From a virus: 44,549 nucleotides of DNA. The notes below the pieces were generated by a model. That model was not told where the DNA came from. It was given only the letters and a program-made list of their open reading frames with translations, and did no database searches. The stretch covers positions 1-44,549 of the IMG/VR virus record IMGVR_UViG_3300033273_000505. The stretch is one strand, 5' to 3'. Every line of letters starts with the position of its first letter. The stretch's first letter is position 1. Position numbers and translations under genes: made by a program. This document shows, one piece after another, positions 1-44,549 of the stretch.

Positions 1-774
1 ACAAAAGCAATGATGCAGTTTGTAAAACTTGCTGCAAAATGGGGTGCAAAACCTATTAAAACGAAAGGTAAGCATTTGAAGTTCAGAGATGCTTTAGGAC
101 ATCAAATCAGTGCCCCTAAAACATCATCAGACTGGCGTGCATTAAAGAACTTTAAGTCTGAACTCAGGAACCGTGGTTTCAAAGAACAAGAGACAGTTAA
201 GAAGGTAAAAGATGCCCTGGTAAACAATACGAAAACAACACAATTACAACCAAGTAGAAAGACAGCAAATCAGCAAACAACATTCAAAAAATTTACACAA
301 AAGTATCAACCTAATGTTCAAGGTCCGAAGAAACCTAATGTAACCAAGGCAGAGTTAAGTAAGAGAGAGTTGGAGAATAGAATGGAGAAAGGATATAAAC
401 AATCAATTAAAGATATGCCAGCAGATGTAAAGTATGACCTTGCAAATAAGGTATTGAAAGACATTAGAAAGAGTAGAGTACAGGAAGGGGTTCATCCCCT
501 TGAGGTGATTCACACCGAACAGATGGTAGTACCTAGAGGATTAAAGAAGAAGAATCCATTGATGAATGTAAAGACAGAAATGGAGTTATTGAAGAGATTA
601 TCTAATAGAAAAGCATTTTATGATGCAGCAAGAACAGGTAAACCAATGTATCCATTCTCCGAAGATAATAAGCACAGAGATGCTAAGTTAAACTATCAGT
701 ATAAAGAGGTAACTAATCCTAAGAGACCAGAAGATCCTATTAGAGCATTGAAGTTAAAGAAAGGAATGGCATAG
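1..774 (+). CDS. Hypothetical protein with HicA-like N-terminus, 5' end cut by window
   Basis: The frame is open to the first base, so the gene may begin upstream; the first visible ATGs are at 10 and 13 with no ribosome-binding site in view. The first ~55 visible residues follow the pattern of the HicA/dsRBD-like fold: a helix (KLAAKWG), a strand with KGKHLKF, a strand with QISAPKT, then a helix ALKNFKSELRNRGF. HicA toxins carry a catalytic His in a KGSHH context, and KGKH places a His there. The remaining ~200 residues are Lys-rich, probably largely helical, and not recognised. At over 250 residues it is far longer than HicA (~60-80), so a free toxin is unlikely; an RNA- or DNA-binding phage protein is more plausible. 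No HicB-like antitoxin is adjacent. The fold assignment is inference from pattern only. Confidence 0.7.
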   Translation, partial: TKAMMQFVKLAAKWGAKPIKTKGKHLKFRDALGHQISAPKTSSDWRALKNFKSELRNRGFKEQETVKKVKDALVNNTKTTQLQPSRKTANQQTTFKKFTQKYQPNVQGPKKPNVTKAELSKRELENRMEKGYKQSIKDMPADVKYDLANKVLKDIRKSRVQEGVHPLEVIHTEQMVVPRGLKKKNPLMNVKTEMELLKRLSNRKAFYDAARTGKPMYPFSEDNKHRDAKLNYQYKEVTNPKRPEDPIRALKLKKGMA

Positions 775-777
775 TAA

Positions 778-984
778 ATGAAAGAGATTCTTCGTATTTG
801 GAAATACTCTCTGGGTAGTTTCAGTGATAGTAAAACAGAGAAATATGATAACTGGATTGCGTTAGTTAGAACAGTTATCTTTGTCTCTTATATGATCACT
901 AACTCCTTCATTGTTGCAGGGGTAGTAAGACACTGGGATGCTGATAAATGTGTAACGGTTGATACAGAACTAATTAAAAAATAG
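778..984 (+). CDS. Small single-pass membrane protein (68 aa)
   Basis: The ATG lies 3 bases after the preceding stop, so the gene is probably cotranscribed with it. The N-terminus (MKEILRIWKYSLGSF) is amphipathic and basic. Residues ~26-50 form one hydrophobic segment (ALVRTVIFVSYMITNSFIVAGVV) that could span a membrane, followed by a short polar tail with one Cys. Small proteins of this shape are common in T4-like cyanophages, but I know no function for them. It is followed directly by a terminator-like hairpin. Confidence 0.75.
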   Translation: MKEILRIWKYSLGSFSDSKTEKYDNWIALVRTVIFVSYMITNSFIVAGVVRHWDADKCVTVDTELIKK

Positions 985-1021
985 GTTCTTAATATAGAAA
1001 TAAATATAGAACTGTTTTTTT
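985..1021 (+). terminator. Rho-independent-type terminator
   Basis: GTTC (985-988) pairs with GAAC (1009-1012) and TATA pairs with TATA inside, with a short bulge. A run of seven T follows at 1015-1021. It lies immediately after the 778-984 gene. An AATAAATA late-promoter-like box (999-1006) lies in the loop, probably by chance. Confidence 0.55.
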
Positions 1022-1102
1022 ATTGTTAAAGTAACTGCTGAGTATCTGGGGAGTATCTACAGAGTAACTTGGTGGTTATTTGGTCTCTTATACTTGTAGA
1101 AA

Positions 1103-1202
1103 GGTGCCCAGGTCTTGTGCTTATATCTTATGAAAACCTTCTAGGTCATTGTGAGCTTAGCGAGCGTATCATAAGACGCGCAGTCTGTCAACCCACGGGC
1201 AC
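1103..1202 (+). ncRNA. Candidate structured RNA (branched, ~100 nt)
   Basis: No supported ORF covers 1022-1203. Three nested stems can be drawn by eye: GTGCCC 1104-1109 with GGGCAC 1197-1202; TTGTGC 1115-1120 with GCGCAG 1178-1183 (two G-U pairs); TCTTATGA 1126-1133 with TCATAAGA 1169-1176 (8 bp, perfect). Inside the last stem are two small hairpins, ACCT/AGGT (1136-1146) and GCTT/GAGC (1155-1165), giving a three-way junction. A TATACT box at 1089-1094 would start transcription at ~1101, just before the first stem. It lacks tRNA features: there is no T-loop, and the length and arm spacing are wrong. No T-run follows the 3' side. The sense strand is assumed from the TATACT box and neighbouring genes. 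I do not recognise it as a known RNA family. Confidence 0.4.
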
Positions 1203-1227
1203 GGCAAAATGTTAGCAGAACTACACA

Positions 1228-1487
1228 ATCTCGACGAGAAATGTATAAATAAATGTTATGAATCTCGACGAGAATCATATCTAGACGAGACACACATTTC
1301 GACTAGATTTGCATCTCGACGATATATCTGCTACAATACACAGGAATCTCGACGAGGATTATGTACGACGACTACGATCTCGACTATTCTTACACACCAG
1401 AATACACATACGATCTCGACGAGACTTATGACATGTGGGTGCAATCATATGCACATACACATTTAGATGACATGGATCTCGACGAGG
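1228..1487. repeat. Array of nine palindromic elements, consensus ATCTCGACGAGA
   Basis: Copies start at 1228, 1262, 1279, 1296, 1313, 1346, 1377, 1413 and 1476. The core TCTCG-A-CGAGA is an inverted repeat. Copies at 1262, 1279, 1296 and 1313 are spaced exactly 17 bases apart, and 1228 lies two such units before 1262. The first six copies fall in different reading frames, so they are not a protein repeat. The last three are in frame in a small ORF and read Asp-Leu-Asp, followed by Glu in two of them. Copies at 1279, 1296, 1313 and 1377 carry substitutions in one arm. The copies at 1346 and 1476 share a longer identity that continues into GGATTATG. Confidence 0.85.
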
Positions 1488-1543
1488 ATTATGCACACAA
1501 TACGCAAGATTATGATGCGCTTGCGTATAAGCATTATGCATGA
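1361..1543 (+). CDS. Small Asp/Tyr-rich acidic protein (60 aa)
   Basis: The ORF begins MYDDYDLDYSYTPEYTYD and contains three Asp-Leu-Asp units (two followed by Glu) encoded by copies of the palindromic element. It is strongly acidic and Tyr-rich, probably disordered, with no recognisable domain. The ATG is preceded by GAGG at 1354-1357, a possible ribosome-binding site that itself belongs to a repeat copy. The C-terminus (QDYDALAYKHYA) looks like ordinary coding sequence and the Asp/Tyr codon use is coherent, so I favour a real gene. The alternative is an accidental ORF over a repeat array. Confidence 0.5.
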   Translation: MYDDYDLDYSYTPEYTYDLDETYDMWVQSYAHTHLDDMDLDEDYAHNTQDYDALAYKHYA

Positions 1544-1549
1544 TATAAT
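1521..1549 (+). promoter_or_regulatory. Sigma-70-type promoter for the 1574 gene
   Basis: TTGCGT at 1521-1526 and a perfect TATAAT at 1544-1549 are separated by 17 bases. The predicted start is about 18 bases before a purine-rich site (AGAGGA, 1564-1569) and the ATG at 1574. It overlaps the end of the preceding small ORF. Confidence 0.65.
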
Positions 1550-1573
1550 CTAGTTCACATACACAGAGGAATC

Positions 1574-1753
1574 ATGTACGCCGCTCACATGCTTGCACAA
1601 AAGCGCAGAGTAAGTGTCACACTCGATATCGAGTGTTATGATGACATGTATCTCCAAGAAGTATTAGCAGATCTCGATTGGAAAGAACTACTAGACCTTG
1701 AAGGTGATGAGAATGTCGACATTACCGTCAAGGAACGTGATGTCATCTGGTAG
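1574..1753 (+). CDS. Small acidic hypothetical protein (59 aa)
   Basis: The ORF opens MYAAHMLAQKRRVSVTLDIE and ends in VKERDVIW. The pattern (basic N-terminus, a beta-strand-like RRVSVTLDIE, an acidic helix with LADLDWKELLDLEGDE, then a second strand) suggests a compact alpha/beta fold. It has a good promoter (TATAAT 1544-1549) and a purine-rich ribosome-binding site 5 bases before the ATG. A perfect 18-bp palindrome lies inside the gene at 1619-1636. Function unknown; I believe similar short proteins occur in cyanophages. Confidence 0.75.
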   Translation: MYAAHMLAQKRRVSVTLDIECYDDMYLQEVLADLDWKELLDLEGDENVDITVKERDVIW

Positions 1754-1778
1754 TGTGCCAGTTTGATTAGTGTCACAA

Positions 1779-1818
1779 ACCCCCTTGCGGTTCGTTCCGT
1801 TTGGGGGTATTGTTATCT
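1779..1818 (+). promoter_or_regulatory. Terminator hairpin fused to promoter -10
   Basis: ACCCCC (1779-1784) pairs with GGGGGT (1803-1808), and CGG/CCG pair inside with a TTCGTT loop. The -10-like TTATCT (1813-1818) follows 4 bases later. The downstream AAGTTCAAAAAA matches the start of the transcript at other junctions in this block. No good -35 is at the right distance; the hairpin arm occupies that place. Confidence 0.5.
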
Positions 1819-1836
1819 TAAGTTCAAAAAAGTTCC

Positions 1837-2040
1837 ATGGTTTTCGTTACTTCAAAGAAGAACGGTTGCACTTATACTTTGGATGGAAATAATGGCGTGG
1901 TTTTGATGTATCATCCGTTGTATTCTAACGGAGATATTGAGACAAACCGTGGCGCTTATGAGTATGTTGAGTGGGATTATTTGGATGATGAAGATCTCAT
2001 TGAAGCGGAGCGTTGTTATAACTTACTTCGTGCCGCCTGA
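1837..2040 (+). CDS. Small hypothetical protein (67 aa)
   Basis: The ORF starts MVFVTSKKNGCTYTLDGNNG and continues with beta-strand-like segments (GVVLMYHPLYSNGD) and an acidic helix (WDYLDDEDLIEAERCYNLLRA). No family recognised. The ATG is 19 bases after the -10-like TTATCT, with no Shine-Dalgarno sequence between, as with most genes of this block. The stop is followed after 5 bases by the TGGCACAG motif found at other gene ends here. Confidence 0.7.
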   Translation: MVFVTSKKNGCTYTLDGNNGVVLMYHPLYSNGDIETNRGAYEYVEWDYLDDEDLIEAERCYNLLRAA

Positions 2041-2064
2041 GGAACTGGCACAGACCCCCTTGCG

Positions 2065-2093
2065 TTGAACCCCTGGACGGGGTATTGTTATCT
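2065..2093 (+). promoter_or_regulatory. Promoter overlapping a hairpin (terminator-promoter hybrid)
   Basis: TTGAAC (2065-2070), a 17-base spacer and TTATCT (2088-2093). The spacer contains a hairpin ACCCC-TGGAC-GGGGT (2069-2083). TGGCACAG lies upstream at 2046-2053, just after the preceding gene. The promoter serves the gene at 2112. Confidence 0.55.
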
Positions 2094-2111
2094 CAAGTTC
2101 AAAAAACACAA

Positions 2112-2249
2112 ATGGATTTCGACACTTTCGACACTGACATCTTCGCTGAGATTAACGACATGGAAGGTGAAATCTTTGACATCCCTGAGATGCAAGATGA
2201 GAAGAAATTTGACCTGGAAGGTTACATTAACGGGAACATTGATTATTGA
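2112..2249 (+). CDS. Very small acidic protein (45 aa)
   Basis: The ORF opens MDFDTFDTDIFAEINDMEGE and ends in LEGYINGNIDY. It is strongly acidic with no Cys and no recognised domain. The ATG follows a TTGAAC/TTATCT promoter by 18 bases, with no Shine-Dalgarno. Being this short, it rests on the promoter context and on a coherent acidic composition. It could bind a basic or nucleic-acid-binding partner as a DNA mimic, but nothing beyond charge supports this. Confidence 0.55.
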   Translation: MDFDTFDTDIFAEINDMEGEIFDIPEMQDEKKFDLEGYINGNIDY

Positions 2250-2252
2250 CAT

Positions 2253-2280
2253 TCTGCCGTAATTTTCCCACTAACTAACA
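2253..2280. repeat. 28-bp direct repeat, copy 1
   Basis: Identical to 2662-2689. This copy lies between the 45-aa gene and the gene at 2289. It includes TCTGCCGTAATTTTCCC and CACTAACTAACA. In the second copy the same bases form the end of a coding sequence. Confidence 0.9.
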
Positions 2281-2288
2281 ATCAACCC

Positions 2289-2492
2289 ATGCAATTCCAA
2301 GTCACTGAGATTGAGTTTGATTTTGAAGATTCTGCGTCCTATGATAAGGAACCAGGATATTTTCAATCAATTATTGATGAAACATTAGAAGGAGTTTGGG
2401 AAGCATCTGACGAGGAAGATCTCATCGAAGAGATCACATGTGCGACAGGTTGGTGCATTAAATCTATTGACTACCATATCGTCCTTAAGTAA
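2289..2492 (+). CDS. Small acidic hypothetical protein (67 aa)
   Basis: The ORF opens MQFQVTEIEFDFEDSASYD, then an amphipathic helix (YFQSIIDETLEGVWEA), an acidic stretch (SDEEDLIEEI) and a C-terminal TCATGWCIKSIDYHIVLK with two Cys. The beta-alpha-beta layout and the CATGWCIKSIDY ending fit a conserved small protein I believe to be common in T4-like cyanophages; its function is unknown to me. No separate promoter is obvious, so it may be read with the 2112 gene through the 28-bp repeat. Confidence 0.75.
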   Translation: MQFQVTEIEFDFEDSASYDKEPGYFQSIIDETLEGVWEASDEEDLIEEITCATGWCIKSIDYHIVLK

Positions 2493-2513
2493 CACAAACT
2501 CACCAACACTTTT

Positions 2514-2687
2514 ATGATGGACCGACTTGAAATGTTGACTGCTCGTGAACAATTGATGGGGGACATTGATTCTATTGTTGAATCATATCAATGTGATGAA
2601 AACTTTGACATTAACGATTGTGATGACCGTGATGATTTAATCCGTGTCCTATGTGATGCCGTCTGCCGTAATTTTCCCACTAACTAA
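2514..2687 (+). CDS. Small acidic hypothetical protein (57 aa), C-terminus within a repeat
   Basis: Start ATGATG at 2514/2517; the second Met is equally possible. The product begins MMDRLEMLTAREQLMGDID and is helical and acidic, with a region rich in Asp and Cys. Its last eight codons (VCRNFPTN) and the stop lie in the 28-bp direct repeat also present at 2253-2280 outside genes. The natural C-terminus may therefore have been replaced by recombination at the repeat. No function recognised. Confidence 0.6.
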   Translation: MMDRLEMLTAREQLMGDIDSIVESYQCDENFDINDCDDRDDLIRVLCDAVCRNFPTN

Positions 2688-2689
2688 CA
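2662..2689. repeat. 28-bp direct repeat, copy 2
   Basis: Identical to 2253-2280. Here it overlaps the last codons and stop of the 57-aa gene. Just downstream the base composition changes to G+C-rich, so this copy sits at the edge of a foreign-looking segment. Confidence 0.9.
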
Positions 2690-2691
2690 CA

Positions 2692-2716
2692 AACTGGTCG
2701 CCGCGGCCGACCAGTT
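2692..2716. terminator. Perfect 9-bp hairpin at the edge of the G+C-rich segment
   Basis: AACTGGTCG (2692-2700) pairs with CGACCAGTT (2708-2716) around a 7-base loop CCGCGGC. It directly follows the 28-bp repeat and may end transcription of the preceding small genes. There is no T-run, so it could instead be a recombination or protein-binding site. TTGACA at 2715-2720 overlaps its right arm, but no -10 lies at the right distance. Confidence 0.5.
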
Positions 2717-2723
2717 GACAAGG

Positions 2724-2767
2724 TGGCACAGCATCGGTTGCAATCTGCTGGATTCTGTGCCTATAAT
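2724..2767 (+). promoter_or_regulatory. Promoter embedded in a GGCACAG/CTGTGCC hairpin
   Basis: GGCACAG (2725-2731) pairs with CTGTGCC (2755-2761). A -35-like TTGCAA (2738-2743) is in the loop, and a perfect TATAAT (2762-2767) abuts the right arm, with an 18-base spacer. ACTTCAGTTCAAAC follows the -10, as at 3392 and 4803. This promoter lies inside the longest open frame, which shows that the zincin gene starts downstream at 2798. Confidence 0.65.
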
Positions 2768-2797
2768 GACTTCAGTTCAAACAACCGCAACGGACCC

Positions 2798-3136
2798 ATG
2801 CTGCTCACCTCAGGACAAAAGCAACGCCCTCGTCTGGCGCAGCAGGTCTACCGCTTCATGCTGGATCAGGAACCGCTGTTAGGGGCCGCGGCGATCACGG
2901 TTCACCACCGTCGCCTGACCTCTGAGGGTGTGGTCGGTTGGCAGCTGCAGGAGGATGACCTGGAGTTCTTGATCGACATTGAACGCGACCTGCCCCGACA
3001 GGAGTACATCCTGACCCTGATTCATGAACTCGTCCACTGCCGCCAAACCCTGGCAGGTATCATGGATGAGGAGCAACGGGAGACGGAAGCATACGGTTTG
3101 GAAACTGTCTACGCTGCCCGCTTCGCCGCTGCCTGA
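2798..3136 (+). CDS. Small HExxH zinc metallopeptidase-like protein (112 aa)
   Basis: The frame is open from 2723, but the promoter at 2738-2767 lies within it, so the ATG at 2798 is the likely start. His76-Glu77-Leu-Val-His80 (HELVHCRQ) is a zincin motif in a predicted helix; Glu97 in ETEAYGLE is a good candidate for the third zinc ligand. This is the layout of minimal gluzincins and of small phage metallopeptidase-like proteins. No signal peptide. The gene is G+C-rich and uses CTG and GCC codons, unlike the structural genes, suggesting acquisition from a high-G+C picocyanobacterium or a related phage. Substrate unknown; it may be a protease or a non-catalytic zinc protein. Confidence 0.75.
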   Translation: MLLTSGQKQRPRLAQQVYRFMLDQEPLLGAAAITVHHRRLTSEGVVGWQLQEDDLEFLIDIERDLPRQEYILTLIHELVHCRQTLAGIMDEEQRETEAYGLETVYAARFAAA

Positions 3137-3141
3137 CCCCT

Positions 3142-3147
3142 TATACT
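3142..3147 (+). promoter_or_regulatory. -10 box for the 3171 gene
   Basis: TATACT at 3142-3147, followed by GATTTCAATTCAGACAA, a diverged form of the element downstream of the other -10 boxes. It starts 6 bases after the preceding stop. I see no convincing -35. Confidence 0.45.
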
Positions 3148-3170
3148 GATTTCAATTCAGACAACCGACC

Positions 3171-3374
3171 ATGTTCAATATCAACCCCATTGGCAGCGGC
3201 GCTGTCTCCCTGATGACGGTGGATCCCATCGCTGGTAGCGTTCGCGTTCGCTTCCGACATGGCACTAAGGTCTATCGCTTCAATGGCATCTCCCGCCGTG
3301 CCATCCTCTCGCTGCTGGTATGGCAGGATCGTAGCTTGGGCCAGTGGGTGAACCGTCACTGCCTCGCTCGCTGA
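3171..3374 (+). CDS. KTSC-like domain protein (67 aa)
   Basis: Starts MFNINPIGSGAVSLMTVDP. The segment SVRVRFRHGTKVYRFNGISRRAILSLL followed by SLGQWVNRHCL matches the KTSC-domain pattern: a strand with a hydrophobic/basic alternation, G-x-x-Y-x-F, a helix with L-L, then a small-residue stretch and N-x-x-I/C. The domain fills the whole protein, which is usual. KTSC domains are small RNA-metabolism-linked or unknown modules often found in phages. The G+C content is high, like its neighbours. The family match is by eye. Confidence 0.65.
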   Translation: MFNINPIGSGAVSLMTVDPIAGSVRVRFRHGTKVYRFNGISRRAILSLLVWQDRSLGQWVNRHCLAR

Positions 3375-3384
3375 GCGTCCCATC

Positions 3385-3397
3385 CTGTGCCTATAAT
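3385..3397 (+). promoter_or_regulatory. CTGTGCC + TATAAT promoter for the 3420 gene
   Basis: CTGTGCC (3385-3391) directly abuts TATAAT (3392-3397), followed by ACTTCAGTTCAAAC. This is the right half of the hybrid element seen at 2755-2767. The left arm (GGCACAG) is absent here, so no hairpin forms. Confidence 0.6.
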
Positions 3398-3419
3398 GAC
3401 TTCAGTTCAAACGAAACCG

Positions 3420-3590
3420 ATGTTCGCCACCCTCTCCAACGACGAAGTGCTCTCCCTGCTGGATGACGCCAACGTGAACCACGATGACGTGCAGTATGAC
3501 GCCTGCTATGACGAACTCGTCAAGCGTGACGCCCTGCCCTACTACCTACAGGATGACTTCGAGTGCTACGCCGACGATGAGGACGCCTGA
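3420..3590 (+). CDS. Small acidic hypothetical protein (56 aa)
   Basis: The frame is open from 3387, but the TATAAT at 3392-3397 lies within it; the ATG at 3420 (MFATLSNDEVLSLLDDANV) is 22 bases after the -10 and is the likely start. The product is acidic and mostly helical with a C-terminal DDFECYADDEDA. G+C-rich. No ribosome-binding site is visible. No family recognised. The stop is followed within 5 bases by the TGGCACA motif. Confidence 0.65.
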   Translation: MFATLSNDEVLSLLDDANVNHDDVQYDACYDELVKRDALPYYLQDDFECYADDEDA

Positions 3591-3604
3591 CGAAGTGGCA
3601 CAAG

Positions 3605-3638
3605 ACCCCTTGCCCTGTTCGTGGGTGGGGGGTTATCT
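3605..3638 (+). promoter_or_regulatory. Hairpin-promoter hybrid for the MutH-like gene
   Basis: ACCCC (3605-3609) pairs with GGGGT (3629-3633), and CCC (3613-3615) with GGG (3623-3625). TTGCCC (3610-3615), 17 bases, then TTATCT (3633-3638) form a promoter within it. TGGCACA lies upstream at 3596-3602. The leader to the ATG at 3662 is about 16 bases and lacks a Shine-Dalgarno. Confidence 0.6.
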
Positions 3639-3661
3639 TAGATTCAGTTGAGAGACACACC

Positions 3662-4249
3662 ATGAAACTCACCACCCTTCAGGTTGCTGCCAAACTTAAG
3701 ACTACTGACTTTAGTGTGTTTGACAAACCAGGCACAAACAAGGGCGCTCGTGGTCAACTACTGGAAATCGCGTTAGGTGTGCCTAATTCCAGTGATTTGA
3801 CTGACCTTGCTGACGGTGAAATCAAGACTTTCACCGTGGGTGAGTCAATCGCCGTGACACAGTTGAAGCACTGCCTGGCAGAAATCATTGAAGACCAAGT
3901 GTCATTCAAGGACAGCAAAGTGGGTGCTAAACTGAAGCAAACTGTTTATGTTGGTTTCACCCGTGGCAACGATTATGTGGGGACTGAAGTATTGAATGAG
4001 GAAACTCACCCCGAACATTATCAGGAACTGGCAGAGGATTATGACTACATCTGCACTGCAATTCGTGCTGCATTTGAATCTGAAACCCAACTGACTACCA
4101 TCACAGGACCTAACAAACTTCTTCAGATTCGCACCAAAGCGTCTAAAACAAACGGTGCCTATGTTCCTTTGACCTTTGCAGGTTGCACCCTTAAAGATAA
4201 AGGAATGGCGTTCTACTTGTGCGGACGTTTCGGTAAAGAAGTGGTGTGA
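3662..4249 (+). CDS. MutH/Sau3AI-family endonuclease (195 aa)
   Basis: Residues 27-57 carry the family signature: KGARGQLLE with Glu35, Asp48, and GEIKT with Glu53 and Lys55. This gives the E...D...ExK catalytic set of the PD-(D/E)xK fold as in MutH (Glu56, Asp70, Glu77, Lys79) and Sau3AI. The length is near that of MutH (~229 aa). MutH and Sau3AI act at GATC; whether this protein does cannot be read from sequence. No methyltransferase, MutS or MutL gene is in the window, so it is an orphan nuclease. It may degrade host DNA, exclude other phages or process phage DNA. It has its own promoter and lies two genes before an ArdA-like gene. Confidence 0.72.
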   Translation: MKLTTLQVAAKLKTTDFSVFDKPGTNKGARGQLLEIALGVPNSSDLTDLADGEIKTFTVGESIAVTQLKHCLAEIIEDQVSFKDSKVGAKLKQTVYVGFTRGNDYVGTEVLNEETHPEHYQELAEDYDYICTAIRAAFESETQLTTITGPNKLLQIRTKASKTNGAYVPLTFAGCTLKDKGMAFYLCGRFGKEVV

Positions 4250-4299
4250 CAGTCGACAAGGTGGCACAGGGTCGACCTCAAAGCAACGGACCCCATGCT

Positions 4300-4305
4300 T
4301 ATAAT
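4300..4305 (+). promoter_or_regulatory. -10 box giving a leaderless transcript
   Basis: TATAAT at 4300-4305, only 6 bases before the ATG at 4312. TG two bases upstream of the box is reminiscent of an extended -10. I see no good -35. A start at the usual distance would fall on or next to the A of the ATG. Confidence 0.55.
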
Positions 4306-4311
4306 AGACCC

Positions 4312-4545
4312 ATGAACAAAACCAACCTTTCCGAATCCTCCTTCTACATCCGTCGCACTTGGACGACGTTCTCAGGTTCCGTCGTTAAGATGGACCACGT
4401 TGGACCCTACCATGAGGGTCAGGAGTACGCTGTCGCAATGCAGCGCAAACATGACATGGACCGACAGGTTCCTGCCACTGAACAGATTACCAAGTGGGAA
4501 TGGGTTGACGGAGTGACCGCCATTGCCGACCTGGTGTTCGGTTGA
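4312..4545 (+). CDS. Hypothetical protein (77 aa), probably leaderless
   Basis: The frame is open from 4246, but the TATAAT at 4300-4305 lies inside it, so the ATG at 4312 (MNKTNLSESSFYIRRTWTTF) is chosen. The N-terminal half looks beta-rich (FYIRRTWTTFSGSVVKMDHVG), followed by EYAVAMQRKHDMD and a C-terminal WEWVDGVTAIADLVFG. No family recognised. The upstream part contains GTCGAC twice around the TGGCACAG motif, another potential hairpin. Confidence 0.65.
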   Translation: MNKTNLSESSFYIRRTWTTFSGSVVKMDHVGPYHEGQEYAVAMQRKHDMDRQVPATEQITKWEWVDGVTAIADLVFG

Positions 4546-4550
4546 GGAAG

Positions 4551-4593
4551 TGGCACAGAACCGGTTGATTTCTCCTGGATTCTGTGCCATATT
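4551..4593 (+). promoter_or_regulatory. Promoter embedded in a 10-bp hairpin
   Basis: TGGCACAGAA (4551-4560) pairs perfectly with TTCTGTGCCA (4580-4589). TTGATT (4565-4570) is in the loop, and CATATT (4588-4593) overlaps the right arm, with a 17-base spacer. The left arm starts 5 bases after the preceding stop. This is the clearest example of the hybrid element in the block. Confidence 0.65.
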
Positions 4594-4599
4594 AAAAGC

Positions 4600-4788
4600 A
4601 TGAAAGAAACGACCATGACTCTGGAAACCGCAAACCAAATTTGGGAGGACTGCTACGGTGACCCCACCGCTAGCAAGTGGGGAGACTACACGACCGCCCA
4701 ACGGTTGGAAGCAATCCGCGTCCGTGATGAGGCACACAACGGACCTAAAGGACAGTGGGGAATCTGGCACATCAGCGACCGCGACTGA
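4600..4788 (+). CDS. Small hypothetical protein (62 aa)
   Basis: Two starts are possible: ATG 4600 (MKETTM), which would be almost leaderless relative to the CATATT at 4588-4593, or ATG 4615, which would leave a ~15-base leader. The product is helical (LETANQIWEDCYGD, YTTAQRLEAIRVRDEAHNG) and ends QWGIWHISDRD. No family recognised. The next gene's -10 (4803) begins 15 bases after its stop. Confidence 0.65.
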   Translation: MKETTMTLETANQIWEDCYGDPTASKWGDYTTAQRLEAIRVRDEAHNGPKGQWGIWHISDRD

Positions 4789-4802
4789 CCCCACCGACCC
4801 CC

Positions 4803-4808
4803 TATAAT
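4803..4808 (+). promoter_or_regulatory. -10 box for the ArdA-like gene
   Basis: TATAAT at 4803-4808 followed by AACTTCAGTTCAAAC, nearly identical to the elements at 2762 and 3392. It lies inside the longest open frame, showing that translation starts later, at 4839. Confidence 0.6.
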
Positions 4809-4838
4809 AACTTCAGTTCAAACAAACCACTTCAAACC

Positions 4839-5306
4839 ATGCTCAAAGGAACCGAACTTCTGGACACCATCCGCACCATGGAGACTGCCTCACGAACCGA
4901 ACAGTGCCTCGCCTGCGGTTACGTTCGGGAGAATGGCAAACCCGCATTCACTGCATTTTACGAAGCAATTATGGACGCCCGTGGTATCACTACCGCAGCA
5001 GTTGAGAAAGAAGAACTTAAGGAAGAATATCCTGTCCAAAAGGACATTCTGACCGAACTGTTGGAAGACTACGACGCCGATGCAATTAAGGCATTCATTG
5101 AACTCTACGGTGAGGAAGAATTGGAGAACTTTGAAGACGCTTACCAAGGCGAAATGTCTGGCGCTGAGTTTGCAGAACAGTTCACGACTGGTTTCTACTG
5201 CGTGGACATTCCTTCCTTTGTTTGTGTTGACTGGAATGCAACTTGGGACCAACTTTCCTATGACTATGATGAGCAGGACGGTTACATTTTCTCCCGCCAC
5301 TGGTAA
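4839..5306 (+). CDS. ArdA-like antirestriction protein (155 aa)
   Basis: Start ATG 4839 is chosen because a TATAAT (4803-4808) lies inside the longer open frame. The C-terminal half contains FEDAYQGE (residues 98-105) followed by EFAEQF, then a hydrophobic strand, VDWNATWDQLSYDY and a terminal GYIFSRHW. This matches the pattern of ArdA-type DNA-mimic proteins (F-x-D/E-AYQGE, then D/N-W and a V/I-F-R ending). The N-terminal part has CLACGYVRENGKPAFTAFYE and differs from classical ArdA. The protein is strongly acidic, as expected of a mimic of bent B-DNA that binds type I restriction enzymes. Length is close to ArdA (~165 aa). The match is by eye; a DNA mimic aimed at another protein is the alternative. 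Confidence 0.65.
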   Translation: MLKGTELLDTIRTMETASRTEQCLACGYVRENGKPAFTAFYEAIMDARGITTAAVEKEELKEEYPVQKDILTELLEDYDADAIKAFIELYGEEELENFEDAYQGEMSGAEFAEQFTTGFYCVDIPSFVCVDWNATWDQLSYDYDEQDGYIFSRHW

Positions 5307-5318
5307 GTGACACTTAAG

Positions 5319-5358
5319 GTGTGCCGCCTCACAAGGTGGCACACTCCCCATCGTGGGG
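5319..5358 (+). terminator. Double hairpin after the ArdA-like gene
   Basis: GTGTGCCGCC (5319-5328) pairs with GGTGGCACAC (5335-5344) with one G-U, loop TCACAA. A second hairpin, CCCC-ATCGT-GGGG (5346-5358), follows. No T-run. The right arm contains the TGGCACA motif that recurs at gene ends here. The next -10 box starts 17 bases later. Confidence 0.55.
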
Positions 5359-5374
5359 GGCACCTCTGACCCCT

Positions 5375-5380
5375 TATAAT
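5375..5380 (+). promoter_or_regulatory. -10 box for the 5404 gene
   Basis: TATAAT at 5375-5380, then AAACACAGTTCAAACAAA, sharing the CAGTTCAAAC of the other promoters. The ATG at 5404 has no Shine-Dalgarno. Confidence 0.55.
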
Positions 5381-5403
5381 AAACACAGTTCAAACAAAGG
5401 CAC

Positions 5404-5619
5404 ATGACCACCGCAACCGCCAACCTGATCGCCATCGCTTCGGAGTTGCAGGCAGCAGGGAAGGAAGTTAAGGTCACCGTTCTCCGCACTGCTCACGGAA
5501 CCAAGGCAAACCGCTACGCTGATCGCATCCGTGGGGGTTCCACCCGTGTCCGCACTGGTGCCGGTTCCCGCTCCGTGCATCAGAGCACCAAAGCAACCGC
5601 CCTGGGTGACGTTCGCTGA
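5404..5619 (+). CDS. Small basic hypothetical protein (71 aa)
   Basis: Begins MTTATANLIAIASELQAAGK; the N-terminal helix is followed by a strand (EVKVTVLRTAH) and a Gly/Arg/Ser-rich basic tail (RIRGGSTRVRTGAGSRSVHQ). The basic tail could bind nucleic acid or a host protein. The gene is G+C-rich, unlike the late genes. It starts 23 bases after a -10 box and ends one base before the motif GTGGCACAGG. No family recognised. Confidence 0.6.
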   Translation: MTTATANLIAIASELQAAGKEVKVTVLRTAHGTKANRYADRIRGGSTRVRTGAGSRSVHQSTKATALGDVR

Positions 5620-5792
5620 AGTGGCACAGGGGTGCTTGACGGCAGTGGTGGGTGCGTGGTAGGCAGTGCCGCCGCCCGCCGCGTCCCCGCGCCGTGGCGC
5701 GTGTATATAAAACTCCTAGGTACCATAAATCTATAAAGTCTTGCTTTCGGCAGATATTTTTATAACTCTTAGTTTTTCTATATAAAGCAAAA
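5620..5792 (+). other. Intergenic region with abrupt composition change
   Basis: The first ~80 bases are extremely G+C-rich and contain TGGCACAG (5622-5629) and a perfect inverted repeat CGCGCC-GT-GGCGCG (5688-5701). From about 5702 the sequence becomes A+T-rich, with several TATAAA-like boxes before the ATG at 5793. I see no gene. The switch at ~5702 probably marks the right edge of the G+C-rich accessory genes. Confidence 0.6.
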
Positions 5793-5987
5793 ATGAGAAA
5801 CGGAATACACTGTATGCAAAAAAATCCCGGAGAAAATTTTACGACCATAGAGGTTGATCCTGTAACTGGGGAGTATTATATTACGTTACCTGAGTGGGTC
5901 ATATCAGAGTACGGGTGGTATGAGGGCACTGAGATAAACATGGAGGTTGATGGTGATTGTATTGTAGTTACGGAATTCCGTAACTGA
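5793..5987 (+). CDS. AbrB/MazE-like swapped-hairpin DNA-binding protein (64 aa)
   Basis: Start ATG 5793, or ATG 5814 (MQKNPGENFTTIEVDP), which may fit the domain better. The body reads as the AbrB/SpoVT fold: strand TTIEVDPVTGEYYITLP, then EWVISEYGWYEGTEINMEV (the usual L-P-x-x-h-h-x-x-h-G-W-x-x-G-D/T-x-h), then a strand CIVVTEF. Such small proteins are transition-state-type regulators or antitoxins of MazE type; no toxin gene is beside it. In cyanobacteria and their phages AbrB-like proteins may affect transcription. Upstream A+T-rich sequence probably carries its promoter. Confidence 0.7.
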   Translation: MRNGIHCMQKNPGENFTTIEVDPVTGEYYITLPEWVISEYGWYEGTEINMEVDGDCIVVTEFRN

Positions 5988-6020
5988 ACCCGTAAGGGTG
6001 AGATAACTGAGGCCAATCGG

Positions 6021-6049
6021 TAGACAATCATCACGTCTCATAGTATAAT
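6021..6049 (+). promoter_or_regulatory. Sigma-70-type promoter for the glycosyltransferase gene
   Basis: TAGACA (6021-6026), 17 bases, TATAAT (6044-6049). The leader to the ATG at 6088 is about 32 bases and, unlike the accessory genes upstream, lacks the CAGTTCAAAC element. Confidence 0.65.
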
Positions 6050-6087
6050 TACTATTGAATCGATTCACATTCAAATTTGAAAATGTT

Positions 6088-6843
6088 ATGGCAAAAGGAT
6101 TTACAGTAAAAGCAAAAACTCCCACTGTGAGCAAAGAACCAGAGTGGGACTATGCGAAAGCGCGTGAGATGGTAAAAGGAAAGACCGTTGTCTTCTGTTT
6201 ACCAGGGCGTGGAGTATCATATACGTATCTCAAAAATTTTGTACAATTGTGTTTTGACCTTGTGCAGCATGGTGCAAGCATTCAAATTTCACAAGATTAT
6301 AGTTCTATGGTGAACTTTGCACGTTGTAAGTGTTTAGGTGCAAATGTTCTGAGAGGACCTGACCAGAAACCATGGGATGGAAAGTTGAAGTATGATTATC
6401 AATTGTGGATTGATAGTGATATTGTGTTTAACAGTGAGAAGTTTTATCAGTTGATCTTGATGGACAAAGATATTGCAAGTGGTTGGTATTGTACCGAAGA
6501 CGGTCAAACCACCAGTGTTGCACATTGGATGGAGGAAGATGATTTCCGAAATAATGGTGGTGTAATGAACCATGAAACGATTGAGAGTATTTCAAAGCGT
6601 CGTAAACCATTCACTGTGGACTATGCAGGTTTTGGATGGTTGCTCATCAAAAATGGTGTATTTGAGCACAGTGAGATGAAGTATCCATGGTTTGCACCGA
6701 AGATGCAAGTCTTTGAATCTGGTGAAGTACAGGACATGTGTGGAGAGGATGTAAGTTTCTGTCTGGATGCAAAAGAGGCAGGATTTGAGATTTGGTGCGA
6801 TCCTCGTATCAGAGTGGGGCATGAAAAAACTCGCGTGATCTGA
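6088..6843 (+). CDS. GT-A-fold glycosyltransferase-like protein (251 aa)
   Basis: The frame is open from 6055, but ATG 6088 (MAKGFTVKAKTP) is the natural start downstream of the promoter. GKTVVFCLPGRGVSYTYLKNF resembles the nucleotide-sugar-binding start of GT-A enzymes. LWIDSDIVF supplies the metal-binding DxD motif (Asp109-Ser-Asp111). GEDVSFCLDAKEAGFEIWCDP with a following GHEKT resembles the acceptor/catalytic ED motif and the C-terminal metal-ligand His of family-2-type enzymes. Cyanophages often carry such genes; possible roles are modification of virion proteins, DNA bases or host surface sugars. The stop overlaps the next start. Confidence 0.75.
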   Translation: MAKGFTVKAKTPTVSKEPEWDYAKAREMVKGKTVVFCLPGRGVSYTYLKNFVQLCFDLVQHGASIQISQDYSSMVNFARCKCLGANVLRGPDQKPWDGKLKYDYQLWIDSDIVFNSEKFYQLILMDKDIASGWYCTEDGQTTSVAHWMEEDDFRNNGGVMNHETIESISKRRKPFTVDYAGFGWLLIKNGVFEHSEMKYPWFAPKMQVFESGEVQDMCGEDVSFCLDAKEAGFEIWCDPRIRVGHEKTRVI

Positions 6844-7010
6844 TGATGGCACAGGAGTCTTATACAATTCTCCATGAGGGTCAAGTACTTGCAGAGGGCT
6901 TGACCAAAGATGAATACTTTGATAAACTTATGGACCTAGCAGAGGACTTCTACTCTTCTGGGTCACCGAATCCCTCGGAAATTGAAACAAAAATTGTAGT
7001 TGAGGATTAA
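6843..7010 (+). CDS. Small hypothetical protein (55 aa)
   Basis: ATG 6843 overlaps the preceding TGA by one base; the next ATG (6846) is equally possible. The product reads MMAQESYTILHEGQVLAEGL, then an acidic helix (KDEYFDKLMDLAEDFYSSG), then PNPSEIETKIVVED. The beta-hairpin/helix/strand layout fits a compact fold. I believe similar small proteins are frequent beside late genes of T4-like cyanophages; no function is known to me. Translational coupling to the glycosyltransferase is likely. Confidence 0.75.
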   Translation: MMAQESYTILHEGQVLAEGLTKDEYFDKLMDLAEDFYSSGSPNPSEIETKIVVED

Positions 7011-7012
7011 TT

Positions 7013-7165
7013 ATGGCAGCACGTTCCAAAGTCGGTCTCGTTAAGGATGGGTTTACTCCTAGGAAGCCCAAGAAGTCTCGTCAGGGCGCAGGGAAGAACA
7101 CAAAATATGCAGCGACTTCTCGCAATAAGGCAAAGAAAGTGTATCGCGGGCAAGGCAAGCGTTGA
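7013..7165 (+). CDS. Very small basic protein (50 aa)
   Basis: Starts 2 bases after the previous stop. The product begins MAARSKVGLVKDGFTPRKPK and continues KSRQGAGKNTKYAATSRNKAKKVYRGQGKR: Lys/Arg/Gly-rich, without Cys or acidic clusters, probably disordered and able to bind nucleic acid. It resembles a short basic protein that I recall in many cyanophages. A strong terminator follows directly. Confidence 0.75.
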   Translation: MAARSKVGLVKDGFTPRKPKKSRQGAGKNTKYAATSRNKAKKVYRGQGKR

Positions 7166-7170
7166 TACAT

Positions 7171-7193
7171 GGGGGTCTTCGGACCCCTTTTTT
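7171..7193 (+). terminator. Rho-independent terminator
   Basis: GGGGTC (7172-7177), loop TTCG, GACCCC (7182-7187), then six T (7188-7193). A textbook intrinsic terminator. It separates the accessory block from the late structural module. Confidence 0.95.
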
Positions 7194-7196
7194 GTC

Positions 7197-7204
7197 AATA
7201 AATA
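7197..7204 (+). promoter_or_regulatory. T4-type late promoter
   Basis: AATAAATA matches the late box of T4-like cyanophages (NATAAATA; TATAAATA in T4). It lies just after the terminator and before the first gene of the structural module. Confidence 0.6.
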
Positions 7205-7233
7205 TCGGTAAGGGATAGCAACCCCTCTAAAAG

Positions 7234-7257
7234 TTCTGATTTCTTGTAAATCAGGAG
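7234..7257 (+). promoter_or_regulatory. Leader hairpin covering the ribosome-binding site
   Basis: CTGATTT (7236-7242) pairs perfectly with AAATCAG (7248-7254), loop CTTGT. T7235-G55 wobble and T7234-A56 pairs extend it over AGGAG (7253-7257), the Shine-Dalgarno of the gene at 7263. A weaker AGGG/CCCT stem lies upstream. The element is in the leader of the late transcript. Confidence 0.55.
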
Positions 7258-7262
7258 CTAAA

Positions 7263-7550
7263 ATGGGCAATTCACCTGTAGATAGAGATTCAAACTACAT
7301 GAGAGAGATGTGGGGCACCACTCGTCTTGTGACAGATTACATTAGAAATGAAAAAATGCATGATTTTTTAGACAATTTGGGTAATCATCAGCATCAAAAG
7401 ATGCTTCGTGAGATTGCAAATGATGATTTAACACCTAAAAAGCATGATTTTGCGACTCAGAACGAACTTCATGAGAAAATTCGTAATGATGAGGACTATG
7501 ATGACTGGGATTATGGTACAGAACCCACTTATGGTAAGATTTCTGGGTAG
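7263..7550 (+). CDS. Hypothetical protein (95 aa), first gene of the late module
   Basis: Preceded by AGGAG at 7253-7257 with proper spacing, inside a hairpin. The product starts MGNSPVDRDSNYMREMWGTT, is helical in the middle (LVTDYIRNEKMHDFLDNLG, HQKMLREIAND) and acidic at the C-terminus (RNDEDYDDWDYGTEPTYG). No Cys, no membrane segment, no recognised family. Its place between a late promoter and gp25 suggests a virion or assembly role, but this is inference. Confidence 0.75.
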   Translation: MGNSPVDRDSNYMREMWGTTRLVTDYIRNEKMHDFLDNLGNHQHQKMLREIANDDLTPKKHDFATQNELHEKIRNDEDYDDWDYGTEPTYGKISG

Positions 7551-7554
7551 TAGG

Positions 7555-7562
7555 TATAAATA
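7555..7562 (+). promoter_or_regulatory. T4-type late promoter before gp25
   Basis: TATAAATA, identical to the T4 late consensus, 24 bases before the gp25 ATG at 7587. Confidence 0.75.
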
Positions 7563-7586
7563 AATTCAGAAAAATCTACCCATACA

Positions 7587-7988
7587 ATGCCGACACAAAG
7601 GGTTTCTAGAGCATTTAAGGACATTAGTTTTGCTTTCGATCCACATCCTGTGACGAAAGACCTTCCTGTCTTGACAAATGAGCGTGCAATCGTTCGATCT
7701 GTACGTAATTTGGTTGAAACCATTCCAACTGAACGGTTTTTTAACTCTTTGGTCGGCACAGATATTCGTAAAAGTCTATTTGGATTCGTTGATTTTGCTA
7801 CTGCAACGATTATCGAAGACCAAATTCGTAATACAATCGAATATTTTGAGGATCGTGTTGAAAATGTACGCATTGATGTTGATCCACAACCCGATCTAAA
7901 CGCATTTGATGTGACAGTTTACTTCGATATTGTAGGACAAGATTTTCCACCACAAGCCTTTTCGTTCATACTAGAGGCAACGCGATAA
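7587..7988 (+). CDS. 25: Baseplate wedge subunit gp25
   Basis: At 133 aa it matches T4 gp25 (132 aa), the lysozyme-like-fold protein that joins gp6 and gp53 at the wedge and nucleates sheath assembly. Visible family features are the N-terminal RAFKDISFAFDPHPVTKDL, followed by the segment AIVRSVRNLVETIPTERFFNSLVGTDI and the C-terminal strands VENVRIDVDPQPDLNAFDVTVYFDI. In the family, the ERFF/GTDIRKSLF stretch forms the EPR-like core. It has its own late promoter; gp6 starts 4 bases after the stop, the usual neighbour in T4-like cyanophages. Confidence 0.93.
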   Translation: MPTQRVSRAFKDISFAFDPHPVTKDLPVLTNERAIVRSVRNLVETIPTERFFNSLVGTDIRKSLFGFVDFATATIIEDQIRNTIEYFEDRVENVRIDVDPQPDLNAFDVTVYFDIVGQDFPPQAFSFILEATR

Positions 7989-7991
7989 AAA

Positions 7992-9968
7992 ATGCCTTTT
8001 ACACAGTTTACCAATCTAGATTTCGACCAAATAAAGACCCAAATCAAAGATTATCTCCGTGCAAATTCAAATTTCACGGATTTTGACTTTGAAGGGTCTA
8101 ATTTTTCAGTCTTAATCGATACTCTTGCTTATAATACCTACATTAATGCATTTAATGCGAACCTTGTAGTGAATGAATCGTTCCTAGATGGAGCGACAAT
8201 TCGTGAAAATGTGGTTTCCTTAGCAAGAAACATTGGTTATATACCTCGCTCTAGGAGCGCCGCTAAGGCACAGGTTACATTTGCGGTGCCAACTACTACT
8301 AGTAGTGCTTTTATCACTCTTGAAGCGGGTCTGGTCTGTGTTGGAGCAGCAGATAATACAACTTATAGGTTCTCAGTTCCTGAAGACATTACTGCAACTG
8401 TTGTTAATGGTGTTGCACAGTTTGGATCTGCAGAAAAACCGATTGAGATTTATCAAGGTTCAATGTTAACCAGACAATTTTTGGTTGACACTTCTCAGGA
8501 TCAAAAGTTTATTCTTGATAATCCAAATATTGATACATCAACCATCACTGCTTTTGTAAAAGGTGTTAATGATACAGGTCTTGGGCGTGAATATCACCTG
8601 GTTGATAACATTTTAAATATTGACGGTAAATCAGAAATCTTTTTAATACAAGAAGTTCAAGATGAAAGGTATGAACTTCTCTTTGGTGATGGTTATTTTG
8701 GTAAGAAACTAGAAAATAATGCAGTGATTACTATCAGGTATCTTGTTACTGATGGTAAAGCAGGAAATGGTCCAGCATTATTTGACTTCCAAGGAAATTT
8801 TGTTGATTCTAGTAACGTAAGAGTTATTCCTACTGCCTCTATCCCCGTTACAACCGTTCAGAGGGCGATAAACGGCGGTGAGATAGAGAATGTATCATCA
8901 ATCAAATACTTCGCCCCTAGACTCTATTCTGCACAGTACAGAGCGGTTACGGCAAGAGATTATGAGGCAATCATTGCTTCAATCTATCCTAACACAGAGT
9001 CTGTTGCAGTTGTTGGTGGTGAAGAGTTAACACCACCTAAGTTTGGTACTGTGCAGATTAGTATCAAACCAAAGAATGGAACTTATGTTTCAGACTTTGA
9101 TAAGCAAAATATTCTAAACAGGATTAAGCAATATTCGATTGCAGGAATCAATCAAAGTATTGTTGACCTTAAGATTCTTTATGTTGAACTTGATTCGACC
9201 ATTTACTATAACAACCAACAAGTCTCAAATGTAGATGATTTGAGAACAAATGTTGTATCATCCTTAACAACCTACTCGAAGGATGTTGATATGAATCGCT
9301 TTGGTGGTAGATTCAAGTATAGTAAAGTTCTTCAACTGATTGACCGTGTAGATAATGCAATCACTTCCAACATCACTAAGGTGAGAATTAGAAGAGACAT
9401 GAAGGTATTGGTGAATCAATTTGCACAATATGAATTGTGTTTTGGCAATCGATTCCATGTAAACCCAAATGGACTGAATATTAAGTCAACTGGATTTAAG
9501 GTTCAGGGAGAGAGTTCTACAGTTTACATTACTGATGCACCAACGATTAGTACTGGTGCTGATGCAGTATCTAATGCAGATCAAGCTGCACAAGTTTTCC
9601 TCAAAAGACCACAACAGTTGGATATTGAAGAGGGTGTTCTTTCTGTAGTTAAAGAAGATGCTCTAGGTAATAGAGTTGTTGTTTCTAAAGAGATTGGAAA
9701 GGTTAATTATAAGACTGGCGAAATTATTATTAACACTATAAACATCTTAGAAACTTCACGACCAAACAATATTATTGAAATTCAAGCATACCCAGATTCT
9801 AATGATGTCGTTGGTTTGAAAGATCTTTATCTCTCATTAGACATTCCCAGTAGCACAATAAATATGGTTAAAGATGTCATTGCATCTGGTGAGGACATTT
9901 CTGGCGTTTCTTTCACAAGAGATTACTATACTTCAAGTTATTCAAACGGAGATTTAGAGAGGAAATAA
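7992..9968 (+). CDS. 6: Baseplate wedge subunit gp6
   Basis: At 658 aa it matches T4 gp6 (660 aa), which forms the continuous inner ring of the baseplate with gp25 and gp53 and drives the hexagon-to-star change. The N-terminal FTNLDFDQIKTQIKDYLRAN, then FSVLIDTLAYNTYINAFNANLVVNESFLDGATIRENVVSLA and GYIPRSRSAAKA, is the conserved baseplate_J-like core; VTARDYEAIIASIYPNTESV and the following VVGGEE complete it. The C-terminal third is less conserved. The short gap to both neighbours suggests one transcript, and the next gene has a GAGAGGA ribosome-binding site overlapping this stop region. Confidence 0.93.
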   Translation: MPFTQFTNLDFDQIKTQIKDYLRANSNFTDFDFEGSNFSVLIDTLAYNTYINAFNANLVVNESFLDGATIRENVVSLARNIGYIPRSRSAAKAQVTFAVPTTTSSAFITLEAGLVCVGAADNTTYRFSVPEDITATVVNGVAQFGSAEKPIEIYQGSMLTRQFLVDTSQDQKFILDNPNIDTSTITAFVKGVNDTGLGREYHLVDNILNIDGKSEIFLIQEVQDERYELLFGDGYFGKKLENNAVITIRYLVTDGKAGNGPALFDFQGNFVDSSNVRVIPTASIPVTTVQRAINGGEIENVSSIKYFAPRLYSAQYRAVTARDYEAIIASIYPNTESVAVVGGEELTPPKFGTVQISIKPKNGTYVSDFDKQNILNRIKQYSIAGINQSIVDLKILYVELDSTIYYNNQQVSNVDDLRTNVVSSLTTYSKDVDMNRFGGRFKYSKVLQLIDRVDNAITSNITKVRIRRDMKVLVNQFAQYELCFGNRFHVNPNGLNIKSTGFKVQGESSTVYITDAPTISTGADAVSNADQAAQVFLKRPQQLDIEEGVLSVVKEDALGNRVVVSKEIGKVNYKTGEIIINTINILETSRPNNIIEIQAYPDSNDVVGLKDLYLSLDIPSSTINMVKDVIASGEDISGVSFTRDYYTSSYSNGDLERK

Positions 9969-9971
9969 AAT

Positions 9972-12900
9972 ATGTCGCAATTTGAGAAGAGAGTGCAACT
10001 CAATAAAATTATTGAGAGCCAACTTCCAGAATTTTTAGTAGCTGATTTTCCAAAGGCAATAGAATTCTTCAAACAATATTACATCTCCCAGGAACACCAG
10101 GGTGGTAATGTTGACTTGGTTGATAATCTTGATAGATATCTCAAGATTGATAACCTTGTTCCTGAGGTTGTTGTTGGTCAAACAACTCTCTCTTCTGATA
10201 TAACAGCATCATCTACGACAATCACTGTATCCTCAACTAAAGGATTTCCAGATGAGTATGGTCTTTTGAAGATTGGTGATGAAGTAATTACATACACTGG
10301 TAAAACCACAACTACATTTACAGGATGTGTTCGTGGATTCAGTGGAATTACTGGATATGACGATAGGTCTAGGGAATATTTTGTTAATGTTAATCGTCAG
10401 AATGTAATATTCTCAGATACAACTGCTACTGCACACACAGCACAATCTAGTGTTCAGAATCTGAGTGCATTATTTCTTCAAGAATTTTACAGGAAATTAA
10501 AGAAAACTTTTACTCCAGGATTTGAGGAGGAAACTTTTGTTTCTGATTTGGATGTTGGAAACTTTATAAAACATGCCAGAAACTTCTACCAGTCGAAGGG
10601 TATTGAAGAATCTGTCAGAATCCTGTTCAAGGTTCTTTATGGCGTATCTGCAAAAGTAATTGACCTTGAAACTAGACTGATTAAACCATCTTCTGCAGAG
10701 TTTGTAAGAAGAGAGATTATCGTTGCTGAACCAATCTCAGGCAATCCACTCCACTTAGAAGGTCAAACAGTCTTTAGATCAGTAGATACGGATACTAGTG
10801 GTTCAGTATCTGATGTAGAAATTTTCACAAGAAATAATAAAACATTTTATAAACTTGGTTTGTTTGTAGGATATAATGACAGAGATCTTGTTGAAGGAAC
10901 TTTTGGTGTTCCAGGATTCTCCAGGTCATTAGAAGAAGTTTCAATTGGTTCTTCAGTTATTAGTGTAGATTCCACTATTGGATTTGGTCAAACTGGAGAA
11001 CTTAACGTTAGTGGAAATGTTATAACATATCAAAATAAGAGTATTAATCAATTCTTTGATTGTGTTGGTGTTACCAGTGCGATTTCTCTTGGTGAAGGTG
11101 TCAGAGCAAATGAAGTTATCTTCGGTTATGAAAACGGAGATACCAGCAAAAGGGTAGAACTTCGTGTAACTGGAGTGCTTTCAGACTTCGAAGCACTTGA
11201 AGATATTCCTTTGATGGAAGTTGGTGAGGAAATTTTTGTAAGAAATATTGGAGAAATTATTGAAAACCCAATTGGTGAGAAAACATTCAAAGAATCATTT
11301 GGAAATTCTTGGTTGTATAATACCAGCACAAGACTTACAGTTGATTCAATTCAGGGTAGTACCTTTATCCTGTCAACTGACGTTATTGATAAATCATTCC
11401 TCAAAGTTGGTGATAGTGTTGATATTGTTGTTGGTAGCAGCAATGTTGTTTCTCATTCGAATGCAATTGTTGACAATATTAACTTTGCAAATAGAGAAGT
11501 TATATTAACTAACTTGGGATCATTTGTACCACTTGCTGGTGTTTCTTATTCGATAAGAAGAAACCTTGTTAAAGTAACTAGTGCAACATCTAATTTAAAA
11601 TTAGGAAATGACAAGTACATTGCAAATGCTCTTAACGTCTATACCGATGATAAGAATGAGTATGGATATGTTGCTTCCCATTCTCTGCCAGGATATCAAA
11701 TTGTAGATGAAATTGTAGAATCAAAACTACTTGATGGATCTGTAAATAATCTAGAAGAATATGATTCTGCAAAGTTAACCTATAAAACTATTAAGTTTCC
11801 ATCTACAGTAAGATTCATTGATGGTGATGAGATTGTTTATACTGCAGACAATCCTTTAAAAGGATTAGAGTCTGGTGGTCTTTATTATGTAAAACTTGTA
11901 GATACAAATAAAATTCGTGTATACTCATCAAAATCAAGAATTGCAGGTGATGAGTATGTAGAGTTGCTTCCTGCAGATAATACTATAGGCGAGCATATAT
12001 TTACTTTAAAGCGCCACGAAAATAGACTAATATCACAAAATAATATTCTTAGAAAGTTTCCAATCAAACAATCTTTAAGTAGTGTAAAAGAGAGTGATAG
12101 AAACATTGGCAATGTTGGAATCTTAATTGATGGTGTTGAGATTTCTTCTCCAGAATCTAGAGATAAGATTTATTGGGGTCCATTAGAGAAATTTGATGTT
12201 CTTAATGGTGGTTCAGGATACGATGTAATTAATCCACCGAACATTAAAATAGGAATTGGATCGGGAACTCAAGCATATGTTGAACCTGTAGTTATTGGTA
12301 GTGTAAAAGATGTTATTGTAGATCCACAAAGTTTTGATGTTGATGATGTTATTTCTGTCAGTCTTTCTGGTGGTAATGGTTCTGGATGTGTCTTACAACC
12401 AGTTGTTGGTGATAGATTTAGAGAAATTGAGTTTGACAGTCGCCCACTTAGTCTTGGTGGTGGTGTCGATATTGTTGATGAAACGATTACTTTTAAGGAA
12501 CCACACAATTTATTCACAGGTCAATCTCTGATTTATAATCAGAATGGAAATAATCCAATCAATATTGGAAATGCATATGATACTAATAATGTAACTACAG
12601 GAGCACTTGGTAGTGGTGATGAATATGTTGTTAGTGTAGTAAACACCAGCACAATCAAACTGCACAAATCTAGAGCAGAAGCTCTTGCAGGAATCAACAC
12701 TATCGGATTCTCAACTGCAACTGCCGCTGCTGGAATTCATAAATTTAGAACTTTATCTAAAAAGAATCTTAGACAAGTAAAAGTTTTAGAATCTGGTTCT
12801 GGATATGCTCATAGAAAACTAAGAGTTAAGTCTGCAGGAGTTTCTACTGCATACAATACTGTCGAATTTTCAAATCATGGATTTAAGACTGGTGAGACTG

Positions 12901-15900
12901 TAACATACTCTAAAGAAACCTTTGCTGGATTGACAACCACCACCAATGAAATTTCTATCGTTGGTTTACATACAGAAAATCAATATTCAATATACAAAGT
13001 TGATGACAACAGATTTAAATTAATCAATGTTGGTGTTTCTGGAACAGTAACAACAGACTTGGTAAGAAACAAGTTTGTAGATTTTGTAGGATTTGGAACT
13101 ATCGATGGATATCATGTGTTCCAGTATCCAGAAATTAAAGTAGTTGCAAATGTTTCTTTTGGTGCTACTACTGGAGAGTTTGTATTCACACCAATTGTAA
13201 CAGGAGAAATCTCAGATGCATATCTGTATGAGACTGGTAGTGGATATGGATCAACTACATTAAACTTACATAGAAAACCAGTAATAACTATTGAAACTGG
13301 TTCAAATTCACAACTCGCCCCTATTATCGTAAATGGTAGAATTGAGGATGTACAAGTTCTTAATAAGGGTAATGGTTATGCAGGTCCACCAGAATTAGTT
13401 ATTGAAGATACATCAACACCGGGTGGAACTGGTGCCATATTGAGACCCGTCATGGATGGGGATAGACTTTCCGACATTATTGTAATTAATTCTGGTATTG
13501 GATACAGTGCAAATTCTACAAGTATTTTTGTAAAAGAAAGAGGGTTTGGTGCCAAATTTGATACAAGAGTTAGAGATCTTTCTGTAAATGATGCTGAAAG
13601 ATTTGCAGACTTCTCGAAATCCAAGAACACAAAAATATTCTCAAATCTTTATAAGAATGAGAAAGAAGATTCCCTTGTTTATGGAATTTATGGATACTCC
13701 GAAGATTTGGCAGAAAATTATGAAGAGCTTGGTGGTTCACACTCACCAATCATTGGGTGGGCATATGATGGAAATCCAATCTATGGACCATTTGGATATT
13801 CTTCGCCATCAGATGTTCAGTCTGGTGTCAAGATATTAGACCCAGGTTATGAACTGAAATCTACTTCGGTAGAAGATAGACCTCCCAACTTCAAACCTGG
13901 TTTCTTCATTGAAGACTACAGATACACTGGAGTTGGGGATTTAGACAGACATAATGGAAGATTCTGCATAACACCAGATTATCCAAATGGAATCTATGCA
14001 TATTTTGTTGGTGTTAGTACAAGTCTTACATCACCAGACTTTGAACCAAAGTATCCATACTTTGTTGGAAATACCTACAAGTCGAATATTATTTCTGATA
14101 ACTTTACTTTAGATCATACTTTTGATTTCAATAATTCAAATCTTGTTAGAAATACTTTCCCATATAACATCAACAAAAAATATGCTGATTATGATTTCAT
14201 TAATGAGGGATATGAAGTATTCAATCAAGCAAGCGTAATTAAATCTGTTACACAAGGTGAAGTTGATGATGTTAAGGTTATTGAAGGTGGTCTTAACTAT
14301 GTTATTGGAGATAGAGTAAATTTTGATATAGAGGGAGCAAACGGTGCTGGTCTTAGAGCAGAAGTTTCTGAATTAGTTGGTGCTGGAATCACTGCCCTTG
14401 ATACCGTTTTAGACACCTACGAAGCATGTGTATTTGAGTGGGATAATGATGAACAAGTTTCTGCATATTTCAGAAATGGATTTAATTTACTGAATAATGA
14501 TAGAGTTCTTGTTGGTGGTCTCTCAACATCAATAACTTCTCTGGTTGGAACTTTCAACATTGGATTTACTACATCTGTTGTTTCACTTGCTGGAACAATG
14601 GTCAATTATAGTTCAACTCCATATGGAATAGCAGAAGATATTTTTGTTTCTAGAAGTGTAAACGTTTCTGCAGGAACAACAGTTGTAATTCATTCTGAAC
14701 AGGGAAGTGAAACTACCATTGTCCTCAATAACTTTAATAATGGTATCTTAAAAATTAAGAGACCAGAACCTGCAGGAGTTGCTCATACACTTGGAAGTAG
14801 GTTAGAAATTGGAGAAAACAGATTAACTCTTCCAGTTAAAACCCAGAAGTTTACTTCAAGTTTCAATGACATTGTTTATTTTAATGCAAAGAATGCAGTT
14901 GGAGTTGGCACAACTTCTGGTTCTGCAGTTACAAAATCATTTAATGTTGGAGTTACTACAGTAACTGTCTCTATCCCAACACGTCAGATTTACTTACCAA
15001 ATCATCCATTCAAAACAGGTCAAAAGGTAACATATACAAATCCACCAAAACCAGGAACTGCACAAATTGTAGTCGGAGCATCCTCTACTGTTGGTGGAAC
15101 CTTCAATCTTTTAGATGGTACAGATCTTTATGTTATCAATAAAGGAGAAAATTATATTGGATTAGTTACGACCGTTGGTTTAACTACATCTGGAAATGGT
15201 CTTTACTTCCATAGTGATGGTGACGATCATAATGAATATAAGTTAGTATCAAATAAAGTACAAGTTACTGGAGATGTAAGTAGAATAGTAACAACTGTAA
15301 GTTGTGGAACAACTCACGGATTGGAAAATGGTGATACTATTAAACTTGTAGTTAAACCAAACACTATTGTTGGATTGGGAACAACTGCTGCTCTTAGAGT
15401 AGAGTTCAATCATGAAGAAAGAAAACTTTTAATTAATCCAGTCGGTATTAATTCTTCCAATATCAATATTGGAGATAATACATTTACAATTACCGATCAT
15501 GGATATAAAACTGGTGATAAACTTTACTATGAAAGTGTGGAACCAGCAGCTGGTCTCCATACCGGTTCATATTATGTAATTAAGGAGTCTTCGGACAAAT
15601 TTAAAGTTGCAGAAACTTTATATGAAACGAATCCTATCACACAAAAAGTCGTCAACATTGTTGGAACTGGAGATACAAATCACAGATTCTCTTTAATAAA
15701 TCCAGAGATTTCTGTGGTTAAAAATAGTGACCTCCAATTTGATTTAAGTCATGAATCTCTTGATGGATTTAAACTTAAGATATTCAGAGAAGGTAATTTT
15801 ATTAATGAATACACTTCATCCTATGATGAGAACGGTTTCAATGTAATTGGTGTTGGAACTGTTGGTGTTGGCACAACAGGAATTGCAAACTTAACTCTTG

Positions 15901-18900
15901 AGTATTCTGAAAATATTCCTGATAGATTATTTTATGCATTAGAAAAATCTGGATATATCAGCACTGCAGACACTGATGTGCAAAACTACTCACAAATTAA
16001 CTACATCAACAGTCCATATACTGGAACTTATGATGTATTTGGAGTTGGTAGCACTACATTTAATATTTCTCCAGTACAACTTCCAACAGTTTTAAATTAT
16101 GTTGATACGCAATGTGATGAACTAAAGTATACGACAAAATCAAGAACAGCACTTAGTGGTTCAATCGCTAACGTCAATATACTTTCGAAAGGATTTAACT
16201 TCGAAAGTCTACCGAAGTTTAGTGATGTTACATCTGAAGAAGGAACTAATGCAAATATTGCAGCAATTTCAACTTCAATTGGAAGAATTAAAAAAGTAAG
16301 ATTCAAAGATTTTGGATATGATTACCCATCAGATAAAACTTTAAGACCTGAAGCGATTGTCCCTCCAATTGTTTCTATTGATAACCTGGATACTATCACC
16401 GACATCAATATTCAGTTTGGTGGCGCAAGATACTTATCAGATCCAGATTTAATTCTGTGGAATGATACTAAGAAGCAGATTGTAGATTCAACCACATTTG
16501 TTGCTCATGCTCCAAATGGTGCTATTGCAGAAGTAGAACAACTTGCTCCTATCTTTGGTCTTGAATCCGAACCACATAAGATAATTGCAATTAATAATTC
16601 AAATGGTGTTGGAATTTCTTCCATGACCAGTGGTGATTCTGGTATTGCGACTTGTATCTTAAATACTCCTATTCTTGGATTTACTAGCAAATTATTCGAA
16701 CCTGGTGATAGAATCTTCGTTGAGGGTGTTGAATTAATTCCTGGAACTGGTGAAGGATTCAACTCCGCAGATTATGAGTACAAGTTCTTCGAAGTAACTG
16801 AGTATAATGACACCAGTCCAGCAGTATTGAAATTTAGACTTGTTGGTGAGGATGGAATTGGTCTTAGCACCAATCCAGGAATTGCAAAGACATTCCAGTC
16901 TGGTTACGCTACCATTATCAACAAATCAAATTACCCAATCATTAATGTAAAGCAAGATAGATCTAAATTTACTATTAACGAAAAACTCTTTGTTGATACT
17001 GGAACTGGTTTCTTTGATACTGATTTGGAAGTTTCTCTTGTAAGAGATGATTACATCAAGACAAGAGGTGACTACAACTTAAGAAAAGGTGCGAAGATTA
17101 AAGGTATTATAAGTGGAACTGTTGCTGAGGTAACAAATGTTGATAGAAAGAGAGCGAAATTTAACATAAGATACTCATCCAAAGTTGATTTGGGTTGGAG
17201 TAATGATATTGGTAAAATTAATGAAGATTACCAAGTAACTCCTAATAATGACTATTATCAAAATCTTTCATATTCAGTCAAGAGTCCAATAACATGGGCA
17301 GAATCTTCTGGTCCAGTTAATAGTATTATTCACCCTGCTGGTTTGAAAAACTTCGTTGATGTTGGAATTACTTCCGTTGCAACTTCTAGAGCAGGTTTAG
17401 GTGGAACAACATCCGCAATCGTTATCTTGGATGTTGTAAATGAAACCAGAGTTGATACAATTAATAACTTCGATAACGCACTTGATGATAGTCCAAGACA
17501 AAGTCCAATTGGTAATTTCTTACAATCAAATTCTTTACAGATAGAAAATAGGAAACTTACAGACTTTACTGAGTGTAGAACCAATAGAGTTCTCATTCAT
17601 GATGACATTAGTCCACAGTTCTCAAGCAAAGGTTTCCAAGATATATTTGTGGAACTTGAAGAAATTGAGTTCTCTGAAAATCACAACAGATATCTTGTTC
17701 AGGTTGTAGATCCAGACACTTCAGATATTCAGTTATCTGAACTCGTTCTTCAGTCGACTGCTACAGATACATTCCTATTTGAAAAGTATACTGCCTATAG
17801 CAACAAGCAACTTGGTTCATTCAGAGCAGATACTGATGGATTTGGTAGAAAAACCATAATCTTCGATCCTGTTGACCCATATGAAACTGACCATGATATT
17901 AAGATTCTGAAGAAATCATACCTCTATCAGGCACTTCCTGGTGGTGTTTCTGGAGTTGGAACACAATCCCTTGGTTCTGTAGATATTATTGGCACATTCA
18001 CTGCTGGTATTGGTAGTGTTGGAACAGCATCAAGCATCAAGACTATTGCAGAATTTGATGCAACTGAATTTAATGGTGCATTTGCAAACATTGAAATTTC
18101 AGATAGATTTGGTACAGTAGTCAACTATGTTGAAGCTGCAATTGATTTTGATGGATCGGATACTTATTTAAGTGAGTATTATTTTGATGCAACTACTCAG
18201 TCCTATAGTTATGTACAAACAGGAATTCTTAGTGCAACATATGATTCCAATGCAGGAATTGTATCTCTGACTGCAAGAAACAGTGGAATATCTTCCACAG
18301 TTCTGTATGATGTTCGTTCCAATATTGTTGGATTTGGAACAACAACGGCAGGTATTGGAACATATAGATTCCTGCTGAACAACCAACCAGCAGGAACAGA
18401 ATTAAGTGCTAGATTAGAATCTACTGTTGGATTTGGAACAACTGCAGTAAGAATTGGTTCTTATGATATAAATGCAATTTCTGCAGTTAATTCAATTGTT
18501 CGGGTTTCTGCTGGTCAGTCATCAGCAATACATCAAGTTAACATCCTTGCAAACGATCAAGATTCTGAATTGTTTGTAACTCAAGGACCATTCTCACCAA
18601 CAAACAATACTACTGGTATTGGAACTTTTGGTGGAGAAATTATTGGTTCTAACTTCCACTTGAATTTCTATCCAGATTCTGGATATGATGTAGAAACTCA
18701 AGCGTTTGGTGAAGTTTTATATAGAGGAATGGATTTTGATAACCAAGCAAATCCACTAGAATATGGTCCTGCTTCTCAATTAGTATTACTCTCCGCATTT
18801 GATGGTTTAAATGGATTGAGAGCAAACAGGGTTAATTTTACACTTAAGCATGAAGGCAATCCAATCTACACTAAGACTTTCGATCCTGCAAATGCATCTA

Positions 18901-21900
18901 CTATAGATTATGCAACAGGAATCTTCAGTTATCCAAATCATTTCTTCAACACTGGCGAAGAATTAATTTATACACCAGAATCAACATTTGTTGGTGTTGG
19001 TAAATCTGCAATGGGTATTGGTAGCACTGAGAACTATCTTGGTATTGTTACCGATAGACTTCCAGAAAGAGTTTATCCAATTGCACTTACTCCAGATACT
19101 TTCCAGTTAGCAACTAAACCAGAATGGGCAAGAGAGGCTGCTGCATCTGCTGGAGTGAGTGGAAATGTTGGTATTGCCATCACATTCATTGATGCTGGAC
19201 TTGGAAATGCTCACCAACTTGAATTTACTAAGAAGTTAACAAAGACTGTTATCGCACTTGATGGCATCGTGCAGCAACCAATTACCTTCACTCCAATTAA
19301 CCATGTGTTAGAAAATAATAATGGAGGCATTACTGCTGGTATTTCTACTTTCAACCTTAGTGGTATTTCTTCAGTTCAACCAAGAGACCTTCTTAGAATT
19401 GATGATGAATACATGAAGGTTATTGAAGTTGGACTTAGCACCAATGTTAATGGTCAACTTCTTGGTCCAATCAATGGAATTATTGCTGCAGGTTCTGCTG
19501 CAACACACCCAACTGTATCTGTTGTTCGTGGAATTGTTGGTTCTGCAGCAACTACTCACACTGACGGTGCAGAGGTTAGAATTTACAGAGGTGCAATTAA
19601 CATTGTTAAGAATGAAATTTTCTTCGTTGATCCACCAAAAGGTAACTCTAGAGCAAGAAGAAATTCTTCAAACCTCCCATATGTTAAGGCAGAATATACT
19701 GGTAGAACCTTCTTGAGATCAAATTATGATACCAATATGCTCTTCGATGACATTTCGGATAGTTTCACTGGTATTGCTAAAACCTATACTACGACTATTG
19801 AAGGAATCAATACTTCTGGTGTTCAACCTGGTAATGGAATCTTGTTCATTAATGGAGTTTTCCAGACACCATCAACTCTTAACAACGCTGGAAACAATTA
19901 TCTTTTCGAGAGAGACACCTCTGCAGGAATTTCTAGCGTTGTATTTACTGGTATCACCTCAACTAATGGACTTCCAATTCAATCTGAGTTTGATATCAAC
20001 CAGAATCAGATTCCAAGAGGTGGTTTGGTAGTTTCCCTTGGTTCAACACCTGGACTTGGATATGCACCTCTTGTAGGTGCTGTGGTTAAGGCAGAAAAAG
20101 ATTCTTCTGGAACTATCACAGATATTGTTGGTATTAATACTTGGACTAGACCTGTTTCTATAAGCACAGCGTCATACAATAAGATTTCTGGAATTCTTGA
20201 AGTTGAAACTGTTGAACCACACAATCTTAGAAATGGTGATAGTGTAAAATTAGTTGGTCTTGCATTTACCTGCCCAAGTGGTTCTGGTATTACAACTACA
20301 ATCTTCCCAGATCATGACCGCGCTCTTGGATTGTTTAATGTTGTTGACGCAAACAAAGTTAATGTTCTTGTTGGACCAAGCACAATCACACACTACTACA
20401 TGGGTGATGGTGAAATTTATAGACATTATAATTTAAATTTCGGTTCCGGATATAGATCACCAGTTTCTATCGCAGTTACTGATAAAGCATATGAGCATAG
20501 ATTTGTAAGAGCAGGTGTAAATTCAACCTTTGATGGTAGTGGTAACACCTATTCAATCACTAATGCTAAATTTACTTCACATACAGGTGAACTTCAAGTA
20601 ACAATTGATGGACATGGATTAACAACTGCAGATACTGTTGGATTCGATACTGGTTCAATCGTATTCAGATGTTCTGATGATGATTTCTTCACAGAACAAG
20701 TTTATCCAAGACCTACAGATCCAGCAGCAGGAGTTAATCTCTCTATTGCTTCTACGACAGTAAACACTTTAACTGTTAATGTTGGTCCAGCTGGTGGTGG
20801 TGGAACAGGTGCTGTTGTTGAAGCAGTGGTTGGTGCTGGAGGAACTTTGGCACTTAATATTGTTAATGGTGGCACTGGATATGTCAATCCTGTTATTGAG
20901 ATTCCAGAACCAAATTATGAAAACATGCCTGTTGTTGGTGTTTCTAGACTTGGTGTTGGTGCTACAACGGAAACTGGTAAGAACTTACTTCTCAACCTGA
21001 CAGTTGGTGCCGCTGGCACAAGTAATGTTGGTATTGGTTCAACATTATTCTCAATTGAATCATTTAAGATTGCTAGAAATGGATATGGATTCCAACCTGG
21101 AGATGTTGTAAAAGTTGTTGGTCTTGTTACTGCTAAGGATTATACAGCACCAATTGCTGATTTCCAAGTTGAAATCACACAAACCTTCAATGATTTCTAT
21201 TCTGCATGGTCATTCGGTGAAATGGATTACATTGATAGTATTGCTGGTTATCAAGATGGAAATAGAAAGAGATTCCCACTCTTCTATAATGGTGAACTAT
21301 TAGCATTTGAGATTGATCCAGCAGCAAGACTTTCTAGCGCAATTGATTTGGATGCAGTTCTTGTTATCTTTGTAAACGGTGTTCTTCAAACTCCAGGATA
21401 TGCATATCAGTTCCTTGGAGGAACATCATTTACATTCACTGAAGCACCAAAGGTCAATGATAGAGTAGATATTTTCTTCTATGTTGGACAAAATGGAATT
21501 GACGTTGGAATTACAACAGTTAGGGAGACTATTAAAGTTGGTGATGATGTTTTTGTTAAAAGACATCCAGGTCTTCCACTAACTGAAGACCAAATTGAAC
21601 AAAGAACTATCTCAGAAATTCTTGGTTCCGATACAGTTGAAACTGCAATTTATACTGGTCCTGGTGTAAATCAAAATGATTTCAAACCATTCTATTGGAC
21701 AAAGCAGAAGAAAGATAAGTTTGTAAAGGGTGATGTTATTTACAAAACTAGAGCATCCCTCGAACCAAGAATTTTCCCAACTGCAAAGGTTATTGGAGAT
21801 GTAACTCCAACTAGCACTGAAATTTTTGTTGATAATGCACAGTTCTTTGATTATGACGAAATCATTTATGATTTGAATGTCAATACATTTGAATTTGATG

Positions 21901-22847
21901 CCTTCATGATGGATTCCTTTGAACCAGTATCTGCTGCGTTTACTGCTACAGTTAGTGCTGCTGGAACTGTCACATCAATTCAAATCCTTGATGGTGGCAG
22001 TGGATATACTGGTTCTACGGTAGATCTCAAATTCTCCGCACCAAGAGTTATTGGTGTTGGAGTTGGAACAACTGCAACAGGAACTGCAACTGTTGGAACT
22101 GGTGGATCAATCTCATCAGTAACATTGACTAATCCAGGGATGGGTTATACAAATGCTGCAAACCAGGCAATTATACCTCAAATCATTACAGAAGTTCCTA
22201 CTTCGATTAGAGAAACTATTGGTGGTATTTCAAATGTTCAAGGATTTACTGGAATTATTACTGGTATTGGAGAAACAACCAATGGTAGTGGTCAAAAAGC
22301 AATCAAATTCTTCTTCTCAGCATTAAAAGATTACACTCCTTCTGGAGAATCTGAACTTGCATCTGATGCTTTAGATTTACAAGTAGGATATCCAATCATT
22401 GTTTCAAATACTAAGGTTGGACATGGAGTAACTTCTGTATATGATTCTGATAATGCGGTTGTTTCTATTGGAACAACATTCCTTGATAACATCTACATTG
22501 TTGATTCAATCTTCAGTATTGGACCAATTGGAGTTCTCACCTGTAACGTTCATAATGCAAGTGATTTAACTAGCATTGGTTCAACAGGAAACTTTGATGA
22601 ATATAATGCGGGTCTTACAACTTCTCTTGGAACATTCTCTTGGGGAAGAATATACAACTTCAATCAAAGAACCAACCCGATTTCAATTGGTGTTACTGGA
22701 TTGACGATTGATTCTGGTTTATCTACATTCCCAACAATTCAAAGAAGAGGCAATTTTGGTGAGTCTAAGACTGGAGCAGTTCGTTCCAGAAAACCAATTG
22801 CGGATCCAAATATTGTACAGGACAATATTTTACCGTTCTATCCATAA
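9972..22847 (+). CDS. Giant baseplate-associated protein (4291 aa), gp7 position, YHYH-like domain
   Basis: One uninterrupted frame of 12.9 kb, about 29% of the window. It occupies the place of gene 7 between gp6 and gp8, but T4 gp7 has 1032 aa. The N-terminus (MSQFEKRVQLNKIIESQLPE, then FPKAIEFFKQYYISQEHQGG) is the most baseplate-like part and probably docks on gp6/gp8. Residues ~1254-1280 contain GSHSPIIGWAYDGNPIYGPFGY, a YHYH-type domain signature. Throughout are GxGY repeats (for example NGGSGYD, ESGSGYA, ETGSGYG, NGGTGYV, DGGSGYT) and runs of short beta-strand-like units with VGVGTT and GIGST spacers. This suggests an elongated beta-rich fibre or baseplate arm. No protease or glycosidase motif is evident. 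Calling it gp7 is by position only. Confidence 0.85.
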   Translation: MSQFEKRVQLNKIIESQLPEFLVADFPKAIEFFKQYYISQEHQGGNVDLVDNLDRYLKIDNLVPEVVVGQTTLSSDITASSTTITVSSTKGFPDEYGLLKIGDEVITYTGKTTTTFTGCVRGFSGITGYDDRSREYFVNVNRQNVIFSDTTATAHTAQSSVQNLSALFLQEFYRKLKKTFTPGFEEETFVSDLDVGNFIKHARNFYQSKGIEESVRILFKVLYGVSAKVIDLETRLIKPSSAEFVRREIIVAEPISGNPLHLEGQTVFRSVDTDTSGSVSDVEIFTRNNKTFYKLGLFVGYNDRDLVEGTFGVPGFSRSLEEVSIGSSVISVDSTIGFGQTGELNVSGNVITYQNKSINQFFDCVGVTSAISLGEGVRANEVIFGYENGDTSKRVELRVTGVLSDFEALEDIPLMEVGEEIFVRNIGEIIENPIGEKTFKESFGNSWLYNTSTRLTVDSIQGSTFILSTDVIDKSFLKVGDSVDIVVGSSNVVSHSNAIVDNINFANREVILTNLGSFVPLAGVSYSIRRNLVKVTSATSNLKLGNDKYIANALNVYTDDKNEYGYVASHSLPGYQIVDEIVESKLLDGSVNNLEEYDSAKLTYKTIKFPSTVRFIDGDEIVYTADNPLKGLESGGLYYVKLVDTNKIRVYSSKSRIAGDEYVELLPADNTIGEHIFTLKRHENRLISQNNILRKFPIKQSLSSVKESDRNIGNVGILIDGVEISSPESRDKIYWGPLEKFDVLNGGSGYDVINPPNIKIGIGSGTQAYVEPVVIGSVKDVIVDPQSFDVDDVISVSLSGGNGSGCVLQPVVGDRFREIEFDSRPLSLGGGVDIVDETITFKEPHNLFTGQSLIYNQNGNNPINIGNAYDTNNVTTGALGSGDEYVVSVVNTSTIKLHKSRAEALAGINTIGFSTATAAAGIHKFRTLSKKNLRQVKVLESGSGYAHRKLRVKSAGVSTAYNTVEFSNHGFKTGETVTYSKETFAGLTTTTNEISIVGLHTENQYSIYKVDDNRFKLINVGVSGTVTTDLVRNKFVDFVGFGTIDGYHVFQYPEIKVVANVSFGATTGEFVFTPIVTGEISDAYLYETGSGYGSTTLNLHRKPVITIETGSNSQLAPIIVNGRIEDVQVLNKGNGYAGPPELVIEDTSTPGGTGAILRPVMDGDRLSDIIVINSGIGYSANSTSIFVKERGFGAKFDTRVRDLSVNDAERFADFSKSKNTKIFSNLYKNEKEDSLVYGIYGYSEDLAENYEELGGSHSPIIGWAYDGNPIYGPFGYSSPSDVQSGVKILDPGYELKSTSVEDRPPNFKPGFFIEDYRYTGVGDLDRHNGRFCITPDYPNGIYAYFVGVSTSLTSPDFEPKYPYFVGNTYKSNIISDNFTLDHTFDFNNSNLVRNTFPYNINKKYADYDFINEGYEVFNQASVIKSVTQGEVDDVKVIEGGLNYVIGDRVNFDIEGANGAGLRAEVSELVGAGITALDTVLDTYEACVFEWDNDEQVSAYFRNGFNLLNNDRVLVGGLSTSITSLVGTFNIGFTTSVVSLAGTMVNYSSTPYGIAEDIFVSRSVNVSAGTTVVIHSEQGSETTIVLNNFNNGILKIKRPEPAGVAHTLGSRLEIGENRLTLPVKTQKFTSSFNDIVYFNAKNAVGVGTTSGSAVTKSFNVGVTTVTVSIPTRQIYLPNHPFKTGQKVTYTNPPKPGTAQIVVGASSTVGGTFNLLDGTDLYVINKGENYIGLVTTVGLTTSGNGLYFHSDGDDHNEYKLVSNKVQVTGDVSRIVTTVSCGTTHGLENGDTIKLVVKPNTIVGLGTTAALRVEFNHEERKLLINPVGINSSNINIGDNTFTITDHGYKTGDKLYYESVEPAAGLHTGSYYVIKESSDKFKVAETLYETNPITQKVVNIVGTGDTNHRFSLINPEISVVKNSDLQFDLSHESLDGFKLKIFREGNFINEYTSSYDENGFNVIGVGTVGVGTTGIANLTLEYSENIPDRLFYALEKSGYISTADTDVQNYSQINYINSPYTGTYDVFGVGSTTFNISPVQLPTVLNYVDTQCDELKYTTKSRTALSGSIANVNILSKGFNFESLPKFSDVTSEEGTNANIAAISTSIGRIKKVRFKDFGYDYPSDKTLRPEAIVPPIVSIDNLDTITDINIQFGGARYLSDPDLILWNDTKKQIVDSTTFVAHAPNGAIAEVEQLAPIFGLESEPHKIIAINNSNGVGISSMTSGDSGIATCILNTPILGFTSKLFEPGDRIFVEGVELIPGTGEGFNSADYEYKFFEVTEYNDTSPAVLKFRLVGEDGIGLSTNPGIAKTFQSGYATIINKSNYPIINVKQDRSKFTINEKLFVDTGTGFFDTDLEVSLVRDDYIKTRGDYNLRKGAKIKGIISGTVAEVTNVDRKRAKFNIRYSSKVDLGWSNDIGKINEDYQVTPNNDYYQNLSYSVKSPITWAESSGPVNSIIHPAGLKNFVDVGITSVATSRAGLGGTTSAIVILDVVNETRVDTINNFDNALDDSPRQSPIGNFLQSNSLQIENRKLTDFTECRTNRVLIHDDISPQFSSKGFQDIFVELEEIEFSENHNRYLVQVVDPDTSDIQLSELVLQSTATDTFLFEKYTAYSNKQLGSFRADTDGFGRKTIIFDPVDPYETDHDIKILKKSYLYQALPGGVSGVGTQSLGSVDIIGTFTAGIGSVGTASSIKTIAEFDATEFNGAFANIEISDRFGTVVNYVEAAIDFDGSDTYLSEYYFDATTQSYSYVQTGILSATYDSNAGIVSLTARNSGISSTVLYDVRSNIVGFGTTTAGIGTYRFLLNNQPAGTELSARLESTVGFGTTAVRIGSYDINAISAVNSIVRVSAGQSSAIHQVNILANDQDSELFVTQGPFSPTNNTTGIGTFGGEIIGSNFHLNFYPDSGYDVETQAFGEVLYRGMDFDNQANPLEYGPASQLVLLSAFDGLNGLRANRVNFTLKHEGNPIYTKTFDPANASTIDYATGIFSYPNHFFNTGEELIYTPESTFVGVGKSAMGIGSTENYLGIVTDRLPERVYPIALTPDTFQLATKPEWAREAAASAGVSGNVGIAITFIDAGLGNAHQLEFTKKLTKTVIALDGIVQQPITFTPINHVLENNNGGITAGISTFNLSGISSVQPRDLLRIDDEYMKVIEVGLSTNVNGQLLGPINGIIAAGSAATHPTVSVVRGIVGSAATTHTDGAEVRIYRGAINIVKNEIFFVDPPKGNSRARRNSSNLPYVKAEYTGRTFLRSNYDTNMLFDDISDSFTGIAKTYTTTIEGINTSGVQPGNGILFINGVFQTPSTLNNAGNNYLFERDTSAGISSVVFTGITSTNGLPIQSEFDINQNQIPRGGLVVSLGSTPGLGYAPLVGAVVKAEKDSSGTITDIVGINTWTRPVSISTASYNKISGILEVETVEPHNLRNGDSVKLVGLAFTCPSGSGITTTIFPDHDRALGLFNVVDANKVNVLVGPSTITHYYMGDGEIYRHYNLNFGSGYRSPVSIAVTDKAYEHRFVRAGVNSTFDGSGNTYSITNAKFTSHTGELQVTIDGHGLTTADTVGFDTGSIVFRCSDDDFFTEQVYPRPTDPAAGVNLSIASTTVNTLTVNVGPAGGGGTGAVVEAVVGAGGTLALNIVNGGTGYVNPVIEIPEPNYENMPVVGVSRLGVGATTETGKNLLLNLTVGAAGTSNVGIGSTLFSIESFKIARNGYGFQPGDVVKVVGLVTAKDYTAPIADFQVEITQTFNDFYSAWSFGEMDYIDSIAGYQDGNRKRFPLFYNGELLAFEIDPAARLSSAIDLDAVLVIFVNGVLQTPGYAYQFLGGTSFTFTEAPKVNDRVDIFFYVGQNGIDVGITTVRETIKVGDDVFVKRHPGLPLTEDQIEQRTISEILGSDTVETAIYTGPGVNQNDFKPFYWTKQKKDKFVKGDVIYKTRASLEPRIFPTAKVIGDVTPTSTEIFVDNAQFFDYDEIIYDLNVNTFEFDAFMMDSFEPVSAAFTATVSAAGTVTSIQILDGGSGYTGSTVDLKFSAPRVIGVGVGTTATGTATVGTGGSISSVTLTNPGMGYTNAANQAIIPQIITEVPTSIRETIGGISNVQGFTGIITGIGETTNGSGQKAIKFFFSALKDYTPSGESELASDALDLQVGYPIIVSNTKVGHGVTSVYDSDNAVVSIGTTFLDNIYIVDSIFSIGPIGVLTCNVHNASDLTSIGSTGNFDEYNAGLTTSLGTFSWGRIYNFNQRTNPISIGVTGLTIDSGLSTFPTIQRRGNFGESKTGAVRSRKPIADPNIVQDNILPFYP

Positions 22848-22853
22848 TAAATA
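22846..22853 (+). promoter_or_regulatory. T4-type late promoter before gp8
   Basis: AATAAATA overlapping the stop of the giant gene, 17 bases before the gp8 ATG at 22871. Confidence 0.6.
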
Positions 22854-22870
22854 CATAAAAAAAGATAACG

Positions 22871-24430
22871 ATGTCAGCACTTGTTACTGATCAATTTAGG
22901 ATTTTGAATGCCAGTAATTTTGTAGATTCTGTTGGAGATACTTCCAACGCATATTACATTACTGTTGGTCTTCCTAATCCAACTATTGTCGGATACGGTA
23001 GGAGCAATACGTGGAACACAAATCCGCCAGCACCTATTGATAACCTTGCATATAATAAGCATACTGGCGATGTTACGTTATATGGTAGAAGAGTTTCTTC
23101 TTCTAACGTAAGAAGGTTAGCTAGAAAAATTGAATGGACATCGGGTTCAAAATATGAGATGTATAGGCACGATTACAGTGTCTTAAATCCATCTCCATTA
23201 ACAAATGCATCAAGATTGTATGATGCAAATTATTATGTAATTAACTCAGATTATAGAGTTTATATTTGTATTGAAAATGGTTCTAGTGGAGACAACCCAA
23301 AAGGTAATAACTCTCAGGATGAACCAAGATTTACTGATTTGGAACCATCCAGAGCGGGTGATAGTGGAGATGGATACATTTGGAAATACCTGTTTACAAT
23401 TAGTCCAAGTGATATTATCAAGTTTGATTCCATTGAATACATTACAGTTCCAAATGACTGGGCAACATCAACCGATTCACAGATAAGAGCAGTTAGAGAA
23501 TCTGCAGATTCTTCTGTTAATGAGAATCAAATCAAAACTGTCTACATCCAAGACCAAGGTGCAAATTATGCTAATGGTTTAGGACAAGAAGTTGATATTA
23601 TTGGTGATGGTACTGGGGGAAAAGTAAGAGTTGATGTTGTTGGTGGTAAGATTACAAATACTGTAGTCACCTCAGGTGGTAAAGATTATAGTTATGCAAT
23701 GGTTGATTTGGGTTCTATCAACTCAAATACCACAGGAACTAGCGCACACTTAATTCCCATCATTCCCCCATCAAAGGGACATGGGTATGATATTTACAAT
23801 GAATTGGGAACCGATAAGGTTTTGGTTTATGCAAGATTTGATGATAGCGATAAAGACTTCCCAACAGATACAAGTTTTGCTCAGGTTTCTATTGTTAAAA
23901 ATCCAACAAAAGTTGGAACTAGTGATATCTACAAAGCAAACAATTTTAATGGTTTGAATGCATTTAAGTTCCAGACAGTAACTGGAACACCAAAGGTTGG
24001 AGAAAAGATTTTCCAAAGAGTTCAGCAAAATACTGCTAGAGCTTTTGGTTATGTCGCTTCTTATGACCAAGATACAAAGGTTTTGAAGTATTTTGCTGAT
24101 AGATCTTTATTCTTGAATCAAACAACTCTTGATACTCAAGATTATACTGGTATCTCCACCAATGGTAGAAGATACGACTTTGAATCTTCCAGTGAATTAA
24201 TCACAGGGACCACTTCTTCATTTACTGGTTCAATTGATACCACATTCAGTGGTTTCACTGTAAACCCAACAGGAACAAAGTTAATTAACCTCGGGGTCAA
24301 CTTCACCGGTGGCACTGCATCTTCTGAAATAAATAAAGGCTCAGGGGATATTATATACCTTGATAACAGAGCCAGCATTGCTAGGAACGCACGCCAAAAA
24401 GAAGATTTAAAAATTATACTGGAATTCTAA
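22871..24430 (+). CDS. 8: Baseplate wedge subunit gp8
   Basis: The N-terminus LVTDQFRILNASNFVDSVGDTSNAYYITVGLPNPW-like region and the segment GDSGDGYIWKYLFTISPSDIIKFDSIEYITVPNDW correspond to conserved parts of T4 gp8 (GDGYVWEYLFEIPPD, then EYIVVPWP). The C-terminus (DNRASIARNARQKEDLKIILEF) matches the gp8 ending in NRPPI...Q.E.I.ILF. At 519 aa it is much longer than T4 gp8 (334); the extra part (~200-480) contains a GxGY-type unit and other beta-rich sequence. gp8 binds gp7 and gp10 in the wedge. The next gene begins 3 bases after its stop. Confidence 0.88.
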   Translation: MSALVTDQFRILNASNFVDSVGDTSNAYYITVGLPNPTIVGYGRSNTWNTNPPAPIDNLAYNKHTGDVTLYGRRVSSSNVRRLARKIEWTSGSKYEMYRHDYSVLNPSPLTNASRLYDANYYVINSDYRVYICIENGSSGDNPKGNNSQDEPRFTDLEPSRAGDSGDGYIWKYLFTISPSDIIKFDSIEYITVPNDWATSTDSQIRAVRESADSSVNENQIKTVYIQDQGANYANGLGQEVDIIGDGTGGKVRVDVVGGKITNTVVTSGGKDYSYAMVDLGSINSNTTGTSAHLIPIIPPSKGHGYDIYNELGTDKVLVYARFDDSDKDFPTDTSFAQVSIVKNPTKVGTSDIYKANNFNGLNAFKFQTVTGTPKVGEKIFQRVQQNTARAFGYVASYDQDTKVLKYFADRSLFLNQTTLDTQDYTGISTNGRRYDFESSSELITGTTSSFTGSIDTTFSGFTVNPTGTKLINLGVNFTGGTASSEINKGSGDIIYLDNRASIARNARQKEDLKIILEF

Positions 24431-24433
24431 AAA

Positions 24434-27400
24434 ATGCCACAGAAGACGAACCTCAACGTAAGCCCTTATTATGATGATTTCGATAAGGACAAGAATTTTT
24501 ATAAGGTCTTATTTAAACCAGGGTATCCTGTTCAGGCAAGAGAATTAACTGGTCTTCAGTCAATCCTCCAGAATCAAATAGAATCCTTTGGAACTCATAT
24601 GTTCAAAGAAGGTTCTATGGTTATTCCTGGTGCAATTACTTGCGATAACCAATTTACAACAGTTAAAGTCAATCCAAATCACTTAGGTATTGACATTACT
24701 GTCTATCTTGATGCATTGTCTTCTGGTCCTGAGGGTAAAGGAACAAGGGTAGTTGGTGAAGATTCCAAAGTTGTTGGTAATATTAGTGGATATTTACTTC
24801 CACCAGATTTAGGTGTAGAAGATATTACACTCTTCGTTAAGTATAAGGATGGTGCTGAAGATGGGGAAAGTGTAGAGTTTCAAGATGGTGAAATTTTAAT
24901 CCTCAGTGAAAACATCACATATGGCAATACAACCCTTGTTGAGGGCGATTCAGTGCTTACCCTCAAAGGAACTGAAGCAACGCAGACAGGATATGCTGTA
25001 GGTGTTGGTGAGGGCGTCTATTTCATTAGAGGTACCTTTGTAGATGTCCAAAAACAAAAAATTGTTTTAGATCCATATAATGATGAACCATCGTTTAGAG
25101 TTGGATTTGATGTTGTAGAAGAAATTATAAACTCAGATGAAGATGAATCTCTGAATGACAATGCAAAAGGATTCACTAACTATTCTGCTCCTGGTGCAGA
25201 TAGATTAAAAATTAGTGTAAAATTAGCTAAAAAACAACTAACTGATACTGATGATGTCAACTTCATCGAATTGGTTAAAATTGATCAAGGAGAAATTAAA
25301 AAACTCCAAAATCAATCAGATTATAATGTAATCAAAGATTATTTTGCAAAGAGAACATTTGAAGAATCTGGTGATTATGCTGTTGATAATTTCATTGTAG
25401 AAACATCAGAGTGTTTGAACGATGAAAAGGGAAATGGTGGATTATTCAAGTATGATGAAGTAACTGAGCAAGGAAACACTCCTTCAGAAGATTTAGTTTC
25501 TGTTAAAGTTTCTGCAGGAACTGCTTACGTTAGAGGTTACGATATTGATTTAGTTGGTTCTACTGTCCTTGATGTTAAAAAACCAAGAACAACCAAATCA
25601 GTTGCAACTGCAGCAGTCCCATTTTCAATGGGAAGTTTACTGAAAGTCAATAATACTGCAGGTGTACCATACATTAACATTGGTGATAGTGTTGCTGGTG
25701 GCACAAATAGCACTAATGGTAACATTATTTCTTTATACAAAGAAAGAAGAAATAACACTGGTATTGCCAATATTTCTAGTGCAGCAACAGCAGGTCTGAA
25801 CACCAAAATTGGTGAAGCAAGAGTTTATTGGTATGGTCTTGCAGATGACACATATAAGAATGCTGCTAGCCAATTCGATCTATACTTGTTTGATATTCAG
25901 ACCTATACTAATTTAACATTAGCAAATACTTACACTACCAATGATGTCCCAGATACCTCTATTGTTAGAGGTCTTTCAAGTGGAGCAACTGGATTTATCA
26001 GCACAAGAAGCACTAATGTCTATAGTTTAACGCAAACTTCAGGAGAGTTTCTTGTTGGTGAGCAAGTTATTATTAATGAACAAGTAAAATATCAAACTGG
26101 TATTAGTGCAATCACGGTATACACTACCGAAGATATTAAAGGTATTTTCCAAGATTGTCCATCATTGAACAGCAACATTCAAACTCCCTTTGTTGCGGAT
26201 ACTGTACTTTATCCTAAGTCTCTCCCACAATTTGCAGTAACAGACCAACTGACGCTTTCTGGTTCTGGCACAACAAAAACGGGTACAGTTGGTGGAAGAT
26301 TCTTCAATGCAGTTACTGGCATCAAACTTGGAAGAACAATTAGATATCAAAACGGAAATGCCGATCCAATCTATGCAGATATTAGCGCAATTGCCGCTGA
26401 TGGATCAAGCATTAACCTGACTGTACCAACGACTGCAGTTCCTGGTGTTTATAGAGCAACACATGGTGCCAATGCAAATTATAATTTCACTGTGCTGGCT
26501 CCAAGAATTATCAATGCGGGATCAACAGGTCTTTATTCTCCTATGCCTGTTGAAAATATTGCATCTGTTGACTTAGCAAACTCAAGTTTATTCATAACAA
26601 AGCAACTTACACATTCAAATTTTAGTGGAAATGGTTTTGAACTTACTGTAGGTGATGCAATCAGCGCAAGTGCTGGAATTACTAGTGTATTCTATACACC
26701 ATTTGATGCAGAAAGATATGCAATTGTTTATTCTGATGGTTCAACAGAAAAACTAACTTCAGGTAAGGTTACTTTAGGTCCTGGTGGAAACACAGTTACC
26801 TTTAGTGGTTTGGATAAAGCATCAGATACAAATACAACTGTTATCGTAACATTAGACAAGAGAAATGTTACTAATAAAACTAAGGACTATATCAGAAGTA
26901 ATTCTATCACTATCGATAGAACTTCAAAAACAAATGCATTAGGTGGTTTGACTACCAGTTCATACTATGGAACAAGAATTGATGACAGAGAAATATCTTT
27001 GAATGTTCCAGATGTCATGGAAGTATGTGCGGTTTATGAATCAACAGATGAAAATACACCAATTCTTGATAAACTCACATTCGCTACAGGTTCAAATCTG
27101 AATACAGAAGCAATTGTTGGTGAAAAGATATTTGGTGAAGATAGTAGAGCAATTGGTTATGTATATGAGAGAACATCAAATACTATCTCTTTTGTTCCAA
27201 AAAATACAAACAATTTCACTGTTGGTGAAACTGTTAATTTTGAAAAATCTGCAGTTTCTTTAGTTGTTCAAGAAGTAACCAAAGGAAGTTATGTAGATTT
27301 AACTGCTAATTATAAATTGGATACAGGTCATAGAAATGATCTTTGCGATTATTCTAGAATTGTTAGAAGAGCTGGAAGCCCAACTCCAAGTAGGAAGTTA

Positions 27401-30400
27401 TTGGTGATTTATGATGCATATCAGGTTGGATCTGATAATAGTGGAGACTTCTTCACTGTAAATTCTTATTCAGCAGATAGATTCAAGAGTGACATCCCAC
27501 AATTGCCAAGTGGTCTTAGAGTAACAAATACGATTGATTTTAGACCAAGGGTAAAGCATTTTACATCAACAACCTCTTCACCTTTTGCATTCTCATCAAG
27601 ACAATATGATTCTACTTACAGATATGTAATTTCTCCAGATGAAAGTTCTTATGTTGGTTATTCTTACTATCTTCCAAGAATTGATTTAGTCTCAATCAAT
27701 AGATTGGGAGAAGTTGAAGTAATTGAAGGAGAACCTGCTGATATTCCACAAGCACCTGTACTTGCTGATGATGCGATGGAAATTGCATCAATTAGTTATC
27801 CTCCATATCTTTTTGACGCAGATACTGATCCACAAATTCTTCTTAGAGATAATAGAAGATTCACGATGCGTGATATTGGAAAACTCGAAGATAGAATTGA
27901 AACTCTTGAAGAGTTGACCAGCCTTACTATGCTCGAATTGAGCACAAAATCTCTCTCAGTTACTGATGCTAACGGATTAGATAGATTTAAATCAGGATTT
28001 ATTGTTTCTGATTTCAGAGATAAGTCATTGGCAGATCCAGATCTCACGACTATTGACATCAGTAAAGAAGGTTCAACTGCAATTGCACCTGTTGATATTT
28101 GGTCAATAGATGCGGAATTAGCATTAGATGCAAATATTAATCGTAATACTGCAGATTTAAGCCAAAACTTAAAACTTCAAGATCCTAATATCCAAAAGAC
28201 TGGTGACATGCTCACATTGAAGTATGAAGAAGTTGAATGGTTAAATCAACCTCAAGCAACTCATGTTGAAAATGTTAATCCATTTGAAGTTATTGCTTTC
28301 TCTGGCGGTGTTGTTTTAGATCCAGCATCCGATAACTGGGTCAGAACAATCTATGTTAATGATAAAAGAAAAGAATCAACAGGTGCAAAATGGAAGCAAC
28401 AAGCAACTGTAACCAAAAAAGTTGATAAAAAAGTTAAATTTATAAAATACAAGAAGGGTGGAAATAGAGGTGAAACTGGAAGAAGAAAGTATGTAACAAC
28501 AACGATTACAACAAAAACAAAATATACACCAAAACTTGTAGGTCCATCGAGGGAATTTAATTATGTTGAAGATGTAAAAATATCTGGTAATGTAGATCCA
28601 TGGATGCGTGAGAGAAATGTTTATTTTGCTGCTAATGGATTAAGACCATTTACAAAACATTATCATTATCTTGATAGTCAGCAGGTTGATATTATACCAA
28701 AACTCTGCGAGATTGAAATGATAACGGGAACATTTCAGATATATGAAGAAGCTGATATATTCAATTCAGCTGGAAAGAAAATTGGTGTTATGAGAATTCA
28801 GAGACCAAATCATAAGTTTGGTGATACTACTAGACCAGACATTGGTGCTGGACTTGGTTCTCCTGCAGTTCTTGTTGAAAAATATAGTGTAGACCCCTAT
28901 GATAGAACTAGATCAGCTCCAGGTGAGTTGTATTCTCCAACATCAAAACTGATTAACTTCGGTGTCAGAGTTTTGTCTAATTCGCAGAAGTTCTATGGAT
29001 ATGTGGAGAAAGGTGCTAAGATAATTGGAAGAAGTTCCGGCTCTGTTGCTTTCATCACAAGAGCAGAACTTATTTCCGATAACTGGGGAGATATCATTGC
29101 AAACTTCTACTTTAGAAATCCAAATAGTGATCCATTGCCACCAGTAAGAGTTAAGAGCGGCACAAAAACTGTCAAAATTACTGCTGTTCCACCTAATACA
29201 TTTGTTCTTCCTGGTTCAAAAGTATATGCATCAGAAGCAATTGGAACATATAGTGGTTCTGGAACAATCTTAACCCAGGAGACAACCCGAGTTTCTGTAA
29301 GAAATCCACCCAAACCTGCAGCAAAAGCAACAGAAATTCAGCGTAAGGTTAAAGCACCTCATAGAGATCCATTAGCACAGTCATTTACTGTTGATGGTAA
29401 TGGTGTATTCTTAACTTCTTTTGACTTATTCTTCGCTAACAAAGATCGAAACGCAAAAGTGTTTGTTGAGTTAAGAACCATGGAATTGGGAATACCAACT
29501 CGTTACTTGGTTGCAGACTATGCTCAGGTTGCACTTAATCCAAGTGAAATTAAGACTTCTTTAGATGGAAGTGTTCCAACCAGAATTCGCTTCTCATCTC
29601 CAGTTTTTCTTGAGGCTGATAAAGAGTACGCAATTGTTATTCTTTCTCCAGGATCACTTTATTATGAAATGTTTACTGCAAGAATGGGTGGTAAAACACT
29701 GAAAACGACCAATCTTCCTGATGTACAAAATGTTGTTGTTGGTAAACAATATATTGGTGGTTCATTGTTTAAATCACAAAATGGAACCATTTGGACACCA
29801 AGTCAATATGAAGATTTAACCTTCAAACTTTATAAAGCAAAGTTTGTAAAATCTGGAACTTTAACATGGCATAACTCTGATATTACACCAAAGGGTACTA
29901 ATAGTGCTGCTTTAAGTAACAACCCAATTGAAGGTCTGCCAAGAAAAATCAAGGTAGCAATTACTGGAACATTAAACGCTAATGTTACACTCGGAACTAA
30001 GGTTGCTGAAGGAGCATCTGCTCCAAGTGTTAGTGGATTTGTTGAAAATCTTGGTGCTGCAGCAGCAACTGTAGAAATTACTGATGGTGGTTCTGGATAT
30101 CTTGCATCGCAAACTGGAATCACAAATGTAAATCTGTTCTCACTTACTGGAAGTGGAACTGGTGCAGTAGCAACAATTAATACTGATGCAGATGGTAAAG
30201 TTTCTAGTGTGACTCTTACCAGTAACGGTTCTGGTTTTGTTGAAGGTGAAACTGTTGGAATTACAACTTCCAGTATTGGCACAACTGCACAGCAACAGGG
30301 TTCTGGTGCTAAAGTTACAATTAAAACAATTAATGCTTCAACAGATACACTTTATCTGACAGATGTTCAGGGTGATAACTTTACTGCCGCGTCTTCAGTT

Positions 30401-31849
30401 TATTACTTGACAGATCCGAATGATGAATCAACAAGAACAAACTCTGGTGCTTCAGCAAGTACCTCTGCAATAATTAATAATAAGTATTCTGGTAATGTAT
30501 TCCGCATTAAACAAGAAAATCATGCACATCATGGCGGAAATAATAAAATTGAAATTGTTGATATTGAACCAGATACAACTAAAACGACTTTGACTGAAGA
30601 ATTTACAGATACTGCGACTACAGTTGCAGTTGCAAATACTTCAATCTTTGCCAGATTTGAGGGAATTACGACAACTAGAGGTTATGCTCTAGTCGATAAT
30701 GAAATTATTGGATATTCTAATATTAGTGCTGGTAACGCAGGTGCTGGTACTTTGACAATTGATGCTAGATCATTACAAAATAGTGTCAAATCAACTCACA
30801 ATAAGGGTGTTTCTATTCAACCTTATGAGGTAAATGGTGTTTCTTTGACAAGAATCAATACAACACACAATATCCCATCAACTTATTATGCAACTGATAA
30901 CTCCAATATTGATAGTTATTTCCTAGAGTTCAATAGAACTTTAGAATCACCATCTGTTAGAGATAGTGGAGCAGGTCTACTTAACTTTAAAACTCAATCT
31001 GGTTTTGGTGGCAACGTAGTTGGCATTTCACAAAACTATCAATTTAGCACTTTAACACCACAATTTAATGTAATCACTCCAGGAAAAGGAACAACTGCTA
31101 AATGCAATATTCGAACAATTTCTGGAACAAGTGCTGGTGGAAATGAAGCATCATTTATTGATCAGGGTTATGAACCAGCAGTTCTTAACAAACCAATTTA
31201 TTTCAATACTCCAAGAATGGTTGCTTCTGAAGCAAATGAGCAAGCAAGACTCACCACTTTACCACGTAATAAATCACTTACGTTGAGAGTTGATTTTGCA
31301 AGCACTGATGAAAATCTATCACCAATGATGGATACTCAAAATGCTACATTTGTTCTTGGAAGAAATAAAACTAATAAGCCTATTGATGATTATGTCACAG
31401 ATTCAAGAAGTAATCAAGATGAAGGTGATCCACATGGTGCAGTATTTGTAACTAAGGCTATTTCTCTCTCACAACCAGCATCTAGTTTGAAAGTCATTAT
31501 CGCTGCACATAGACAAGAAACTGCAGACTTTAGAGTATTCTATAAACTCTATAAAGCAGATTCTAGTGAAATTACACAAAAATTTGTTCCATTCCCAGGA
31601 TACGATAATATGTTTGATACTGATGGAGATGGTTTTGGTGATAGAGTTAAAGATCCTAACAAAAATAGTGGAAGGGCAGATGCTTTTGTCACACCAAATG
31701 GTGAAGGAGATGATGATTTCTCAGAATATCAATTCAGTGTAGATAACTTAGATCAGTTTACTGCATTTGCAATTAAGGTTGTTATGTCATCGACAAATGA
31801 ATCTGCACCTGTTAAACTGAGAGACTTTAGAGCAATTGCACTTGCATAA
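24434..31849 (+). CDS. Giant virion protein with DUF4815-like N-terminus (2471 aa)
   Basis: The first ~600 residues (NVSPYYDDFDKDKNFYKVLF, then PGYPVQARELTGLQSILQNQIESFG and FKEGSMVIPGAITCD) match the DUF4815 family, found in large tail/baseplate proteins of T4-like cyanophages. The middle (~1100-1400) has a helical part (DIGKLEDRIETLEELTSLTMLE) likely to be a coiled coil, and a very basic KKVDKKVKFIKYKKGGNRG stretch near residue 1330. The C-terminal third carries GxGY and IgG-like beta units and a Ca-site-like DTDGDGFGDRVKDPNKNSG near residue 2400. The position after gp8 suggests a role like T4 gp9/gp10, linking baseplate and fibres. That role is inference; no T4 counterpart is recognised by sequence. 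Confidence 0.82.
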   Translation: MPQKTNLNVSPYYDDFDKDKNFYKVLFKPGYPVQARELTGLQSILQNQIESFGTHMFKEGSMVIPGAITCDNQFTTVKVNPNHLGIDITVYLDALSSGPEGKGTRVVGEDSKVVGNISGYLLPPDLGVEDITLFVKYKDGAEDGESVEFQDGEILILSENITYGNTTLVEGDSVLTLKGTEATQTGYAVGVGEGVYFIRGTFVDVQKQKIVLDPYNDEPSFRVGFDVVEEIINSDEDESLNDNAKGFTNYSAPGADRLKISVKLAKKQLTDTDDVNFIELVKIDQGEIKKLQNQSDYNVIKDYFAKRTFEESGDYAVDNFIVETSECLNDEKGNGGLFKYDEVTEQGNTPSEDLVSVKVSAGTAYVRGYDIDLVGSTVLDVKKPRTTKSVATAAVPFSMGSLLKVNNTAGVPYINIGDSVAGGTNSTNGNIISLYKERRNNTGIANISSAATAGLNTKIGEARVYWYGLADDTYKNAASQFDLYLFDIQTYTNLTLANTYTTNDVPDTSIVRGLSSGATGFISTRSTNVYSLTQTSGEFLVGEQVIINEQVKYQTGISAITVYTTEDIKGIFQDCPSLNSNIQTPFVADTVLYPKSLPQFAVTDQLTLSGSGTTKTGTVGGRFFNAVTGIKLGRTIRYQNGNADPIYADISAIAADGSSINLTVPTTAVPGVYRATHGANANYNFTVLAPRIINAGSTGLYSPMPVENIASVDLANSSLFITKQLTHSNFSGNGFELTVGDAISASAGITSVFYTPFDAERYAIVYSDGSTEKLTSGKVTLGPGGNTVTFSGLDKASDTNTTVIVTLDKRNVTNKTKDYIRSNSITIDRTSKTNALGGLTTSSYYGTRIDDREISLNVPDVMEVCAVYESTDENTPILDKLTFATGSNLNTEAIVGEKIFGEDSRAIGYVYERTSNTISFVPKNTNNFTVGETVNFEKSAVSLVVQEVTKGSYVDLTANYKLDTGHRNDLCDYSRIVRRAGSPTPSRKLLVIYDAYQVGSDNSGDFFTVNSYSADRFKSDIPQLPSGLRVTNTIDFRPRVKHFTSTTSSPFAFSSRQYDSTYRYVISPDESSYVGYSYYLPRIDLVSINRLGEVEVIEGEPADIPQAPVLADDAMEIASISYPPYLFDADTDPQILLRDNRRFTMRDIGKLEDRIETLEELTSLTMLELSTKSLSVTDANGLDRFKSGFIVSDFRDKSLADPDLTTIDISKEGSTAIAPVDIWSIDAELALDANINRNTADLSQNLKLQDPNIQKTGDMLTLKYEEVEWLNQPQATHVENVNPFEVIAFSGGVVLDPASDNWVRTIYVNDKRKESTGAKWKQQATVTKKVDKKVKFIKYKKGGNRGETGRRKYVTTTITTKTKYTPKLVGPSREFNYVEDVKISGNVDPWMRERNVYFAANGLRPFTKHYHYLDSQQVDIIPKLCEIEMITGTFQIYEEADIFNSAGKKIGVMRIQRPNHKFGDTTRPDIGAGLGSPAVLVEKYSVDPYDRTRSAPGELYSPTSKLINFGVRVLSNSQKFYGYVEKGAKIIGRSSGSVAFITRAELISDNWGDIIANFYFRNPNSDPLPPVRVKSGTKTVKITAVPPNTFVLPGSKVYASEAIGTYSGSGTILTQETTRVSVRNPPKPAAKATEIQRKVKAPHRDPLAQSFTVDGNGVFLTSFDLFFANKDRNAKVFVELRTMELGIPTRYLVADYAQVALNPSEIKTSLDGSVPTRIRFSSPVFLEADKEYAIVILSPGSLYYEMFTARMGGKTLKTTNLPDVQNVVVGKQYIGGSLFKSQNGTIWTPSQYEDLTFKLYKAKFVKSGTLTWHNSDITPKGTNSAALSNNPIEGLPRKIKVAITGTLNANVTLGTKVAEGASAPSVSGFVENLGAAAATVEITDGGSGYLASQTGITNVNLFSLTGSGTGAVATINTDADGKVSSVTLTSNGSGFVEGETVGITTSSIGTTAQQQGSGAKVTIKTINASTDTLYLTDVQGDNFTAASSVYYLTDPNDESTRTNSGASASTSAIINNKYSGNVFRIKQENHAHHGGNNKIEIVDIEPDTTKTTLTEEFTDTATTVAVANTSIFARFEGITTTRGYALVDNEIIGYSNISAGNAGAGTLTIDARSLQNSVKSTHNKGVSIQPYEVNGVSLTRINTTHNIPSTYYATDNSNIDSYFLEFNRTLESPSVRDSGAGLLNFKTQSGFGGNVVGISQNYQFSTLTPQFNVITPGKGTTAKCNIRTISGTSAGGNEASFIDQGYEPAVLNKPIYFNTPRMVASEANEQARLTTLPRNKSLTLRVDFASTDENLSPMMDTQNATFVLGRNKTNKPIDDYVTDSRSNQDEGDPHGAVFVTKAISLSQPASSLKVIIAAHRQETADFRVFYKLYKADSSEITQKFVPFPGYDNMFDTDGDGFGDRVKDPNKNSGRADAFVTPNGEGDDDFSEYQFSVDNLDQFTAFAIKVVMSSTNESAPVKLRDFRAIALA

Positions 31850-31850
31850 T

Positions 31851-32066
31851 ATGGAACATGAAGACTTAATTCCCGTTGAGGGACATAATAACTTATTCAG
31901 AGATAGAGATACTGGAGCTATCATTAACACTGATAGTTCCGGTTATGCTCAATATAAAAAAATGAAACAAAGGAGGCAGACAGAACGTGAAGAACTTGAT
32001 ACACTAAAGAAGGATATTGACGAAATTAAATCTTTACTCAAGGAGCTTACCAATGGATCCAGATGA
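31851..32066 (+). CDS. Small coiled-coil protein (71 aa)
   Basis: The ATG 31851 lies 1 base after the preceding stop; an upstream in-frame TTG (31836) would overlap that gene and is less likely. MEHEDLIPVEGHNNLFRDRD is followed by TGAIINTDSSGYAQYKKMKQ and a heptad-like C-terminal helix (EREELDTLKKDIDEIKSLLKEL). The pattern is shared by small structural-region proteins of cyanophages. It may be a trimeric coiled-coil adaptor or chaperone for the fibre proteins; function not established. Its end overlaps the next gene by 14 bases. Confidence 0.8.
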   Translation: MEHEDLIPVEGHNNLFRDRDTGAIINTDSSGYAQYKKMKQRRQTEREELDTLKKDIDEIKSLLKELTNGSR

Positions 32067-32232
32067 AATCAAACTTGAAAAACTGTCCAAAGAATTTGAA
32101 TATCAGAAACTAGCAAACGAAATTGATGGTTGCGATTCTGTCTCTATGTTGAAAAACATTGCTAAGTCATACGCAAAACTTTACCTCAGACAACAAGAAG
32201 TTGTAGGTACTTTGGGACTTAAAGGAATATAA
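32053..32232 (+). CDS. Small helical hypothetical protein (59 aa)
   Basis: ATG 32053 (MDPDEIKLEKLSKEFEYQKL) is preceded by AAGGAG (32040-32045) and lies within the end of the previous gene, so the two are probably translationally coupled. An upstream alternative start (32017) has no ribosome-binding site. The protein is predicted almost wholly helical (AKSYAKLYLRQQEVVGTLG) and contains one Cys. No family recognised. Its stop overlaps a late promoter box. Confidence 0.75.
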   Translation: MDPDEIKLEKLSKEFEYQKLANEIDGCDSVSMLKNIAKSYAKLYLRQQEVVGTLGLKGI

Positions 32233-32235
32233 ATA
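32228..32235 (+). promoter_or_regulatory. T4-type late promoter
   Basis: TATAAATA overlapping the stop of the 59-aa gene, 28 bases before the ATG at 32264. Confidence 0.75.
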
Positions 32236-32263
32236 ATTCCTAGATCCTGAAAATATATCGTAA

Positions 32264-32491
32264 ATGGCTGATATTAAGGTCAGGGTAGGTCAACAACCTG
32301 CAGTAAAAGTAATATCTTCGCTTGCTGGTGCTCAAGGTCTATCTTTAGCCGAACTTAGTGATGTTAGTGCAACCAATTTGCAGAATGGAATGGTACTCGT
32401 GTACAACAGTTCTATTCAGAAATGGGAAGCAACGTTGGAACTTACACCAGGTGCAACTCAGAATTTAGACATCAACGGGGGAAATTTCTAA
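32264..32491 (+). CDS. Small virion-region protein (75 aa)
   Basis: MADIKVRVGQQPAVKVISSL, then LAELSDVSATNLQNGMVLVYNSSIQKWEATLEL. The segment L-S-D-V-x-x-x-x-x-Q-N-G-M-V-L-V-Y-x-x-x-x-x-K-W is a common short motif of phage fibre and whisker proteins (sequence leading into L/Y...W strands). The gene is directly followed, with no gap, by the 570-aa fibre-like gene, so the two products probably act together. Function not established. Confidence 0.75.
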   Translation: MADIKVRVGQQPAVKVISSLAGAQGLSLAELSDVSATNLQNGMVLVYNSSIQKWEATLELTPGATQNLDINGGNF

Positions 32492-34204
32492 ATGGCAAGT
32501 ATTATCAGGATCAAAAGATCCTCAGGTACTAACAAACCATCAAGTTTACAATGGGGTGAACTTGGATACGTAACAGGTATTGGTAGTTTTGGTGGTCTGA
32601 ACCAATATAAGGATAGAGTTTTCCTCGGAGACGATGGTACTAACGCCAACCCAGTTGGTGGATACTATTATACCTCCATGATGGAGCACCAACCTGGTGC
32701 CGTCGATGGATTAGCGTCTAACAATAATAGAAACAGTGACAGAGGTGTTGTTGCGGTCATGGCACCTGCAACAAACTCTGGTCTTGGTGGTGCCGAATCA
32801 CTTAAAGTTGACCAGTGGAACGTAGATAATTTAAGAATAGATGGAAATGTAATTTCATCTACAGATACTGATGGGGACATCAAGTTAGATCCTCACGGCT
32901 CTGGTGAAGTCCACATCCCAGATGATACTTTCCTCTCATTTGGTGATGATAAGGATGCAAAGATTGAATATGATGAAGATGGTGTCAACCAGTTAACATT
33001 TACTGGTGCTGATATTAGAATTAACATTGATACAAATTCATTAGATAAAGATACTGGTGCTCTGGTTGTTGAGGGTGGAGTTGGAATTGAGAAAGACCTC
33101 AACGTTGGTGGTGGTTTAAGAGTAACAGGTCATTCAATCTTTGATGAAGTTAAGATTGCTGACAATGTTATCTCCACATTGCCAGGTGGAACAGATATTT
33201 TATACATTGACCCATATCCTGATGGTCTGAGCAACGAAGGTACTGTTATCGTTAAAGGTAACCTTCAAGTTGACGGTACAACTACTACAGTTAATTCGAC
33301 CACTTCAACTCTTAACGATCCAATCTTCCACATCGGTGATGTTACCAGTGAAAGAACGGTCATGGTTGATGCCAACATTGGCGCAACTTCACTGACACTT
33401 GATTCTGTTGTTGGTATTAATACTGGAGATGGTATTAGCGGCACTGGTATTGCCAATAATACAACTATTACTGCTTACAATGGTGGAGCAAAAACCATTA
33501 CAATTAGTAATGGCACTACTGCAGGAATTTCTACCACATCACAAGTAACAATTACCCACGCTTACGATAGCAATACTGACAGAGGTATTTCTTTCGCATT
33601 CAATACAAGTTCTGGAGCATCCAACAACAAGACTGGATTCTTCGGTATGGATGATAGTTCCATTGCTGATAGTGCAGCAGGTGTAAATAACCATGGAACT
33701 CATGCTGATGATAGCAGAAGATGGACTTATGTTCCTGATGCTGCAATTGCAAACAGTGTTGTTGCAGGAACCAAAGGTTTCTTAGATATCAAGGGTATCT
33801 ATTACCAGTCTGGTGATTATGAAACTGGTGGTGTTGCATACTTTGATAGCACTGGTCTTCAAAGATCTACTAATGCAGTTGCTTCACCTATTGTAGCATC
33901 TAAGCAAATCCTAACTGCTGTTACTAAGAAGACCTTTGATTTAAGTGTAGCAATTACTGCTTCTGCTGGTGATATTATCAGGCAAGATACAACTGGTGCA
34001 TATGGTGTAGTTGAGCAAGGTGTTTCTGGCGCAACTCAGGTAAGTTTGATTGGAATTGAAGGAACTTTCACAACTGGCACTAACTTAAGAAGAGAAGGTG
34101 TAAACGGATTTATCTCCAATCTTGGTTCAGTTCCAAATACAATCACCGACATATATACTAATAAACCCCATTGGACTTCAACACTTGACGGAGGAACTTT
34201 CTGA
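32492..34204 (+). CDS. Tail-fibre-like virion protein (570 aa)
   Basis: The N-terminus (IIRIKRSSGTNKPSSLQWGE, then LGYVTG and DRVFLGDDG) is the start typical of phage fibre proteins that attach to a baseplate. VEGGVGIEKDLNVGGGLRVTG and VIVKGNLQVDGTTTTVNSTT with SSTLNDPIFHIGD-like sequence form beta-helix repeats common in fibre shafts. The C-terminal part (ALKTFDLSVAI-like strands) has no recognisable tip or lectin domain. A host-receptor role is inferred from the shaft repeats. It lies between small adaptor-like genes and the neck genes, so it could be a whisker or short fibre rather than the long tail fibre. Confidence 0.8.
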   Translation: MASIIRIKRSSGTNKPSSLQWGELGYVTGIGSFGGLNQYKDRVFLGDDGTNANPVGGYYYTSMMEHQPGAVDGLASNNNRNSDRGVVAVMAPATNSGLGGAESLKVDQWNVDNLRIDGNVISSTDTDGDIKLDPHGSGEVHIPDDTFLSFGDDKDAKIEYDEDGVNQLTFTGADIRINIDTNSLDKDTGALVVEGGVGIEKDLNVGGGLRVTGHSIFDEVKIADNVISTLPGGTDILYIDPYPDGLSNEGTVIVKGNLQVDGTTTTVNSTTSTLNDPIFHIGDVTSERTVMVDANIGATSLTLDSVVGINTGDGISGTGIANNTTITAYNGGAKTITISNGTTAGISTTSQVTITHAYDSNTDRGISFAFNTSSGASNNKTGFFGMDDSSIADSAAGVNNHGTHADDSRRWTYVPDAAIANSVVAGTKGFLDIKGIYYQSGDYETGGVAYFDSTGLQRSTNAVASPIVASKQILTAVTKKTFDLSVAITASAGDIIRQDTTGAYGVVEQGVSGATQVSLIGIEGTFTTGTNLRREGVNGFISNLGSVPNTITDIYTNKPHWTSTLDGGTF

Positions 34205-34207
34205 TAA

Positions 34208-34399
34208 ATGGAACAACAAAATGAAGTGGATGTAAATGTTTTAGTCAAACTTTATAATTCTAAATTAGCATCATTAACAAATCAAAACGTTCTGCTTGAA
34301 GCAAAATTAGCGACTTTATCCAAAGATTATCAAGAACAACTTGAAGCACTACTTGAAGAGAACGCTGATCTAAAGGCACAATTAGAAACTAAGAAGTAA
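34208..34399 (+). CDS. Small coiled-coil protein (63 aa)
   Basis: MEQQNEVDVNVLVKLYNSKL, then heptads LASLTNQNVLLEAKLATLSKDY and LEALLEENADLKAQLE with regular Leu spacing, so almost the whole protein is a coiled coil. It starts 3 bases after the fibre-like gene and ends 1 base before gp13. A structural spacer, chaperone or trimerisation factor is plausible. I do not recognise a family. Confidence 0.8.
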   Translation: MEQQNEVDVNVLVKLYNSKLASLTNQNVLLEAKLATLSKDYQEQLEALLEENADLKAQLETKK

Positions 34400-34400
34400 T

Positions 34401-35231
34401 ATGGCAAAACCATCAACCAGGCAAGGACTTATTGATTATTGCTTACGTCAACTTGGTGCTCCAATCTTAGAAATTAACGTAGATGAGGACCAAATTGATG
34501 ACCTGGTTGATGATGCCATACAATACTTCAACGAACGTCATTATGACGGCGTTGAAAAGATGTATCTTAAGTATCAAATTACTCAAGATGATGTCAATAG
34601 AGGAACTGCTGCACCACCCAATGGAACTGGTATAGTTGGAGTTACCACAACATCAACAACCAACGTTCAAAGCACTTGGTATGAGAGTGGTAATTTCATT
34701 CAAGTTCCAGATTCTGTAATCGGAATCGAAAAGATTTTTAAATTTGATACGAGTTCCATTTCTGGTGGAATGTTCAGCATTAAGTATCAATTATTCTTAA
34801 ACGACTTATACTATTTCAATTCAGTTGAACTGTTGCAGTATGCGATGGTTAAGTCTTATCTTGAGGATATTGATTTCTTACTTACCACAGATAAGCAAAT
34901 AAGATTTAATAAGAGGCAAGACAGATTATACATTGATATTGATTGGGGTTCACAAACAGTTGGAGATTACATTGTTATTGAATGTTATAGAGCATTAGAC
35001 CCAGCAAATTTCGTTAAAATATACAATGATAGTTTCATGAAGATGTATCTTACTGCTTTGATTAAGAGGCAGTGGGGAAGAAATCTGAGCAAGTTTAGAG
35101 GAGTTAAACTTCCTGGTGGTATTGAGTTGAATGGTGGAGAAATTCTCCAACAAGCAGAGCAAGAACTGGCAGAAATTAAGGGTAGAATGACATCAGAGTA
35201 TGAACTTCCACCTCTCGACTTTATTGGGTAA
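34401..35231 (+). CDS. 13: Neck protein gp13
   Basis: The N-terminus (STRQGLIDYCLRQLGAPILE, then INVDEDQIDDLVDDAIQYFNERHYDG) and the central AMVKSYLEDIDFLLTTDKQIRFNKRQDRLYIDIDWG are the conserved gp13 segments; the helical C-terminus (YLTALIKRQWGRNLSKFRGVKLPGGIELNG) completes it. gp13 with gp14 closes the filled head and allows tail attachment. At 276 aa it is a little shorter than T4 gp13 (309). The TAA overlaps the ATG of gp14 (TAATG). Confidence 0.92.
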   Translation: MAKPSTRQGLIDYCLRQLGAPILEINVDEDQIDDLVDDAIQYFNERHYDGVEKMYLKYQITQDDVNRGTAAPPNGTGIVGVTTTSTTNVQSTWYESGNFIQVPDSVIGIEKIFKFDTSSISGGMFSIKYQLFLNDLYYFNSVELLQYAMVKSYLEDIDFLLTTDKQIRFNKRQDRLYIDIDWGSQTVGDYIVIECYRALDPANFVKIYNDSFMKMYLTALIKRQWGRNLSKFRGVKLPGGIELNGGEILQQAEQELAEIKGRMTSEYELPPLDFIG

Positions 35232-36355
35232 TGGCACTTAATCCTTTTTTCTTACAAGGGACTGCTTCTGAGCAGAGGTTAGTCCAAAATCTAATAAACG
35301 AGCACCTACAGTTTCATGGTGTTGAAGTAACTTATATTCCCAGAAAATACGTAAATAAAAAAACTATTATTGAAGAAGTTCAAACTTCTAAGTTTGATGA
35401 TAATTATTTCATTGAAGCATATGTGAATAATTACGATGGTTATTCTGGTGCCGGAGATGTCCTCACTAAGTTTGGTGTTAGTGTCAGAGATGAGTTGATT
35501 CTGACAATTTCAAAAGAAAGGTTTGAAGACTTTATCGCACCTTTCATGGCAGGTTTGGATGATGGAACTGGAGAAGGTGAAATCATTCTTTCAACTAGAC
35601 CAAGAGAAGGTGATTTAGTCTATTTCCCACTTGGAGAAAGACTGTTTGAAGTAAAGTTTGTTGAGCATGAGGATCCTTTCTATCAGTTAGGAAAGAATTA
35701 TACATATCAACTTAAATGCGAACTCTTCGAATATGAGGATGAGGTTATTGATACTTCATTGAATATCATCGACCAGCAAGTGCAAGAAGAAGGATTTATT
35801 ACAACTCTCAACCTTGTCGGAACTGGTAGAACTGCAACAGCAGTTGCATTTATTGAAGGAAGTTCACCTGGACTGAGTGGATATATTGATAAAATATATC
35901 TAAATCATGATGGTTATGGATATACTTCAGCGCCAGGAATTTCAATCACACCTTCACCAACGGGTCAAATTGGTGATAATGCAACAGCAGTTGGAATCCT
36001 CACTACTAGAGGTGGGGTCACATCTCTCAAAGAGATTCTGCTTACAAGTGCTGGTTATGGATATACTGTAGCACCAACGATTACAATCACTGGTGGGGGC
36101 GGCACAGGGGCAGCAGCAACGTGCTCTATCAGAACTAGTGGTTCTGGTGTTATTAGAATCAACGTTCTTGATGGTGGTGTTGGATATTCTACAGCACCTA
36201 CAGTCACTATTGCTGGTCCTCCAATATCTGCAACTCCTGTGGATGTTAGTGTTGTAACTACAGTTGCAGATAATTTTGCATATAATGTTTCTAATAAGTT
36301 TGATTCTGAACTTGTAACTATGGACAGAGAATTAACGTTCGATAAGAATTCCTAA
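35231..36355 (+). CDS. 14: Neck protein gp14 with a GxGY-repeat insertion
   Basis: The first ~190 residues (ASEQRLVQNLINEHLQFHGV, then VTYIPRKYVNKKTIIEEVQTSKFDDNYFIEAYVNNYDGYSG and GDVLTKFGVSVRDELILTISKERFEDF) are clear gp14. At 374 aa it exceeds T4 gp14 (256): residues ~200-340 contain three GxGY units (HDGYGYTSAPGISI, SAGYGYTVAPTITI, DGGVGYSTAPTVTI). The conserved ending NVSNKFDSELVTMDRELTFD follows, so the repeats are inserted between core and C-terminus. Such a surface insertion may decorate the neck or contact other virion parts. Confidence 0.92.
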   Translation: MALNPFFLQGTASEQRLVQNLINEHLQFHGVEVTYIPRKYVNKKTIIEEVQTSKFDDNYFIEAYVNNYDGYSGAGDVLTKFGVSVRDELILTISKERFEDFIAPFMAGLDDGTGEGEIILSTRPREGDLVYFPLGERLFEVKFVEHEDPFYQLGKNYTYQLKCELFEYEDEVIDTSLNIIDQQVQEEGFITTLNLVGTGRTATAVAFIEGSSPGLSGYIDKIYLNHDGYGYTSAPGISITPSPTGQIGDNATAVGILTTRGGVTSLKEILLTSAGYGYTVAPTITITGGGGTGAAATCSIRTSGSGVIRINVLDGGVGYSTAPTVTIAGPPISATPVDVSVVTTVADNFAYNVSNKFDSELVTMDRELTFDKNS

Positions 36356-36378
36356 ATATAAGAAAGTACGTTTAAATA

Positions 36379-37113
36379 ATGGCACTACTAGGTATATCAA
36401 CGGGAACAACACCAAATGATGGTACTGGCGATTCACTGATTGTTGGTGCCGACAAGATTAATAAGAATTTCCAAGAAATTTATAACGCTATTGGAAATGG
36501 AACTACCATCTTTGCAGGTAGTCCAAATATGCAAGTTGGAGTCGTAACTGCAACTGCATTTTATGGAGATGGTTCAAATCTTTCTGGTGTTGGTGCTGAT
36601 GTAAGTATCCAAGATAATGGTTCTGGAATTGGAACTGCAAGAATTATCAATTTTGGAGATTATCTTGACGTTTCTCCAATTACATCATCAGGAATCTGTA
36701 CAGTAACTTCAGTTTTTGTTGGAAGTAATCAACTTGGTGTAAGAACTGATGTTTCACAAACAACAGGTTCAATTGCAAATGATGCAGCAGCAAACATTCA
36801 ATTTGCTGGATTCAAGTCTTATACACTTTATGAAGTTCAAACTTCACATGCTGCCTGGGTTACGTTATATGTAAATCCAGCAACAAGAACTGCTGATGCA
36901 AGTAGAAATATAAACACAGACCCAGCAAACGGTTCTGGTGTTGTTGCCGAAGTTATTACAACTGGAGCACAATCACAATTAATTACTCCAGCAACTATTG
37001 GATTTAACTACGACAATCCAGCCACAACTACAATTTACGCTAAAGTAGTTAACAAGAGTGGAAGCACACAAAATATTACAGTAACTTTAACTATCCTTCA
37101 ATTAGAAACCTGA
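36379..37113 (+). CDS. Fibre-like virion protein (244 aa)
   Basis: Begins MALLGISTGTTPNDGTGDSL, then GADKINKNFQEIYNAIG, a start shared by many phage tail proteins, and contains FYGDGSNLSGV, a repeat unit typical of fibre shafts. The C-terminal ~110 residues (YTLYEVQTSHAAWVTLYVNP, then SRNINTDPANGSGVVAEV) look like a compact beta-sandwich and resemble modules found in other cyanophage virion proteins. The position after the neck genes might suggest a collar or whisker protein, but this is inference. The stop overlaps the subtilase start (TGATG). Confidence 0.75.
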   Translation: MALLGISTGTTPNDGTGDSLIVGADKINKNFQEIYNAIGNGTTIFAGSPNMQVGVVTATAFYGDGSNLSGVGADVSIQDNGSGIGTARIINFGDYLDVSPITSSGICTVTSVFVGSNQLGVRTDVSQTTGSIANDAAANIQFAGFKSYTLYEVQTSHAAWVTLYVNPATRTADASRNINTDPANGSGVVAEVITTGAQSQLITPATIGFNYDNPATTTIYAKVVNKSGSTQNITVTLTILQLET

Positions 37114-38837
37114 TGGAAGAATATATTGTAGTTACCAAAGATCATCATTGTCTTCAGTCTTTATATGATGATTTAGAAACTTCTGGTGGAACATCGACAG
37201 TTCCAGAGAGATGTGTTGAGTGCTGCAGAAGAAAACCTGCAAGTAGAAGCACACATTATATGCTCACTCAAGAAGAAGTAGAAACACTTCTAAATGATGA
37301 GAGAGTGGAAGGTATTGATTATAAAAGAGAGTTAGAACAAGAGATAAAAGTTTCACTTTATGAACAGCAATCAGATTACTATGATAAAGGGGCAGCAAAC
37401 AATTCACTTCATATAAATTGGGGTCTTTTGAGATGCACTGAAGGAACAAACCGATATGCCTGGGGTGCTGATGGTATCCCAACACAATCTGGCATTGCAA
37501 CCGTAACTCAGACTGGAAGGAATGTTGATGTTGTAATTGTAGATACTATTATAGATCCAAATGATCCAGAGTTTGCGGTTAATTCTGATGGAACTGGTGG
37601 TTCTAGGGTAGTTCAATATAATTGGTTTCAGCATAATCCACAAGTTACTGGTGGTGCTGCTGGTACTTACGACTATGGTGTAATTCCATCAGAGTATCAT
37701 GGCAATCATGTTGCGGGAACTGTTGCTGGCAACACCCAGGGTTGGGCAAGAGATGCTAATATTTACAACTTTAGTCCATTCGGAGGAGATGGTGTAAATA
37801 ACACCAATCCAGATCCAAGTGGCGCAGATACTTTTGAATACATCTTACAGTTTCACTTAAACAAACCAGTCAATCCAAAGACTGGCAAACAAAATCCTAC
37901 AATTATCAATAATAGTTGGGGATCTCTACTTAGAAGGTCACGAACTCCACAATCAGAAACTGATACTAGCAAATTTGATTACATTGAACATCAGGGAACC
38001 ATAATTGAAGGACCACTAACAGATGCTCAGTTAGAACAATATGGTATAATGGATTTTACATCATCTGGTGGAGCATTTGGTGCGGGGGAAGTAACAGTTG
38101 GTTCTTATAATAATTTTAGTGCAACTGCAGCAATGGTAGATTGCTTGAATGCAGGTGTACTTATTTTTAGTTCTGCAGGAAATTCAAAGTATAAAATAGT
38201 TAAGTCAGGCGATCCAGACTATAATAACTTTTATGGTGGATATTCAACATTTTCTGGTAGTTACAGAAGTAAAGTCGCATATCATAGAGGAAATTATGTA
38301 GCAACTAGCGGAACTACAATTATTGTTGGTGCATCAAACTCTGCAGTTGTTGATGCTAAAAGATCATTCAGCGATTGTGGACCTGCTGTTGGTGTATATG
38401 GACCAGGAACAAATATTCAGTCATCTGGATTGAATAATGGCGTATCAGATCCAAGAAATTCAAACTATAATAGACTAAAACTGAATGGAACAAGTATGTC
38501 TTGTCCACAGGTTACTGGAGTAGTTGCTTGTCTCTTAGAAAGATATCCAGAAATAACTCAAGCAGATGGACAATCTGGATATGATGGACCAAAAGTCTCA
38601 GGTTCAAATGATGTTCAGGATTATATTAATGAATATTGGAGCAAGAATCAACTTCTAGATACTGGTGGAAGTTATACTGATGAAAACTCTCTGCAGGGCG
38701 GACCTAATGTATATTTGAAATTTCATAGGGAAAGAGAGTATAGTGGTCAAATGACACCTACTCATAAAATGTGGTTCGTTAGACCATCAAGCGGCAATGT
38801 TTGGCCAAGAAAACCACCAACTAGATATGAAAGATAA
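37113..38837 (+). CDS. Subtilisin-like serine protease (peptidase S8), 574 aa
   Basis: All three catalytic residues are visible: Asp144 in VDVVIVDTIID, His196 in HGNHVAGT, Ser461 in NGTSMSCP. A NNSWGS segment and SSAGN, the expected oxyanion-hole part, lie between. Residues ~1-75 (EYIVVTKDHHCLQSLYDDLE, with CVECC) look like a propeptide. No signal peptide. The C-terminal ~70 residues carry a proline/basic tail. It lies among virion genes and its start overlaps the previous stop, so it is probably a late product; it may mature virion proteins or be carried in the particle. It is not the T4 prohead protease gp21, which has a different fold. Confidence 0.88.
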   Translation: MEEYIVVTKDHHCLQSLYDDLETSGGTSTVPERCVECCRRKPASRSTHYMLTQEEVETLLNDERVEGIDYKRELEQEIKVSLYEQQSDYYDKGAANNSLHINWGLLRCTEGTNRYAWGADGIPTQSGIATVTQTGRNVDVVIVDTIIDPNDPEFAVNSDGTGGSRVVQYNWFQHNPQVTGGAAGTYDYGVIPSEYHGNHVAGTVAGNTQGWARDANIYNFSPFGGDGVNNTNPDPSGADTFEYILQFHLNKPVNPKTGKQNPTIINNSWGSLLRRSRTPQSETDTSKFDYIEHQGTIIEGPLTDAQLEQYGIMDFTSSGGAFGAGEVTVGSYNNFSATAAMVDCLNAGVLIFSSAGNSKYKIVKSGDPDYNNFYGGYSTFSGSYRSKVAYHRGNYVATSGTTIIVGASNSAVVDAKRSFSDCGPAVGVYGPGTNIQSSGLNNGVSDPRNSNYNRLKLNGTSMSCPQVTGVVACLLERYPEITQADGQSGYDGPKVSGSNDVQDYINEYWSKNQLLDTGGSYTDENSLQGGPNVYLKFHREREYSGQMTPTHKMWFVRPSSGNVWPRKPPTRYER

Positions 38838-38845
38838 GATAAATA
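38838..38845 (+). promoter_or_regulatory. T4-type late promoter
   Basis: GATAAATA directly after the subtilase stop, 21 bases before the ATG at 38867. Confidence 0.65.
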
Positions 38846-38866
38846 GTAAAAAACCTATTTGTCATA

Positions 38867-41170
38867 ATGCCTGTAAGTAGCAATAATAAATTTAGTAGAG
38901 CCAGGCGTCATTTGAGATCTACGCAGATCGATGAGAAACTGCAACTGCTCAACGAAATACCAACAAACAATACAACATCATATTACGTCATTGAACCCGA
39001 TGTTGTTACGGTTATTCCTCCAGTTAGAGCAGACCTCGATCTGGAAGCAGATGATCCTGCACTGCAAGGAAAAGATACTTCTGGTCTTTTTGATGGTAAT
39101 GGTGCTGTTCTAACGCAACAACCACCAGGAGATACTACTTACATCTTAGGACCGATGGTAAGTGTTTTCTTTCCTGATGGTGATTACAGCGCAATTGGGT
39201 ATGTTCAAAAAGATACTAGAAAAGTTATTAACCTTGCAAGAATACCAGGTAGAGTTAGAGACTGGGCTCTTGATGGAACAACAGAAGGTTTTACAAGTTA
39301 TAGTCAATTAACATTAGAACAAGCACTTTGGTATAGAGATCAACTCATCGCTGGTGACACTACACCGTATAGAGTGTTTTATATTGGCGTTTTTGAACAG
39401 ATACAATCAGAACCTGGCGTAACTGATCCAAGTACTGGAATTGATATTGATGAATATGGGCGTTGGCTTGGAGATTTGATTAATCTTGGATATGAAATTG
39501 AACCAGGAAGAACTGAAGTAACTCCAGGTAAGAAAGGACCAGACCCTGATATGCCTCCTGGTATTGCAAATCCATCACTTTTTGATGTATGGAAAAAACT
39601 TACACAGGGTGGTCTTGAAGCATTGGGGAACTTTTTTGAACCATTAAGTGCATTGGGATATGCTGGCGCAGCATTTGGTGCTTTTTTGCTGCAACAACAA
39701 GGTATTGTTAATTATACCGAAACTAGTCCTTACGAAGCAAATTTACCACCACAAGATAGCCAAGCAATATCTGATGCATTAAGTGATGTGATGAAAACAA
39801 TTCCAAGAGAGAGGTGGGAAAATTTAAATGGTGCAGATTTGCAAAAAATTAATGATGCACTCAATCCAAGGTCTGGTCCAACACCATCAAATCCAGATAG
39901 ACCTGCAAATCAAAGTACAAACACCGATGAGTATCATAATATTGTAAACAATATTGGAAGATCAGATGCATTCAAAGGTCAAGTAAAAATTGACAAAGAT
40001 GGTAATCCTTATATTTCTGGAATAAATGATACTTATGTTTTTACGAATGATGCCGATGCATCTGTTGCAGGAGCTCCTGGACTAATTAAATTTTTTGGGC
40101 AAGCTTTTGGTGCTCAGGGTGATCCAAATCGTGCTGGTGGTGGACAGTATGATTATGTAGGAACAAGTGAACCAGGTGCTTTTGATACTTCTCCCGATGC
40201 ACCGTCATATACACAAATCAAATTAAAAAATATGCCTATACGGGTAAATTTACCTGCACCTACCAATTCAAATGTTGATAGCCCATCATTCAATCTTGGA
40301 ACTAATTTTACTGGTGGACCTCTACCTGAAAGTAATGTGAAGACAAAGAGAATTATTAGTGAAATTAAAAAACCATACACTTTACCAGAAGCAAAAAAAG
40401 AGAAAGTTAAACACCGTCCAAAAATTATTGGATCTGATAAAACGAAAGTAGTTGGTGCTGGATTGATGAAACAAGCAGAAGTTCCGACTTCGTTTAAACG
40501 TATTGAAGATACGATGTGGAAAAAACAAGAGAGAAAGCAAAATACTAGATTTTCTCAAGAAAGAAAGAATATGATTCTTGATTCTGTTGGAACTTCCGAT
40601 CATGCATGGGAGTGGATGACTGATAGAAGTAAAAAGAAAAATGAAAAGAGTGTCTATGAAAATTTTGGTCAAGGTATTTCAAATCAGATAGTAAGTAAGA
40701 AAAAAGTTGGAAATGACTATATTATTAAAATTTATAATGAAGAAGGAAAACTAGAAACTTTGACACAATCAGTTTTGAATGAACGACTTCAAAAACAATA
40801 TGAATTGGAAGCATATCTTAGTGAGCAAGAAACTTTAAATGCTCCAAATGATCCTCTTATTAAGAGAGTGAAAAATAAATTAAGTTTAGAAATAGATTAT
40901 CAAGATAAACCAGCAAAAAGAGGTTATCCAAATAACCCACCATTACCATTAGGTCAAGATGGTTATCATGTCGAGTATGGAGATAGAGCAAATTATTACA
41001 ATAGATTAGATAGACATAGTGCCGATACAATGTCCAATCCTTTAACTGGAAATGAAAAAATTGATAATAAAGTTTTAGACCAAACTACATCTGCAAAGGT
41101 CAATAAACTTATTGGTAAATTGAGACAAAAGAAGAAATCAAAAATAAATAGTTCGTTGGAGACCCAATAA
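38867..41170 (+). CDS. Large virion-region protein of unknown function (767 aa)
   Basis: N-terminus MPVSSNNKFSRARRHLRSTQ, then a mixed part with VSVFFPDGDYSAIGYVQKDTRKVINLARIPGRVRDW. Residues ~240-285 include a small-residue, Ala/Gly-rich hydrophobic stretch (LGYAGAAFGAFLLQQQG). VKIDKDGNPYISGINDTYVF-like sequence (~365-390) is seen in structural proteins of several phages. The C-terminal third is Lys-rich and helical (KKEKVKHRPKIIGSDKTK and later KIDNKVLDQTTSAKVNKLIG). Two halves of different composition suggest a modular protein. It has its own late promoter. I know no function; a virion or injected protein is the best guess. Confidence 0.75.
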   Translation: MPVSSNNKFSRARRHLRSTQIDEKLQLLNEIPTNNTTSYYVIEPDVVTVIPPVRADLDLEADDPALQGKDTSGLFDGNGAVLTQQPPGDTTYILGPMVSVFFPDGDYSAIGYVQKDTRKVINLARIPGRVRDWALDGTTEGFTSYSQLTLEQALWYRDQLIAGDTTPYRVFYIGVFEQIQSEPGVTDPSTGIDIDEYGRWLGDLINLGYEIEPGRTEVTPGKKGPDPDMPPGIANPSLFDVWKKLTQGGLEALGNFFEPLSALGYAGAAFGAFLLQQQGIVNYTETSPYEANLPPQDSQAISDALSDVMKTIPRERWENLNGADLQKINDALNPRSGPTPSNPDRPANQSTNTDEYHNIVNNIGRSDAFKGQVKIDKDGNPYISGINDTYVFTNDADASVAGAPGLIKFFGQAFGAQGDPNRAGGGQYDYVGTSEPGAFDTSPDAPSYTQIKLKNMPIRVNLPAPTNSNVDSPSFNLGTNFTGGPLPESNVKTKRIISEIKKPYTLPEAKKEKVKHRPKIIGSDKTKVVGAGLMKQAEVPTSFKRIEDTMWKKQERKQNTRFSQERKNMILDSVGTSDHAWEWMTDRSKKKNEKSVYENFGQGISNQIVSKKKVGNDYIIKIYNEEGKLETLTQSVLNERLQKQYELEAYLSEQETLNAPNDPLIKRVKNKLSLEIDYQDKPAKRGYPNNPPLPLGQDGYHVEYGDRANYYNRLDRHSADTMSNPLTGNEKIDNKVLDQTTSAKVNKLIGKLRQKKKSKINSSLETQ
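41143..41150 (+). promoter_or_regulatory. Possible late promoter inside the preceding gene
   Basis: AATAAATA lies 21 bases before the ATG at 41172, within the last codons of the 767-aa gene. Position and match are right, but the sequence is A-rich and could occur by chance. Confidence 0.35.
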
Positions 41171-41171
41171 A

Positions 41172-41882
41172 ATGGCAAGAACAGTCCCAGGAAATGGAGC
41201 AGTAGTAAAAGCAAATTTCGATTCTAATTTCGGAATCGCATCTTTTACTATCACTAATGGTGGAACTGGATATGCTTCGACAGATCCACCACAAATTTCA
41301 ATCACTGGAACAACAGTGCCAACTTCTACTGCTTCATTTTATCCCATTATTCAAAATGGAGTAATTACATCAATTAAAATTCTTTCTCCTGGTGCTGGAT
41401 ATATTCCTCTTGTTTCTTTAGCATCAACTGCTGTTGGTATTGCTTCTGTGGCTAGAGTTGGTAATAATGAAGATATCCTTGGTAACGATGTTGTTAGATC
41501 AATCTACATTAAAGATCCTGGTTTTGGATATAGTCAGGCACCAACAGTTACTATTGCAGATCCACCATTGATTGCTGGCACTGGAAATTATATTTTCAAC
41601 GAAATTATTGAAGGTTCTCGCTCCAAAATTCAGGCAAGAGTTAAGAGTTGGGATAAGGATACTGCAGTGCTTAAAGTTACAAATATTGGTATAGGAGAAA
41701 CTACTGGACCAGGTTTTTATCCTGGAGAAAGTATTATTGGATCGGAATCTGGTGCATCATATGTAGTCCAAGAATACAATCCAACTGATACATATGATAA
41801 ATATAGCGAGAATGATGAATTTGAAACTCTTGGAGATAATCTCCTCGATTTCACAGAGTCCAATCCTTTTGGTACATTTTAA
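41172..41882 (+). CDS. GxGY-repeat virion protein (236 aa)
   Basis: Three repeat units fill the N-terminal half: NGGTGYASTDPPQISI, SPGAGYIPLVSL and DPGFGYSQAPTVTI. Then comes a beta-rich part (NYIFNEIIEGSRSKIQARVK, VLKVTNIGIGETTGPGFYPGESIIG) and an acidic C-terminus (YSENDEFETLGDNLLDFTES). The acidic end resembles interaction tails of virion proteins. The gene overlaps gp15 by one base (TAATG), suggesting coupled synthesis and possibly a neck or tail-terminator partner. The family is not recognised beyond the repeat. Confidence 0.78.
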   Translation: MARTVPGNGAVVKANFDSNFGIASFTITNGGTGYASTDPPQISITGTTVPTSTASFYPIIQNGVITSIKILSPGAGYIPLVSLASTAVGIASVARVGNNEDILGNDVVRSIYIKDPGFGYSQAPTVTIADPPLIAGTGNYIFNEIIEGSRSKIQARVKSWDKDTAVLKVTNIGIGETTGPGFYPGESIIGSESGASYVVQEYNPTDTYDKYSENDEFETLGDNLLDFTESNPFGTF

Positions 41883-42727
41883 TGCTAGGAAATTATTATT
41901 ATCACGAAATAATTAGGAAAACCATTATAGCGTTTGGTACGCTATTTAATGATATCCATATTAGACATGCTGACCAGCAAGGTAGTGCTGTTAGTGATAT
42001 AAAAGTTCCTTTGGCATATGGACCAAGTCAAAAGTTCTTGGCAAGAATTACCCAACAACCAGATTTGAATAAACCAATTCAAATCACTCTGCCAAGGATG
42101 TCATTTGAAATGACTTCTATTGCATACGATTCAACTAGAAAGTCTAGTTTGATTCAAACATTTAAAACTTGTGATGATGGGAGTAAAGTTAAAAAGGTAT
42201 TCATGCCTGTCCCATACAATATTGGATTTGAATTGAATATTCTTTCAAAGTTGAATGATGATTCACTTCAAGTTTTAGAACAAATTTTACCATATTTTCA
42301 ACCACACTTTAATTTGACTGTAGATTTAGTCGAATCTATTGGAGAAAAGAGAGATATTCCAATTGTTCTTGATTCAGTTTCTTTCCAAGATGACTATGAG
42401 GGAACTTTTGATACCAGAAGAGCACTGATACATACACTCACATTTACTGCAAAAACATATCTGTTCGGTGCTATTGCAGACAGCAGCGACGGTCTCATCC
42501 GTAAGGTTCAAGTTGATTTGTATACGAGTACAGATAGAGCAACTGCTAAGCGTGAGATGAGATATACAGTAACTCCTACTGCTAAGGTTGATAAAAATAA
42601 TGATGGTGTAATTGATGCTGCAGATACTCCACTTCTTGTCCCAGGTGATAACTTCGGATTTGATGAGGAGTGGGAAATGTTCACAGACGGAAAAACTTAC
42701 AGCGAAGTTCGTAAAACTGATTACTAA
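41882..42727 (+). CDS. 15: Tail sheath stabiliser / tail completion protein gp15
   Basis: The N-terminus (YYYHEIIRKTIIAFGTLFND, then IHIRHADQQGSAVSDIKVPLAYGPSQKFLARI) follows the T4 gp15 pattern (F-Y-N-S-x-F-R-R...LFSNIQI...IRVPITYASKEHFM). LPRMSFEMTSIAYDSTRKSSLIQT and FELNILSKLNDDSLQVLEQILPYFQPHFNLTVDL are further conserved parts. At 281 aa it matches T4 gp15 (272). gp15 forms the hexameric cap at the top of the tail and contacts gp13/gp14. An EF-hand-like KNNDGVIDAADT (~240-250) may bind calcium. Confidence 0.93.
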   Translation: MLGNYYYHEIIRKTIIAFGTLFNDIHIRHADQQGSAVSDIKVPLAYGPSQKFLARITQQPDLNKPIQITLPRMSFEMTSIAYDSTRKSSLIQTFKTCDDGSKVKKVFMPVPYNIGFELNILSKLNDDSLQVLEQILPYFQPHFNLTVDLVESIGEKRDIPIVLDSVSFQDDYEGTFDTRRALIHTLTFTAKTYLFGAIADSSDGLIRKVQVDLYTSTDRATAKREMRYTVTPTAKVDKNNDGVIDAADTPLLVPGDNFGFDEEWEMFTDGKTYSEVRKTDY

Positions 42728-42732
42728 TAACC

Positions 42733-43170
42733 ATGAGTGATAATTATGATTCCATTGACAAGGCACTCAATATTGAGAGTAGCATTGTTGAAGCAGAACC
42801 TGCAGAGGTTGTAAAACCATCTCGTCCTCCAGAAAAGGATGATATTAAAAAAGATTATGAATATACCCGTGCTAATCTATATTCACTTATAGAAAAGGGG
42901 CAAGAAGCAATCAATGGTATTATGGAACTTGCAGGAGAAAGTGCAAGTCCTAGAGCATATGAAGTTGCTGGTCAGTTAATTAAGAGTGTTGCAGATACAA
43001 CAGATAAGTTAGCAGATTTACAAAAGAAACTCAAAGATTTAGAAGAAGATAACAGCAGTAAGGGACCAAACAATGTTACAAATAACGCATTGTTTGTAGG
43101 TTCAACGTCTGAATTATCAAAACTCCTGAAGCAAGGTTTTCTAAATAATAATGATAAAGATAGTAAGTGA
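42733..43170 (+). CDS. 16: Terminase small subunit gp16
   Basis: Layout as in T4 gp16 (164 aa): an acidic N-terminus (MSDNYDSIDKALNIESSIVE), the segment PPEKDDIKKDYEYTRANLYSLIEKGQEAINGIMELA, the central SPRAYEVAGQLIKSVADTTDKLADLQKKLKDL that forms the ring coiled coil, and the C-terminal NNVTNNALFVGSTSELSKLL, like the N-A-T-V-F-x-G-S-x-x-D-L of T4. It starts cutting and regulates the large subunit gp17, whose gene is not in the window. 145 aa. The stop overlaps the next start (TGATG). Confidence 0.9.
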   Translation: MSDNYDSIDKALNIESSIVEAEPAEVVKPSRPPEKDDIKKDYEYTRANLYSLIEKGQEAINGIMELAGESASPRAYEVAGQLIKSVADTTDKLADLQKKLKDLEEDNSSKGPNNVTNNALFVGSTSELSKLLKQGFLNNNDKDSK

Positions 43171-44549
43171 TGGCTAAGAAATCCTGTAAAAAAGGTTATT
43201 ACTGGTGCCGCACTGATGAAAAGTGCAAGAAAATTCCTAAGGGATGGCATGTTATGCCTACAGGATTTTTAATGCGTGATAATGAACATAAAGATGAAGA
43301 AAAAGAGGAGACCAAGAAAAAGAATGGCAATGGTACAAATGGCAATAGAAATGGGAATGGGGACTCTTCTGGGAGCACTGATGGCGGAGGAGTATCGGAA
43401 GGTTGGAGTGCAAAATACAAAAGGTCAATCGATTGCGATAATCCAAAAGGATTCTCTCAGCGAGCACATTGTCAGGGAAGAAAGAAAGTGAACGAAGCAA
43501 AGGGGCACGAAGAAGACCACGAGGTCTCAATGGCACAATCTCAACTTAAAAAGTCTGAGAAGAATATTGCTAAGTTGAGAAAAGCACTTGGTAAGAAGGA
43601 AAGAAATATTCCTGCTTGGGTTCAGGCAAAAATTACTGATACTGAGCACAACACTGATGCTGCTGCAGGATATATGGATGAAGGCAAGCGTGATGGTAAG
43701 TCTGCCAAAGATAAAGACTATTCACTCCATGATTGGTTTAAAGGTGGTGGATGGGTTCAGGCAGGTGGTAAATATGATGGTAAACCCTGTGCCAAGCAAC
43801 CAGGTCAGAAAACAAAACCATTCTGCCGTGATGCTGATGACCGTGCTTCTATGAGCAAAAAAGAGAGAAGCAGAAGATCAGCGAAGAAGCGTAGAGAAGA
43901 TCCAAATCCTAACAGAAAAGGTAAAGCAAAAATGGTATCAGCATCTTATTCAAATTGGAGAGCAGACTTAGAGCAACTCGATGAAGGTGCTGCAGCAGCA
44001 ATCCGTTTAGGATTAGCAGCAGGAACTGCTATCGGTGGAGCAATCCTTGGTAAGAAAGCACACGATACAGTCAAGGGTATGGTCAAGAAAAGAAATGAAA
44101 AACTTGATGATGCTCTTAAAAAAGCACGCGGTATCAGAGAAGGACGTTACTCTGGTGGTGGTGGTTTGAGACCTGGTGATAGAATTAAAATGCTTGATGG
44201 AAGTCTAAAGTCTCTTAAAGACATCGATGATAAGTTAAAAGAAAAGAATACTAAAAAAGAAGAAGTCCAAATGGAGGGCAAGAAAGATGCTTGCTATCAT
44301 AAGGTCAAGTCACGTTATTCTGTTTGGCCAAGTGCATATGCATCTGGTGCATTAGTCAAGTGCCGTAAAGTTGGTGCTAAGAACTGGGGCAACAAAACTA
44401 AGAAAGAAAGTATTGATTATAATTTAAACGATGAATATATTGAAGAAAATATTATTAGGGTCGCAAAAACGGTAGGACCTATTATTAAAGCATTGGGTAA
44501 ATTGAATAGAAAAGGTAGAAAGAAACTTCCACCAATAAATTTAAAAAAT
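43170..44549 (+). CDS. Modular Cys-pair virion-region protein, 3' end cut by window (460+ codons)
   Basis: Open from ATG 43170, overlapping the gp16 TGA, through the last base. Four short Cys-bearing modules are separated by basic or low-complexity linkers: residues 5-24 (SCKKGYYWCRTDEKC; Cys6, 13, 19); 83-104 (SIDCDNPKGFSQRAHCQG; Cys89, 101); 147-220 (PAWVQAKITDTEHN ... PCAKQPGQKTKPFC; Cys207, 219), resembling a DUF5872-like segment; 373-407 (ACYHKVKSRYSVWPSAYASG ... KCRKVG; Cys375, 398). Residues 274-294 are an Ala/Gly-rich hydrophobic helix. YSNWRADLEQL (260-270) is another short motif I recall from cyanophage virion proteins. Function unknown; zinc or metal binding by the Cys pairs is possible. 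It sits where gp17 would be expected nearby. Confidence 0.8.
   Translation, partial: MAKKSCKKGYYWCRTDEKCKKIPKGWHVMPTGFLMRDNEHKDEEKEETKKKNGNGTNGNRNGNGDSSGSTDGGGVSEGWSAKYKRSIDCDNPKGFSQRAHCQGRKKVNEAKGHEEDHEVSMAQSQLKKSEKNIAKLRKALGKKERNIPAWVQAKITDTEHNTDAAAGYMDEGKRDGKSAKDKDYSLHDWFKGGGWVQAGGKYDGKPCAKQPGQKTKPFCRDADDRASMSKKERSRRSAKKRREDPNPNRKGKAKMVSASYSNWRADLEQLDEGAAAAIRLGLAAGTAIGGAILGKKAHDTVKGMVKKRNEKLDDALKKARGIREGRYSGGGGLRPGDRIKMLDGSLKSLKDIDDKLKEKNTKKEEVQMEGKKDACYHKVKSRYSVWPSAYASGALVKCRKVGAKNWGNKTKKESIDYNLNDEYIEENIIRVAKTVGPIIKALGKLNRKGRKKLPPINLKN

What the first reader, a model, noticed from the sequence alone, without database searches (positions are those of the whole stretch)
2041..5640. Promoters built into hairpins at the ends of preceding small genes
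At 2724-2767 and 4551-4593 an arm with GGCACAG begins soon after a gene, the matching CTGTGCC abuts or overlaps the next -10 box, and the -35 lies in the loop. At 1779-1818, 2065-2093 and 3605-3638 a CCCC/GGGG hairpin takes the same place. TGGCACA recurs seven times (2046, 2724, 3596, 4262, 4551, 5337, 5622), usually within a few bases of a stop. One element may thus end one gene and start the next, making each small gene a self-contained unit. I do not know this arrangement as a described feature.
Basis: partly seen in the sequence, partly recalled or inferred. Interest (0 to 1): 0.7.

Follow-up and report, generated by a model that had tools for sequence, protein, structure and literature searches.

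The report
Cyanophage operator–terminator–promoter gene-boundary elements
Between many small genes of these ocean and lake viruses of cyanobacteria sits one compact DNA element that appears to end the gene before it and switch on the gene after it, with a conserved docking site for a still unknown control protein; similar end-and-start elements are known from other T4-like viruses, but this nested form, found here in all ten other cyanophage genomes checked (only two copies in one of them), looks like a new variant.

Summary
The recurrence is real and larger than reported. In the window, 8 of 9 TG[G/T]CACA between 1700 and 5700 have a -10 box exactly 36-38 nt downstream (P about 1e-10). TGGCACA is the right half of a 24-bp inverted repeat, TGTG(A/C)CA(C/G)TTNANAAA(C/G)TGGCACA, centred near -53. 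The same architecture was found in all ten other cyanophage genomes scanned (2-23 palindromes each, 0-0.5 expected), marine and freshwater, but not in RB49, and as a full composite not in bacterial genomes except misbinned phage contigs. Between palindrome and -10 lies a hairpin whose sequence changes but whose pairing is kept (z -9 to -13), with the -35 box mostly in its loop, often a T-run, and stronger when a co-directional gene ends just upstream. The palindrome arms do not covary, so it reads as a protein site and the hairpin as a terminator. Composite terminator-promoters are described in T4-like phages (PeSLs); in RB49 the terminator precedes the -35 and no palindrome is seen. Verdict: real, new variant of a known kind. 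The binding protein and all RNA ends remain unmeasured.

The parts
1754..1777 (+). operator palindrome, site 1 (TGTGCCAGTTTGATTAGTGTCACA); stop TAG of ORF 1574-1753 abuts it
   Evidence: PSSM hit on both strands; sequence
1780..1807 (+). hairpin CCCCC...GGGGG, -35 region inside
   Evidence: -16.9 kcal/mol, z -3.4 against shuffles
1808..1813 (+). -10 box TATTGT of site 1 (next gene starts at 1837)
   Evidence: 37 nt from TGTCACA
2029..2052 (+). operator, site 2; contains stop TGA of ORF 1837-2040
2069..2083 (+). small hairpin ACCCC/GGGGT, followed by ATTGTTATCT
   Evidence: terminator-like by pattern but not more stable than shuffles
2083..2088 (+). -10 box TATTGT, site 2 (next gene 2112-2249)
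2707..2730 (+). operator, site 3 (GACCAGTTGACAAGGTGGCACA core)
2725..2761 (+). hairpin GGCACAG...CTGTGCC with -35 TTGCAA (2738-2743) in the loop
   Evidence: -15.5 kcal/mol, z -2.8; this pair is not conserved in relatives
2762..2767 (+). -10 box TATAAT, site 3 (gene 2798-3136)
3354..3397 (+). degenerate site 4: CGTCACT half and CCTGTGCCTATAAT -10 module (gene 3420-3590)
   Evidence: PSSM score 22; no unusual hairpin
3579..3602 (+). operator, site 5; contains stop TGA of ORF 3420-3590
3605..3633 (+). hairpin ACCCCTTGCCC/GGGTGGGGGGT, followed by TATCTTAG
   Evidence: -19.5 kcal/mol, z -3.1
3634..3639 (+). -10 box TATCTT, site 5 (gene 3662-4249)
4245..4268 (+). operator, site 6, best-scoring + strand operator in the window; contains stop TGA of ORF 3662-4249
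   Evidence: PSSM 30.0
4300..4305 (+). -10 box TATAAT, site 6
   Evidence: 38 nt register
4534..4557 (+). operator, site 7 (weak left half); contains stop TGA of ORF ending at 4545
   Evidence: PSSM 14.1
4552..4588 (+). hairpin GGCACAGAACCGG.../...CCTGGATTCTGTGCC, -35 TTGATT in loop; -10 CATATT or TATTAA follows
   Evidence: -19.3 kcal/mol, z -4.9
4748..4771 (+). operator, site 8, inside the 3' end of gene 4600-4788; -10 TATAAT at 4803-4808 (gene 4839-5306)
5320..5343 (+). operator, site 9; short hairpin CTCCCC/GGGGGG at 5344-5360; -10 TATAAT at 5375-5380 (gene 5404-5619)
   Evidence: hairpin not above shuffles
5622..5628 (+). TGGCACA after gene 5404-5619, no -10 in register: incomplete copy at the 3' edge of the GC-rich block

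Best explanation
Each copy is a three-part gene-boundary element about 65-75 bp long. (1) A 24-bp palindrome, which often contains the stop codon of the preceding gene, is bound by a dimeric DNA-binding protein, probably an activator that touches RNA polymerase at a fixed distance. (2) A hairpin placed between the palindrome and the -10 box ends transcripts arriving from the preceding gene; its loop holds the -35 box and its T-run or the -10 box follows. (3) A host sigma-70 type -10 box starts the transcript of the next gene; the -10 box ends about 20-33 nt before the next ATG. Shown by sequence: the palindrome, its fixed register, the covarying hairpin, the T-runs, the dependence on an upstream gene and the spread among cyanophages. 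Inferred: protein binding, activation, termination, start sites and timing.
For: Register: TGGCACA to TATAAT is 36-38 nt in 194 of 220 pairs listed at 25-59 nt, and the variant TGTCACA, not used in the search, shows 27 at 36-38 nt against at most 3 at any other distance. Palindrome consensus and lack of arm covariation: variable positions pair less than expected, 27 vs 44.8, 29 vs 36.6 and 31 vs 40.8, the mark of a protein site and not of an RNA stem. Hairpin: swapping 5' arms among sites lowers stability strongly, z -11 to -13 (92 sites) and z -9 to -10 in 87 sites chosen without using that region. T-rich after strong stems 19/47, A-rich before 0/47. T-run hairpins 21/126 with a gene ending upstream, 1/47 without; stems of 6 or more 33% vs 13%; fold energies p 0.007. 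The -35 hexamer falls in the loop for 77 of 114 positions. Palindromes per genome: S-CRM01 23, S-SSM7 18, P-SSM2 18, S-PM2 15, S-SKS1 11, Syn9 9, Sf-CH1b 9, S-CAM3 8, Bellamy 6, S-SM2 2; random 0-0.5. Full composite in 84,980 bacterial and archaeal genomes: 3 contigs, all with cyanophage proteins.
Against: No RNA data were available. About three quarters of copies have no hairpin of 6 or more perfect pairs, and in the window only four of nine are unusually stable, none with a classical T-run; so termination may be partial or absent at many copies. The -35 box is weak (TTG in 33 of 87 copies, 10.6 expected from neighbouring positions). No binding protein was found; the early core gene looked at (DUF7717) has no DNA-binding signature. 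Host chromosomes could not be searched for the palindrome alone.
Confidence: 0.7

Rival explanations
1. The palindrome is a repressor operator, or an operator that shuts early genes off later, with the same terminator and promoter. A dimer bound at -65 to -42 would block polymerase or loop between the many copies.
For: Palindromes of this size are typical of repressors; many copies lie in one block. Some operators lack a good -10.
Against: The site lies upstream of the -35 box and is held within 1-2 bp of one distance from the -10, which suits contact with polymerase; repressor sites usually overlap the promoter and vary in position (established knowledge). The weak -35 suits an activated promoter.
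Confidence: 0.2
2. The palindrome is a host factor's site copied by the phage, so early phage genes are read by a host regulator.
For: Phages of marine and freshwater hosts share it, and early genes must be read with host proteins only.
Against: The full composite is absent from all cyanobacterial genomes of a one-genome-per-species collection. Palindrome-only use in hosts was not testable here. Known cyanobacterial boxes (NtcA GTA-N8-TAC, CRP TGTGA-N6-TCACA, Pho box) do not fit its spacing.
Confidence: 0.25
3. The hairpins do not terminate: they protect or process the 3' ends of read-through mRNA, or keep translation of the next gene closed on read-through RNA.
For: Many covarying stems have no T-run, and some end flush against the -10 box.
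Against: T-runs are one-sided and nearly confined to sites with a gene ending upstream; the hairpin lies far from the next ribosome site.
Confidence: 0.25
4. The elements are recombination cassettes and the regulatory signals merely supply homology for gene exchange (the mobile part of the PeSL idea).
For: Alignment ends between relatives lie within 40 nt of elements 33 times against 17 expected in S-SSM7.
Against: Alignment ends are as frequent at other gene starts (1.83 vs 1.77 per site in S-SSM7, 0.44 vs 1.10 in P-SSM2). The known 9.5-kb S-PM2 deletion does not end at elements.
Confidence: 0.1
5. The window's own hairpins are chance products of a GC-rich block in which TGGCACA and TGTGCC are both conserved for other reasons.
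For: The GGCACAG/CTGTGCC pair is not conserved as a pair; two of the listed hairpins equal shuffles; the block is about 50-56% GC.
Against: Sites 1771 and 3596 do not use that pair and exceed shuffles; family-wide covariation is strong.
Confidence: 0.3

Closest known systems
PeSLs (promoter-early stem-loops) of T4-like phages such as RB49/phi1, T4/PST, KVP40/nt-1
   Same: Composite stem-loop plus early promoter between small genes of plastic regions, many copies per genome (as described in PMC4503421 and PMC3950731; the original papers were not held, phage names from memory).
   Different: In RB49 the T-run terminator ends before the -35 box, in tandem, and TG[G/T]CACA with a -10 in register is absent. 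Here the terminator sits inside the promoter, with the -35 in its loop, behind a palindrome at fixed distance. Special exchange was not supported.
T4 middle promoters (MotA box, AsiA)
   Same: A sigma-70 -10 box with a weak -35 and an upstream activator site.
   Different: The site here is a palindrome at -65 to -42, not a box at -30; T4-like cyanophages lack motA and/or asiA (PMC5780444).
Inverted-repeat intergenic promoters of haloviruses HF2 and HGTV-1
   Same: Repeated promoter-bearing elements before small genes, with an inverted repeat in HGTV-1 (PMC8707807, PMC3950731).
   Different: Archaeal promoters, other sequence, no shared geometry tested.
Mycobacteriophage L5 stoperators
   Same: Many copies of a protein-binding site at gene boundaries.
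   Different: From memory: short asymmetric repressor sites of a temperate phage; here a palindrome tied to a -10 box in lytic phages.

Membership tests
PeSL (T4-like promoter-early stem-loop) | sigma-70 type promoter before a small gene of a plastic region | tested here: met
   -10 in fixed register; ATG of an ORF within 40 nt in 82% vs 22% of random places; small-gene blocks
PeSL (T4-like promoter-early stem-loop) | stem-loop that can terminate, joined to the promoter | tested here: met
   covariation z -9 to -13, one-sided T-runs; only by sequence
PeSL (T4-like promoter-early stem-loop) | terminator upstream of and separate from the -35, as seen in RB49 | tested here: not met
   RB49 examples L209, L216, L219, L226 against -35 in the loop here
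PeSL (T4-like promoter-early stem-loop) | element serves as a point of genetic exchange | tested here: inconclusive
   alignment ends not more frequent than at other gene starts
PeSL (T4-like promoter-early stem-loop) | measured termination and early transcription | not testable with these tools
   no RNA data
T4 MotA-dependent middle promoter | MotA box near -30 and motA/asiA genes | tested here: not met
   conserved element is a palindrome at -65 to -42; cyanophages lack motA and/or asiA (PMC5780444)
sigma-54 promoter (TGGCAC-N5-TTGC) | GG-N10-GC spacing | tested here: not met
   TGGCAC to TTG spacing is 8, and a TATAAT is held in register instead
CRP/NtcA-type operator | TGTGA-N6-TCACA or GTA-N8-TAC | tested here: not met
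   outer half-sites are 14 nt apart: TGTG(A/C)-N14-(G/T)CACA

The most novel reading that the evidence does not exclude
Kyanoviridae carry a family-wide early regulon: an unidentified, phage-encoded dimeric activator reads a 24-bp palindrome in up to about 20 composite elements per genome, each of which releases the incoming transcript at a terminator wrapped around the -35 box so that the same polymerase can restart at the next gene. This would be the missing counterpart of MotA/AsiA in cyanophages and a promoter geometry not described before.
Probability: 0.3. Interest if true: 0.8.

Novelty: new variant of a known kind. Interest (0 to 1): 0.62.

Why it matters
T4-like cyanophages lack motA and/or asiA (PMC5780444), so how they time their early and middle genes is open. 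A single searchable element marks gene boundaries in their most variable, least understood region, names a regulon, predicts where transcripts start and stop, and offers a bait for its protein. It also shows a natural design in which one 70-bp stretch serves as stop codon, operator, terminator and promoter. S-PM2 was said to lack the high density of such elements seen in other T4-likes (PMC4503421); 15 palindromes were found in it, and one stem-loop noted in that paper, 11369-11391, is the hairpin of a composite at 11364-11405.

Tried and rejected
GGCACAG/CTGTGCC as a conserved hairpin: rejected by an unbiased scan and the Syn30 relative. Exchange points: alignment-end test no better than other gene starts; S-PM2d deletion ends show no element or homology. 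sigma-54, CRP, NtcA readings: spacing wrong. Known RNA family: no Rfam match in window 1-8000. Regulator search: the conserved early proteins tested in S-SSM7 have no DNA-binding family; ten small core proteins are UvsY, a sigma-region-2 protein (gp55-like), RegA, Hsp20, MazG, sliding clamp and others, no candidate; the DUF7717 alignment shows no helix-turn-helix pattern by eye, so no structure was predicted. Window genes: PHROGs of unknown function or none, no Pfam match above its cut-off. Temporal class: the Syn9 transcriptome paper and both PeSL papers were not held, so whether a similar motif was reported there is unknown.
Full report
What the window is. The window is a 44.5-kb virus record of a T4-like cyanophage: its nearest relatives are Synechococcus and Prochlorococcus myoviruses. 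The block 1.5-5.7 kb is a run of small genes with no known function, GC-richer from about 2.5 to 6.0 kb.

Observation. TGGCACA occurs 20 times in the window against 6.1 expected, at all seven stated places plus 4765 and, reversed, 1754. The main regularity is not closeness to stops but register: of nine TG[G/T]CACA between 1700 and 5700, eight have a -10-like hexamer 36-38 nt downstream (P about 1e-10). In the window four hairpins are unusually stable (1771, 2724, 3596, 4551) and have the -35 region in the loop; those at 2046 and 5337 are not above shuffles.

The element in relatives. Distance to TATAAT is sharply 36-38 nt; the variant TGTCACA, not used in the search, shows the same peak. Aligning 92 dereplicated copies shows that TGGCACA is the right half of a 24-bp inverted repeat TGTG(A/C)CA(C/G)TTNANAAA(C/G)TGGCACA centred near -53 (counting the -10 as -12 to -7), and that the -10 is followed by an A-rich leader and usually an ATG at 20-33 nt. 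Both halves show the same degeneracy. Genome scans give 2 to 23 palindromes in ten cyanophages, freshwater S-CRM01 included, with 0-0.5 expected, and six in the 45 kb of P-HM2 read; none in the 30 kb of RB49 read. Whole-record pattern searches found copies in 12 of 16 records with zero reversed-pattern controls, and none in RB49. Among 84,980 bacterial and archaeal genomes the full composite was found on three contigs only, all carrying cyanophage-like proteins, so probably misbinned.

Two different constraints. The palindrome arms do not covary: where they vary, they pair less often than chance. The stretch between palindrome and -10 does the opposite: its sequence changes from copy to copy but pairing is kept. 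Shuffling 5' arms among copies gives z -11 to -13, and z -9 to -10 on a second set of 87 copies chosen by palindrome and -10 alone. Strong stems are followed by T-runs in 19 of 47 and preceded by A-runs in none. Clean examples: S-SSM7 39353 AGACCCCTTGCAGGGGTCTTTTTTTATTC-TATACT, P-SSM2 53932 ACCCCCTTTCAGGGGGTTTTTTATTGC-TATAAT, S-CRM01 82954 GGGAGGCGTAGCCCTCCCTTTTTTGTGT-TAGAAT. In front of orthologous DUF7717 genes the palindrome half and -10 stay while the hairpin sequence is wholly different.

Why a terminator. The hairpin lies upstream of the start of its own promoter, so the next gene's own transcript never contains it; only RNA coming from upstream can. Accordingly strong hairpins and T-runs are found where a co-directional gene ends just upstream (T-run 21/126 vs 1/47). 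The -35 hexamer falls mostly in the loop. Stop codons of the preceding gene lie inside the palindrome in 73 of 173 copies. That termination and restart may be coupled is inference; in vitro, E. coli polymerase can stay on DNA after intrinsic termination and restart at nearby promoters (PMC6978380).

What is wrong in the reading. GGCACAG/CTGTGCC is a meeting of two conserved sequences, not a conserved stem. Many elements head operons of 2-5 genes in S-SSM7. Exchange at the elements is not more frequent than at other gene starts.

Known relatives. Composite terminator-promoters called PeSLs are described for T4-like phages; I learned this through citing papers (PMC4503421, PMC3950731) since the originals were not held. 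RB49, read here, has T-run hairpins ending before TTGACA, so the cyanophage element is nested where the known one is tandem, and adds a palindrome. Two RB49 promoters have a stem in or across the spacer (L217, L224), so nesting is not wholly absent there. Whether the Syn9 transcriptome study already reported such a promoter motif could not be checked.

Verdict. A real, phage-specific composite element, best filed as a new variant of the PeSL kind. Shown: register, palindrome, covarying hairpin, context dependence, spread. Inferred: binding by a dimeric protein, activation, termination, start sites. Unknown: the protein and the timing. Scores: interest 0.62; confidence in the three-part reading 0.7, with the activator role less sure than the terminator-promoter role.

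Noticed in passing
S-SSM7 50843 (-); L031 738; L032 2223; L036 6262: A reverse-oriented copy of the element with a conserved start TATAATGC(C/T)CGCC(A/T)AGATGT(C/A)TATAAG and no evident ORF right behind it; possibly the promoter of a noncoding or antisense RNA.
   Followed up: no
P-SSM2 66342-66608 (L205 about 25340-25610): Three palindromes within 260 nt in a gap without annotated genes (66279-66679), some pointing against the genes, with the hairpin-like TTAGGCGGCACACCTAAG just after one -10; a similar AAGGTGTGCCGCCTCAC lies at window 5313-5332.
   Followed up: no
window 1232-1485: Many copies of CTCGACGAG or near it (ATCTCGACGAGA) in a stretch with overlapping short ORFs; purpose unknown.
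   Followed up: no
window 2253-2280 and 2662-2689: Identical 28-nt sequence TCTGCCGTAATTTTCCCACTAACTAACA at the ends of two neighbouring small genes.
   Followed up: no
window 2755-2784 and 3385-3410; L131 3208: A second recurring module, CCTGTGCCTATAATGACTTCAGTTCAAAC, joins the -10 and the leader in the GC-rich elements and occurs with variant operators such as (G/C)TGTCCAC.
   Followed up: partly
operator positions 8 and 17 (C/G) in all copies: The two C/G positions of the palindrome prefer the same letter on one strand (GG or CC) over a complementary pair, as if perfect symmetry were avoided.
   Followed up: partly
GTDB contigs L137, L138, L139: Contigs with cyanophage-like proteins binned into Flavobacteriales TMED113 and Proteobacteria TMED61 genomes.
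   Followed up: yes
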